64,000 bases of DNA from Manis javanica (Eukaryota; Chordata; Mammalia; Pholidota; Manidae): assembly GCF_040802235.1 (NCBI RefSeq), contig NC_133163.1, positions 69,801,501-69,865,500 on the forward strand. The letters run 5' to 3'. The translations under genes and the position numbers were made by a program. Shown in pieces: positions 1 to 64,000 of the stretch (the first letter of the stretch is position 1; every line of letters begins with the position of its first letter). The notes beneath the pieces are model-generated. The model saw nothing but the letters and a program-made list of their open reading frames with translations. It did no database searches and was not told the DNA's origin.

Positions 1-507
1 TTGCTGCCCTGTTTCCCTAGTATTGGGGTCCCTGTCCCTTTAAGACTTCCAAAAAGCACTTGCCAAAAAAAAGAAAAGAGGGGAAAAAAAATGGCCACTC
101 CTGTTTCTTTGTTCTCCAGCGTAGGCCTCAGGCACCCACTCACCTATCCTGCTGCCCTGTTTCCCTAGTATTCAGGGCTCCGCACATGCAGTGTGCCTGC
201 ACTCTGGTGCGGATGGCTGGGGCTGGGTGTTCAGCAGTCCTGGGCTCCCTCTCCCTCCCTGCTCTGACTCCTCTCCTCCTGCCAGTAGTTGGGGGGAGGG
301 ATGCTCGGGTCCTGCCTGGCTGGGGCATGTATCTTACCCCCTTCATGAGGTGCTGGGTTCTCGCAGGTGTGGATGTGGTCTGGATGTTGTCCTGTGTCCT
401 CTGGTCTCTATTTTAGGAAGAGTTGTCTTTGTTATATTTTCATAGATATATGTGGTTTTGGGAGGAGATTTCTGCTGCTCTACTCATGCCGCCATCTTGG
501 CTCCACC
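1..507 (-). mobile_element. L1 5' UTR, minus strand, continues off the left edge
   Basis: Read on the minus strand this is the start of an L1 of the same lineage as the full-length copies further right. It begins near 507 with GGAGCCAAGATGGCGGC, the 5'-terminal motif shared with the copies at 4,312 and 49,079, and runs leftward out of the window. Two partial promoter monomers are visible; the block CCCTAGTATT occurs near 15-27 and again near 165-176. Only the non-coding 5' UTR is inside the window, so the state of its ORFs is unknown. The element points away from L1 copy 1. Confidence 0.88.
488..499 (-). promoter_or_regulatory. YY1-type site at the L1 5' end
   Basis: CAAGATGGCGGC lies about 10 bases inside the 5' end of the minus-strand L1. 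In known L1 promoters this position binds YY1, which sets accurate transcription initiation. The role here is inferred from motif and position. Confidence 0.6.
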
Positions 508-2249
508 TTGGCACATACTTTTATTGGAAAGTTTAGCTGAACTGTATTAGAGACAGTTGTGAAAATGAATCAGCATTTCTTAAGAATAATTAATTTACTA
601 ATTGGTGTATAATTGATGAGTACACTAAAACTGTGTTTTATATTGTTATATGAAATTGAAATATGATCTAAGTAGGTTACACTGAAACTCTCTACTAATT
701 GGATTTAATAAAATATTTGAAGTCAAGTAGGCCTAATGTTGACCAGAAAATAAAAGAAAGTGAAAGGCTCTTTGAATTATACTGTGGTTGCACATAAAGC
801 TTGAGAAAATCATATAGTAGAACCCACCCCTACCATAGTTCCACACCATTTAACCATGTGGTCCACAGAGAATGTTACTGAAATTGGTTTGGTAAATGCT
901 TCCATGATAGGTATATCAACTGGCTATTAATTAGCTAATGAAGGGAAGAGGATGAAACTGTACTGGGATTCTATCAAGTGTTTTTTGCAGCATTGAATGG
1001 CTAACATCTTTAGATTGTTACCATGAAATATTTGTTGCTGTTTTTATGATCTCTTTCCAAATCTGGAGTTCGTCATATCAGTATCTGATGTGTATGTATT
1101 TAGTTACACTGTCCCTTTCCACTTTGAAATGGGTAGCTTCTAGAAGTCTTGAGTAAATTTACATGCTCAGAACTTCCACAGTGAGTTTCTTTTTCTTGAA
1201 CTAAGGTGCCCCTTGGTCCCCTTTAAGATGTCCATCATTTGAAAACACTGAATATTTAGGATTAAAATATTTATTTACTTCGGAAAAACACAATCTGACT
1301 TCATGGATACCGATAATTATCTGATGCCCTGTTTTATTTAATCCTCCCCCAGTATGGCAGGCATGAACTTTTCTAGTGTCACTTCTTTGTTCTCACACTT
1401 TAAAAGTGGTTTAAACACTTGCATTAAAAATGTCAACCAAGGGAAGTCACTGAATAGATTAAACCACTGTTTTTGCTAAATAAAAAGGGCTTTGTTTCCA
1501 CTCTACTGGGCAGATACTTTTGTGGATATTCAAATAAAATTCATTATCTTTCTCAGAATATTCAACAGCAGCTATTTTAGTTTTACCTTTTGGGATATAT
1601 CTTTTCTTTTTAATAAATATTATGCCACACTGGACAGGTCATCGCTTTCTTTATTCTCAGAGATTTATTTTTCCTGTTCTATTGGGTGAATTGAGATCAA
1701 TAGGTACGAGCTTCCTGATTTTTGCCTTTTTTGCCTTCCTTTCTCCTACTTACTTTCATTCCATCACAGTTTTAGAATATGAGACTCTACTGTGTTCAAG
1801 GCCAACTCTCTCAGCTCCTTTCCTTCCCTCCTTTTTATCCCTTCTGGAATTACACTAGCACTCAGCCCCTCTGTTTTCCTATCTTAAGCCTTTTCTCTAC
1901 TGCTCTGTAAATGAACACATGATCCACCACTTTAGAATAAAAAACAATACCCAGCAAAACCCACACTTCAAACCCTCTGTACCCTATTCTCATTTAGTTG
2001 TTCAAGTATTTTCACAATTGCTTACACTTGGCCATACAAATATGCATGTGTGTGTATGGGGGGGCAATGTAATTATTTACCTTTCATTTCTTCTTTAGCT
2101 TTTTAAAATCAATTCAAAACAACTGTTTTACAAAATTAATTATGTCAGTTCTGTTCTCCCTAAACCTCCTGTGTGGTTTTATCATTCAGTTGTTATACAG
2201 GTAGATTCATTTGTCTTAGTCTGCATTCCCTCTTGGATTCCTCAACATC
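508..2249. other. Non-coding, A/T-rich unique sequence
   Basis: No gene, RNA gene or recognisable young repeat was found. The reading frames are short and show no family resemblance. A short G-rich run follows a TGTG stretch near 2,048-2,066. Confidence 0.5.
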
Positions 2250-3000
2250 TTTGTTGATTTTTTAAAAATCTGCATACACGAAAACTCCCAGTGTTCAGTT
2301 CTGATGGATCTGACAAATGTGAGGCCATGTTTCTACCACCACAATAACATAGAGTAGTTGTATCACTCCAAAATTTCCCCTAAGCTAACTCTTTAGTAGT
2401 CAGCTCCTCTCCCACCCCATATTCCACAACCAGTAATCCATTTTCAATCCTTACATCACATCCTTTTTCTTTTCCAGAAGGTCATAAAGTGGAATGATAC
2501 AACATGTACTCTTTTGTGTCTGGGTCATTTCACTTAGCAAAATGCAATTACTATCTCCATTTTTTATGTTAAAAATTATCTATACCCTTTTATTGCTGAA
2601 TAGTATTGTATTGTATGGACGCAATACAGATTATTTAGCAATTTACATGATGAAGGACATGTGGGTTGTTTCTAGTTATTGGCAGTGATGAATATATGTG
2701 TGTACAACTTGTGTGAATATAAGTTATGACTTAACTTGGGTAAATACCATGAAGAATTCCCAGCAATACAGTAAGTATAAGTTTAAATTTTAAGAAAAAG
2801 CTAAACTGCTTTCTAAAATGGCTATTCCAGATTGCATTCCCACCAGCAATGTATGAGAACTCCAGTTATCCCACATCCTCTCTATCACTTTGTTGTCTCT
2901 TTTTTCAGGTAAGCCATTCTAATAAATGGCTTAACTTACATTTCCCTAATGAACATTGAGGTGTATTTCTTCTAAGCTTTTGCCATCTTGTCTGTCTTAT
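2250..3000 (-). mobile_element. Old L1 (L1M type) 3' end, minus strand
   Basis: The plus strand reads like the reverse complement of an old L1 ORF2 terminus and 3' UTR. Recognisable stretches include the one around CTTTTGTGTCTGGGTCATTT (about 2,512), the block near 2,590-2,680, and the block near 2,820-2,900 that mirrors the conserved L1 segment on spontaneous cleavage to short flank (bases resembling CTTCCCACCAGCAATGTATG in reverse). It is heavily diverged and has no open frame. Boundaries are approximate. Confidence 0.6.
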
Positions 3001-3029
3001 TTGGTGGTAAGTGTTTGCTAAAGAGAATT

Positions 3030-3640
3030 CTGTGGTAGATAATTCTTCATTCCTTTAATGTAATTCTTTTTTTTTCTTGAGTGCCTCTAAGATTTTCTTT
3101 TTATCTTAGGTTTTCCATTTTTTAAGATATAATATGCCTAGATGGTTTTTTAATCCCATTTTTTATTTTGTTCTGTTTCCTGTGAGTACTTGGGTTTGTA
3201 GTTTGGATCCATTAATTTAGGAAAATTCTCATTGTTCAGATGCAAGAGGCTCTTTGATATTGTCCCAAAGACTTTGGATCTACTCTCTCCGAATATTCTG
3301 TTTCTGTTTACATCACTTCAATAGACATTTTAAATTCACCAACTCTTTTCTTTGCTGAGTCTAACAGTAGCCATCAAATGCATTTTACTTCTCTGTTACT
3401 ACGTTTTTCATTTCTAACCCTATCATTTGTTCTTTCATGGATTTTTCTTCTCTATGCTGAAATCACCTTTCATGTTGTCCATCTTTTCTAGTAGACCTTT
3501 AAATATATTAATAATAGTTAAATTCCCTGTCAGATAATCCTAACATCTTTGTCACGTCTGAGTCTAGTTTTGATAATTGCTTTGTCTCTTAGGAGTGTTT
3601 TAGGATGCTTTGTTATTTTTTATTGAATTATGACAATTTA
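3030..3640. repeat. Probable ancient interspersed repeat, family not named
   Basis: The wording of this stretch (for example the section around TTTGATATTGTCCCAAAGAC near 3,255) feels like a common old mammalian repeat, probably L1-related. I cannot assign a family with certainty. No coding potential is seen. Confidence 0.35.
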
Positions 3641-3644
3641 GAAG

Positions 3645-4311
3645 TTCCTCAAAACATTAAAAATTGGACTACCACATAATCCAGCAATTTGAGAGAAATA
3701 AAAATATTAACCTGAAAAGATATCTGTACCTCCATGCTCACTGAAGCACTATTTACAACAGCCAAGAAATGGAGTCAAACTAAGTGCCTATATATGGGTG
3801 AGTAAAGAAAATGTGATATATACATATATGTATGTAGGCATGATACATGTATATCATACACACCCACATGCATACATGCACAATGAAAAATTATTTGGCC
3901 ATAAAAAGGAAAGAAATCTTGCCAATTGCAACAAGATGGATTGAACTTGAGGGAATTATAATAAGTGAAATAAGTCAAAGAAAGGCAAATACTGTATAAT
4001 CTCACTTTTATGTTGCATATAAAACAAAAACAGTTTATAGACAAAGAACAGATTGGTGATTTCCAGAAGTGGGGGGGAGATAGGCCAAATGGGTAAAGAT
4101 GGTTAAAAGGTACACATTTCCAGTTACAAATAAATTTGGGGATGTAATAAATAGCCTTTTGACAGTAGTTAATAAAACTTCATTGTATATTTGGGAGTAG
4201 CTAAGAGTATATCTTAAAAGTTATTATCACAAGAAAAAATTTTTTTAACTATGATTGGATGTTAATCAGATTTACTGTGGTGATCATTTTACACTCTGTA
4301 AAAATATCAAA
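3645..4311 (+). mobile_element. Older L1 3' end, interrupted by L1 copy 1
   Basis: This is the decayed end of ORF2 plus the 3' UTR of an older plus-strand L1. Typical remnants are the ATAATCCAGCAATT block (about 3,676), the later CACTGAAGCACTATTTACAACAG-like segment near 3,740, and the block near 3,950-4,020. Its last bases (TACTGTGGTGATCATTTTAC) are cut at 4,311. They resume after L1 copy 1 at 12,321-12,390 (TCATGTTGT, then ATATCTCAACTAG), as expected for one element split by a later insertion. Confidence 0.75.
4301..4311 (+). repeat. Target-site duplication, left, of L1 copy 1
   Basis: AAAATATCAAA precedes the L1 5' end. Its counterpart ATATCAAA lies at 12,321-12,328, after the poly(A) and an (AT)n run that has expanded between them. 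The site follows the bases GT/AAAA, close to the L1 endonuclease preference. Confidence 0.6.
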
Positions 4312-5301
4312 CCAGGGCAGAGCCAAGATGGCGGCATGAGTAGAGCAGCGGAAATCTCCTCCCAAAACCACATATATCTATGAAAATATAACAAAGACAA
4401 CTCTTCCTAGAATAAAGACCAGAGGACACAGGACAACATCCAGACCACATCCACAACTGTGAGAACCCAGCACCTTGCAAAGGGGGTAAGATAAAAATCC
4501 TGGCCCGGTGGGACCCAAGCACCCCTCCCCCCAGCTCCCGGCGGGAAGAGAGGAGTCAGCAGGGAGGGAGAGGGAGCCCAGGACTGCTGAACACCCAGCC
4601 CCAGCCATCTGGATCAGAGCACAGACACAGTGCATGTATGGGGTCCTGGATACTATGGAAACAGGGCAGCAAGAATGGTGAGCAGGTACAGGAGGCTGGC
4701 GCTAGAGACGAAAGAAAAGCGAGTGGCCATTTTTTGTGTGTGGTTGTTGTTGTTTTGTTGTGGTAAGTGCTTTTTGGAAGTCTTAAAGGGAGAGGGACCC
4801 CAATACTAGGGAAACAGGGCAGAAAGAACGGTGAGCGGGTGCCCGAGGGTGGCGCCGGAGAATAAAGAAACACAAGCAGCCATTTTTTTTTCTTTCTGGT
4901 CGTTGTTTGGTTTTGGTGGGCGCTTTTTGGAAGTCTTAAAGGGGTAGGGTCGGACACTTAGTCCAGAGATAGGGAATCCCAGGATCTCTGGGCACTCTAA
5001 TCCCCTAGGCTGCAGGGAGCATGGAGGCCCTTTATGGAGATAAATAGCCTCCCGGGCACTCCCCCTCCAATGCGACTCAACCACTTTGGAGCAGCAGCCC
5101 GAGCCAGGCCACGCCCACGGCAACAGCGGAGATAAACTCCATTGCAGCCGGGCAGGAAGCAGAAGCCCTGTCTGTGCAGAGCTCCCCAGCACAAGCCACT
5201 AGAGGTCGCTGTTCTCCCAGGAGAGGAAGGCCACAAACCAACAAGAAGGGAAGTTCTGCCAGCTGTCACTCATCCCAGCTCTGCAAACTATTCCTATCAC
5301 C
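4312..5301 (+). promoter_or_regulatory. L1 copy 1 5' UTR / promoter
   Basis: Begins with GAGCCAAGATGGCGGC, including a YY1-type CAAGATGGC site at 4,324-4,335. It carries about two short monomers of roughly 150 bp. Repeated marks are GATACTATGGAAACAGGGC near 4,651 and AATACTAGGGAAACAGGGC near 4,802, each near a CTTTTTGGAAGTCTTAAAG block. It ends in the conserved segment around 5,030-5,300 that leads to the ORF1 ATG. Promoter function is inferred from L1 biology. Confidence 0.75.
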
Positions 5302-6152
5302 ATGAAAAGACAAAATTACAGGCAAACCAAGACCACAGAGACACCAGAGAAGGAGACAGACCTAACCAGTCTTCCTGAAAAAGAATTCAAAATAAAAATC
5401 ATAAACATGCTGACAGAGATGCAGAGAAATACGCAAGAGAAATGGGATGAAGTCCCGAGAGATATCACAGATGCCAGAAAGGAGATTACAGAAATGAAAC
5501 AAACTCTGGAAGGATTTATAAGCAGAATGGATAAAATGTAAGAGGCCATTGATGGAATTGAGACCACAGAACAGGAACGCATAGAAGATGACATAGAGAT
5601 AAAAGGATCTCCTGGAATGAAACAATATTAAGAGAACTGTGTGACCAATCCAAAAGGAACAATATCCGTATTATAGGGGTACCAGAAGAAGAAGAGAGAG
5701 GAAAAGGGATGGAAAGTATCTTGGAAGAAATAATTGCAGAAAACTTCCCCAAACTGGGGGAGGAAATAATCGAACAGACCACAGAAATACACAGAACCCC
5801 CAACAGAAAGGATCCAAGGAGAACAACACCAAGGCACATAATAATCAAAATGGCAAGGATCAAGGACAAGGAAAGAGTTTTAAAGGCAGCTAGAGAGAAA
5901 AAGGTCACATATAAAGGAAAACCCATCAGGCTAACATCAGAATTCTCAACAGAAACACTACAGGCCAGAAGAGAATGGAATGATATATTTAATGCAATGA
6001 AACAGAAGGGCCTTGAACCAAGGATACTGTATCCAGCATGACTATCATTTAAACATGATGGCAGGATTAAACAATTCTCAGACAAGCAAAATCTGAGGGA
6101 ATTCGCTTCCCACAAACTACCTCTACTGGGCATCTTACAGGGACTGCTCTAG
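5302..6152 (+). pseudogene. L1 ORF1 remnant (copy 1)
   Basis: ORF1p is the L1 RNA-binding chaperone that trimerises through a coiled coil and coats L1 RNA. The ATG at 5,302 opens MKRQNYRQTK. The frame runs to a TAA at about 5,539 within the coiled coil, and a further frameshift lies before the RNA-recognition domain. A second open block at 5,709-6,041 holds the end of the RRM-like domain and the C-terminal domain (ARIKDKERVLKAAREKKVTY). The natural stop corresponds to TAG at 6,150-6,152. It has a single copy of the 33-bp coiled-coil unit that is doubled in copy 3. Not functional. Confidence 0.88.
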
Positions 6153-6347
6153 ATGGGAGCACTCCTACAAAGAGCACAGAGCAAAAAACCCAACATATGA
6201 AGAATGGAGGAGGAGGAATAAGAAGGGAGAGAAGAAAAGAATCTCCAGACATTGTATATAATGGCTCAATAAGCGAGCTAAGTTAGGCAGTAAGATACTA
6301 AAGAGGCTAACCTTGAACCTTTGGTAACCACGAATTTAAAGCCTGCA

Positions 6348-9300
6348 ATGGCAATAAGTACATATCTCTCATCAACCTAAATGAAAATGGACTTAATGCA
6401 CCAATCAAAAGACACAGAGTAATAGAATGGATAAAAAAGCAAGACCCGTCTATATGCTGCTTACAAGAAACTCACTGCCAACCCAAAGACATGCACAGAC
6501 TAAAAGTCAAGGGATGGAAAAAATATTTCAGGCAAACAACAGCGAGAAGAAAGCAGGGGTTCCAGTACAAATGTCAGACAAAGGAGACTTCAAAACAAAG
6601 AAAGTAACAAGAGATAAAGAAGGACACAACATAATGATAAAGGGCTCAGTTCAAGGAGAGGATATAACCATTCTAAATATATATACACCCAACACAGGGG
6701 CACCAACATATGTGAAACAAATACTAACAGAACTAAAGGGGAAAATAGACTGCAATGCATTCATTTTAGGAGACTTCAACACACCACTCACCCCAAAGGA
6801 TAGATGAACCGGGCAGAAAATAAGTAAGGACACAGAAGCACTGAACAACACAGTAGAGCAGATGGACCTAATAGACATCTATAGAACTCTACATCCAAAA
6901 GCAACAGGATATACATTCTTCTCAAGTGCATATGGAACATTCTCCAGAATAGATCACATACTACCCACAAAAAGAGCCTCAGCATAATACAAAATATTGA
7001 AATTCTACCAACCAATTTTTCAGACCACAAAGGTATAAAACTAGAAATAAATTCTAAAAAGAAAACAAAAAGGCTCACAAACACATGGAGGCTTAGCAAC
7101 ATGCTCCTAAATAATCAATGGATCAATGAACAAATTAAAATAGAGAACAAGGAATATATAGAAACAAATGACAACAACACAAAGCCCCAACTACTGTGGG
7201 ATACAGCAAAAGCAATCTTAAGAGGAAGGTATAAAGCAATCCAGGCATATTTAAAGAAGGAAGAACAATCCCAAATGAATGGTCTAATGTTACAATTATC
7301 AAAATTGGAAAAAGAAGAACAAATGAGGCCTAAAGTCAGCAGAAGGAGGGACATAATAAAGATCAGAGAAGAAATAAACAAAATTTAGAAGAATAAAACA
7401 ATAGCAAAAATCAATGAAACCAAGAGCAGGCTCTTTGAGAAAATAAACAAAACAGATAAGCCTCTAGCCAAACTTATTAAGAGAAAAAGAGAATCAACAC
7501 AAATCAACAGAATCAGAAATGAGAACGGAAAAATCACAACAGACTTCTCAGAAATACAAAGAATTATTAAAGACTACTATGAAAACCTATATGCCAACAA
7601 ACTGGAAGACCTAGAAGAAATGGATAACTTCCTAGAATAATACAACCTTCCAAGACTGAAAAAGGAAGAAACACAAAAGTTAAACAAACCAATTACGAGC
7701 AAAGAAATTGAAACGGTAATCAAAAAACTACCCAACAACAAAACACCTGGGCCAGACGGATTTACCTAGGAATTTTATCAGGCACAAAGAGAAGACATAA
7801 TACCCATTCTCCTTAAAGTTTTCCAAAAAAATAGAAGAGGAGGGAATACTCCCAATCTCATTCTACGAAGCCAACTTCATCCTAACACCAAAACCATGCA
7901 AAGACCCCACCAAAAAAGAAAACTACAGACCAATACCCCTGATGAAAGTAGATGCAAAAATACTCAACAAAATATTAGCAAACAGAATTCAACAGTATAT
8001 CAAAAGGATCATACACCATGACCAAGTGGGATGGTACAACATTCAAAAATCCATCAACATCATCCACCACATCAACAAAAAGAAAGACAAAAACCACATG
8101 ATCATCTCCATAGATGCTGAAAAAGCATTTGACAAAATTCAACATCTATTCATGAGAGAAACTCTCAGAAAAATGGGAATAGAGGTCAAGTACCTCAACA
8201 TAACAAAGGCCATATATCATAAACCCACAGCCAACATTATACTGAATAGTGAGAAGCTGAAAGCTTTTCCTCTGAGATCAGGAACTAGACAGGGATACCC
8301 AATCTCCCCACTGCTATTTAACATAGTACTGGAAGTCCTAGCCACAGGATATCAGACAAAACAAAGAAATACAAGGAATCCAGATTGGTAAATAAGAAGT
8401 TAAACTGTCACTATTTGCAGATGACATGATATTGTACGTAAAAAAACCTAAGTACTCCACTCCAAAAGTACTAAAACTGATATCAGAATATAGCAAAGTT
8501 GCAGGATACAAAATTAACACACAGAAATCTGTAGCTTTCCTATACACTAACAATGAACCAATAGAAAGAGAAATCAGGAAAACAATTCCATTCACAATTG
8601 TATCAAAAAGAATAAAATACCTAGGAATAAATCAAACCAAAGAAGTGAATGACTTATACTCTGAAAGCTACAAGGCACTCTTAAGAGAAATTAAAGGGGA
8701 CACTAACAAATGGAAACTCATCCCATGCTCTTGACTAGGAAGAATTAATATCGTCAAAATGGCGATCCTACCCAAAGCAATATACAGATTTGATGCAATC
8801 CCTATCAAACTACCAGCAACATTCTTCAATGAACTGGAACAAATAATTCAAAAATTCATATGGAAACACCAAAGACCTTGAATAGCCAAAGCAATCCTGT
8901 GAAAGAATAATAAAGTAGAGGGCATCTCACTCTCCAACTTCAAGCTCTCCTATAAAGTCATAGTAATCAAAACAATTGGGTACTGGCACAAGAACAGAGC
9001 CATAGGCCAGTGGAACAGACTAGAAACTCCAGACATTAACCCAACCTTATATGGTCAATTAATATTTGATAAAGGAGCCATGGACATACAATGGGAAAAT
9101 GACAGTCTCTTCAACAGATGCTGCTGGCAAAACTGGACACCTACATGTAGGAGAATGAAACTGGACCATTGTCTAACCCCATATACAAAAGCTAATTCAA
9201 AATGGATCAAAGACCTGAATGTAAGTCATGAAACCATTAAACCTGTGGAAAAAAATATAGGCAAAAACCTCTTAGACATAAGCATGAGTGACCTCTTCTT

Positions 9301-10144
9301 GAACATATTTCCCTGGGCAAGGAAAACAACAGCAAAAATGAACAAGTGGGACTATTTTAAGCTGAAAAGCTTCTGTACAGAAAAAGACACCATCAATAGA
9401 ACAAAAAGGAACCCTAAAGTATGGGAGAATATATTTGTAAATGACAAACCCAATAAAGGCTTGACGTCCAAAATATATAAAGAGCTCACATGCCTCAACA
9501 AACAAAAATCAAATAACCCAATTAAAAAATGGGCAGAGGAACTGAACAGACAGTTCTCCGAAAAAGAAATACAGATGGCCAACAGACACATGAAAAGATG
9601 CTCCACATCACTAATTATCAGAGAAATGCAAATTAAAACTACAATGAGGTATCACCTCACACCAGTAAGGATGGCTGCCATCCAAAAGACAAACAACAAC
9701 AAATGTTGGCGAGGCTGTGGAGAAAGGGGAACCCTCCTACACTGCTGGTGGGAATGTAAATTAGTTCAACCATTGTGGAAAGCAGTATGGAGGTTCATCA
9801 AAATGCTCAAAACAGACCTACCATTTGACCCAGGAATTCCACTCCTAGGAATTTACCCTAAGAACGCAGCAATCAAGTTTGAGAAAGACAGATGCACCTC
9901 TATGTTTATCGCAGCACTATTTACAATAGCCAAGAATTGGAAGCAAGCGAAGTGTCCATCAGTTGATGAATGGATAAAGAAGATGTGGTACATATACACA
10001 ATGGAATACTACTCAGCCATAAGAAGAGAGCAAATCCTACCATTTGCAGCAACATGGATGGACCTGGAGGGTATTATGCTCAGTGAAATAAGCCAAGTGG
10101 AGAAAGACAAGTACCAAATGATTTCACTCATCTGTGGAATATAA
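6348..10144 (+). pseudogene. L1 ORF2 remnant (copy 1)
   Basis: ORF2p supplies endonuclease and reverse transcriptase for target-primed reverse transcription. The expected ATG is at 6,348 (ATGGCAATAAGTACATATC). Recognisable parts are the endonuclease block with [12 protein letters not shown] (near 6,765-6,805), the reverse transcriptase with FADDM (near 8,413), and the C-terminal Cys-rich motif [18 protein letters not shown] inside an intact 9,080-10,144 block that ends at the natural TAA. In-frame stops (for example near 6,805 and 7,387) and several frameshifts break it. The 354-codon C-terminal block is the longest surviving piece. Confidence 0.9.
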
Positions 10145-10502
10145 GAACAAAGGAAAAACTGAAGGTACAAAACAGCAGTGGAATCACAGAACCCAGGAAT
10201 GGACTAAAAGGTACCAAAGGGGAAGGGACCGAGGAGGATGGGTGGGTAGGGAGGGATAAGGGGGGAGAAGAAGAAGGGGGGTATTAAGATTAGCATCCAT
10301 GGGGGGGTGGGAGAAAGGGGAGTGCTGTACAAGACAGAGAAGACAAGTAGTGATTCTACAACATTTTGCTATGCTGATGGACAGTGAGTGTAAAGGGGTT
10401 TATAGCAGGGACCTGGTATATAGGAGAGCTTAGTAAACATAATATTCTTCATGTAAGTGTAGATTAAAGATAACCAAAAAAAAAAGAAAAAAAGAAAGAA
10501 AA
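10145..10502 (+). other. L1 copy 1 3' UTR with internal A-rich tract
   Basis: This is the G-rich L1 3' UTR (GGGGAAGGGACCGAGGAGG and following) ending near AGATTAAAGATAACC. An A-rich tract at 10,476-10,502 follows. There is no AATAAA upstream of the tract. The tract is internal because retroviral sequence follows it. Confidence 0.8.
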
Positions 10503-10859
10503 GCAGGATTACTCCCTGATAGGATAAAACTAACTGTAAATCAACTATTAATGCATGCTTTAAATATCCTTAATTTAGACCACTTAAAGGGTGTCAGATG
10601 ATCCGCTATGGAGGTACACTTTTCTGATAATATTCCTTTCTCTTAATAAAAAAAAAATAAGCAGTTCCTGTGTGATGACCTCCAATGAGTTCTACACAAT
10701 GATATAAAGGGCATATCAAAGTGTGGGCAAAGGGTCTGTTTGTGTTTATACAGAGGATCAAAGCCTAATTTGCCTACCCAGAAAATGAACTAACATACGA
10801 TATGAAGAACTTCCAACATCAGCACTCTCTGGAAAAGTCATTCCAGAAGATGATCATCA

Positions 10860-11345
10860 AGAAACCTCAACAAAGATCCAGTCGATGCCGTAGTTGTGGC
10901 TGCATCCATCCCACCAGTTCCTGGACTCACCATTGGAATGAAGAAGGAGATATCTAAGCTGGCCTGTCCTTTCAGTAAAACAACAAATTTGACTGGATCT
11001 ATACTGTTGGAACTCAACCAAGAATTATGATAAGTGCAAGTTGTAGCGCTCCAAAATCTTACAACTACAGACTATCTACTGTTAAAAGAACATATGGGAT
11101 GTGAACAGTTCCCAGGAATGGGTTGTTTTAATTTATCTGATTTGTCTCAGACTGTTCAAGTACAGTTGGACAATATCCATCATATTATAGACAAATTCAC
11201 AAATGCCTAGGGTACCTAACTGGCTTTCTTGGTTTCATTGGAGATGGCTGGTAATTATAGGTCTGCTTTGGTTATGTAAGTCTATTCCTATTATGTTAAT
11301 GCGTGTGCGCAATTTAATTAGTAGTTTAAAACCTATACATGCTTA
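10860..11345 (+). pseudogene. Retroviral env transmembrane remnant (copy 1 tail)
   Basis: Fragments in changing frames match the layout of a retroviral envelope transmembrane subunit. A heptad-rich stretch runs into a QN..IDYLL-type segment in the position of the so-called immunosuppressive region. It is followed by a short Cys-containing loop, a second helix, a Trp-rich membrane-proximal part, a hydrophobic membrane span and a short tail. Stops and frameshifts interrupt it, the surface subunit is missing, and it cannot encode a working Env. The family within class I-like ERVs is not assigned. Confidence 0.6.
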
Positions 11346-11982
11346 AGTTACTCTACAAGAAGATATGTCAAAGAAATAATCAATCCTCCCATGTTTTCTT
11401 CCATCTGCTACCTCTATAGCTTTTCTTCTTCCTTCCTAATTACAACCCTTAAATAGAATTCGTGCCTCATATTGAATTTACCGAGTATCATAATTCCTCC
11501 AAGTGGTAAAGATATCTCAAGACAAATGCTGGGCATAGAAGCCACAGCGCATAAATCTTCAAAGAAGTAAAAAGCTAACCTTTTCAAAGAATATGGCTTC
11601 TCTCTCACTTACCAACATTACATCTCCCTGTTTGGCCCCGGAGGATGACTGGTTAGCCAGAGACGGGTAAGATTCCTCAAGGGAGTAACAACCTAAGACA
11701 GGCACAGTCACAGGGGGGCCATCAGGTTTGAAATTGGGGATCAACAGAGGTGAGGCTTAGAACCTCACTCCCCTGTTTTGAGAGAAATCTTCTGCATCTG
11801 TGGATGTTTTATTGCCCTTGTCTAGCTTAGATTAACACAGTCTACAGGCACACACTTGATCATCCACATTTGCTCTCTTACAACACTAAATTATGTTTTC
11901 TACCTTTATCTTCCATCTACCTACCACTTCAGCATTTTATTAAAAATACTACTACTAATAATAATAATAATAAAGGGAGAAA

Positions 11983-12306
11983 TGTGGGATCCACATATAA
12001 ATCAAGTATAAAAATCAAACGAATATTCATATTTTACCTGATCGTTTATAGCTCATAATGCGTGATCAAAACCGAAAGTTTCTGTGATGACTGCCCTTGT
12101 ACTGTTCACCATGTAAGAACTTATTCACTATGTAAGAATTTGTTCACCATGTAAGAACTTGTTCATTATGCTTCAGAAAATTGGAGACTGACGAGAATTA
12201 GGCTTGGGGTGGATTAATTATTGTGCATTGAGCATTGACTCCCGTATACAGAATTTTATTGTTGTTAACAACCATTTGATCAATAAATATGAGAGATACC
12301 CTCTCA
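11983..12306 (+). repeat. Truncated ERV LTR (U3-R) in the copy 1 tail
   Basis: It starts TG directly after a polypurine tract and ends at the RNA cleavage site rather than at a CA terminus, as expected if copied from polyadenylated RNA. It contains three imperfect units of about 20 bp built on TTCACCATGTAAGAACTT (about 12,105-12,170) and AATAAA at 12,282-12,287. Confidence 0.72.
12282..12287 (+). terminator. LTR AATAAA polyadenylation signal used by L1 copy 1
   Basis: AATAAA lies about 20 bases before the terminal A-run that carries the insertion end. It is therefore the signal that defined the 3' end of the RNA that was retrotransposed. Confidence 0.75.
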
Positions 12307-12320
12307 AAAAATATATATAT

Positions 12321-12390
12321 ATATATCAAATCATGTTGTTTATCTAAAGCTAGTATAATGTTGCATGTTATATCTCAACTAGAAAAAGAA
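12321..12390 (+). mobile_element. Resumed 3' end of the older L1 split by copy 1
   Basis: This continues the element at 3,645-4,311. The words ATATAATGTTGCATGTTATA and TATCTCAACTAGAAAAAG correspond to the usual last 60 bases of old L1 3' ends. The first eight bases repeat the left target site. Confidence 0.7.
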
Positions 12391-13789
12391 CGAAAAGGAA
12401 AAGAACTAAACTGTAGGCACCAACCAATCTCCAAGTTGAAACTTTAGTTCAATATTTACTTTTTAATTTTGATGTGAAATTTATATACAATGAAATGCAA
12501 AAAGTATTTATTTTCTGAGTCTTGCCAAACATATGCCTGTGTACCCAAACACCTATCAAAATGTACAATATTGCTGTCAGAAAATTTCCTTATTAAAGAA
12601 GAAAGAATGAAAGAAAAATGGACATTTTGAGTAGAATGGCAGACAAGCAAGCAGCTTAAATTGGCATGACATTTCTTTTGCTAGGCCTTTGGTGTGGGAG
12701 GTGAGAGCTCATCTGCAGGGGTCTGAGGTTTGTGTTCCTGCTTACCCTCGGTGTACCACAGGGTTTAAATCCTTCAGCTTCATTTGGCATGGTAGGAGCT
12801 GGTTTGCGTGTCTTTATTCCCCTTCCACTGTCTGTTCTATCATTAGCTTTTGGCCTCTCCTTTATATTGCATATCAGAGAAGCATCTTGCAAGGTATTAG
12901 GTACAAAGTGATTTTTAGCCTGAATGAAAATGTAGTTGGCTGGTTTGTTCTCTCTTCTTTTTATCAAGTCTCTACTTGAGTAGGAACCAGAATCCCGCAG
13001 TTTGGAGTTGGGATTCTTAGTATTCCTGACACTCACTGGGCACAGTTCTGTGTTCCTGCCATAGAATTTTCTTGTTCCCTTTTGCCAGCTGCAATGGGCT
13101 TTTCTAAGTGTCTTAAAGGCAACAAAATTTGTTTCCAAGTGAAGTTTCCTAACATCCCCACCCCCACTCCTTTCCCTGCAGCTATTCTGCTTACATAATT
13201 CTGTAGTAGCAAAGAGCCTTTCAAAGTACTTTCCTATCATCTGTCCATCCACCCACCCATCCATCTACCTATCCATCTTTGTGTGTTCATTGATTCGTAT
13301 GTATTATGATCGTTAGTGTCGAGCAGCCGATTGGGTTTAGAGAGTGGAGACTCTCCTATTTGCCATTATCAGGACCTTCTCCTCCTGCTCACACACACTT
13401 GGCTGTCCTCCAGTGGTTTGCTGATCACCCTCACCGAACTCTTCCTACGAGTGTCTGGCTACCTCTTGCCCAGGTAAGCCAGGTCACACCTTTTGTCTCC
13501 CTGCAAAAGTTTGTGTCTCTAGATTTTGGGCTACTTCATTATCCTGTGTCCCAGAAGTTTGTGAAGAGTTGTGAACAAAATTTTGCCTGGCATTACTATT
13601 ACTATTAGCCTGCAAACAAAGTTTTTTCCAGTTTTCTTCTTCTCCAAACAGAAACCAATTCCTTGATTTTAAGACATATTTAAACCTATTTTTCCCCTGA
13701 TGTAAAGGGACTCTAATAAAACCAGTATCTCTTGTTACTGCATTGGCTTGGCATCCAGTCTGCTGGGGTTTCCAGCAAAAGCTCCATTA
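12391..13789. other. Unique non-coding sequence with a CATC microsatellite
   Basis: No recognised gene. The longest open frame outside repeats is 12,656-13,264 on the minus strand (202 codons). It has no recognisable domain and begins inside a tetranucleotide run, so I do not call it a gene. A short (CATC/CACC)n run lies at about 13,238-13,278. Confidence 0.5.
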
Positions 13790-13794
13790 TTTAC

Positions 13795-13970
13795 CAGCTC
13801 CTTGGGTTCACTTCATGCTAAGTCTCAATTTCAATCTAATTTTGAGAAAAATTAGACTCCTAATAATTTTTCTGATATAGAATTATTTTGTACATTGAAT
13901 AAACATATGTAAAGCACTTTGAATATTAAAAGCTGTATAAATGTTAGCTATTATTACTTTTTATATTATA
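13795..13970 (+). repeat. MIR SINE, diverged
   Basis: The end TAAAGCACTTTGAATATTAA and then AAATGTTAGCTATTATTA is the typical 3' half of a MIR. The upstream part (CTTGGGTTCACTTCATGC, then GTCTCAATTTC) matches the MIR core weakly. Confidence 0.65.
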
Positions 13971-14186
13971 GTATAATTACCTGTGTATATATACCTAACT
14001 AGAATGCATGCTTTTTAAGACCAGATCTTTTATTTGTGTTACCAATGTCTAGTACAATGCTAGTATACAGGAGATGATTAATGAATATTTCATCAACATA
14101 TTAATATATCATGTTTTTTCAAACTGCTATTCTGTTGTATTGTTATATTGAAATTACAGAAGCTAAAAGCTGACTGTTTGCTTAAC

Positions 14187-14213
14187 TAGAATACAAAGAC
14201 CAGCCCATCCCTC
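14187..14213 (+). repeat. Left arm of a perfect 27-bp inverted repeat
   Basis: The 27 bases starting TAGAATACAAAGACC are the exact reverse complement of 14,726-14,752. The loop is 512 bp and contains a MIR. No known transposon terminus is recognised. Confidence 0.85.
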
Positions 14214-14225
14214 CGGCTCTCTTAC

Positions 14226-14396
14226 CATTCTGTGACTTTGGAAAAGTATATAACTTCTTTACACCTCAATTTTTTTATCATTAAAATGAGATTTATAGTT
14301 CCTATCAAACAGAGTTGCAGATTAGATGAGTTATTATGTAATACAGTACTACTACATCTTAAGTGTTCCATAAATATTAGACATAGTAATTATTGT
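14226..14396 (+). repeat. MIR SINE inside the 27-bp inverted repeat
   Basis: CATTCTGTGACTTTGGAAAA, the later CACCTCAATTTTTTTATCA, AAAATGAGA, and TTCCATAAATATTAGACATA follow the order of the MIR core and 3' end. It is strongly diverged, as expected for this ancient SINE. Confidence 0.75.
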
Positions 14397-14725
14397 TAAT
14401 AGCATTACCAGTCATATTATACTTTGAATATATTAAATATTTATAGGTATTATTACATTATTAACATTAATCATTAATAATAGTTATTAATATTATTTTC
14501 CCTTGTTCATTTTGGTTCTAATGTTTCCCTCCTGCATCTGGGTTAGCTGAAACAAACACCTTTTACCCTTTAAATGCCAAATTAGTGTCATTTCCTCTCC
14601 TTTCTCCCAAGGCAAAATTAATTACTCTGGTCTTCCAAAACACCTTTAACTAATTTTAAAACATCCACTTCTCATATTCATTAGCTACAGGTTTTATGTC
14701 TTTTTTTGCACACCTGAGTAGACCT

Positions 14726-14752
14726 GAGGGATGGGCTGGTCTTTGTATTCTA
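14726..14752 (-). repeat. Right arm of a perfect 27-bp inverted repeat
   Basis: Exact reverse complement of 14,187-14,213. It is followed by TAATTCTC, which is not a clear target-site duplicate of the left flank. Confidence 0.85.
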
Positions 14753-17700
14753 ATTCTCTATTGCTTTACCTAGGATAACTGATGTTCACCTATTTTTTTC
14801 TTTTATTAGTTAATAAAGTGCCTCACATTGGTGTCTTTCAACTATTATTTTAACAGGCCATATTTAAATAGTTTTGTACACATCCTCTCTTCTCATTCAG
14901 TAGTTAGAGTTCAACTGAGGAAAATGGCTTAGATTCACACCTTGTCTTTTGCTGGACCCTGCAACAGTCCTTGAGATATGTCTCCAAAACCCCACAAAGC
15001 TCTGAACAACCATACAGCAGGAAGTGTTTTTCATTAGAGATATAAGATATCATTCTCTATATTTAAAGGATAAGAATTTACTATCCACAAAAAAAAGTAC
15101 TCTCTGGCTTTTTCACATTTGCTGAGGAAATGATTATCTCAGCAAAGGGGAAAGTGATTATCTGTGACCCTTGTTACCAGGTGCGCCTTGAGTTCCGGAT
15201 CTATAGGTGCTAAAACTATGGATTAACAAAGAAATTAAAATCTTGATTAATATTTATTGTCTTAGTCACAGTGTCTTTTAATAAACCCTGTCAACTGTAT
15301 GGACCATCTTGAATAGTGATTAAAAAGTTCTAAACAATCAAATCTAGAAACACCATTTACAAAAGATAAGAATTCATATCCATGATGGCTCATGGTTCAT
15401 GCCAAAGCATAATGTCACTTTGGAACTACAGAAAATATGATACACTTTTTAATATTTGTGAGATTATATCTAGGGCCTAAGGTCCATGACACTACTGCAC
15501 AGTGTTACTTTGGATGTTACTATGTAGGACAGAATGGAATGCATGCTACTTACCCCTCCTCCCATGTGCTTCTCTCAAGCAATTGAATGTGGATTAGGAA
15601 GTAGAGTACTGGCCAAAAGAACATTACATGGTCATAATCATCATTGTACAAAATATCATTGTTCACAAAGTCATTCAAAAGCTTAATAGATTTTAATGTA
15701 TTAATTATTATTTCTTCAGTCCCTAAATCAAAGATTAAACTAGATACCTTTACATCTGTACTTAACTAAATTTTGAATGGGTATAGAAATTTAGTGACAA
15801 CTGAAATGGAAATATATATATCAACTTAAAACCATTGCTCTTTGCTATTATATATCTATGCTCTTGCTCTGAAATTTTGTTCTCCCTGTCCTTCATCAGC
15901 TACTTTAATTTTTAAAGGTGGCATTGGAATTATAATACATAATGTTAAGTCAATTATACCTCAATAAAGTTATAATGTTAATACTTTGCTGCTAGCTAAT
16001 AGAGGAGAATCACTGAATATAAAGGTATAGAACTCCTTAGACTAACAACCTCACAACTATTTGAACAAAATAGACTGAACACAACAAAAATCATATCAAA
16101 CAGAAACATAAAGTCATTGCACATTGCTACACCATGAACAATTACAAACATCACAAGCATCTATTTTATTACCATTTGTTGCAAATGCTTTTATCTGTAT
16201 GATTGCTTGTTAAAACTTCCATTTCTATAAAATTGTGGGCTGTTTATATTGTACCTCGATACAAAAATAACTTGTAACAAGTAGTATCTCTCTTTCTCAA
16301 TCTCTCTAGCCACACACATTCATCTTTATATTCAAAATAAGTTGCTATAATGCTTTAAATATTTTTCCTTGAGGCAAGTCTGCTTTTGAGCATTGATCTT
16401 ACTCTGTGCACAAAAACAGTGCTGGGAATGATGGTATTATACATCTACAAAGCAGGAATTCCATAGTCTTACTCCATCAGTACTCACAGCCAATTCTATC
16501 CACTACCATGTAGAAAAATGCTATTGGATGATCAATTTCTGCATCATATTATCTCACTTGAACATAGGTTTGCTATAAACATGGCACTGCAGAATGAGTG
16601 GCACATAGTTTCACTTTTTTTGAGCATCTCAGCATCAAAACCATTATCCATGGCCTGCTACTCGAGGGTTAAAGTTTTATGGGATAAAAATGCTTTTATA
16701 GGAAAAGAAATGCATAGTTTCATAGGTAAGAATTACAAATGCCTTCCAAGAATAATGTTAAACATTCTCCCACACTGTCAGATGTCAACATTTTGACAGC
16801 ATAGGAAAAAGCATTAAACATTTTCCACCCCATCAAAATTTTGACATTTTTCAAAAGACACATTCACTAGATGCACTAGTTTTGCCTATGGAAAGATATT
16901 GTGCGTATTATATACTAAGGGAAGATTTAGTCAGAGAGAATGAAAATAGGATAAACAGATGACACCCGATGTCATCACAGAGTGATACAGAGTACAAGTA
17001 GTACACAGTATGTGGTGATTTAATGACAATTTTTATGTATGTTAAGGAAGAGATGTATCATATAATTAACTCTCCATTATCCATGATAATAAGAAAAAGT
17101 GAAAGCAGGAAAAATGACCACAGAAATCAAATCCTACTCTCCTACTTTTACAGAGAGTTTAAACTGCATCAATTATTATATCCAAAACAACAAAAGGGAA
17201 AGATTAATTTTGAGTGTTTTTAAGTTTTGTTTCCTAATAAATTATAAAACAAAAGACAAGTGGTAGAAAGAGTATGTATAATAGTAAGCAGCCTTTAAAT
17301 CTATCAAGTGTTGTATCTTTTCTCCCCCCATTTTGAGCCAATGAGCCCTATAATATCATAATAGTATTTTTGAAGCAATAGTAATATCAAGTCATTCTTT
17401 ACTGATAAATATTCAGTAGCTTTCTGGAAAAGTAATACTAGAAAATCTCTGATGAAAGCTTTCCAAAAGTTTCTCATTGTTTGTGACTTTTTATGCCCAG
17501 AAGAATCATTTGAAAGTAAGCTGTTTCTAATGCAGATATATTTACAGTGCCTAAAACTATTTTCAGAGCTCCATAAGGAGACTAAATTAAAACTGTCATT
17601 TTAAGCTCCAAATGACTCATCACCATAGTTTGTTACTGGCAAAGAATGTTTAATTCAACGTCTTAAATATGAAACAATAATGTAAGAATATAAATATTAA

Positions 17701-19149
17701 ACTATATATATATAAATTTTAATTTTAAGTAAACATCTCTAGTGGATGCATTTCTCTTGTATACAGTCTGAATCATGCTCCTATTTTTTATACAATATAG
17801 TGTGTTTTGTCATAAATTAGAATTTCTGTTTTGCATATAAAATATTCCTAGATATATTTATTTTTGCACTAAGGCAAGCATATTTCATATTCATTAGGTT
17901 TGAGTTACAATCAAAATATTCAAATAAGTTATTAAAACTTAAACAGCCACTTAGATTTGTAAAAGAAACTGAAAATGAGGATAAATAAGTAAAATTTTTC
18001 TTAGATGAGGTATTAAACTTTGGTTGTAAAGAAACAAAAGATAATATTTTAATTCAAGTTTTTTTTGTAGAGAAGAAAAAGAAAAAATCTATCCAGATTT
18101 GTGCCTTTTAAAATAGATTTATAAGTGGAATAAATGAAGGATAAACATGAGTAGAGAATGCATTATTTGAAACCAGAAAAATACAATGTAAAGGTACTTA
18201 AGAGATCTCAAAAGACAGTGAATTTAGATTCATTAAGGGGAAAACTTTCTAATAAACTCCTGAGAAAAAGTTTAGAATACCTTTCTTTAGGACCCTTTAA
18301 AAAGAAAATGTTGATCTAATATACATTGTTGAGATTACTCACAGGTTAGAGATTTGCATTAAAGACCCCTTACTTGATCTGTAGTGTTATTGTCTGATTT
18401 GTATGTGGATGTAATAGTAAACATAGTGTCAGATACTTCTCTTAGGCATCTTGATTCTTACCTCAACACATAGTAACCAACACATAGTACCAACACATAG
18501 TGAATGGTACTTGTGCCATACAACATCCAAGACTATTTCTGTGTTTTCTACCTCCTGTGCAGATATGTGCTGATGTGAACATGATTAGCTATTTCCTCTT
18601 AAAAACATATAGTTTCCTGAAATTTCCTCATACCTAAGTCTGTTTACATATGGCCTGAAATACATGGTGTGTTTGCATACACTTACACACATATACTTAC
18701 ATTTGTATATAGATATGCATTTACATTCATACACACGCATATATGTATAAAGACTATCAGGAAGGAAAGATTTGGCAAAGCTGGAAACAAAGCATATAGT
18801 CTATGAAGGATCAAACCCTCTCATGTATGTATATAGAGACAGATTTCCTTATTCATAAGTGATATCATCAATAATAAGATGTCACATCCCTTTCATAACT
18901 GTGAAAAGAAAAGAGAATCACTAGGAGGATTTTCAAATGAAGAAGGATAATTATAGACTGGATTAAACTCATCCCACATGGTTTTTATTTCACCCTTAGG
19001 TTTCTCTAAAAGTAACTACTATCATGCTTAGCCAAAAGAAATATATTGTCCATTAATTTTCCATTGAAATTATGCACTGCTTATGGCATTAAAAGTTGGA
19101 AGAAGTTTCCCATTGGTCAGTTGAAAAGTTAGACCAAAATTCTGATAAT
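14753..19149. other. Unique A/T-rich non-coding sequence
   Basis: No gene recognised; all frames are short. A three-fold tandem of CAACACATAGTA (about 18,463-18,503) and a TA/CA-rich microsatellite-like stretch (about 18,670-18,750) are the only structured parts I can point to. Confidence 0.5.
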
Positions 19150-19350
19150 ATATTGCATGCATTTTGACCTTACAATTTTATTTTTAGGAATTCATCCCAA
19201 TGAAATTATCTGAGGTCCATGCAAGTAAGAAACTATATGTTCATATTATTCATTGAGGCAAAACTAGAAAAATATGTGTTCAACAATAGATAGATATGTA
19301 TGTCATATGCATAAAATAGCACACTATGCAACCTTGAAAATTATAAGTCA
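19150..19350 (+). mobile_element. Ancient L1 ORF2 C-terminal scrap
   Basis: TTTTTAGGAATTCATCCCAA, a later CATATTATTCATTGAGGC, TTCAACAATAGATAGA, and a tail near 19,320 follow the order of the C-terminal coding and early 3' region of old L1s. It is very diverged and short. Confidence 0.5.
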
Positions 19351-22300
19351 ACACTTCTGACAAACAGAAGAATTATTACATTCATGACCATTTTGAAATG
19401 TTAGCCTGGCAAAAAGGCATTTAAAAAGTACATTTAAATTTCCCTTATGTCTCTTTCCAACTACAAAAATAAAATAGTTTACACTTTGAAGTGCTCTACT
19501 CTTTTCTCTACTCCTATAATTCCTGGGAATAAACACTGAATTAAAAAAAATTTGTGTATAAAAGATTATTGGGCATTCCCATTACTTACTTTTTTGACTT
19601 AGGTTCCAACAGACATCCTCTCATGAATACAGATGATGACTTTAATGATTTAGAGGAGCTTTAAAAGGGTTTCCTATGCTTGTTACCTTGCATAATTCCT
19701 AGAAAACAAAATATCCTTAATGAAAATGATTCAATACCCAATTTCTTTTAAAAGAAATATAAATACAAAAATATCCAAAACTTTTAGATAAATAAAGCAG
19801 GAAGTAGAAGTACACCTTGATCTCGTGCATTTGTCAATATCTGCGTAGTATTTCTGGAAGGATAACCACCAAAGTAGCTCTCTGCTGGTAGAGATATAGG
19901 TGACTGTTAGCATTTGTTTCAATTCTTTTTTTTTAAGTAAATGTACAAATAAATATACAAATCTAAAAACATGTTCAACTATATATAATTTAAAAAATGT
20001 TTCCTGAGTTTTCAATATTACTGATACAAGCTATCATTTTTGTAATAAGTTGTTCAAATATTAATAAAAAATCAGCAAAGAAATTTTGAAATTTGACTAT
20101 TTAGTCGAACCTATGAAATAAGACTATTATGTAAGAGTTGACGTAAAGAAAATTAGGAATCTGGAAATTGTCAGAGAGGCCCTGAGACCTCTAATTCTGA
20201 GGAAAGGATCATAATCATGAACTGTTCTGGGTAACAAAGAGGAAGATAGAAATAAAGAAAAAGAAGATGGTGACTGTTGCTAAGTGAATGGGATTTCCAA
20301 TGCCTTTGGAGAAATCCAACTTTGAGCGTATGGAGGTAGCAACCACTAACTGGCCTTGGGCATTACAGGAAGGCAGAAATAAAATGTTTCTCAGTTTAGG
20401 TGCAGGAACCGAGACAGCTATGAGAATAGGAGATAATGACCTAGTGGGAACAAGACTGGGAGTATTTTTCTGGCTGATGAATGCTTTGAGTAGGGGCTAC
20501 ACAGACCACTGGAATTACCTCAAGGACAGTCTAAAGACAAAATTGTGAGCTTCCCATGAGAACTATGGCCAGGACAAGCTGCAAATATGGGACTCAAAAA
20601 GAACAGGCAGTGCAGCTCAGGCTTCACATCCTGCCCCCAAGGAACGGAATCAAACCATTGCTGCAGGTAAGAATGAGGGACGCAGAATTATAATGACTGA
20701 TGATATTCAACAATCTACAGTGCTATGGACTATCTAAAAGTAATATTTGATATGTGTTGTCTATTGTCTTGAGCTACTTAAAACTTTCAAACTGAAATTA
20801 ACTGAAAGTTAATTGACTTGCTGCATTTAAAATATATTTCATCTATAGAAAATTTGGGAACTTTGAAAATTATGAAGATAAAAATCATCATTACCATGTA
20901 ACCCTGCCACCAGACATTTGAGAAGGCATGCTTCATCATTTCAACCACAATCTGCAAAATTTATAATGTCCGCGGTGTCTTTGTTCTTTCTACACACCTG
21001 CCTTGCAAAACTGGAGAGCTGGATGAATCCAATTATCTGCCTTCTCTAAGCTTGCACCTGGGTAGTTAAACCCAGCTGCCAATATAAATTTATGGTTCAA
21101 CATCAACAACAAGGTTTTCAAACTTTCTGGCAACTGTTCTGTTTCTCCTACTCAGGTGCTTATCTCATTCTTCAAAATGACTATTTCAACTTCTACTTTC
21201 TTGAATCCTCCATCCTCTCTTCTATTCAAAAGATGACATTGTCTTTACTTTAGAATAAACAAGCCAGAATAAGGAGGGAAAACTCATGGCACTGCACATC
21301 CATATTGGCAAAGCAGCCTACTTTTGCTCTCATCTTACCATCTTTTATTTTCTTGCCATGCTTGCACCTGGGCTATTCCTCCACCTTCTTCTAACTTCCT
21401 TTCCTCAGCATTTATACATAATTCCCTCAACTCAAAAAGCACATTCATAGCTTTTCCTCAAGGTCACACCCTTTCCTTTTAATCTTTTTGTGCTTTTACA
21501 GTGAAATATATCCAAAAAGATGCCCTTTCTATTTATTTACTTCTTCTGTAAGCCTCCAGAAACACATCACAGCACTATGTGGATCATTACCATGAAACTG
21601 AAATCTCTCCCACTAAAATGTCAATAAGGTACACTTTCCATCTTTGATCTTTCATTAACTTCTTTACATCTGGATAACCTTTTGCATTCTGTTCACTTCT
21701 TCCTTCTGAAGTCACTTGCTTTCTTTGGTTTCTGTGGAACCCACTGTCCTGGTTTTCTTCTACTCCATGCATTCTCTCTCAATTGCTTTTGTTGACTTGT
21801 CCTCTGAGCAATTTTTCATTGCTGGAGTTTCTTAAGGCTCTTTCTGAAGCTCATGCAACTCTGTTTGGCACACTTATAAATGCAAATCTCAAGCTCTCCT
21901 TTGAATTACAATTAGCATTTCCAGTTAAACATCTTCCAGACACTCAAACTCAGTTACCAAAAAGAAATCTATATCCTTTACCTGTCAATTCTAATTTCCA
22001 TCCAGCTCTAGTTACTATTTTAATCCATAGCACTAAAGTCCACTCAAATGTTCAAACAATGACCTGAAAATCATTCATCTCTTTTGCTCCTGAAATCTTA
22101 TAAATTTTTATACCTCAGTGATGCCATTTCCTAAATATCTCTCCAATTATCAAATTATAACCATCTCTGCTTTCTTCTTCATCTACCACATGCCAACTTT
22201 CTCTCTCCCTTGAAATCCTATGGTATAATCTTTACAAAAACATGCCCGAAGTATGTAATTCTCATGCCTGAACCTTTTCAGTATTTCTTAAGGATAAAGA

Positions 22301-22610
22301 TGTAAGTCCCTAACAAGAAATTCAAGCCCTCAAGGATCAAGCCTCAGCTGGTGCCTTTATTACAGACATTGTGATTTGGATAGCCCACAACTCTTTCCAA
22401 CACAATTCCTTCTTGCTGGAAAAGCTTCTCACTTTACTAGCTTTTCTTGTAGCTGGGAGGCTTTTCAACATGGACAACTTTTACACATACAGATTTATGT
22501 ATATATAAAGTGAAACTAAAAAATTACCAGTGTAACATATGCTGTTCATGGAGGTGGGTTCTTAAAAAATCAGGTATTTAAGGAATAAAACTATGGTTTA
22601 CTTTCCTTAT
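19351..22610. other. Unique non-coding sequence
   Basis: No gene recognised. The stretch near 22,060-22,400 has a faint resemblance to an old LINE 3' region, too weak to name. Small open frames (for example 20,288-20,548 plus) show no family signature. Confidence 0.45.
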
Positions 22611-22615
22611 AAAAG

Positions 22616-22625
22616 AGAGGTTGTC
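22616..22625 (+). repeat. Left target-site duplication of the short L1
   Basis: AGAGGTTGTC recurs at 23,355-23,364, directly after the poly(A) of the L1. It follows TTATAAAAG, consistent with L1 endonuclease nicking at an A-rich site. Confidence 0.8.
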
Positions 22626-23354
22626 CATTCTAGAAAGCAGTATGGAGGTGCCTCAAAAAACTAAAAATAGAAATATGGTTTGACCCAGGAATTCCACCCC
22701 TAAGAATTTAGCCTAAGAAAGCAGGATCCCAGTTTCAAAAAGACATATGCACCCCTATGTTTATCGCAGCACTATTTACAACAGCCAAGAAATGGAAGCA
22801 ACTTAAGTGTTCATCAGTAGATGAATGGATAAAAAAGATGTGGTACATATACACAATGGAATATTATTCAGCCATAAGAACAAAACAAATCCTACCATTT
22901 GCAACAACATGGATGGAGCTAGAGAGTATTATGCTCAGTAAAATAAGCCAGGTGGAGAAAGTTAAGTATCAAATGATTTCACTCATCTGTGGAGTATAAG
23001 AACAAAGCAAAAGCTGAAAGAACAAAACAGCAGCAGACCCACAGAACCCAAGAATGGACTAACAATTGCCAAAGGGAAAGGGACTGGGGAGGGTGGGTGG
23101 GAAGGTAGGGAGAAGGGGAATAAAGGGCATTATGATTAGCACACATAATATAGGGGGGCACAGGGAAGGCAGTATAACACAGAGAAGACAAGTAGTGACT
23201 CTATAGCATATTACTACACTGATGGACAATGACTGTAATGGAGTATGTGGTGGGGACTTCATAATGGGGGCAATCTTGTAACTACAATGTTGCTCATGTA
23301 ATTGTATATTAATTATACCAAAATAAAAAAATAAACTATAAACTAAAAAAAAAA
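22626..23354 (+). mobile_element. 5'-truncated L1 without the ERV tail
   Basis: It starts inside the last 120 codons of ORF2; the block 22,757-22,999 encodes [20 protein letters not shown] and the L1 C-terminus. It continues through the G-rich 3' UTR to an A-rich end (AAATAAAAAAATAAAC, then a run of A). It is related to copies 1-3 but its 3' UTR stops at its own poly(A), with no retroviral segment. It is flanked by a 10-bp duplication. This is the plain L1 3' end for comparison. Confidence 0.9.
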
Positions 23355-23364
23355 AGAGGTTGTC
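23355..23364 (+). repeat. Right target-site duplication of the short L1
   Basis: AGAGGTTGTC, identical to 22,616-22,625. Confidence 0.8.
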
Positions 23365-23699
23365 ACTCTCTTATTGTCTTGAATGTGGAAATAATGGTTG
23401 GAATTACAGTGACCATGTTTCACTATGAAGCATTAAAAGGAGGGCAAAAACAAATATAATAGCAAAGCGAAAAGGCTGAAATAGCCCAGGTAACTCATGA
23501 ATATGTAAGCAGATAAACCAACAAAGAAGAAATTTCTTTTATGTGAGAAAAATGAGCCTTTTTAACAGTTACTTGCTGTAAATATATTCCCAATATATTA
23601 TCGTATGTCATGGTATTTTCTCATTGTCTTGCAGCTTCAGACATATGGTAATTTAAAAATATATTAATTTTAATTTTTTCCCCCAAGTTCTGAAATGTA

Positions 23700-24020
23700 A
23701 TACTTTCTCTCACCTTCACCTATAAACTTATTCCTTACTGGGATACTCTCCTGACCTCATTACTCATGGTTTACTCTTTAAAGTATCTGTTTAAACAAAT
23801 TACCCAAGAAAGACCTTCCCTGATCCTAAAACTAGGATAGGCTCACCTGAGATGCACTATTTGTGGACTTCATACATTCTGTCCGCATCATCATCGCACT
23901 TAAAATAATAACTCTCAGCCTCCCCATTATAGCTGGACTGGGTAATCTCTGATGGCAGAAACTAGGTTTCTTTGTTCTACACTTGATTCTTAGCACCTAC
24001 TGGGATACCTAGTATCCTAT
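23700..24020 (+). repeat. L2 LINE 3' end, diverged
   Basis: The order of GAAAGACCTTCCCTGATCCT, the middle block, the GATGGCAGAAACTAGGTTTC-type segment (about 23,952) and CTTAGCACCTACTGGGATAC follows the 3' end of L2. The terminal ATAAAT repeat is not clear. It is old and weak. Confidence 0.5.
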
Positions 24021-24049
24021 AGACCTCAACACCTACTGGTTAACTACGT

Positions 24050-26503
24050 TACTTAATTTAGCCCTTTGATTAATAACTTATATTGCTATGTGATTATAAT
24101 CTTATTGTTCCTTAAATACCTGACATCTCAAAAAATTTTTAATATTTTTTCTGATCTTTGTTACCATCTTATTTTATTTCAAATACTAGAATATGATCCC
24201 AAACTATAAGTTTTGTTCTCCTGATCTTTCTATGTATTCTTATGTTAGTACCACTCTCTTTCAATTATAGCTTTATAATAACTGCATTTTTCTTTAGATT
24301 TTTCTAATTGAGGCAAATCAGTCAGAGGTGACTGCATAGATTCTACGCGTACTATTCGGCTTGTGATCTGTAGCCACTTTGACTTTCCTAGACTCCCAAC
24401 TGTCTCCACGACTGCGCCAGGCCCGGTTCCACTTGGGGCCCCAGTCATTTCACTGCATCAGTCTCTCCAGACAGCAAGCAGTTGCAGGGCTCATTTTGTT
24501 TTCTTGTCTCAGGATCAATGTTCTTCACCAGCTGATGCCCTGTTATTTTGTATTATTTTAATTGTTTCTGGTGAGAGGTAAATCCCATTCCTATTGCTTC
24601 ATCTTGCCTGGAGGTCACACTTGACGTGATTTAAGTCTACCAGCTTGCTATTTGATTTTGAATGACCTCATTTGCTTTTTTTTCCTCCCTGAGTGTGAGA
24701 GATACTGAGAGTTTCCCTCATCCTAAGTTGGGCAGTTGACAAACATCTGTACAGTAAAAGAATAAATTACTACTAGGTGTTCCTTGGGCCTGTGCCTACT
24801 ATGACTGGGAGACTCTTACATATTGTAGGAAAATGCAGAACATTTAAGTCTATTGAGTATTTCTTATTGTCCAAATCAAGGCACTGCAAGTTTGACAAGC
24901 TCAAGTGCACAGGGGCCCACTCCACTCAGATGCTGACCGTGAGGCTGAGTGGATGTATAGAATCCCAAGCCAAATTTCAGTTGCCTAACAGACAATGACA
25001 GATCCAAGCTTTTTGGAAGCTGAAGCTTATTAATTTCAGGGGTCCTCCTCTTTAAGAATAGAAATTACAAATACAAAATTAGTTACAAAATTGATAGTGA
25101 GTATTTAGAATGAGTAAATAAATCAGAATGAATTACTTGCACCTTGCAAATCTGGGTACCTTTCCCTTAACTTCTCAGAAATTTTCCACAGAAATGCTTT
25201 CTGATTGCAAATTGCTACCTCTTCAGTCTCCCATTCTTTCACCACTACGCTCGCCCTGTTACTCAAAAGTGTAACCCATGGACCAGAAGCATGGGAATTT
25301 ATTCAAAATATAGAACCTTAGGCCACAATTCATATCTACTAAATTAGAATATGCATTGTGACAAAATCCCTAGGTGACTCATGTGCACATTAAAGGCTGA
25401 GAAACATGGCATAACCTGGCTAACTCACAGAACTTAAAAGGTCTCAGCAAGTCAGGGGTTCTGAATCTAATAAAGCAGGATTTTGTGGAAATCAGCTTTG
25501 CAGTAAAGATAACTTCAGCTCACTCCCATTGCTTAGTCTTCTTGCTATAAGGAGAGTTTATTTCTAACTAAATAAGGCAGGATAGTTGTTCTGCACAGGC
25601 TCTATGCAGTACAAGAAAGCATCCCTGCTTATGTATGTAATTCACTGAAGCTTCTTCCACGCTCTGTCTTAACTGCTGATTTCATATTCCGGGATGCAAA
25701 GATAATGACAAACAAAACTGAGTTTTCTTAGCAGCAGATTCCCTCTAGGCAGTTAGAGAAGTTCATTAGATGAATGATTTGATGCTCTGAATTGGGCCTG
25801 CAGGACCTGTAAGTGCTCAAATAGCTCCAGTTAGGAAGAGGGAAGCTTAGGGGATTGTCTTATGGGGAAAACCCTGGAAAGCAAGAGGGGGGCTTAGTAG
25901 TTACAAAGTAAAGAGGAATGTGGGGGAAATACAAATCTCTAATGAGATGCTTTGCTAGGTTGTTTGCTTTCTAGTGTGTGGCATAAATCCTCTGCTCTGT
26001 GTCCCTAAGAATCTTCTGTAAAATCTACTTTGCACCCTAGAGCTCTTTTGGAGTGGATTTTCTTTTTTAGAAGAAAAACTGCTGGGCCCTGCTGTGAAGT
26101 TAGCATAAAGCAAAACTACAGGCTGTGCACAAAAGGGCAGCTGCCTGTGAGTTGCTGCATGCCCGGTGGCCTCTCCCATCCACCACCCCCCTTCGTTAGA
26201 GGGCTGAGTCCTGTGGACTTGGGGGCACAGAGCCCTTCTGATGAAGATGGGGATCAATGAGCCCTCCCCAATTCAAAAGGTGCTCTGCACTGTGGGAAGG
26301 GCTGGTTGCACTGACGATTTTGAGTGTTTCAATCACAGAAGCCTCATCCTTTTTATCTTATTTGCCCCAATTTCGTATTTCAGGGTTAATAATTGGTCAA
26401 AGCTACAGTATGTACTACAGGTTGTGTTCTTGTTCATCTTTGTTAATCCTGTGAATCTCGGAGGCCTTCCTGATTCTATCAGTGGATGATTCAGGACAGA
26501 TAA
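24050..26503. other. Unique non-coding sequence with a possible small L1 scrap
   Basis: No gene recognised. About 24,205-24,300 resembles a reverse-strand ancient L1 fragment (TATGTTAGTACCACTCTCTT), at low confidence. The remainder has only short frames. Confidence 0.4.
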
Positions 26504-26734
26504 TCAGGTACTACTTGCTAGAGTACCTTTCAGGAAACTAAAAATAATTCTGTGGTAGGAAAACTTGCTGATATGCAAGAATTTCCAAATTTGTGTAAAA
26601 GGCAATAATCACTTTATAATATTTTCTGAAACTACTTAGGGAAATTTCATGTAGAAAAATTAGCTCTGATAAAAATGCTTTAAAAAAAAGAAGAGAGAAG
26701 ATTTTACTTTTGTCAACTGTGTACATACAGATGG
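26504..26734 (-). repeat. Left arm of a 231-bp inverted repeat
   Basis: Reverse complement of 28,200-28,430, with about seven differences in 231 bases by eye. The arms start TCAGGTACTACTTGCTAGAG and end at ACATACAGATGG. The spacer is 1,465 bp. Both arms keep a 62-codon open frame with only a few residue changes, which reflects recent duplication and does not imply coding. Confidence 0.88.
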
Positions 26735-27284
26735 TACTTCATCATCTGAAGAATCTATTTTGTTTATCAATTCTTTTAATGATTTAGACTGTTTCTTACT
26801 CCTTCCTTCATGCCTACTTCTCTTCTGCTGTCCCAGCAATGCTAACTTTCCCATAAGAAATGGACAGCAAGCAAAATTATGGCCATTTGCTAAAAATATT
26901 TTGTCTTTGTTATCTTGTCTTTGTTATAAAAAAAAGCATAATAGTATATAGGCACCATTTTGTACATTTTTTTTTGAAAAATAAGAAATTTTATTTCTGT
27001 GTTAACACTAATGGGGATAAAATAGCTTTCCAATTGTTATGTCCTTTCTTTCTCCATAGTCCATAATAATTCAACAAAATTGCATTTTATGGTCCAAACA
27101 AGACATTATATAATGTCTGGAGAGTGTCTTTTCAAAGATTATTTTCAGATGGAAAGAGCATAGCATGGGTCTTAGCAGCAGGTTACAAACAAATGTCCAT
27201 TTACATAAACAACACTTTGAACACCATGAGGAAACAGTTACTTATTCTTTCAAAATAGAGATTTATCTTTTCCAAAGGTCTTTT

Positions 27285-27860
27285 TTTTTAATCTTATCAT
27301 GGAAAATTTTCAAATATCTAGAATATGAGAGAGAACAGTATAATGAACCCTGATGTAATTACACAATTCCAATATATTTGCCAATTTTATCTATCATCTC
27401 TGTATTGCTGTTGTGATTTGACATTTTAAAGTAAATTCCACACCACCATTCTTTTACTTTTAATTCTATTTTTCTAAAGATACTTTTAAAGATGCAATCA
27501 TAATGTTACTATTACACTTAACAAAATTAATTATAAATATCATCTAATACCCAGACCATATTCAAATTTCCAAGATTGTCTCAAAAATATCTCTTTATAA
27601 TTGATTTGTTTAAATCAGGATCGAACAGAGTATACACATTACATTTGTTTGCCTGTTTTTAAGTCTTTACTCCATGACAATCTCCCCACCCCCTTTTTTC
27701 TACACCTTGTTTTTTCCTAATGTCATATATTTTAAGAATCCAATTTTAAGACCGTTTTGACTCAAGAATATCCCTCATTCTGGGTTTGGCTGACAGATTG
27801 TTCATTGTGTTGTTGAAATTGTTTGTTTATTCTCCATTCACTGTATCACTTTGGGGCTAC
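27285..27860 (-). mobile_element. L1M 3' UTR, minus strand, in the inverted-repeat spacer
   Basis: In the plus direction the run of AAATTTCCAAGATTGTCTCA, TTGTTTAAATCAGGATC, the T-rich block, and TTCTGGGTTTGGCTGACAG follows the reverse complement of the 3' UTR of older L1 subfamilies. It is diverged with approximate ends. Confidence 0.6.
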
Positions 27861-28199
27861 TGAGAATGACATTTTTTTATCATCTTTTTAACCAAGAACA
27901 CTATACAGACAGTGCTATGTACTTTCCATTCCATTACATCAGGAGTCAGGTGATGCTGGGCCTTCCATTGATTGACTGATTGACCAATGTATTTGAATGT
28001 TGTCCATCTCATCTCCCCTTTCTCTTTAACATTGACTTTTAAAAATACACTCATAACAACCAGGACATTAAATTATATTTGGTCTCATGTGTTTTTCCAC
28101 ACTGACTTTAAGTTCCTTGAAATCAAGAACAGCATTATATTACTCTTTGTGTTTTGGATGCCTTGCCTTATCTTAACATATTTTAGGAATAATTAAATG

Positions 28200-28430
28200 C
28201 CACCTGTATGTACACAGTTGACAGAAGTAAAATCTTCTCTCTTCTTTTTTTAAAAGCATTTTTATCAGAGCTAATTTTTCTACATGAAATTTCCCTCAGT
28301 AGTTTCAGAAAATATTATAAAGTGATCATTGCCTTTTATACAAATTTGGAAATTCTTGCATATCAGCAAATTTTCCTACCACAGAATTATTTTTAGTTTC
28401 CTGAAAGGTACTCTAGCAAGTAGTACCTGA
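28200..28430 (+). repeat. Right arm of a 231-bp inverted repeat
   Basis: Counterpart of 26,504-26,734. The high identity contrasts with the decayed L1 in the spacer, so the duplication is younger than that L1. Confidence 0.88.
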
Positions 28431-28689
28431 TTCCACATATATGGAAAAAAGTCTGCCCTGTTAGTTTTCTTGTGAATCATTTTACATACCAAATGAATAA
28501 TAGAAAAAAATCAGGCTATGTAAATAGTTATAAAATAGAGAAAAGAGATATATTACTAAATCCTTATACAAATAAAAACTGATACTCAAAACAGATAATA
28601 AAGACAAGACTAACAGATAATATATATAAATATGTATATATGTTTGTAAAAATTATAAATAAAATACTAGTGAATTTAAATCAGCAAAT

Positions 28690-30128
28690 TAGAACAAACG
28701 ATTGTTAAATTATATTTATCCTAACAATGAAAGAATGGCTCAATATAAAAAAAATAATGATGTAGAACAGCATGCCAAATAGAAAGAAACTATTAGAACA
28801 TGTTCTGTTAGATGTGAATAAAAGACATTTAATAAAATTCGCACACCTACAGTACTTAAGAATACCTTTAAAGGATAGCTGTTTAATAAATGGTGCTCGG
28901 AAAACTGCACAGCCACATGCAAAATAGTGAAACTGAACTGCAATCTTATGTCATACACAAAACTCAGAATGGATTAAAGACCTGAACATAAAACTCCAAA
29001 ACCATAAAACTCCTATGAGAAAACACAGATAGGAAGCTCCTTGACATCCATCTTGGCAGTGACTATTTTTGGATTTGGCAACAAAAACAAGCATACACAA
29101 GTGGGAGTACATTAACCAAAGCTACTGTGTGGCAAAGGACACCATCAACAAAATTAAAAGGCAAGCCATGGAATGGGAGAAAATATTTGCAAGTCATATT
29201 TTGATAAGGCATTAATATCCAAAATGTATAAAGGACTCATACAAATCAGTAGCAAAATCCAAAAAATCTGATTAAAAAATGGGCAGAGAATCTGAATAGA
29301 CATTTTCCAAAGATGATATATAAATAGCCAACAGGTACAAAAAAAGGTGCTCAACATCACTTATTAGTGAAACACAACTCAAAACCACAATGAGATAGCA
29401 CTTCATAGTTGTTAGAATGGCTAGCATCAACAAGACAAGAAACAACAAGTACTGGCAAAGATGTGGAGAAAGGGAACCCCTCGTGCACTGAAGGTGAGAT
29501 TGTAAGTTGGTGCAGCCACTATGGAAAAAAATGGACATTCTTCAAAAAAAAACTTGTAAATAGAACTACCATATGATCCAGCATTTCCACATCAGGGTGT
29601 TTATCCTAAGGAAAGAAAAATATTTGAAAAGGTATCTGTACCCCCATCTTCACTGCAGCATTTTTTGTAACAGTCAGGACATATGAAGGCATTATGCTAA
29701 GTGAAATAAGTCAGAGAGAGACAAATACCATATTACCTCATTTATATGTGGAATCTAAAAATAAAATAAAAACAAAATTCACACATACACAGAACTGATT
29801 GTTGGTGCTAGAGATGAAGTGTGAATAAAATGGGTGAAGTTTAAAAGGTATGAACTTCCAGTTATTAAATAAATTAGTCCAGATGTAATGTAGAGCATGG
29901 TGACTATAGTTAATACTGTATTTTGTATTTGAAAGTTGCTAAAAAAGTAGACCTTAAAAGTTCTGGTCACAAAAAGAAAAACAAATTGTAACTATGTGTG
30001 ATGATGGATATTAACTAGACTTATTATGGTTATTATTTCACAATATGTACATATATCAAATAATTATATTGTACTGCTGAAACTAATATAATGTTATGTG
30101 TCAATTATATCTCAATAGAAAAAATAAG
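28690..30128 (+). mobile_element. Old 5'-truncated L1, plus strand
   Basis: The second half of ORF2 and the 3' UTR are recognisable: a reverse-transcriptase-downstream block (about 28,880-29,200), the ACACAACTCAAAACCACAAT block (about 29,370), the region near 29,450-29,520, and the end CAATTATATCTCAATAGAAA (about 30,100). There are numerous stops and frameshifts and no ERV tail. The 5' boundary is uncertain and may lie up to 200 bp further left. Confidence 0.75.
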
Positions 30129-30535
30129 AGATACTACATTTTGGAAAGCCTCAACATGTGACCCTTGATTTTCTTTGTCATAAAGGAATAAACCAAAACC
30201 ACTTCTGGGTTTCTTCTTACTATATTCAGACTTATAATTCCACACATTTAATAAATTCTGAACACAGTCTGAGACAGAATGATATAATGAAATCTTTTAA
30301 CACTCACTGATCTCTAAGGGGCCTTAAAGATATGTCCTATATAGTTTCTCATGCCATACGTTTCACTAAATGCAATGGGTAATTGAAAAACAAAATGTGA
30401 ATCTTGAAGTCTGAATTTTTGCAACTTAACAAATAATGTTATCTCATAATATTGAGTCAAATGTTTTAATAATATGATTATTTTCTAAATAATTGACCTC
30501 AAAAGTTTTTCTTATAAGTTTCTAGACATTAACTA

Positions 30536-30700
30536 TAATCATTTCCACCACATGGATATTTCATCAAACTCTGTCATTCAAGGTGAATTAAGAATCTGAT
30601 TTATCAAATCCATATTTCACATCAATGTGATTTTTTTATGTGGTTTTAGATTCTTCTTTTAGCCATAACTTTTGGTAGTGAAAAAATAGGCTGATTATTT
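30536..30700 (+). repeat. Direct duplication, copy A (165 bp)
   Basis: Matches 31,132-31,295 along its full length with roughly a dozen small differences. Both copies run from TAATCATTTCCACCA to AATAGGCTGATTATTT. It is not a repeat family I recognise. Confidence 0.88.
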
Positions 30701-31131
30701 TGCAAATGTGATTTACTTTACGCTCAAAACATATTTAAATATAGAAGATGTTTAACCTATGCCATCATAGGGCATACACAAAGCTACACTGGAATTCCAT
30801 TTCTCATCAACTGGATTAGCAAAACTGCTAAATTTGACAACATATACTAGGGAACCCTGAAACAAACACTGCAAGTCATTAAAACTTGAATATAAGAAAA
30901 AAAATCCTCCAAATTTCTCAAAACATAGTGTCTGTCTCATTTCTATCACACCCTTCCTTTTTGCATTCTTAGATTTTCCATGCCTTATGCCCGATAACTT
31001 CCTGCCCCTTGTAATGGAAATTAACCTAGCCTTTCTGACTTCATCTCCTGGTTAAGCCAAAATCTGCGGTAAACAAGAATAAAAGCAAAAATTATACTGC
31101 ACCACTTCTCTTACTTACCAGACAATGTATC

Positions 31132-31295
31132 TAATCATTTCCACCACACAAATATTTCAGCAAACTCTGTCATTCAAGGTAATTAAGAATCTGATTTATC
31201 AAATCCATATTTCACATCAATGTGATTTTTTTATGTGGTTTTAGATGCTTCTTTTACCCATCACTTTTAGTAATGAAAAAATAGGCTGATTATTT
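31132..31295 (+). repeat. Direct duplication, copy B (164 bp)
   Basis: Second copy of 30,536-30,700 in the same orientation, about 596 bp downstream. The intervening DNA is not obviously duplicated. Confidence 0.88.
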
Positions 31296-34200
31296 CTCCT
31301 TTTCTTTTTTTCTTTTCCTAGGAGGAATCAAATGATTTCTAAAGTGTCAGTTTGAGATAACAGTTAGAATCTAGGTAATTAGCAAACTGGATAATTATTT
31401 GTCCAACCTCTCAACTCTCAAATGACCGAACATTACTGACCCTTCAGCCAGTTAGTTATTGGTTCTCACCAGATACCTAATAAGCCTAAAATCCCTGCAT
31501 AACAGATTTGTGGTTCCTAGGAGGTCTCATCCATAATCAGGAATGTTCCTTCTTGCAACTGCCTGACTTGGCTTCAGGACTCCTGCTTGCTGCCAGACAG
31601 GATTATTCATGGCACTCTAAGTGCCAGGGCAGACAGGAGAGTTATCATACATTACCAGAGAAAGTTTTCAACATTGGAAACAAAAGAGTAAGTCACTCTA
31701 CACATGTTTTTAGGAAAATCGTGCAAGCCGCAATTCTAATTAGTGGTTATAAAGATCTGCTAAGTGGGAGCATAATTATGCTATATATAGTATTTCATTA
31801 TACAAGTTTCCTTTTCTGGTCTCACTTTCATTTTGGTGTGAAATACATGTATCCTTACATCTCAGTTTTGCCTGCTTTCTTCCCTGTGTACGGCTGTGAC
31901 TGAAAAGATACCCTGAATGATGATATGAACAGGGTGCATATAAGTTAATAGAAAATATTGGACTGCACAGTGGACAGCAAAAAAGAATAAAATAAAATAA
32001 AAGCTGGTACAATATTAGGGATTGAATGTTTCTATATGGGAGTTGTTTCCTGATTTATCAGGTGGCTCAAGTACTCTTATTAATAAGGTATAGAAATAAA
32101 AGGCAAAAATGAGAGGAGGTATAGCCACATATACCTTCTTTGTATCTTACATATAGGCAAGACTCTGAGCATGACTGTTTATAGTTTCTACAGACTATCA
32201 CTTCTTGGGGTTTTCATTACTGCCGTCATCTTGGTAGTAAAATAAATAAGAAGGAAAGCCCTCATTTTCATCACATAACCCCTAAATTCAATTACTGATA
32301 CATCTTGCAAAGCATATAGCATGCCACACAAATGGTTTGCTGGGGCATAAAGATAAAAGCATTTGAAACTGCCCTGCACTGCCCAATAGCTGTGCGGTTG
32401 GGCTAACAGCTCTCAGCTTCAGTAACACAAATGAAAAATAGAAAGAATAACATCTGACTTAAGAACATCTAGATGACACAGATAAACCCGAGGGCCTGGA
32501 AAATTTAAAATTTAAATTTTAAAAACTGTTTCCTTCTATTTTTTCCTCCTATCATACCTTGAATTGTTTTGACCTGCTGATGAGAGCATGGTATGTGATA
32601 ATACTTCAATTGCCAGTTCCGTATAAATTTCAGCAGAGTGGAACTTTGGCAAAAAGGAAGCCCAATACAGAGACAGTATTCAATATACATGAGATTCACT
32701 ACTTTACACTCACTACTCTTTTATCTTCAGAGCTCAGTTAGGTCAAAATATTAAAAAATTTAATCAAGCAATGGTGTCTGTGATTAAGAACAAAGCAACT
32801 AAACAGTATCTATCATCAAGATTTGCCTTTTTCCATAAACAAATTAAAAAGACAAAGTTAACAAAAGCTGTTCATTTACCTATTTCTAATTGCCTATTTG
32901 GATATTTTTACAAGTATCTACCTTCTGATAGTTTTTAAAAAAAATATGTTGCATACAGTTTTTACATTTTATTTGCACTATTTTTCTCCCTTATACAAAG
33001 AAAGGTGCCAATGAAAGGAAAAATATAAAGTTTATGAGGTTTGAAGTTTATTATTTAGAAATTAACCTCATGAATTCCTATAATAATTTGCTTTCAAATC
33101 TTACTTGGGTAATTAAGACCCAAATACAAAATTTGGCATGATATGCTTCAGGTTTTTCATGCAAGAAGTTTTATGGGAAAAAAAATTGCTTTCATGATTT
33201 CTCTTCTCTTTAACACCTTTACCCACAAATGAGTTTCAGTAAGATGAATTCAGAAAAGACTTGGCTGAATTTGGACTAAAAATTTCTAAAGACCTCCTCT
33301 GTTAAAAAAAAAAGGCAAAACTAAGAATGAATAAATCAGCTTTGGCTTAGATTGCTTGGAAATCCTCCCCTCTGCTGCAATTACAGGATGAAATAGACAT
33401 TAAGCTCAGAGGAGTTCTTCACTCAGTCTCTTTTGCTTCTTGCCTCTGTGAGGGACTGTTTTTCTGATGCCATTATTGGCAGATCGCCACATTGCACCTG
33501 CTGATCCACCTGCCTCTCACTGGCGTGTAGTATTTAAAATGTTGCGCAATTAAAGTAAATGAGTTTAAAGGGCTGGATTTGCACTACACCTCCTGGGGAG
33601 CTGTTGTTCATCCTTAAAAGTGCCTGATGATGGTTTGGGAAGCACTGCTGCTGGCCTGGCCCTGGGGTGCTGAATTGCTCCCCTTTGAAGAACTCTGTGG
33701 TGAATCCCCTCATAAGGATGCTAAATGGTGAGGAAGCATAAAGAGAGACATTTTGTACCCCAGGAATTCAGTCTTTATAGATTGGGACTAGGCAGCAAGA
33801 GAAAGATTGCAAACTAACTAGAACTACCTAACTGTTTCTTGATAAAATATAACTCTTTATCTCCACCTATTTTAATTTGTATTTATGAATTTAGTTTTAT
33901 TTCTTGCAAAGCTGTATACAAAATGTTAAGTAGAGACATCTCAAAATGGGAAAGTTATATGCTTATCAGAACACCCTTTAATGTCTCATCATTTTCATGG
34001 TGGTCATTAATTATTCTCCAGAGCCTATCTTTCTACTAGGTATGATATGAAGTAAATTAAAATGAGATGGTTTATCTCAGTGCATTCTGTTCTTTTGCAC
34101 AAGAAGTCTATCTAAGGGCCTTGATTCATACCACAAAGCCAAGCTTTTAAAACAAGTTAAATTATTTATTAACTGAAAATACCTTTGGATTCTGGGCACT

Positions 34201-35169
34201 AGCATATGGGAGATACCAAAAAAAAAAGTCCTCCAATTTTAAGGAATTTAATCTGACATTGGTGATTAGTGGTCACAGAGAATTGACCCTTTAACTCTAT
34301 GTACATTTTATGGCTTTCTGATCCTTCAAAGGTACAAGATATGTTATAAGAGAAATACATAAAAATATGAAGAACTTCTGGTTTCTGGTCTGGTGCATAA
34401 GAAGCTTGGAAATAATCACCCTGACTCTGAAACAATAAGCTGAACTGAAAATTAACAACTTTCAGAAAATTAAAGTCATCAAGCAAATCACTGTCCAAAA
34501 AAAAGGAGAGACAGCTCAAAATTTGTGGAGCTGAAATCTCCAGAGGCCTGCACTGGGCTACACAAACCTAAACTGTGATTGACAGATGGCTAGAAGATTA
34601 GTGTGGGCATGTTTGGGAGTTAAAAATTCTAGGGCTGGGAATGTGTAGAGAGGGCTGGGGTGGGAGGCAGGCTTAAGAATTTTCTGCACTTTTGTTATTT
34701 TTACCCTCAGGAGTCCAACACATGTTCTCACAGTGAAGATCAGAGAAACTTCCATTATGCTTCCAGCAAGGGAAAAGTAGCCATTTTGAAATACTCCCAG
34801 AACATTCTATCCTTCTCAACAAGAATTGTCCTCAAGATAAATTATATTACGTGAGCCTAACTGACACTGGGGAAAGAAAAACCCAACTCCAGCCTCCTCC
34901 TGTTTCATTGTCAGGGAAAAGAAATATCCTACTCAAGCCCTGTCTATTCTTCCTGTCTCATGTAAGTGTATCATGAGTAGGGGGTCATACTGAGAAGCAT
35001 TTGTGGAGGTCACATCCTAGGAGCACAGGCTCATACTTAGTACATATCTCACTTTCAACAAAAAAAATGCAAGGCTTACTAAAACGCACAAAAACAGTTT
35101 GAAGAGACAGAACAAGCCATCAGAACCAGACTCAGATATGGCAAATCTATTGGAATGATCATATCAGGA

Positions 35170-36000
35170 ATATAAAATAATTATGGTCAATATGCTAAGG
35201 GCGCTAATAGAAGAAGTGGACAGCATATTAGAATGCATGGGTAATTCAAGAAAAGAGATGTCAACTCTTAGACAGTTAAAAGGAAATTCTAGAAATTAAA
35301 AACACTGTAACAAAAATGAAGAATACCTTTGATGAGCTCATTAATATACTAGATACAGCTAAGGAAAGAATCAGTGAGCTTGAAGAAACTCCCAAAATGT
35401 AAATGCAAAGTCAGTAAAAACTCCCAAAATGTAAATGCAAAGAGAAAAATAAAGTGAAAAGAATAGAACATGATATCCAAAAGCTGGGATAACTATAGAA
35501 CTTGTGACATACATAAAATGGGAGAACCAAAAGGAAAAGAAAGGAACAGAATATTTGAAGCAATAATGTCTGAAAATTTTCCAGTTTTAATTATAGACAT
35601 CAAGTCACAGAACCAGGAATCTCAGAACACCAAGCAGAAAAAAAAATCCAAGAACTCTACATATAGGCATAGTAAAATCAAACTGCAGAAACCCAAAAAT
35701 AAAGAGAAAATCTTTAAGAAGCTGGGGTTAGGGAGGTGGGGATGGGCCTTGCCTATAAGAAATTAAGAATAAGAAGTTCTCTGGATATTTTTTCAGGAAC
35801 TATACAAACAAGAAGTAAATGAAATGTTTTAAGTGTTAAAAGAAAAAATACCCTACCAACTTAGAATTCTGTATCCAGCCAAATTATCCTTCACAAGTGA
35901 AGAAGATGCATTCTCAGATAATCAAAAATTGAAGAAAGCTGTCACCCATAGACTTATGTTGCAGGAAATGTTAAAAGAAAACTTTCCAAAATAAGGCAAA
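35170..36000 (+). pseudogene. Ancient L1 ORF1 remnant
   Basis: The open block 35,470-35,766 contains ERNRIFEAIMSENFPVL, matching the RRM-like domain of ORF1p (compare FEEIIAENFPKL in copy 3). Downstream, around 35,860-35,950, the segment ending in an ILYPAKLSF-like stretch follows in another frame. The coiled-coil part upstream carries a 32-bp local tandem duplication (CTCCCAAAATGTAAATGCAA at about 35,389 and 35,421). Non-functional. Confidence 0.65.
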
Positions 36001-37077
36001 TGATATAGGTCAGAAACTTAGACCTACTTAAAGGGAGAACATGAGAGAAGATATCAAAGTAGTAAAAAATGCTTTTTGAAAACTCTTAATTGAAAAACAC
36101 TAGTTTGTTCAGAATAATAATAGCAGCAATGTATTTGGTGATTATTGCTTATGGAGAGGTGAAATGAATGACAGCAGTGATATAAAGGATAGAAGGAATT
36201 GGGAATATTCTGTTGTAATGTACTACGTGTGAAATGGTTCGGTATCATTTAAAAGTAAGCCTGGGTAATTTGTAAATGTGTAGTGCAAACTCAAAGGCAG
36301 CCAATAAAAACATGAAAGAAGTAAAACTGGTATGCTAAGAGAAGGAAAAGAAATGGAATCATTTGAAATGTTAAAAATAAGAGAAGACAGACAAAAGAGT
36401 GAAAGATTTTTAAGAAAGAAAAGAGAAGGGCAATGATTATAACAAATATGGTATATAGTAATCTAACTACATTAATCATTTTAAATATTAATGGTCTAAA
36501 TACACTAATTAAAAGACAAAGAATGGATAAAAGACAGACATAAGTTATATACAACAAATATAATTTAAATATAAAACATGGATAGATTAAAAGTAAAGGG
36601 ATAAAGAAAAAATATCATGCTAACACTAAGCAAAAGAAAGGTGAAGTAGCTATATTAATTTCAAACAAATAATTCAGAGTAAAGAAAATTATCAGGGATA
36701 AAGAAGGGCATTACATAAGATAAAGGGATCTATTCTCCAAGAAGACATAATGATTCTTAATGTGGATGCACCTAACAACAGAGCATCAAAATACGTGAGG
36801 GAAAAACTGATGGAACTGCATGAAGAAATAGATCAATCCACTAATATAGTTAGACTTCAACCACCCTCTACCAGTAATTGACAGATTTAGTAGGAGAAAA
36901 TGATTAAGGACATAGTTCAACCGAACAGCACCATCAATCAACTGGATCCAATTGACAACTATAGGATACCTTATCTGACAACAGCAGAATATACATTATT
37001 CCCAAGGTTACACTGAACATTCACTAGTACAGATAAAAAAGTGACCCAGACTATAATTCACAATCACAATATAGGTA

Positions 37078-37262
37078 GATCATGGGGATGGCAGTATAGC
37101 ATGGAGAAGACAAGTAATGACTCTATAGCATCTTACTATGCTGATAGACAGTAACTGTAGTGGGGATGTGTGAGGACTTTATAATATGGGTGAATGTTGA
37201 AACTACAATGTTGTTCATGAGAAACCTTCATAAGATTGTATATCAACGATACTACAAAAACA
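37078..37262 (+). mobile_element. Short L1 3'-UTR fragment inserted in the ancient L1
   Basis: GATGGCAGTATAGCATGGAG through ATGACTCTATAGCATCTTAC and onward to GTATATCAACGATACTAC is collinear with the 3' UTR of the L1 at 23,150-23,320. It interrupts the endonuclease-coding part of the older element. No clear target-site duplication or long poly(A) is visible. Confidence 0.7.
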
Positions 37263-39877
37263 TCAAGCCACTAACACTCCTTAACAATTCTTTTTAAAAG
37301 TAGAAATCAAAGTATGCTCCTGAGCAATGGAATTAGACTAGAAATAGCAGAAAGACAGAAAACCTCAAAATACTTGGATATTAAACAACACACTTCTAAA
37401 TAATACATGGGTCAAAGACAAGTATCAAAGAGTAAAAAATATTTCAAAGTAAATAAAACAAAATTTGTGGGACACACAAAAATCAGTACTTAGAGGAAAA
37501 CTTACTGCAATAAATCCATGTACTAGAAAATATCTAACAAGAAAAGATATACACCCTGGAAAAGAAAATAAATTCAAAGTAAACAGAAGAAAAGAATATA
37601 AATTAAAACAGAAATCAATGTAATTGAAAATAGGAAAACAAAGAGTGAAAATTTATAGAACCAAAAGCTGGTACTTGGAATAAAGAGATGTAATAAACCT
37701 CTAGCTAGTTTAACTGAAAAAAGAGAAAAAACACAAATTATTAGTATCAGAAATGAAAGACCAGCCATTATTTCTGATAGCATGAACATTAAAAGGAAAA
37801 TAAAGGAATATTATGAACAGGTCTATGCCCACAGATCTGATAACCTAGATGAAAAGTACCAAGTCCTTGAAAGACACTCTACCAAAATCCACACAAAGAA
37901 AAACAGAAAATCTGACTAGAGTTATATCTACTAAAGCAATTGAATAAATAATTAATGACCCTTCAAAACAGAAAGGACCAGATTCAGATGAGTTCACTGG
38001 TGAATTCTACCAAACATTTAAGGAAGAAATTATACCCACTCTCTACAATCTCTCACAGAATATGGAAACAGAACAAATATTTCTAATATTTATTATTAAT
38101 GTATTCATGTCTTTATATTTAACATTTTCTAATAAAAATTCATTCTATGCAGCCATAATTATTATTCAAATCAAAGATGTTACAAGAAAACAACAGACTA
38201 ATCTCTTTCATGAATACAGATGCAAAAATCCATAATAAAATATTAGCAAACTGAACCGTCAACAATGTATAAAATGAGTCATACACTAAACCAAGTAGTA
38301 ATTCCAGTTATGCAAGTTCAACATTCAGAAATCAATTAATTAATGTAATCCACTACATCAACAGACTAATGAAGAAAAATCATATGATCATATCAATAGA
38401 TGCAAAAAAAGGCATTTGAAAAAAATCCAGCATTCATGATAAAATCTCTCAGCAAACTAAAAGTAGAAGGGGACTTCCTCAATTCATTAAGTAACAGCTA
38501 CAAAAACACACACATGAACAAAAAAACCTCAAGCAAATACCAAACCTATTGGTGAGAAACTAAATATTTTCCTCTAAGATCAGGAACAAGGAAAAGATTT
38601 ACACTCCTCACAACTCCTTTTCAACATTGTACTGGAAGTCGTGGCAAATATTATAATAAAATAAAATAAAAGGAAGGAAGAAACAACACTGCTTTATTTG
38701 AAGATGACATGATTGTATAGAAATCAGAAAGATTCAAGAAAACCTACTTAAACTAATTATCAATTATAGCAAGGTAGAAGGATACAAGTTTAATATACAT
38801 CAATTGCTTTCTTAAATACTAGCAATGAATTTCTTAGAATTTGAAATTAAAAATGCAATAGCATTTACATTAGTACAAAAAGATGAAATGGTTAGGTATA
38901 ATCTGACAAAATATGTGCAAAAATCTATGAGGTAATTTACAATAAAGCTCTGATGAAAGAAACACAGAAGATTTAACAGAAATGGAGAATATTACATGTA
39001 TATGGACAGTCAGATTCAATATTATCAAGATTAGCAGTTCTTTCCAATTTGATTCAATGTAATCCCAATCCAAACCCAGCAAGTAAACTTCTGGATATTG
39101 ACAAAGTGAGTCTAAAGTCTTACATAAAGGCAAAAGACTCAAAAAAGTCAAAATAATATTGAAGAAGAACAAAGTTGGAGCACTAACACTACCAGCTTCA
39201 AGTCCTAGTTTAAAAACTACATTAATGAAACCAATGTGGTACTGGAGAAAGAAGAGAGACATACATTAATGGAAAATAAAACAAGTCTGGACATAGAACC
39301 AGACAAATATAGTCAACTGGTCTTCAACAAAGTAGCAAAGGCTATATAATGGAGAGGAGACCGTCTTTTCAAAAAATGATGCTGGACATCCACATACAAA
39401 AAAATTAATTTAGACACAGACCTTACACCTTAGCAAAGAGTAACTCAAAATGGGTTCTAGAAGTAAATGTTAAATGCAAAACCATAAACTCTTAGAAGAT
39501 AACAGGAGAAAATCTAGGTGGCCTTGGGTATGGTGATGATTTCTTAAGCACAACATCTAAAGCATGATCATACATGAAAAACTCTTAAAACTTCTCAAAA
39601 AGAAAACTACCAACCCAATTTAAAAATAGGCAAGAGATCTGAACAGACACCTCACCAAAGATGATACACAGATAGCAGTTAAGCATATGACTAGATGTTC
39701 ATCATTATATGTAATTTGGGAAATGTAAATTAAAACTACAGTGAGATACTACTACACATCTATTAGCATTGCTAATACCAAAAATACTGACAACACCAAA
39801 TGCTTATGAAGATGTGGAGCAACAGGAATTCTCATTCACTGTTGATGGGAATGCAAAATAGTACAGCCACTTTGGAA

Positions 39878-39894
39878 GAGTTTGGCAATTTCTT
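39878..39894 (+). repeat. Left target-site duplication of the inverted L1
   Basis: GAGTTTGGCAATTTCTT occurs here and at 41,018-41,034, a perfect 17-bp duplication of the host L1 sequence. Confidence 0.92.
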
Positions 39895-41017
39895 TCTTTT
39901 ATTTATTGAAGTATAGTTGATATGCAATCTTATATCGGTTTAAAGCATACAGCACAGTAGTTCAACAGTTACCAACATTATTAAATCTTCACCCCAACTA
40001 GTGTAATTACTATCTGTTAACATAGGACAATGTTACAGAATCATTGGCATAGATTTTTCATGCTGTACGATCATTCCTGTGACAAACTTATGGTATGATT
40101 GAGAATTTTTATTCCCTTTTATCCTCGCCAACCTACCATCCACCCATCCCAAGCCCTTCCCCATGGTAACCACCAGTCACTTTTCAGTATCTATTAGTCT
40201 ACTGTTATTTGTTCACTTTTTTTGTTTTTAAATTTCACAAATAAGTGAAATCGTATGGTATTTGTCTTTCTCAGCCTGGCTTATTTCACTTACATAATGC
40301 TCTCTAGGTCCATCCATGTTGTCACAAATGGCAGGATTTCTTTCTTTTTATTGTGTGATTAATTTTCCACTGTGTATATGTACCACCTTTTATTTATCCA
40401 TTCATTTACTGATAGACACTTTGATTGCTTCCATTCTTGGCTATTGTACATAGTGTGGCAATAAACATAAGTATGCATGTATCTTTTCAAATCACAGATT
40501 TTGGTTTCTTTGGGTAAATTCCTAGAAGTAGAATTACTGGGTCATATGGTATTTCTATATTTAGTTTATTGAGGAACCTCCACACTGCTTTCCACAGTGG
40601 GTACAGCAATTGACATTCCTACCAACACTGTAGGAGGGTTTCCTTTTCTCCACATCCTCACCAACACTTGTTATTTCTTGTCTTTTGGATAGTGGCCATT
40701 CTGACTGGTGTGAGGTGATATCTCATTGTGGTTTGATTTGCATTTCCTTGATGATTAGTGATGGGGAGCATCTTTTCATATGCCTGTTGACCACCTGTAT
40801 TTCTTAGGAATAATGTCTGTCCAGGTTCTCTGCTTTTATTAATTGGATTATTTGGGTTTATTTGGTGTTGAGGTGTATGAGTTCTTTATATATTTTGGAT
40901 GTTATCACATAAATCATTTATGAATGTGATAAGTCATTTATGAATGTATTCTCTCACAGCATAGGTTGCCTTTTTGTTCCGTTGATGGTGTCCTTTGCTG
41001 TACAGAAGCTTTTTAGT
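39895..41017 (-). mobile_element. 5'-truncated L1 inserted in reverse into the ancient L1
   Basis: It starts with a T-rich stretch and TTATTGAAGTATAGTTGATA, the reverse complement of an L1 3' end. It runs back through the 3' UTR and the ORF2 C-terminus (GGCCATTCTGACTGGTGTGA at about 40,692) and stops in ORF2 near CTTTGCTGTACAGAAGCTTT. It is about 1.1 kb, minus strand, flanked by a perfect 17-bp duplication. It is clearly younger than its host L1. Confidence 0.92.
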
Positions 41018-41034
41018 GAGTTTGGCAATTTCTT
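41018..41034 (+). repeat. Right target-site duplication of the inverted L1
   Basis: GAGTTTGGCAATTTCTT, identical to 39,878-39,894. The ancient L1 resumes immediately after it. Confidence 0.92.
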
Positions 41035-41725
41035 ACAAAACTTTTACCTTATGATCCAGCAATTACATTCCTTGTTATTTACTAAAAGGATTTCAAAATA
41101 AGGTCTACACAAAAAACCTTCACATTAATACTTAGAGGCATTTTATTCATAACTGCCAAAACTTGGAAGCAATCAAAATGTCTTTCAATAGAATCGTGGA
41201 TAAACAAATTCTGGTACATTCATAGGTGCAATGTTATTCCATAAAAATAAAAAGAAATGAGTTATTAATCCATGAAAAGACATGGAAGAACTTTAAATAT
41301 TAAGTGAAAGAAACCAATCTGAAAAGGCAACATACTGTATGATTCCAAGTATATGACATTCTGGAAAAGGTCTAACTATAGAGGAAGTGAAAGGATTACT
41401 GGTTGTCAAGAGTTCATGTGGAGAGAGTGAGTGATTAATAGGTAGAGCACAGGGGAAATTTAGGGCAATGAAATTATTCTGTATTATCCTACTGATACAT
41501 ATCATTACATGTTTGTTAAAAGACATAGAATGTACAATACAAAAAGTGAACCTAATGTAACAATGTTGGTAATGTATCAATACTGGTTCTCTTATAAATG
41601 ATGTGCTATTCTAAAGATATTAATAAAGGAGAACTGGGGGTAAGGGAAGTAGGTAATTAGAACTCTTAATTTCCATTCATTTTTTTTAAACCTAAAACTG
41701 CTCAATAAACAGAGTATATTAATTA

Positions 41726-42312
41726 AAATGAGAGATATGCACTATATTCAGGGCTTACAATGCTAGCAACATACACAGGACATTACAGAAAAAGCAATGG
41801 CAGTAGAAAAAGCAAGGACAGATAAATGGTGAGACAGAGGTACTAGTAAATGTCTCTAGAGGGGATGGTATCTGAATTTATCCATGACAATGAAATGAGT
41901 TTATCTATGGGGAGGAAATAGCAGGTACAAGGAACATTATGAGCATTAGAAACAAGAGATCATCTCAGTGGGTGGTCTTCCTGGAGTATGACATGATACA
42001 GAGTGATGAAAACCACATTTGGAGGTGTTAGCAGAGACCACTTGCCTCAGAGCCTTATTTGTCTTGTAAAAAAGGCTGAGCCTTCTACAGATAATGAAGG
42101 CAATGTCTGAATTTGTTCAGGGAAGTGGCATGATGTATTGAAGGCATTCAAGTTATGTGGGCTTTATGTCAGGATTCCCAGGCATTCAAGTTATGTGAGT
42201 TTTCTGTCAGGATTCCTGGAAATTCCTTGGGTTAATAGTTTTTAGAAATGAGCATAGGCATAAAGAACAGAGTATTGGGGTATGGAGTTGCTACAGGGTT
42301 GCCCTATCAAAT
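41726..42312. other. Unique non-coding sequence between L1s
   Basis: No gene. A 38-bp unit (starting GGCATTCAAGTTATGTG) is tandemly duplicated at 42,143-42,180 and 42,181-42,218. Confidence 0.55.
42143..42218 (+). repeat. Two-copy 38-bp tandem duplication
   Basis: Both units begin GGCATTCAAGTTATGTG and end TGTCAGGATTCC plus two bases, with a few substitutions between them. Confidence 0.8.
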
Positions 42313-42332
42313 ATAAAGAATAGAGTCTTTTA
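42313..42332 (+). repeat. Left target-site duplication of L1 copy 2
   Basis: ATAAAGAATAGAGTCTTTTA corresponds to ATAAGAATGCAGTCTTTTA at 59,048-59,066, with one indel and two substitutions. The match links the two ends of copy 2 across the 8.7-kb nested insertion. Confidence 0.78.
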
Positions 42333-43143
42333 GGGGATGGAGCCATGAGTAGAGTAGCGGAAATCTCCTCAGAAAACCACATATATTTTTGAAAAAACAA
42401 CAAAGACAACTCTTCCTAAAAGAGAGACCAGAAGACACAGGACAACATCCAGACCACATGCACACATGCGAGAAACCAGTGCCTCGCGAAGGGGGTAAGA
42501 TACAAGCCCCAGCCCAGCAGGACCCAAGCGCCCCTACCCCCAGCTCCCAGAGGGAGGAGAGGAGTCTGAACAGGGAGGGAGAGAGAGCCCAGGACTGCTA
42601 AACACCCAGCCGAAGCCATCCACACCAGAGTGCAGACACAGTTCATGTGTGGGGTCCTGGATACTAGGGAAACAGGGCAGCAGGACCGGTGAGCGGATCC
42701 CCACAGCCGGCACCCTGGGGACAAAGAAAAGTGAGTGGTTTTTGGAATTCTTAAAGGGACAGGGACCCCACTGCCAGACGGAAGCATCCTGGGACACTTA
42801 GTCCAGCAGCAGGGAATCTAGGGAACCCTGGGCACTCTAACCCCCTGGGCAGCAGGGAGCTTGGAGGACCCTCATGGAGATAAATAGCCTCCCGGCCGCT
42901 CCCCCTCCAACACGGCTCCACCATATCTGCGCAGCAGCCTGAGGCAAGCCACACCCACAGCAAGAGAGGAGATAAACTCCCATAGCGGCTGGGGAGGAAT
43001 AAGAAGCCCTGTCTGTGCAGAGCTGCCCAGCACAAGCCACTAGAGGTTGCTGTTCTCCCAGGAGAGGAAGGCCACAAACCAACAAGAAGGAAAGTTCTTC
43101 CAGCCTGTCACTCGTGCCAGCTCTGAAAACTATCTCTATCACC
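42333..43143 (+). promoter_or_regulatory. L1 copy 2 5' UTR, YY1 site deleted
   Basis: It starts GGGGATGGAGCC and passes directly to ATGAGTAGAGTAGCGG. The AAGATGGCGGC present in copies 1 and 3 is missing. Only about one monomer unit is present (CTGGATACTAGGGAAACAGG near 42,656). The distal segment with GAGATAAATAGCCTCC (about 42,877) is conserved. Confidence 0.72.
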
Positions 43144-44000
43144 ATGAAAGGCAAAATTTCAGGCAGACCAAGATCACAGAGATAACACCTGAGAAGGAGA
43201 CAGACCTAACTAGACTTCCTGAAAAAGAATTCAAAACAAAAATCAGAAACATGCTGATGGAGATGCAGAGAAATATGCAAGAGCAATGGGATGAAGTCTG
43301 GAGGGAGATTACAGATGCCCGGAAATAGATTACAGAAGTGAAACAAACTCTGGAAGGATTTATGAGCAGAATGGATAAGATGCAAGAGGCCATTGGTGGA
43401 ATAGAAACCAGAGAACACGAACGCATAGAAGCTGACATAGAGAGAGATAAAAGGCTCTCCAGGAATGAAACAATATTAAGAGAACTGTGTGACCAATCCA
43501 AAAGGAACAATATCTGTATTATAGGGGTACCAGAAGAAGAAGAGAGAGAAAAAGGGGTAGAAAGTGTCTTTGAAGAAATAATTGCTGAAAACTTCCTCAA
43601 ACTGGGGGAGGAAATAATCGAACAGACGACGGAAATACACAGCACTCCCAACAGAAAGGACCCAAGGAGGACAATACCAAGACACATAATAAATAAAATG
43701 GCAAAGATCAAGGACAAGGCAAGAGTTTTAAAGGCAGCTAGAGAGAAAAAGGTCACCTATAAAGGAAAACCCATCAGGCTATCATCAGACTTCTCAACAG
43801 AAACCTTACAGGCCAGAAGAGAATGGCATGATATATTTAATGCAATGAAATAGAAGGGCCTTGAACCAAGGATACTGTATCCAGCATGATTATCATTTAA
43901 ATATGAAGGAGGGATTAAACAATTCCCAGACAAGCAAAAGTTGAGGGAATTTGCCTCCCACAAACAACCTCTACAGGGTATTTTAGAGGGACTGTTCTAG
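43144..44000 (+). pseudogene. L1 ORF1 remnant (copy 2)
   Basis: The ATG at 43,144 is followed at once by a 1-bp loss in the A-run (ATGAAAGGC against ATGAAAAGGC), so the start is out of frame with the body. An in-frame TAG interrupts the coiled coil near 43,326. An open block at 43,338-43,853 (171 codons) keeps the end of the coiled coil, the RRM-like domain (NICIIGVPEEEEREKG) and most of the C-terminal domain, up to a TAG replacing a Gln codon near 43,851. The natural stop is 43,998-44,000. Confidence 0.88.
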
Positions 44001-44314
44001 ATGGGAGCCCTCCTAAGGCTAAATAGATGTCACCAGAGCAAATAAAATCACAGCAAAGAAAGCAGACCAATCAAATACTAACTAAAGTCAAAAAATAAAA
44101 TGAACTACCCACTAAAATCAGTTAAAGGAAACATGAACCAGCACAGAATAAAACAACCAACATATAAAGAATGGAGGAGGAGGAATAAGAAGGGAGAGAA
44201 GAAAAGAATCTCCAGACAGTATATATAACAGCTCAATAAGTGAGCTAAATTAGGCAGTAAGATACTAAAGAAGCTAACCTTGAACCTTTGGTAACCACGA
44301 ATCTAAAGCCTGCA

Positions 44315-47300
44315 ATGGCAATAAGTACATATCTTTCAGTAGTCACCCTACATGTAAATGGACTGAAAGCACCAATTAAAAGACAAAGAGTAATAAAATG
44401 TAAAAAAGCAAGACCTATATATATTCTGCTTACAAGAAACTCACCTCAAACCCAAAGACATGCATAGACTAACAGTCAAGGGATGGAAAAACATATTTCA
44501 GGCAAACAACAGAGAGAAGAAAGTAGGGGTTGCAGTACTAGTATCAGACTAAATAGACTTCAAAACAAAGAAAGTAACAAGAGATTAAGAAGGACATTAC
44601 ATAATGATAAAGGGCTCAGTCCAACAAGAGGATATAACCATTCTAAACATATATGCACCCAAGACAGAAGCACCAGCATATGTGGAACAAATACTAACAG
44701 AACTAAAGGGGGAAATAGAATGCAATGCATTCATTTTAGGAGACTTCAGCACACCACTCACCCCAAAGGATATATCCACTGGGCAGAAAATAAGTAAGGA
44801 CACGGAAACACTGAACAACACACTAGAACAGATGGACCTAACAGATATCTATAGAACTCTACATCCAAAAGCAACAGGATATACATTCTTCTCAAGTGCC
44901 CATGGAACATTCTCCAGAATAGACCACATAGTAGGTCACAAAAAAGAGCCTCAGTAAATTCCAAAAATTGAAATTCTACCAACCAACTTTTCAGACCTCA
45001 AAGGTATAAAACTACAAATAAATTCTACAAAGAAAACAAAAAGGCTCACAAACACATAGAGGCTTAACAACATGCTCCTAATCAATGGATCAATGAACAA
45101 ATTAAAATAGAGATCAAGGAATATATGGAAACAAATGACCACAACAACACAAACCCCCAACTTCTGTGGGATACAGTGAAAGCAGCCATAAGAGGAAAGT
45201 ATATAGCTTTCCAGGCACACTTGAAGAAGGAAGAACAATCCCAAATGAATAGTCTAACATCACAATTATCAAAATTGGAAAAAGAAGAACAAATGAGGCC
45301 TAAAGTCAGCAGAAGGAGGGACATAATAAAGATCAGAGAAGAAATAAACAAAATTGAGAAGAATAAAACAATAGCAAAAATCAATGAAACCAAGAGCTGG
45401 TCCTTTGAGAAAATAAACAAAATAGATAAGCCTCTAGCCAAACTTATTAAGAGAAAAAGAGAATCAACACAAATCAACAGAATCAGAAATGAGAATGGAA
45501 AAATCACAACAGATTCCTCAGAAATACAAAGAATTATTAAAGACTACTATGAAAACCTATATTCCAACAAGCTGGAAAACCTAGAAGAAATGGACAACTT
45601 CATAGAAAAATACAACCTCCCAAGATGGACCAAGGAAGAAACACAAAAGCTAAACAAACCAATTACGAGCAAAGAAATTGAAACAGTAATCAAAAAACTA
45701 CCCATGAACAAAGCACCCGGGCCAGAAGGATTTACCTCGGAATTTTATCAGACACACAGAGAAGACATAATACCCATTCCCCTTAAAGTTTTCCAAAAAA
45801 TAGAAGAGGAGGGAACACTCCCAAACTCATTCTCTGAAGCCAACATTACACTAATACCAAAACCAGGCAAAGACCCCACCAAAAAAGAAAATTACAGACC
45901 AATATCCCTGATGAATGTAGATGCAAAAATACTTAAAAAAATATTAGCAAACTGAATTCAAAAGTATATCAAAAGGATCATACACCATGACGAAGTGGGA
46001 TTCATTCCAGGGATGCAAGGAAGGTACAACATTCAAAAATCCATCAACATCATCCACCACATCAACAAAAAGAAAGACAAAAACCACATGTTCATCTCCA
46101 TAGATGCTGAAAAAGCATTTGACAGAATTCAACATCCATTCATGATAAAAACTCAGAAAAATGGGTATAGAGGGCAAGTACCTCAACATAATAAAGGCCA
46201 TATATGATAAACCCACAGCCAACATTATACTGAACAGAGAGAAGCTGAAATCTTTTCCTCTGAGATCAGGAACAAGACAGGGATGCCCACTCTCCCCACT
46301 GTTATTTAACATAGTACTTGAGGTCCTAGCCATGGCAATTAGACAAAACAAAGAAGTACAAGGAATCCAGATTGGTAAAGAAGAAGTTAAACTGTCACTC
46401 TTTGCAGATGACATGATATTGTACATAAAAAACCCTAAAGACTCCACTCCAAAAATACTAGAACTGATATCAGAATACAGCAAAGATGCAGGATACAAAA
46501 TTAACACACAAAAATCTATGGCTTTCCTATACACTAACAATAAACCAATAGAAAGAGAATTCAGGACAACAACTCCATTCACAATTGCATCAAAAAGAAT
46601 AAAATACCTAGGAATAAACCTAACCAAGGAAGTGAAAGACCTATACCCTGAAAACTACAAGTCACTCTTAAGAGAAATTAAAGGGGACACTAACAAATGG
46701 AAACTCATCCCATGTTCTTGGCTAGGAAGAATTAATATTGTCAAAATGGCCATCTTGCCCAAAGCATTATACAGACTTGATGCAATCCCTATCAAATTAC
46801 CAGCAAAATTCTTCAATTAACTGGAATAGATAGTTCAAAAATTCATATGGAAACACCAAAGACCCCAAATAACCAAAGCAATCCTGAGAAAGAAGAATAA
46901 AGTAGGGGGAATCTCACTCCCCAACTTTAAGCTCCACTAAAAAGCCATAGTAATCAAGACAGTTTGGTACTGGCACAAGAACAGAGCCACAGACCAGTGG
47001 AACAGATCAGAGACTCCAGACATTAACCCAAACATATATGGTCAATTAATATTGGATAAAGGAGCCATGGACATACAATGGGGAAATGACAGTCTCTTCA
47101 ACATATGGTGCTGGTAAAACTGGACAGCTACATGTAGGAGAATGAAACTGGACCATTGTCTAACCCCATACACAAAAATAAATTCGAAATGGATCAAAGA
47201 CCTGAATGTAAGTCATGAAACCATAAAACTCTTAGAAAAAAACATAGGCAAAAAATCTCTTAGACATAAACATGAGTGACCTCTTCTTGAACACATCTCC

Positions 47301-48127
47301 CTGGCCAAGGAAAACAAAAGCAAAAATGAACATGTGGGACTATATTAAGCTGAAAAGCTTCTGTACAGCAAAAGACACCATCAATAGAACAAAAAGGTAC
47401 CCTACAGTATGGGAGAATATATTTGTAAATGACAGATCTGATAAAGGCTTGACATCCAAAATATATAAAGAGCTCACTCACCTCAACAAACAAAAAACAA
47501 ATAATCCAGTTAAAAAATGGGCAGAGGAACTGAAAAGACAGTTCTCCAAAAAAGAAATTCAGATGGCCAACAGACACATGGAAAGATGCTCCACATCGCT
47601 AGTTATCAGAGAAATGCAAATTAAAACCACAATGAGATATCACCTAACACCAGTAAGGATGGCTACCATCCAAAGTCAAACACAAGAAATGTTGGCGAGT
47701 TTGTGGGGAAAGGGGAACCCTCCTACACTGCTGGTGGGAATGTAAATTAGTTCAACCATTGTGAAAAGCAGTAGGGAGATTCCTCAAAATGCTCAAAATA
47801 GACTTACCATTTGACCCAGGAATTCCACTCCTAGGAATTTACCCTAAGAATGCAGCACTCCAGTTTGAAAAAGACAGATGAACCCCTATGTTTATTGCAG
47901 CACTATTTACAATAGCCAAGAATTGGAAGCAACCTAAATGTCCATCAGTAGATGACTGGATAAAGAGGATGTGGTACATATACACAATGGAATATTATTC
48001 AGCCATAAGAAAACAAATCCTACCATTTGCGTAAACATGGATGGAGCTAGAGGGTATTATGCTCAGTGAAATAAGCCAAGTGGAGAAAGACAGATACCAA
48101 ATGATTTCACTCATCTGCAGAGTGTAA
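44315..48127 (+). pseudogene. L1 ORF2 remnant (copy 2)
   Basis: The expected ATG is at 44,315 and the natural TAA at 48,125-48,127. Surviving open blocks are the endonuclease part 44,604-44,957 (ILGDFSTPLTPKD, Asn changed to Ser), 45,125-45,955 up to the reverse-transcriptase N-terminus, 46,161-46,820 with FADDMILYI (near 46,403), and 47,272-47,745. A frameshift before the C-terminal Cys-rich motif and several stops inactivate it. Confidence 0.9.
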
Positions 48128-48487
48128 GAACAAAGAAAAACTGAAGGAACAAAACAGCAGCAGAATCACAGAATCCAAGAATGGTCTAACAGGTACCAAA
48201 GGGAAAAAGGGACTGGGGAGGATGGGTGGGTAGGCAAGGATAAGGGGGAGAAAGAAGAAAAGGGGTATTATGATTAGCATGCATAATGTGGGGGGTGGGA
48301 GAAAAGGGTGGGCTGTGCAACACAGAGAAGACAAGTAGTGATTCTACAATATTTTGCTATGCTGATGGACAGTGATTGTAATGGGGTTTGTGGGGGGAAG
48401 TTGGTATAGGGGAGAGCCTAGTAAACATAATATTCTTCATGTAATTGTAGAGTAATGATAACAAAAAAAAAAAAAAGAGAAAGGAAA
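48128..48487 (+). other. L1 copy 2 3' UTR with internal A-rich tract
   Basis: G-rich L1 3' UTR followed by an A-rich tract (48,463-48,487). As in copies 1 and 3, no AATAAA precedes this tract and retroviral sequence follows it. Confidence 0.8.
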
Positions 48488-49078
48488 GGGGGATTACTCC
48501 CTGATGGGATAAAACTAACTGCAAATCAACGATTAATGCATGCTTTACATGTCCTTAATTTTGATCTTTTTAAGGGTGTCAAATTATCAGCTATGGAAGG
48601 TCATTTTTCTGATAATATTCATTTCTCTTAAAAAAAAAAGCAGTTCCTGTGTGATGATCTCCCATAGGTTCTTCACAATGGTATAAAGGGCATATCAAAG
48701 TGTGGGCAAAGGGTTTTTTTTGTGTTTACACAGAGGATCAAAGCCTAATTTGGCTAACCAGAAAATGAACTAAGATACGATATGAAGAAGAACTTCCAAC
48801 ATCAACATCCTCTGGAAGTCATTCCAGAAGATGTTCATCAAAAAACTTCAACAAAGATCCTGGCACTGTTGCAGTTGTAGCTGCATTCATCCACCGGTTC
48901 CTAGACTTACCATTGGAATGAAGAAGGAGATATCTAAGCTGGCCTGTGCATACAGTAAAACAACAAATTTGACTGGATCTATACTGTTGGAACTCAACCA
49001 AGAATTAGGAGAAGTGCAAGTTGTAGTGCTCCAAAATCATGCGACTATAGACTATCTACTGTTAAAAGAACATATGGG
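48488..49078 (+). mobile_element. ERV tail of L1 copy 2, first part
   Basis: Collinear with 55,981-56,590 of copy 3. It contains a second short A-run (48,630-48,639) and an env transmembrane remnant open for about 80 codons from 48,831. It is cut by L1 copy 3 at 49,078. The rest is at 57,802-59,017. Confidence 0.85.
49064..49078 (+). repeat. Left target-site duplication of L1 copy 3
   Basis: AAAAGAACATATGGG is identical to 57,802-57,816. It is preceded by TT, giving the TT/AAAA site preferred by L1 endonuclease. The last G bases could belong to either the target or the L1 5' end. Confidence 0.93.
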
Positions 49079-49367
49079 GGCGGAGCCAAGATGGCGGCGT
49101 GAGTAGAGCAGTGGAAATCTCCTCCCAAAAACACATAGAGCTATGAAAATATAACAAAGAAAAATCTTCCTAAAATAGAGACCACAGGACACAGGACAAC
49201 ATCCAGACCACATCCACACTTGCAAGAACCCAGCGCCTTGTGAAGGGGGTAAGATACAAGCCCCAGCCCGGCGGGACCCGAGCGCCCCTCCCCCCGGCTC
49301 CCGGCGGGTGGAGAGAAACCGGAGAGGTTTTTTTTTTTTTTTTTTTGGCGAGCGCTTTTTGGAAGCC

Positions 49368-50603
49368 TTAGAGGGACGAGCCCCCGTTGCTGGGGAGGCA
49401 GGGTGGCGGGACCGGTGAGGAGGTGCCTGGGAACGGCACCGGAGGACAAAGAATATCCCGCGTTTCTCCCTGCGAGACCTGGGGGCGGGTGCCTGAGACC
49501 GGTGCCTGAGGACGGAGGAGGTCGCGCGTTTTTCCCCTTTTTTTTTTTTTCTCTTTTTGGCGAGCGCTTTTTGGAAGCCTTGAAGGGACGGGGATCCCAG
49601 TGCTAGGGAGGCACGGTGGCGGGACTGGTGAGAGGGTGGCTGGGACCGGCGCCTGAGGACAAAGAATATCCCCCATTTTTCCCTGCGGGACCGGTGGGCG
49701 GGTGCCTGAGACCGGCACTTGAGGACAGAGGAAATCGCGCGTTTTTCCCCTTTTTTTTTTCTCTTTTCTGCGAGTGCTTTTTGGAAGCCTAAAAGGGACA
49801 GGGACCCCGGTGCTAGGGAGGCAGGGTGGCGGGACTGGTGAGCGGGTGCCTGGGACTGGCACCTGAGGACAAAGAATATCCCGCATTTTTCCCTGTGGGA
49901 CCAGTGGGTGGGTGCCTGAGACCAGCACCTGAGGACGGAAGAAATCGCGTGTTTTTCCCCTTTTTTTTCTCTCTTTTTGCCGAGTGCTTTTTGGAAGCCT
50001 TGAAGGGACAGGGAACCCGGTGCTAGGGAGGCAGGGCGGCGGGACTGGTGAGCGGGTGCGTGGGACCAGTGCCTGAGGACAAAGAATATTGAGCGTTCCT
50101 TCCCTGCGCGACCGGTGGGTGGGTGCTTTTTGGAAGCCTTGAAAGGACAGGGACCCTGGTGCTAGGGAGACAGGGCAGCAGGACCAGTGAGCGGGTGCCT
50201 GGGACCGGCACCTGAGGACAAAAAAAAAAAAAAAAAAAATCGCTTGTTTTTTCCTTTTTTTTCCTTTTTTTTTTTTCTCTTTCTTTCTGTTCCCTCTCTC
50301 ATTGTTGCTGTTGTTGTTTTGGTTTGGAGAGTGCTTTTTGGAAATCTTAAAGGGGCAGGACAGGTTACTTAGACCAGAAGCAGGGAATCTGGGGATCTCT
50401 GGGCACTCTAACCCCCTGGGCAGCAGGGAGCACAGAGGCCCCTTACGGAGATAAATAGTCTCCTGGCTGCTCCCCCTCCAATGGGGCTCCACCATTTTGG
50501 AGGAACAGCCCCAGCCAGGCCAAGCCCACAGCAACAGCGGAGATAAACCCCAAAGCAACTGGGCAGGAAGCAGAAGCCCTGTCTGCGCACAGCTGCCCAG
50601 CAC
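49368..50603 (-). other. 411-codon antisense open frame across the monomers
   Basis: An uninterrupted minus-strand frame from an ATG near 50,603 to 49,368. It encodes a Pro/Lys-rich repeated product with units such as PVPGTRSPVPPPCLPS. Two monomer periods are exactly 210 bp and one is 213 bp, all multiples of three, so the frame is kept from unit to unit. Primate L1 has an antisense ORF0 in its 5' UTR, but this frame shows no similarity that I can recognise. GC-rich composition lowers stop frequency, so it may be a by-product. Confidence 0.35.
49390..50230 (+). repeat. Tandem array of about 210-bp L1 promoter monomers
   Basis: The landmark CTAGGGAGGCAGGG (first copy CTGGGGAGGCAGGG) recurs at 49,390, 49,603, 49,813, 50,023 and, shortened, 50,162. 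The periods are 213, 210, 210 and 139 bp. Each unit holds GGGACTGGTGAG-like and CCTGAGGACAAAGAATATCC blocks, a TTTTTCCCC plus poly(T) stretch, and GCGCTTTTTGGAAGCCT. Copies 1 and 2 have only one or two shorter units. Confidence 0.9.
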
Positions 50604-50709
50604 AAGCCACTAGAGGTCGCTATTCTCCCAGGAAAAGGCTACAAACCAACAAGAAGGGAAGCTCTTCCAGCGGTCACTTGTACCAGCTCTGCAAACTATC
50701 TCTATCACC

Positions 50710-51600
50710 ATGAAAAGGCAAAACTACAGGCAGACAAAGATCACAGAGACAACACCTGAGAAGGAGACAGACCTAACTAGTCCTCCTGAAAAAGAATTCA
50801 AAATAAAAATCATGAACATGCTGATAGAGATGCAGAAAAAAATGCAAGAGCAATGGGATGAGATTCAGAGAAAAATGCAAGAGCAGTGGGATGAAGTCCG
50901 GAAGGAGATCACAGATGTCAGGAAAGAGATCACAGAAGTGAAACAATCCCTGGAAGGATTTATAAGCAGAATGGATAAGATGCAAGAGGCCATTGAAGGA
51001 ATAGAAGCCAGAGAACAGGAACGTATAGAAGCTGACATAGAGAGAGATAAAAGGATCTCCAGGAATGAAACAACACTAAGAGAAATATGTGACCAATACA
51101 AAAGGAAAAACATTCGTATTATAGGGATACCAGAAGAGGAAGAAAGAGGAAAAGGGATAGAAAGTGTCTTTGAAGAAATAATTGCTGAAAACTTCCCCAA
51201 ACTGGGGGAGGAAATAATCGAACAGACCATGGAATAATACAGAACCCCCAACAGAAAGGATCCAAGGAGGACAACACCAAGACACATAATAATTAAAATG
51301 GCAAGGATCAAGGACAAGGAAAGAGTTTTAAAGGCAGCTAGAGAGAAAAAGGTCACCTATAAAGGAAAACCAATCAGGCTAACATCAGACTTCTCAACAG
51401 AAACCCTACAGGCCAGAAGAGAATGGCATGATATACTTAATGCAATGAAACAGAAGGGCCTTGAACCAAGGATACTGTATCCAGCACGACTATCATTTAA
51501 ATATGATGGTGGGATCAAACAATTCCCAGACAAGCAAAAGCTGAGGGAATTTGCTTCCCACAAACCACCTCTACAGGGCATCCTACAGGGACTGCTCTAG
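50710..51600 (+). pseudogene. L1 ORF1, nearly intact, one in-frame stop (copy 3)
   Basis: ORF1p, the trimeric L1 RNA chaperone. The ATG at 50,710 and TAG at 51,598-51,600 frame 297 codons including the stop. Residues about 35-125 form a charged heptad coiled coil; residues about 133-175 begin the RRM-like domain (NIRIIGIPEEEE). The remainder, after the stop, holds the C-terminal domain (ARIKDKERVLKAAREKKVTY, then ARREWHD and LEPRILYPARLSF). A TAA at 51,235-51,237 (codon 176) replaces the Ile codon of the other copies; the frame is otherwise open. The coiled coil carries a 33-bp tandem duplication (50,833-50,865 and 50,866-50,898) not seen in copies 1 and 2. A full ORF1p would not be made without readthrough. 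Confidence 0.92.
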
Positions 51601-51795
51601 ATGGGAGCACCCCTAAAAAGAGCACAGAACAAAACACACAACATATGAAGAATGGAGGAGGAGGAATAAGAGGGGAGAGAAGAAAAGACTCTCCAGACAG
51701 TGTATATAACAGCTCAATAAGCGAGCTAAGTTAGGCAGTAAGATAATAAAGAAGCTAACCTTGAACCTTTGGTAACCACGAATCTAAAGCCTGCA

Positions 51796-54700
51796 ATGGC
51801 AATAAGTACATATCTTTCAATAGTCACCCTAAATGTAAATGGACTTAATGCACCAATCAAAAGACATAGAGTAATAGAATGGATAAAAAAGCAAGACCCA
51901 TCTATATGCTGCTTACAAGAAACTCACCTTAAACCCAAAGATAAGCATAGACTAAAAGTCAAGGGATGGAAAAACATATTTCAGGCAAACAACAGTGAGA
52001 AGAAAGCAGGGGTTGCAGTACTAATATCAGACAAAATAGACTTCAAAACAAAGAAAGTAACAAGAGATAAAGAAGGCCACTACATAATGATAAAGGGCTT
52101 AGTCCAACAAGAGGATATAACCATTCTAAATATATATGCACCCAATACAGGAGCACCAGCATATGTGAAGCATATACTAACAGAACTAAAGAGGGAAATA
52201 GACTGCAATGCATTCATTGTAGGAGACTTCAACACACCACTCACCCCAAAGGATAGATCCACCGGGCAGAAAATAAGTAAAGACACACAGGCACTGAACA
52301 ACACACTAGAACAGATGGACCTAATAGACATCTATAGAACTTTACATCCAAAAGTAACAGGATATACATTCTTCTCAAGTGCACATGGAACATTCTCCAG
52401 AATAGACCACATACTAGCTCACAAAAAGAGCCTCAGTAAATTCCACAATATTGAAATTCTACCAACCAATTTTTCAGACCACAAAGGTATGAAAGTAGAA
52501 ATAAATTCTACAAAGAAAACAAAAAGGCTCACAAACACATGGAGGCTTAACAACATGCTACTAAATAATCAATGGATCAATGAACGAATCAAAATAGAGA
52601 TCAAGGAATATATAGAAACAAATGACAACAACAACACTAAGCCCCAACTTCTGTGGGATGCAGTGAAAGCAGTCTTAAGAGGAAAGTATATAGCAATCCA
52701 GGCACACTTGAAGAAGGAAGAACAATCCCAAATGAATAGTCTAACATCACAATTATTAAAACTGGAAAAAGAAGAACAAATGAGGCCTAAAGTCAGCAGA
52801 AGGAGGGACATAATAAAGATCAGAGAAGAAATAAACAAAATTGAGAAGAATAAAACAATAGCAAAAATCAACGAAACCAAGAGCTGGTTCTTTGAGAAAA
52901 TAAACAAAATAGATAAGCCTCTAGCCCAACTTATTAAGAGAAAAAGAGAGTCAACACAAATCAACATAATCAGAAATGAGAATGGAAAAATCACGACAGA
53001 CTCCACAGAAATACAAAGAATTATTAAAGACTACTATGAAAACCTATATGCCAACAAGCTGGAAAACCTAGAAGAAATGGACAACTTCCTAGAAAAATAC
53101 AACCTCCCAAGACTGACCAAGGAAGAAACACAAAAGTTAAACAAACCAATTACAAGCAAAGAAATTGAAACAGTAATCAAAAAACTACCCAAGAACAAAA
53201 CCCCGGGGCCGGACGGATTTACCTCGGAATTTTATCAGACACACAGAGAAGACATAATACCCATTCTCCTTAAAGTGTTCCACAAAATAGAAGAAGAGGG
53301 AATACTCCCAAACTCATTCTATGAAGCCAACATCACCCTAATACCAAAACCAGGCAAAGACCCCACCAAAAAAGAAAATTACAGACCAATATCCCTGATG
53401 AATGTAGATGCAAAAATACTCAATAAAATATTAGCAAACAGAATTCAACAGTATATCAAAAGGATCATACACCATGACCAAGTGGGGTTCATCCCAGGGA
53501 TGCAAGGATGGTACAACATTCGAAAATCCATCAACATCATCCACCACATCAACAAAAAGAAAGACAAAAACCACATGATCATCTCCATAGATGCTGAAAA
53601 AGCATTTGACAAAATTCAACATCCATTCATGATAAAAACTCTCAGCAAAATGGGAATAGAGGGCAAGTACCTCAACATAATAAAGGCCATATATGATAAA
53701 CCCACAGCCAGCATTATACTGAACAGCGAGAAGCTGAAAGCATTTCCACTGAGATCGGGAACCAGACAGGGATGCCCACTCTCCCCACTGTTATTTAACA
53801 TAGTACTGGAGGTCCTAGCCACGGCAATCAGACAAAACAAAGAAATACAAGGAATCCAGATTGGTAAAGAAGAAGTTAAACTGTCACTATTTGCAGATGA
53901 TATGATACTGTACATAAAAAACCCTAAAGACTCCACTCCAAACTACTAGAACTGATATCGGAATACAGCAAAGTTGCAGGATACAAAATCAACACACAGA
54001 AATCTGTAGCTTTCCTATACACTAACAACGAATCAATAGAAAGCGAAATCAGGAAAACAATTCCATTCACCATTGCATCAAAAAGAATAAAATACCTAGG
54101 AATAAACCTAACCAAGGAAGTGAAAGACTTATACTCTGAAAACTACAAGTCACTCTTAAGAGAAATTAAAGGGGACACTAATAAATGGAAACTCATCCCA
54201 TGCTCATGGCTAGGAAGAATTAATATCGTCAAAATGGCCATCCTGCCGAAAGCAATATACAAATTTGATGCAATCCCTCTCAAATTACCAGCAACATTCT
54301 TCAATGAATTGGAACAAATAATTCAAAAATTCATATGGAAACACCAAAGACCCCGAATAGCCAAAGCAATCCTGAAAAAGAAGAATAAAGTAGGGGGGAT
54401 CTCACTCCCCAACTTCAAGCTCTACTACAAAGCCATAGTAATCAAGACAATTTGGTACTGGCACAAGAACAGAGCCACAGACCAGTGGAACAGATTAGAG
54501 ACCCCAGAAATTAACCCAAACATATATGGTCAATTAATATTTGATAAAGGAGCCATGGACATACAATGGCAAAATGACAGTCTCTTCAACAGATGGTGCT
54601 GGCAAAACTGGACAGCTACATGTAGGAGAATGAAACTGGACCATTGTCTAACCCCATATACAAAGGTAAACTCAAAATGGATCAAAGACCTGAATGTAAG

Positions 54701-55610
54701 TCACGAAACCATTAAACTCTTGGAAAAAAACATAGGCAAAAACCTCTTAGACATAAACATGAGTGATCTCTTCTTGAACATATCTCCCCGGGCAAGGAAA
54801 ACAACAGCAAAAATGAGCAAGTGGGACTACATTAAGCTGAAAAGCTTCTGTACAGCGAAAGACACCATCAATAGAACAAAAAGGAACCCTACAGTATGGG
54901 AGAATATATTTGAAAATGACAGATCTGATAAAGGCTTGACGTCCAGAATATATAAAGAGCTCACACGCCTCAACAAACAAAAAACAAATAACCCAATTAA
55001 AAAATGGGCAGAGGAACTGAACAGACAGTTCTCCAAAAAAGAAATACAGATGGCCAAGAGACACATGAAAAGATGCTCCACATCGCTAATTATCAGAGAA
55101 ATGCAAATTAAAACTACAATGAGGTATCACCTCACACCAGTAAGGATAGCTGCCATCCAAAAGACAAACAACAACAAATGTTGGCGAGGCTGTGGAGAAA
55201 GGGGAACCCTCCTACACTGCTGGTGGGAATGTAAATTAGTTCAACCATTGTGGAAAGCAGTATGGAGGTGCATCAAAATGCTCAAAACAGACCTACCATT
55301 TGACCCAGGAATTCCACTCCTAGGAATTTACCCTAAGAACGCAGCAATCAAGTTTGAGAAAGACAGATGCACTCCTATGTTTATCGCAGCACTATTTACA
55401 ATAGCCAAGAATTGGAAGCAACCTAAATGTCCATCTGTAGATGAATGGATAAAGAAGATGTGGTACATATACACAATGGAATACTACTCAGCCATAAGAA
55501 GTGGAAAAATCCAACCATTTGCAGCAACATGGATGGAGCTGGAGAGTATTATGCTCAGTGAAATAAGCCAAGCGGAGAAAGAGAAATACCAAATGATTTC
55601 ACTCATCTGA
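51796..55610 (+). pseudogene. L1 ORF2, nearly intact, one frameshift (copy 3)
   Basis: Endonuclease and reverse transcriptase for target-primed retrotransposition. I take the ATG at 51,796 ([18 protein letters not shown]), which aligns with the start in all copies. The endonuclease shows N15, E42 in QETHL, D144/N146 in GDFNTPL and a later SDHKG. The reverse transcriptase has FADDM with the Asp pair at codons 701-702 (53,896-53,901). One base is lost near 53,941 (CCAAACTACTAG against CCAAAAATACTAG), shifting the frame. The rest reads open through [18 protein letters not shown] (from 55,179) to TGA at 55,608-55,610, three codons short of the stop in copy 1. Otherwise full length, about 1,270 codons. 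Confidence 0.94.
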
Positions 55611-55980
55611 GGAGTATAGGAACAAAGGAAAAACTGAAGGAACAAAACAGCAGCAGAATTACAGAACCCAAAAATGGACTAACAGGTACCAAAGGGAAAG
55701 GAACTGGGGAGGATGGGTGGGCAGGGAGGGATAAGGGTGGGGAAGAAGAAGGGGGGTATTAAGATTAGCATGCATGGGGGGGAGGGAGAAAGGGGAGGGT
55801 GGGCTGCACAACACAGAGAGGACAAGTAGTGACTCTACCACATTTTGCTAAGCTGATGGACAGTAACCGTAATGTGGTTGTTAGGGGGGACCTGATATAG
55901 GGGAGAGCATAGTAAACATAGTATTCTTCAGGTAAGTGTAGATTAAAAATTTAAAAAAAAAAAGAAAGAAAGAAAGAAAA
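55611..55980 (+). other. L1 copy 3 3' UTR with internal A-rich tract
   Basis: The G-rich L1 3' UTR ends in an A-rich tract with GAAA repeats (55,953-55,980). This is where a plain L1 would end, as the copy at 22,626-23,354 does. No AATAAA lies upstream. Confidence 0.82.
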
Positions 55981-56359
55981 GGGGGATTACTCCTTAACAG
56001 GATAAAACTATTGGTAAATCAAAGATCAACGCATGCTTTAAATATCCTTAATGTTGATCACTTAAAGGGTGTCAGATGATCAGCTATGGAGGTACTCTTT
56101 TCTGATAATATTCCTTTCTCTTAATTAAAAAAAAAAAAAAAAAAAGCAGTTACTGTGTGCTGACCTCCAATGAGTTCTGCACAGTGGTATAGAGGGCATG
56201 TCAAAGTGTGGGCAAAGGGTCTGTTTGTTTCTACGCAGAAGATCAAGGCCTAGCTGGGATACCCAGAAAATGAACTAAGATACGATATGAGGAGGAGCTT
56301 CCGGCATCAGCACTCTCTGGAGGACTCGTGCCGGGGGATGATCATCAAAAAGCCTCCAC

Positions 56360-56823
56360 AGGGATCCGGACGATGCTGCGGTTGTGGCTGCATCCAGCCC
56401 ACCGTCTCCTGGACTTGCCATAAGAAGGAGGAGGGAGATGTCTAGGCTGGCATGTGCATACAGTGAGACAACGAATTTGACTGGATCTGTACTGTTGGAA
56501 CTCAACCAGGAGTTGGGAGGGGTGCAAGTTGTAGCACCCCAAAATCTCATGACTATAGACTATCTATGGTTAAAAGAACATATGGGATGTGAACAGATCC
56601 CAGAAATGGGCTGCTTTAATTTGTCTGATGGTTCAAGTACAGTTGGAAAATATCCATCATATCATAGATAAATTTTCACAAATGCCTAGGGTGCCTAAAT
56701 GGTTTTCTTGGCTTCACTGGAGATGGCTGGTAATTATAGATTTGCTTTGTTTATGTCACCGTATTCCTATTATGTTAATATGTGTATGCAAATTAGTTAG
56801 TAGTTTAAAACCTATACATACTT
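56360..56823 (+). pseudogene. Retroviral env transmembrane remnant (copy 3 tail)
   Basis: One frame is open from 56,384 to about 56,671 and covers the heptad-rich stretch and the QN..IDYL segment. A frameshift near 56,600-56,640 moves the second helix, the Trp-rich membrane-proximal part, the hydrophobic span and the tail into the frame 56,589-56,825. The layout fits a retroviral transmembrane subunit. It is incomplete and broken, with no surface subunit or start. In the L1 RNA it would act only as 3' untranslated sequence. Confidence 0.6.
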
Positions 56824-57462
56824 AAGGTACTATACAAGAAGATATGTCAAAGAAATAATCAATCCTCCCAAGTTTCCTTCATATGCTACATCTATAGCTT
56901 TTCTTCTTCCTTCCTAATTACAAACCTTAAATAGAATTCGTGCCTCATATCGAATTTACCGAGTATCATAATTCCTCCAGGTGGTAAAGATACCTCGAGA
57001 CAAGTGCTGGGCATAGAAGCCACAGGGCATAAATCTGCAAAGAAGTTAAAAGCTAACCTTTGCAAACAATATGGCTTCTCTCTCACTTACCAACTTTACA
57101 TTTCCCTGTATGGCCCCGGAAGATGACTGGTTAGCCAGAGACGGGTAAGATTCCTCAAGGGAGGAACAACCTAAGACAGGCACAGTCTCAGGGGGGCCAT
57201 CAGGTGAGAATTTGGGGATCAACAGAGGTGAGGCTCAGAACCTCACCCCCCCTGCTTTGAGAGAAATCTTCTGCATCCGTGGATGTCTTGCTGCCCTTGT
57301 CTAGCCTGGATTAATACTTAGTCCATAGGCACACACCTGATCATCTGATCATCTACATTTGCCTTTTTACAGCACTAAACTATGTTTTCTACCTTTATCT
57401 TGCATCTACCTACCACTTCAGCATTTTATTAAAAATAAAAATAATAATAATAATAGGAGAAA

Positions 57463-57786
57463 TGTGGGATCAACATATAAATCAAGTACAAAAATCAAAT
57501 GAATATTCATATTTGACCTGATGGTTTATAGGTCATATTGCGTGATCAAAACCGAAAGTTTCTGTGATGAATGCCCTTGTACTGTTCACCATGTAAGAAT
57601 TTATTCACTCTGTAAGAATTCGTTCACCATGTAAGAACTTGTTCGTTATGCTTCAGAAGATTGGAGACTGACGAGAATTAGGCTTGAGATGGATTAATGT
57701 TTGTACATTGAGCATTGACCCCCCTATACTGAATTTTATTGTTGTTAACAACCATTTGATCAATAAATATGAGAGATGCCCTCTCA
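57463..57786 (+). repeat. Truncated ERV LTR (U3-R) in the copy 3 tail
   Basis: 324 bp, the same length as the copy 1 LTR. It begins TGTGGGATCAAC after a purine tract and an ATAATAAT run. It has three 20-bp units around ACCATGTAAGAA (about 57,586-57,650) and AATAAA at 57,762-57,767, and ends at CTCTCA followed by poly(A). Confidence 0.75.
57762..57767 (+). terminator. LTR AATAAA polyadenylation signal used by L1 copy 3
   Basis: AATAAA is followed about 19 bases later by the terminal poly(A) of the insertion, so this LTR signal ended the transposed RNA. Confidence 0.8.
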
Positions 57787-57801
57787 AAAAAAAAAAAAAA
57801 A

Positions 57802-57816
57802 AAAAGAACATATGGG
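57802..57816 (+). repeat. Right target-site duplication of L1 copy 3
   Basis: AAAAGAACATATGGG, identical to 49,064-49,078. The copy 2 env remnant resumes directly after it (ATGTGAACAGTTCC). Confidence 0.93.
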
Positions 57817-59017
57817 ATGTGAACAGTTCCCAGGAATGTGTTGTTTTAATTTGTCTGATTTTTCTCAAAATATTCAAATTCAGTAGACAATATCCATCAT
57901 ATCATTGATAAGTTTTCACAAATGCGTAGGGTGCGTAACTGGTTTTCTTGGTTTCACTGGATATGGCTGGTAATTGTAGGTCTGCTTTTGTTATGTAGCT
58001 GTATTCCTATTATGTTCATGTGTGTATGCAATTTAATTAGTAGTTTAAAACCTATACATGCTGAAGTTACTCTACAAGAAGATATATCAAAGAAATAACC
58101 AATCTTCCCATGTTTTCTTCCGTCTGCTACTTCTATAGCTTTTCTTCTTCCTTCTTAATTACAACCCTTTAGTAGAATTCGTGCCTCATATAGAAAATTA
58201 CCGAGTATCATTATTCTTCCAAGTGGTAAAGATACCTCAAGACAAATGCTGGGCATAGAAGCCACAGGGCATAAATCTGCAAAGAAGTAAAAACTAACCT
58301 TTTCAAAGAATAGTGCTTCTCTCTCAATTACCAAATTTACATTTCCCTGTATGGTCCCGGAAGATGACTGGTTAGCCAGAGATGGGTAAGATTCTTCAAG
58401 GGAGAAACAACCTAAGACAGGCACAGTTGCAGGGGGGCCATCAGGTGAGAAATTGGGGATCAACAGAGGTGAGGCTTAGAACCTCAAATCCCACCCACCC
58501 CCGTTTTGAGAGAAATCTTCTGCATCCGTGGATGTGTTGTTGCCCTTGTCTAGCTTGGATTAATACTTAGTCTATAGGCACGCACCTGATCATTTACATT
58601 TGCCCTCTTACAGCTCTAAATTATGTTTTCTACCTTTATCTTGTGTCTACCTACCACTTCAGTATTTCATTAAAAAAAAAATAATAATAATAAGGGAGAA
58701 ATGAGGGAGTCATATATAAATCAAGTATAAAAATCAAATGAATAATCATATCTGACTTGATTGTTTATAGTTCATGATGCGTGATCAAAACCGAAAGTTT
58801 CTGTGATATGACTGCCCTTGCACTGTTCACCATATAAGAACTTATTCACTATGTAAGGACTTGCTCACCATGTAAGAACTTATTCGTTATGCTTCAGAAG
58901 ATTGGAGACTGTTGAGAATTAGGCTTCGAGTTGATTAATGATTGTGCATTGAGTCCCCTATACAGAATTTTATTGTTGTTAACAACCGTTTGATCAATAA
59001 ATATGAGAGATGCTCTC
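57817..59017 (+). mobile_element. ERV tail of L1 copy 2, second part
   Basis: It continues 48,488-49,078 after the nested copy 3: the rest of the broken env transmembrane region (to about 58,064), 3' proviral DNA, a TAATAATAATAAGGGAGAA purine tract, and an LTR from 58,702 (TGAGGGAG, the start mutated) to the cleavage site near 59,017. AATAAA is at 58,996-59,001. Confidence 0.85.
58702..59017 (+). repeat. Truncated ERV LTR (U3-R) in the copy 2 tail
   Basis: Same LTR as in copies 1 and 3, somewhat more diverged, with a small deletion before CCCCTATACAG. It ends at CTCTCA and is followed by an A-rich stretch interrupted by GGTAGTACT. Confidence 0.72.
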
Positions 59018-59047
59018 AAAAGGAAAAAAAGGTAGTACTAAAAAAAA

Positions 59048-59066
59048 ATAAGAATGCAGTCTTTTA
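59048..59066 (+). repeat. Right target-site duplication of L1 copy 2
   Basis: ATAAGAATGCAGTCTTTTA, partner of 42,313-42,332. Confidence 0.78.
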
Positions 59067-59074
59067 AATAAGTG

Positions 59075-59170
59075 CCCTTATTTCAATACTGTGCAACTAC
59101 GTTCAGTAACATCTTCCTCTATGTATGTGTGCATTTACTTTAAAATTTCTCAGAGTCTAGAATTATTCAA
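59075..59170 (+). repeat. Direct duplication, copy A (about 96 bp)
   Basis: It runs from CCCTTATTTCAATACTGTGC to TAGAATTATTCAAAA and matches 60,769-60,867 with few changes. It begins within 10 bases of the right target-site duplication of L1 copy 2. Confidence 0.85.
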
Positions 59171-60768
59171 AACTAGTTTTGTTTGATGCACTTCTGCATT
59201 GCTTCTGCTTTTTATCATTTTAAACTACTCTTGTAAATGATACCCTGAAATGCCTGAGTTTTCATAAATAGTTTTTAGCAGAAATGATACTTGGACAAAG
59301 ACTAAGACTCTTATGAATACTATCATGAATATCTATATATGTTGATAAACATATATATGCAAATATTACATATACAATCAATGGAGAAAAAAATCGTATC
59401 CACATATAGCTATTAGAGTTTACCCCCTCCCGGATTTTGTTACCCCTAGCTAGTTGTATAGTGTATAATGCACAATTTATTTCACAGCTTGTAGAACAAC
59501 AGAATAAATATCAATTACCATTTTAGTCTTACTTCTTCCAGGAAAAATAATATAGGCTATTTAAATTTCCTACTGGGTTTGTCTGTGTATTCTAACTAGG
59601 TCGCACAAAATATGTTGAACTGATATTAGAAAAATACACAGTATACATATAAATTAATACCCTTGAGATGAAAATAAAGATATCTTTGAATGATTAAAAA
59701 GTGTTAAATATGTCAAGAAAGGTCTACATAGTTTAATTTTAAAACTGTTATTTTTATGTTAATTTAAAAACTGATTTATATTTTCAGTGTAATATATATG
59801 AATAGATAAGACTTCATTAATAAAAACTGCTTTTTAAATTATGTACATATAGTAAAATATTATTAATCACTCACAAAATAATTGAGGAATACAAATTCCA
59901 GTGACCTGAATTGGTTGGTTTTAAGACATTTGGAAAATAATATTTACCAATTTTTATAATGAACAAGCTATTGTTGATATGTACAATTACTTGGAGGAGA
60001 TACTTATTTATTTGAAGCCTGTTTTTCTCATGAACTTGGAAATAATTTAAATGCATTAAAAAATATTTCCCAATGGTGCTATGTACTAAATTAAAACTAT
60101 CTTTTTCAACTGATTAAATATACTTTTGAGGTACAGAATATAGCAAATTTTTGTTATTTTAAATAATTATATGCACAGTAAAATAATATCACTTCACTTT
60201 TAAAATAAGTTTTTGTAGTCTTATTAATTTAGGTCAGTCTTGTCTCAGTAAAGTCACATTAAAGATAATTTTAATCATATGTAGAATCATGTAGCAAAAA
60301 TATACACTTTGTTTTCCAGTAATAATTTCAGTATTTCAGGAAAAAAAATTCTCTTAAAGCTTACTGAAGTGTTGTTTGCCAATTTATTGATATATACTGT
60401 ATTAATTGCCTTCAGAAATCATTTCTGAAAATCCCAGCTTAGTATCAGCAAGGAAATCTCAGCCGTTAATCCTGATGAGGTGTATCTCCTTGTTTAACTT
60501 CTCCTAAAATTAAGGAAACATACAGTTACCCGAAGGGGAATGACTATCCAAAGGTTAAACTTGCCAAATGACTAGATAAATCATTAATCCTCTGAATAGA
60601 TGACAGGGAAGAAATTATTGGTAACTTCCTAGAATTTCTTATGAAATGTCCTCTAAGAGCCACTCTCTATACAGAACTTCCACTTCTACCTACTATCTTG
60701 ATCCATGTCCATATTCTCAAATGCTTTTGCTGTAAAAACATTCTTTTAACTTTTTCTGAATGTGTACT

Positions 60769-60867
60769 CCCTTATTTCAATACTGTGCACATTACGTTCA
60801 GTAACATCTTCCTCTATGTATGTGTACATATACTTTAAAATTTCTCAAAGAGTCTAGAATTATTCAG
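60769..60867 (+). repeat. Direct duplication, copy B (about 99 bp)
   Basis: Second copy, same orientation, about 1.7 kb downstream. Both contain ACATCTTCCTCTATGTATGT and CTTTAAAATTTCTCA. Confidence 0.85.
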
Positions 60868-61149
60868 AAGTATTCACCATAGTTCCTCCTTTGCAGAATG
60901 TTTTAACAGTCAGTAATCATGTGGTTACTAAACTGAAAAGACTGCAAATTATTCATGATTTCTTCTCTGTCACCCTCCATCCAAATCACTGAACTCTGTG
61001 GGTTTACCTAAAACATCTGTCACCAATTATCCACTGTTTTTATATGTTGTCAGGGTTCTTGACCAGTATGTTTGAAACTTTTTCCAGGACTATAGCATTG
61101 GCCTTCAAGCTACCCTATTTCCAGTGTTTCACTCTTGGATCGATTCTTT

Positions 61150-61430
61150 ATTCAGTATACAGTGCAAACCTTTTAGATTATAAATAAGATCATGTTACTG
61201 CCCTGCTTAATACTCTCCAATGCCTTCCTGTTGCCCTTAACGTAGGACCCCACATTTCATCATGCTGATAGCCCTGCTCAATTTCACTCTTAATTTTCTC
61301 CACAAACTTTTCTTTTGTTCCCAAGTCACCCTCCTCACCACCTGTTCTCTGTTGGGTTATTATGTTATGTCACTAAATGCTTCCAAGCTCTTTCCTTAGC
61401 AGGATATTCAAAGATCAGCTCCTTTATTCT
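61150..61430 (+). repeat. L2 LINE 3' region, diverged
   Basis: ATAAGATCATGTTACTGCCC, CTGCTTAATACTCTCCAATG, CCTTCCTGTTGCCCTTAACG and the later CTTCCAAGCTCTTTCC follow the order of L2 3' sequence. It is ancient. Confidence 0.6.
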
Positions 61431-64000
61431 TCAAAGAAACCCATTCAGGACTCTATGTAACTTTAAGGAGGTGATATTTTGTACACCATTAATTTAGTCA
61501 AATTCTCAAGATGAAATAAATGAACTTACTCTAAGAAAATGGTGTTGTTTGCCACCTGGTGACATATATGAAATCATTAAGGCAGCAGACCTCAGTGAGA
61601 CCTGACTTCTCACATCTTCTCTATATGACATACTGATTCAGACGCCATGCTGTGTGTTCAGCAGCTGTACCCAGTCACCCCGGCATCTCATCTTTGCTTA
61701 TCTAACTCTTCTTGAACCCAGTTATCTCATGTTTCTTTCTTTTAGGCTCTTCTATGTGTCATTGATCTCCATTTCTATAAACTATTTCCTCCTCTGTCAG
61801 TTCTGTACAATGTAGCATTTAAGTATTTTAAGTAAATTCATGTGTATGTTTTCTTTCTCCAGGTAAGTTGTTTGAATAATGTGATTTATTTTCATCTCTA
61901 TACAATCCAAGAAACCCTAGTCATACCATTATTTGTCAAATTTAGATATTTATCATTTAACACAGACATTTTCAAGATGCTATTACAACTATGTCCTCTT
62001 GCTGGTCTTGTAATTAATATCATAGATTTTTGTAATTTCTTCAGTTATGTCTATATCCATTCTCTCATCTTTCCTCAATTTTATTTCACTACTGTAAAAC
62101 TAAGGTTTTGGTCTCTTTAAATGAAGTTACTACTTTTTAATCTAGAATAGTAAACTTGATATCATATAAAATTTGAAAAGCATGTTGAACATAGGAAAAA
62201 TAAGTTGAACAAAATTAACATGTGTATCTCATCATCCAGAGGAAAAATATGTAATGCAACTTTTAAGTGATTAATACCATATCTAATTGTATAAGACTCC
62301 TCAGAATAATCGTCCTTCATTACAAATCTGAAAGTGTCAGACCCAATCCTAAACCCATTAACAACCTAGATTATTTTACAAAAAAAAAAAAAAGAGGAAA
62401 GGAAGAAATTAAAGTATTTGGTCTAAAGTCAGGAAGGCTATGAATGAGTTGGCTGCAAACTATTCTCCTACTCCTGATGACCACTACATTTTTTTATGCA
62501 ACCATCACAGTAGTCAAATGCTTCACAAAGCACACCCCTTAAGACATTCTATTAAAAGAAATAGTGCTGTGGTCAAATTAGTTCTTGGATATCTAAAAAT
62601 GTCGTAGGCATTTTTAGAATTTAATAAAGAAGTTGTTTAATAGAGAACTTAGCATTTTCTCACGCTTATTTATTCATTTGACACTTTTTTCATGTTATAT
62701 CCAAGAAGCAATTTTGAAAAACCACATACATTGCTTCTACTCTCCCATATCTGTGTTGTAAAAGTGTGAAAGAAATATCCTCTTAAAATCATGCTTAGCT
62801 AGCTCAGGCATGTCTACTTTTCTGAATTAAGGCTGGTAAGATCATGTCCAAACAGAAGCCATAGTAAAGATAAGAGGTAGGAAGGAAGTTATTATACAGT
62901 GAATCTGCTATTTTAAAGAGTTGGTCCTTAAGACATTGATCAGAAACCTGATGCTGTCTTACTGATTTATTAGGAAGGTATCTTGCAATGGTATATAATC
63001 ATAAATCTTGATCATACAAGTAATTTATAAAAATAGCATTTGTTAATTGGAATTAACTTTTCATGATAGCTATCCTGTATACCAGAAAGTGTGTGTGTAT
63101 GCCAGCATATCCCCTGCTTTAGATAGAACTACTCAGAAAGTCAGTACAGAAATAGAATACTAGTTTAATAATTTACAAAGACATATACAACACTGAAAAT
63201 ATTTGTAGAGTATAAATAATCAATCCTGACACATATCTGTCAGGAAATCCAAACCATTATCAGAAGAGGGAATGGAGGCAGAATGGTAATGTAGAAAGAA
63301 TAGTAAAGAAGAAAAGATAAATAAAATTGAATATCTAATAATAATGTGTTGGTGAATTCACCCTAAAATGGAAGTGATATATTATTCAAAGGCCTGTCTG
63401 GCAATCTAACTGACATGTTTTTGTTATTGTATTTTAAGTCATTTGTTGGCTCATGGGAGCCAGACATGTGGTGGACTGGGCTAGCTTCAAGAATAGCTTG
63501 ATCCAGAAATTAAGTTTTATCAAGCTGAGAGGGATCACACAACTCAATTTAACACAGGAAAAATGAGAAACACCTCCAGGTAGTTTGATTTTTTGCCTTG
63601 TCCTTTCTTTTCAATATTTCCCTCTTTTTATTTTTGAGGGACTTCACATTCACGAAAGCATATTTATATACACGATTTTATTAGGACAATATGATAGGCA
63701 GACTACTGCAATACTAACTGTAGTATATTTATAATCTTATCTGTTATTTATAGACCAGACACCAGTAAGTTAGTTTATCCATTTTCTCTGGGGCAGAAAT
63801 GCCACCACATTTGTAGAGACATTATTTTAAGAGAATGAAGTTGATATTTCTGGTACCACAGAATTTTTAACTTTTGTATCTTTTAACTGTCAAAAAGCAA
63901 AAGTTGTCCCTAATCCTATATCAGGAGTCATGAATTTAACAAAGAACATAAAAAGCATTGCCCAATAAAGGGGTCTGTGGGGGGTTCAGGGAGTCTCAAA
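61431..64000. other. Unique non-coding sequence to the right edge
   Basis: No gene, RNA gene or clear repeat recognised. An A-run near 62,380-62,394 has no recognisable element in front of it. All open frames are short. Confidence 0.5.

Follow-up and report, generated by a model that had tools for sequence, protein, structure and literature searches.

An L1 lineage present in the 64-kb window (the whole stretch of DNA analysed) probably bears a piece of a defective, alpharetrovirus-like endogenous retrovirus (ERV), extending from the env transmembrane part (TM) to the LTR, as its own 3' end, with L1 and tail being mobile as one RNA (probability roughly 0.78). Joined copies were seen three times (copies A, B and C), all within the window, where a search for additional tails detected none; a large, successful family genome-wide would be a proposal. 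All L1 and tail features described below lie on the plus strand.

Copies A, B and C display a common order of ORF2, a 3' UTR of about 340 bp, an A-tract, a retroviral segment of about 1.8 kb with an LTR piece at its end, and poly(A). Copy A (4315..12312; L1, ERV tail and a short A-run) was delimited by self-comparison, printed sequence and junction alignment, its tail being located at 10497..12305. Copy B was delimited by self-comparison and consists of two parts: (i) 42333..49078, from the 5' end to the point where copy C interrupts the tail, and (ii) 57817..59049, comprising the remaining tail and a broken poly(A); its tail is divided into 48482..49078 and a remainder at 57,817-59,017. Copy C (49079..57801; L1, ERV tail and poly(A); self-comparison and junction alignment) is located inside the tail of B. 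In the self-comparison of the window, matches that cross from L1 into ERV sequence were obtained for A/C (90.8 % identity over 6,959 bp), B/C (90.9 % over 4,978 bp) and A/B (90.1 % over 4,971 bp), and the remaining tail of B (57,802-59,030) is 88.2 % identical to A and 87.4 % to C. The L1/ERV junctions of all three copies fit one common alignment. Hence, the single layout with coinciding junctions described in an earlier note on this DNA is borne out by self-comparison and joint junction alignment. The extent given there for B is broadly right, except that it terminates in an interrupted poly(A) near 59,049 rather than at 59,047. Likewise, the designation "full-length" applies to the three L1s structurally, but their longest plus-strand ORFs comprise only 354 (A), 276 (B) and 726 aa (C), as compared to about 1,270 aa for a whole L1 ORF2, and none of the three copies is coding-intact.

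The ORF2 piece of C (51769..53949) contains endonuclease and reverse transcriptase domains (Exo_endo_phos, 5.2e-24; RVT_1, 4e-39), i.e., the AP-type endonuclease and reverse transcriptase of a LINE-1 ORF2 are both found in C (51,769-53,946). A broken ORF1 piece of the same copy matched Transposase_22 with E 0.00024 and 21.8 bits, slightly below the cut-off of 22.4. The ORF2 piece yielded 0 pattern matches in viral contigs and 4 in genome contigs, none of which was confirmed. No tRNA was predicted by ARAGORN, and Rfam provided no match at gathering scores.

In copy C, the 3' UTR of the L1 (55612..55951) is followed by the A-tract joining L1 and tail (55952..55979), the first tail part (55980..56126; defined by junction alignment), a second A-run (56127..56145), the ERV part with the env TM remnant of ASLV type and DNA up to the LTR (56146..57456), and finally the LTR piece with 19-base repeats (57466..57785), which carries AATAAA at 57,762 with the poly(A) 18 nt further. 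The proposed env-to-LTR composition of the tail therefore holds with regard to LTR and env, except that env is represented by TM only and is preceded by about 150 bp and the second A-run, which may conceivably mark a further junction. By sequence, the env part is the transmembrane part of an alpharetrovirus (ASLV) type. The approximately 150 bp before TM may possibly represent the end of pol: a 36-aa piece of the first tail part of B had 3 PDB matches to RSV integrase at non-significant E-values (0.97-1.4) and no Pfam match, and the 51-aa piece before it had no PDB match and no protein homologue, with one weak unrelated Pfam match. Database proteins with the TM piece form 32 clusters, which point to many putative tail copies in some sampled host(s); these proteins stem from contigs of 502-3,481 bases, in which an attached L1 is not visible. 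Neither viral contigs nor genome contigs contained a match to a 36-base LTR pattern, and the TM protein P0013 gave 10 pattern matches in viral contigs, none of which was confirmed.

A script detected the target-site duplications as exact words, and their further extent was then read by eye from the printed letters. The 5' duplication of A (4304..4314; partner at 12,323-12,333) agrees in 10 of 11 bases by eye (8 bases exact by script), that of B (42316..42332; partner at 59,050-59,066) in 15 of 17 (9 exact by script) and that of C (49064..49078; partner at 57,802-57,816) in 15/15, the latter being located directly after TT/AAAA. Poly(A) and target-site duplication, the marks of target-primed insertion, are thus present in A, B and C, with the duplications of A and B being imperfect. 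The four flanks of A and B (about 310 bp each) share no similarity with one another, and the flanks of C are sequence of B. These separate duplications and the unrelated flanks of A and B confirm the claimed differences in flanking DNA and target sites and indicate that the three copies are not segmental duplicates, contradicting the case that had been named as refuting the chimera. Since C resides inside the retroviral tail of B, tail-bearing L1s must have jumped at least 2 times, and at different times. Mobility of the L1-ERV chimera as a unit, as the earlier note had proposed, is accordingly supported by one shared junction, three independent insertions and the nesting of C in the tail of B.

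The tails of the three copies share identities of 0.9039, 0.8918 and 0.8735. K2P distances in the ERV part amount to 0.1035 (AB), 0.118 (AC) and 0.1402 (BC), those in the 3' UTR to 0.173 (AB), 0.134 (AC) and 0.175 (BC), and those in two ORF2 parts to 0.059-0.091. With the A-to-G patch of C (see below) excluded, the tail is more diverged than the ORFs in all three pairs, as would be predicted for non-coding sequence passed down over several generations of L1s; for the LTR part alone, the A-C distance (K2P 0.0722) is no higher than that of ORF2 (0.0616-0.0725). Third codon positions are the most diverged in 6/6 comparisons (three pairs, two ORF2 parts), indicating that the source elements evolved between insertions. 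In trees covering these three copies and excluding the patch, A and C are closest in the 3' UTR plus first tail part (481/500 bootstraps) as well as in the ERV tail (421/500). The ORFs yield no clear pairing (A-C 205/500, B-C 295/500), and inclusion of the patch makes the tail pair A with B (480/500). Overall, the data suggest that the retroviral piece has been copied along with the L1 for a long time.

At the end of the L1 itself, A and C have ATTAAA (at 55,942 in C, with AATAAA being absent near the end of its 3' UTR) and B has neither motif. The AATAAA of the chimeras is situated in the LTR, 16-18 nt upstream of the poly(A). An older, 5'-truncated L1 without tail (22626..23354), with a 10-base duplication AGAGGTTGTC at either end (by eye), has AATAAA at the corresponding place (23,322 and 23,330), this comparison of terminators being based on a single older copy. 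Another old fragment, at around 37.1-37.2 kb, was excluded because its end is indistinct.

The joint may have originated from a founding L1 located upstream of an ERV piece in the same orientation, whose transcript would have continued beyond the L1 until it reached the AATAAA supplied by the LTR, i.e., by 3' transduction; the read-through copy would then have founded a lineage with its RNA ended by the retroviral signal. A non-L1 segment between L1 end and second poly(A), with one duplication enclosing all, is indeed found. It appears unlikely that the L1 reverse transcriptase instead began on ERV RNA and switched template to the poly(A) of L1 RNA, which would require no L1 upstream of the ERV: the A-tract at the joint and a tail ending where a retroviral transcript is expected to end agree with such a switch and equally with transduction, and no feature of the window distinguishes the two, but transduction involves no jump and is, for L1, the more frequent type of event. 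An ordinary, small transduction family derived from one or few source L1s, in which the tail never became the usual 3' end of a large lineage, has precedent in humans, where individual source L1s are known to have produced such families (PMC6425141). Against it stand the three copies within 64 kb, tail differences of 9-13 % implying long separate histories, and the 32 TM protein clusters, rendering it quite improbable. Independent capture of the same ERV piece by separate L1s, or duplication of the loci from one another, found no supporting point and is extremely improbable, given an identical junction in 3/3 copies but different target-site duplications and flanks.

Copy C differs from the state common to A and B by 33 A-to-G changes in a patch of 338 bp (56184..56521). 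These represent 33 of the 55 changes within 56,150-56,570 of C, compared to a simulated maximum of 14 in 338 bp (5,000 simulations, 5' UTR excluded), and are opposed by only 3 G-to-A changes. G is rarer before the changed A (1/33 vs. 25/94; p 0.0024) and commoner after it (11/33 vs. 13/94; p 0.02), so that the patch shows two features of ADAR hyper-editing: an A-to-G cluster, and few G before and more G after the changed A. Perhaps, then, the patch is an inherited trace of RNA hyper-editing, and the branch of C would descend from an RNA edited by ADAR in one stretch of the tail, which is less certain than the transduction. A self-hairpin as editing substrate was supported neither by the self-folding of A (nothing unusual, z 0.15) nor by inverted pairs in C (94 pairs, the 25 longest of which include no partner for the patch). 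The 5' UTR is also rich in A-to-G changes (19/199 shared A; up to 12/31 in one window), with tandem monomers making the alignment unsafe there. Some database proteins partly contain the changes of the patch.

Conversely, C could retain the older state, with the ancestor of A and B having been hypermutated from G to A by APOBEC3, or C could have been converted from another ERV; both are regarded as rather unlikely. Read as G-to-A, a following G, the favoured context of APOBEC3G, is enriched (17/33 vs. 17/71; p 0.007), and the mosaic-looking proteins P0025 and P0031 fit conversion or hypermutation. However, a following A is depleted (4/33 vs. 25/71; p 0.018), and a bias of 33 to 3 would not be expected from gene conversion. 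Moreover, the ASLV outgroup favours the A-to-G direction: nearest to ASLV TM outside the patch (19/29 residues) are P0004 and P0011, which have an A/B-like patch, and P0030, which does not extend over most of the patch, whereas the edited-looking P0001, P0003 and P0006 have 13-14/29 residues there as in ASLV TM, placing the root on the side of A and B. The combined scenario, in which an L1 lineage gave over its transcript ending to a captured LTR and remained active with its own AATAAA lost, and in which the edit of the ADAR-hyper-edited RNA founding the C branch was inherited and multiplied, is tentative and would be given somewhat less than even odds.

Transductions are usually regarded as luggage of single source L1s. 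A lineage persisting with a retroviral terminator would demonstrate that transduced sequence can be adopted by an autonomous L1 as its regular 3' end, and that env-LTR tails came into SVA-like use on more than one occasion. If due to editing, the A-to-G patch would preserve a countable record of edits made to L1 RNA that still left progeny.

No L1 family with an ERV tail was found among the literature matches listed, a coverage outside of which most subscription papers fall. PMC12584738 describes ERV-Alpha of the Chinese pangolin, which resembles the tail, by description only, as an alpharetrovirus-like ERV in a mammal and is, given the pangolin host, a possible source group. The same source mentions an ERV-Gamma copy with an L1 located between its env and its LTR, an arrangement other than that of the L1-ERV chimera; a chimeric L1 insertion is described in mouse Axin1 (PMC6500023). 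Human L1 3' transductions, as presented in PMC6425141 and PMC12593883, are alike in L1, A-tract, non-L1 segment, second poly(A) and enclosing duplication as well as in read-through to a downstream polyadenylation signal. They differ in that the segment of the chimera is retroviral and occurs in three copies that have diverged from one another, and the only AATAAA detected at either chimera end lies in the LTR of this segment. The SINE-R part of SVA, according to PMC12593883, shares with the chimera an end of 3' env and 3' LTR (here a TM match to ASLV and an LTR piece with AATAAA), an L1-type poly(A) and a target-site duplication. SVA is non-autonomous, with hexamer, Alu-like and VNTR parts and HERV-K10 as source, whereas the body of the chimera is an L1 with ORF2 and a putative ORF1, and its ERV is of ASLV type. 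The chimera is best compared to a 3' transduction and to SVA, with its retroviral tail carried by a whole LINE-1.

Three L1 copies, A (4,315-12,312), B (42,333-59,049) and C (49,079-57,801, inserted within B), lie in the same orientation and share ~90-91 % mutual identity across thousands of bases in a self-comparison of the window, with matches continuing past the L1 end into 1.8 kb more. According to a three-way alignment, all three share one order: 5' UTR, ORF1, ORF2, ~340 bp of 3' UTR and an A-tract, followed by a tail in which a second A-run separates the first ~150 bp from ~1.3 kb of retroviral DNA and which closes with a 320-bp LTR piece and poly(A). Both comparisons confirm the common layout with joined ERV tail described in an earlier note; its term "full-length" holds for the structure, which is complete in each copy, but the ORFs are broken in all three. 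No additional tail copies were found within the 64-kb window. The copies are unlike one another in the 5' UTR, with 3.8 tandem monomers of 210 bp in C (49,329-50,126) and 1.9 copies of a 153-bp unit in A (4,650-4,943). The minus-strand 5' end of another L1 of the same kind (1-507) is cut by the window edge before any tail. Other repeats comprise an inverted pair unlike the L1s (26,502-26,734 and 28,200-28,432; 233 bp, 97 % identical) and two direct pairs, both ~94 % identical (30,536-30,700 and 31,132-31,295, ~165 bp; 59,075-59,169 and 60,769-60,866, ~95 bp).

The stop-free pieces of the tail were queried singly, and a 109-aa piece of C resembles the ASLV transmembrane protein (TM; 4jpr, E 1.3e-6; 5h9c, 1.5e-6). 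Relatives of this TM piece (56,342-56,668) form 32 database protein clusters from 36 candidates (65-97 % identity), one of which, P0013, matches ASLV TM at 2.5e-9. Weaker matches of P0013 to other class I envelope proteins include the GP2 ectodomain 4n21 (3e-5) and 9x3j (0.009), those to filovirus GP2 (0.44-0.6) being not significant. Pfam yielded one weak GP41 match (E 0.026) in one of five env pieces, and the space upstream of TM would probably not accommodate a whole surface subunit. For the tail pieces ahead of TM, Pfam, PDB and protein searches gave no convincing homologue. The LTR piece contains 19-base repeats and an AATAAA 16-18 nt upstream of the poly(A), and it probably represents U3-R without U5, like the end of a retroviral transcript.

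The possibility that the copies are segmental duplicates is contradicted by their own target-site duplications and by the unrelated flanks of A and B, which have nothing in common. Exact flanking duplicated words identified by script span 15 bases in C, 9 in B and 8 in A, and extension by eye yielded 15/15, 15/17 and 10/11, respectively; TT/AAAA directly precedes the duplication of C. Since C interrupts the tail of B, B is the older insertion. The 5' end of C is complete and its LTR piece runs straight into poly(A), which fits a single RNA copied once.

In the ERV part, K2P distances (AB, AC, BC) amount to 0.1035, 0.118 and 0.1402; those of the L1 3' UTR are 0.173, 0.134 and 0.175, compared to 0.059-0.091 in two ORF2 parts; for the LTR alone, A-C is lower (0.0722). 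At a substitution rate of 2.2e-9 per site and year, 0.10-0.14 roughly places the common ancestor of the tails some 23-32 million years back, a figure inflated by a patch of A-to-G differences in C. With this patch left out, uncorrected tail divergence still exceeds that of the ORFs in all three pairs (0.0943, 0.0857 and 0.1088 versus 0.0835, 0.0689 and 0.068). Third codon positions are the most divergent in 6/6 comparisons, also after removal of CpG sites. Together with the tail and 3' UTR versus ORF2 distances, this indicates that active source elements, with ORF2 constrained by selection and 3' UTR and tail free to drift, account for part of the divergence. Among the three copies, A and C are the closest pair in the 3' UTR plus first tail part (bootstrap 481/500) as well as in the patch-free tail (421/500). 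The ORFs are undecided (A-C 205/500, B-C 295/500), and the tail including the patch pairs A with B (480/500). The earlier proposal that the ERV segment became a heritable part of L1 is retained at the scope of three copies, for which a shared, inherited L1-ERV chimera is well supported.

An older, 5'-truncated L1 (22,626-23,354) stops at the A-tract, without any tail. Over matched parts it is 81.1 % identical to A, 82.1 % to B and 86.8 % to C (3' UTR, 73.7 % to C). Two AATAAA motifs are present near its end; the corresponding site reads ATTAAA in A and C and shows neither motif in B, while the LTR AATAAA is found in all three tailed copies. We infer from this one older copy that transcript ending may have passed from L1 to the LTR, whose AATAAA would end the chimera RNA in place of L1's own signal.

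Across 56,150-56,570, the region containing the patch, C departs from the shared A/B state at 55 sites, with A to G accounting for 33 of these, G to A for 3 and T to C for 5, compared to 50 A to G among 288 such changes in the rest of the element (p 4e-10). All 33 fall within 56,184-56,521; when 64 A-to-G changes were scattered at random across 2,620 shared A (5' UTR excluded), none of 5,000 trials put more than 14 into a stretch of that length (338 bases). G is rare before the changed A (1/33 vs 25/94, p 0.0024) and frequent after it (11/33 vs 13/94, p 0.02), resembling the ADAR context of few preceding and frequent following G. However, the reverse reading, with the A/B ancestor changing from G to A, has a context signal too (following G enriched, 17/33 vs 17/71, p 0.007; following A depleted, 4/33 vs 25/71, p 0.018), so that context is ambiguous and cannot choose the direction. 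Against this reverse reading, the database rows nearest to ASLV TM over 29 residues outside the patch (19/29; P0004, P0011 and P0030, the latter beginning after most of the patch) group with the A/B-like rows. The three scorable of five edited-looking rows reach 13-14/29, frame-shifted rows not being fairly scorable, and several unedited rows are no better (12-15/29). This favours, without proving, a change from A to G in the descent of C. No hairpin of its own turned up for the patch as double-stranded substrate, so editing of C-lineage RNA would require assuming a separate antisense RNA partner.

Both halves of the edited-looking stretch recur in 5/32 database proteins (P0001, P0002, P0003, P0006 and P0020), two of which (P0001, P0002) also have the frame of C's 11-base deletion; C is thus a member of a sub-lineage. 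P0025 has the first half only, P0023 and P0026 have part of the second, and P0031 looks mosaic; such partly changed rows may reflect several steps or recombination instead of a single event. The TM relatives come from contigs of 502-3,481 bases that offer no view of any attached L1. For the ORF2 piece, identity does not exceed 71 % among the best 120 of 1,846 hits, the best-scoring being Rhinolophus (70 %), in a search whose length limit left out shorter fragments. A 17-row ORF2 tree places it inside a supported laurasiatherian set without horse and outside the four carnivores; its position beside Rhinolophus is weakly supported (80/83). No tRNA was found in the window, and its self-comparison, made without a SINE library, displayed no SINE-family-like repeats. 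Pangolin genomes contain about 0.9-1 % SINE and 35-37 % LINE (excerpt of PMC11825179), MIRs account for 33,009 of 33,304 SINEs in pangolin transcripts (excerpt of PMC5020319), and alpharetrovirus-like ERVs are on record for pangolin (excerpt of PMC12584738). On this circumstantial basis, a pangolin is the most likely host.

A description of an L1 family with such an ERV tail was not found among the papers listed in literature searches, which is no proof of absence. The chimera works like an L1 3' transduction, but as a permanent one. In the accessible part of PMC12593883, the SINE-R of SVA elements combines the env 3' end and the 3' LTR of HERV-K10; judged from this part, the chimera tail is built similarly, from an env end and LTR. 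The chimera differs from SVA in carrying L1 ORFs and in the ASLV type of its ERV.
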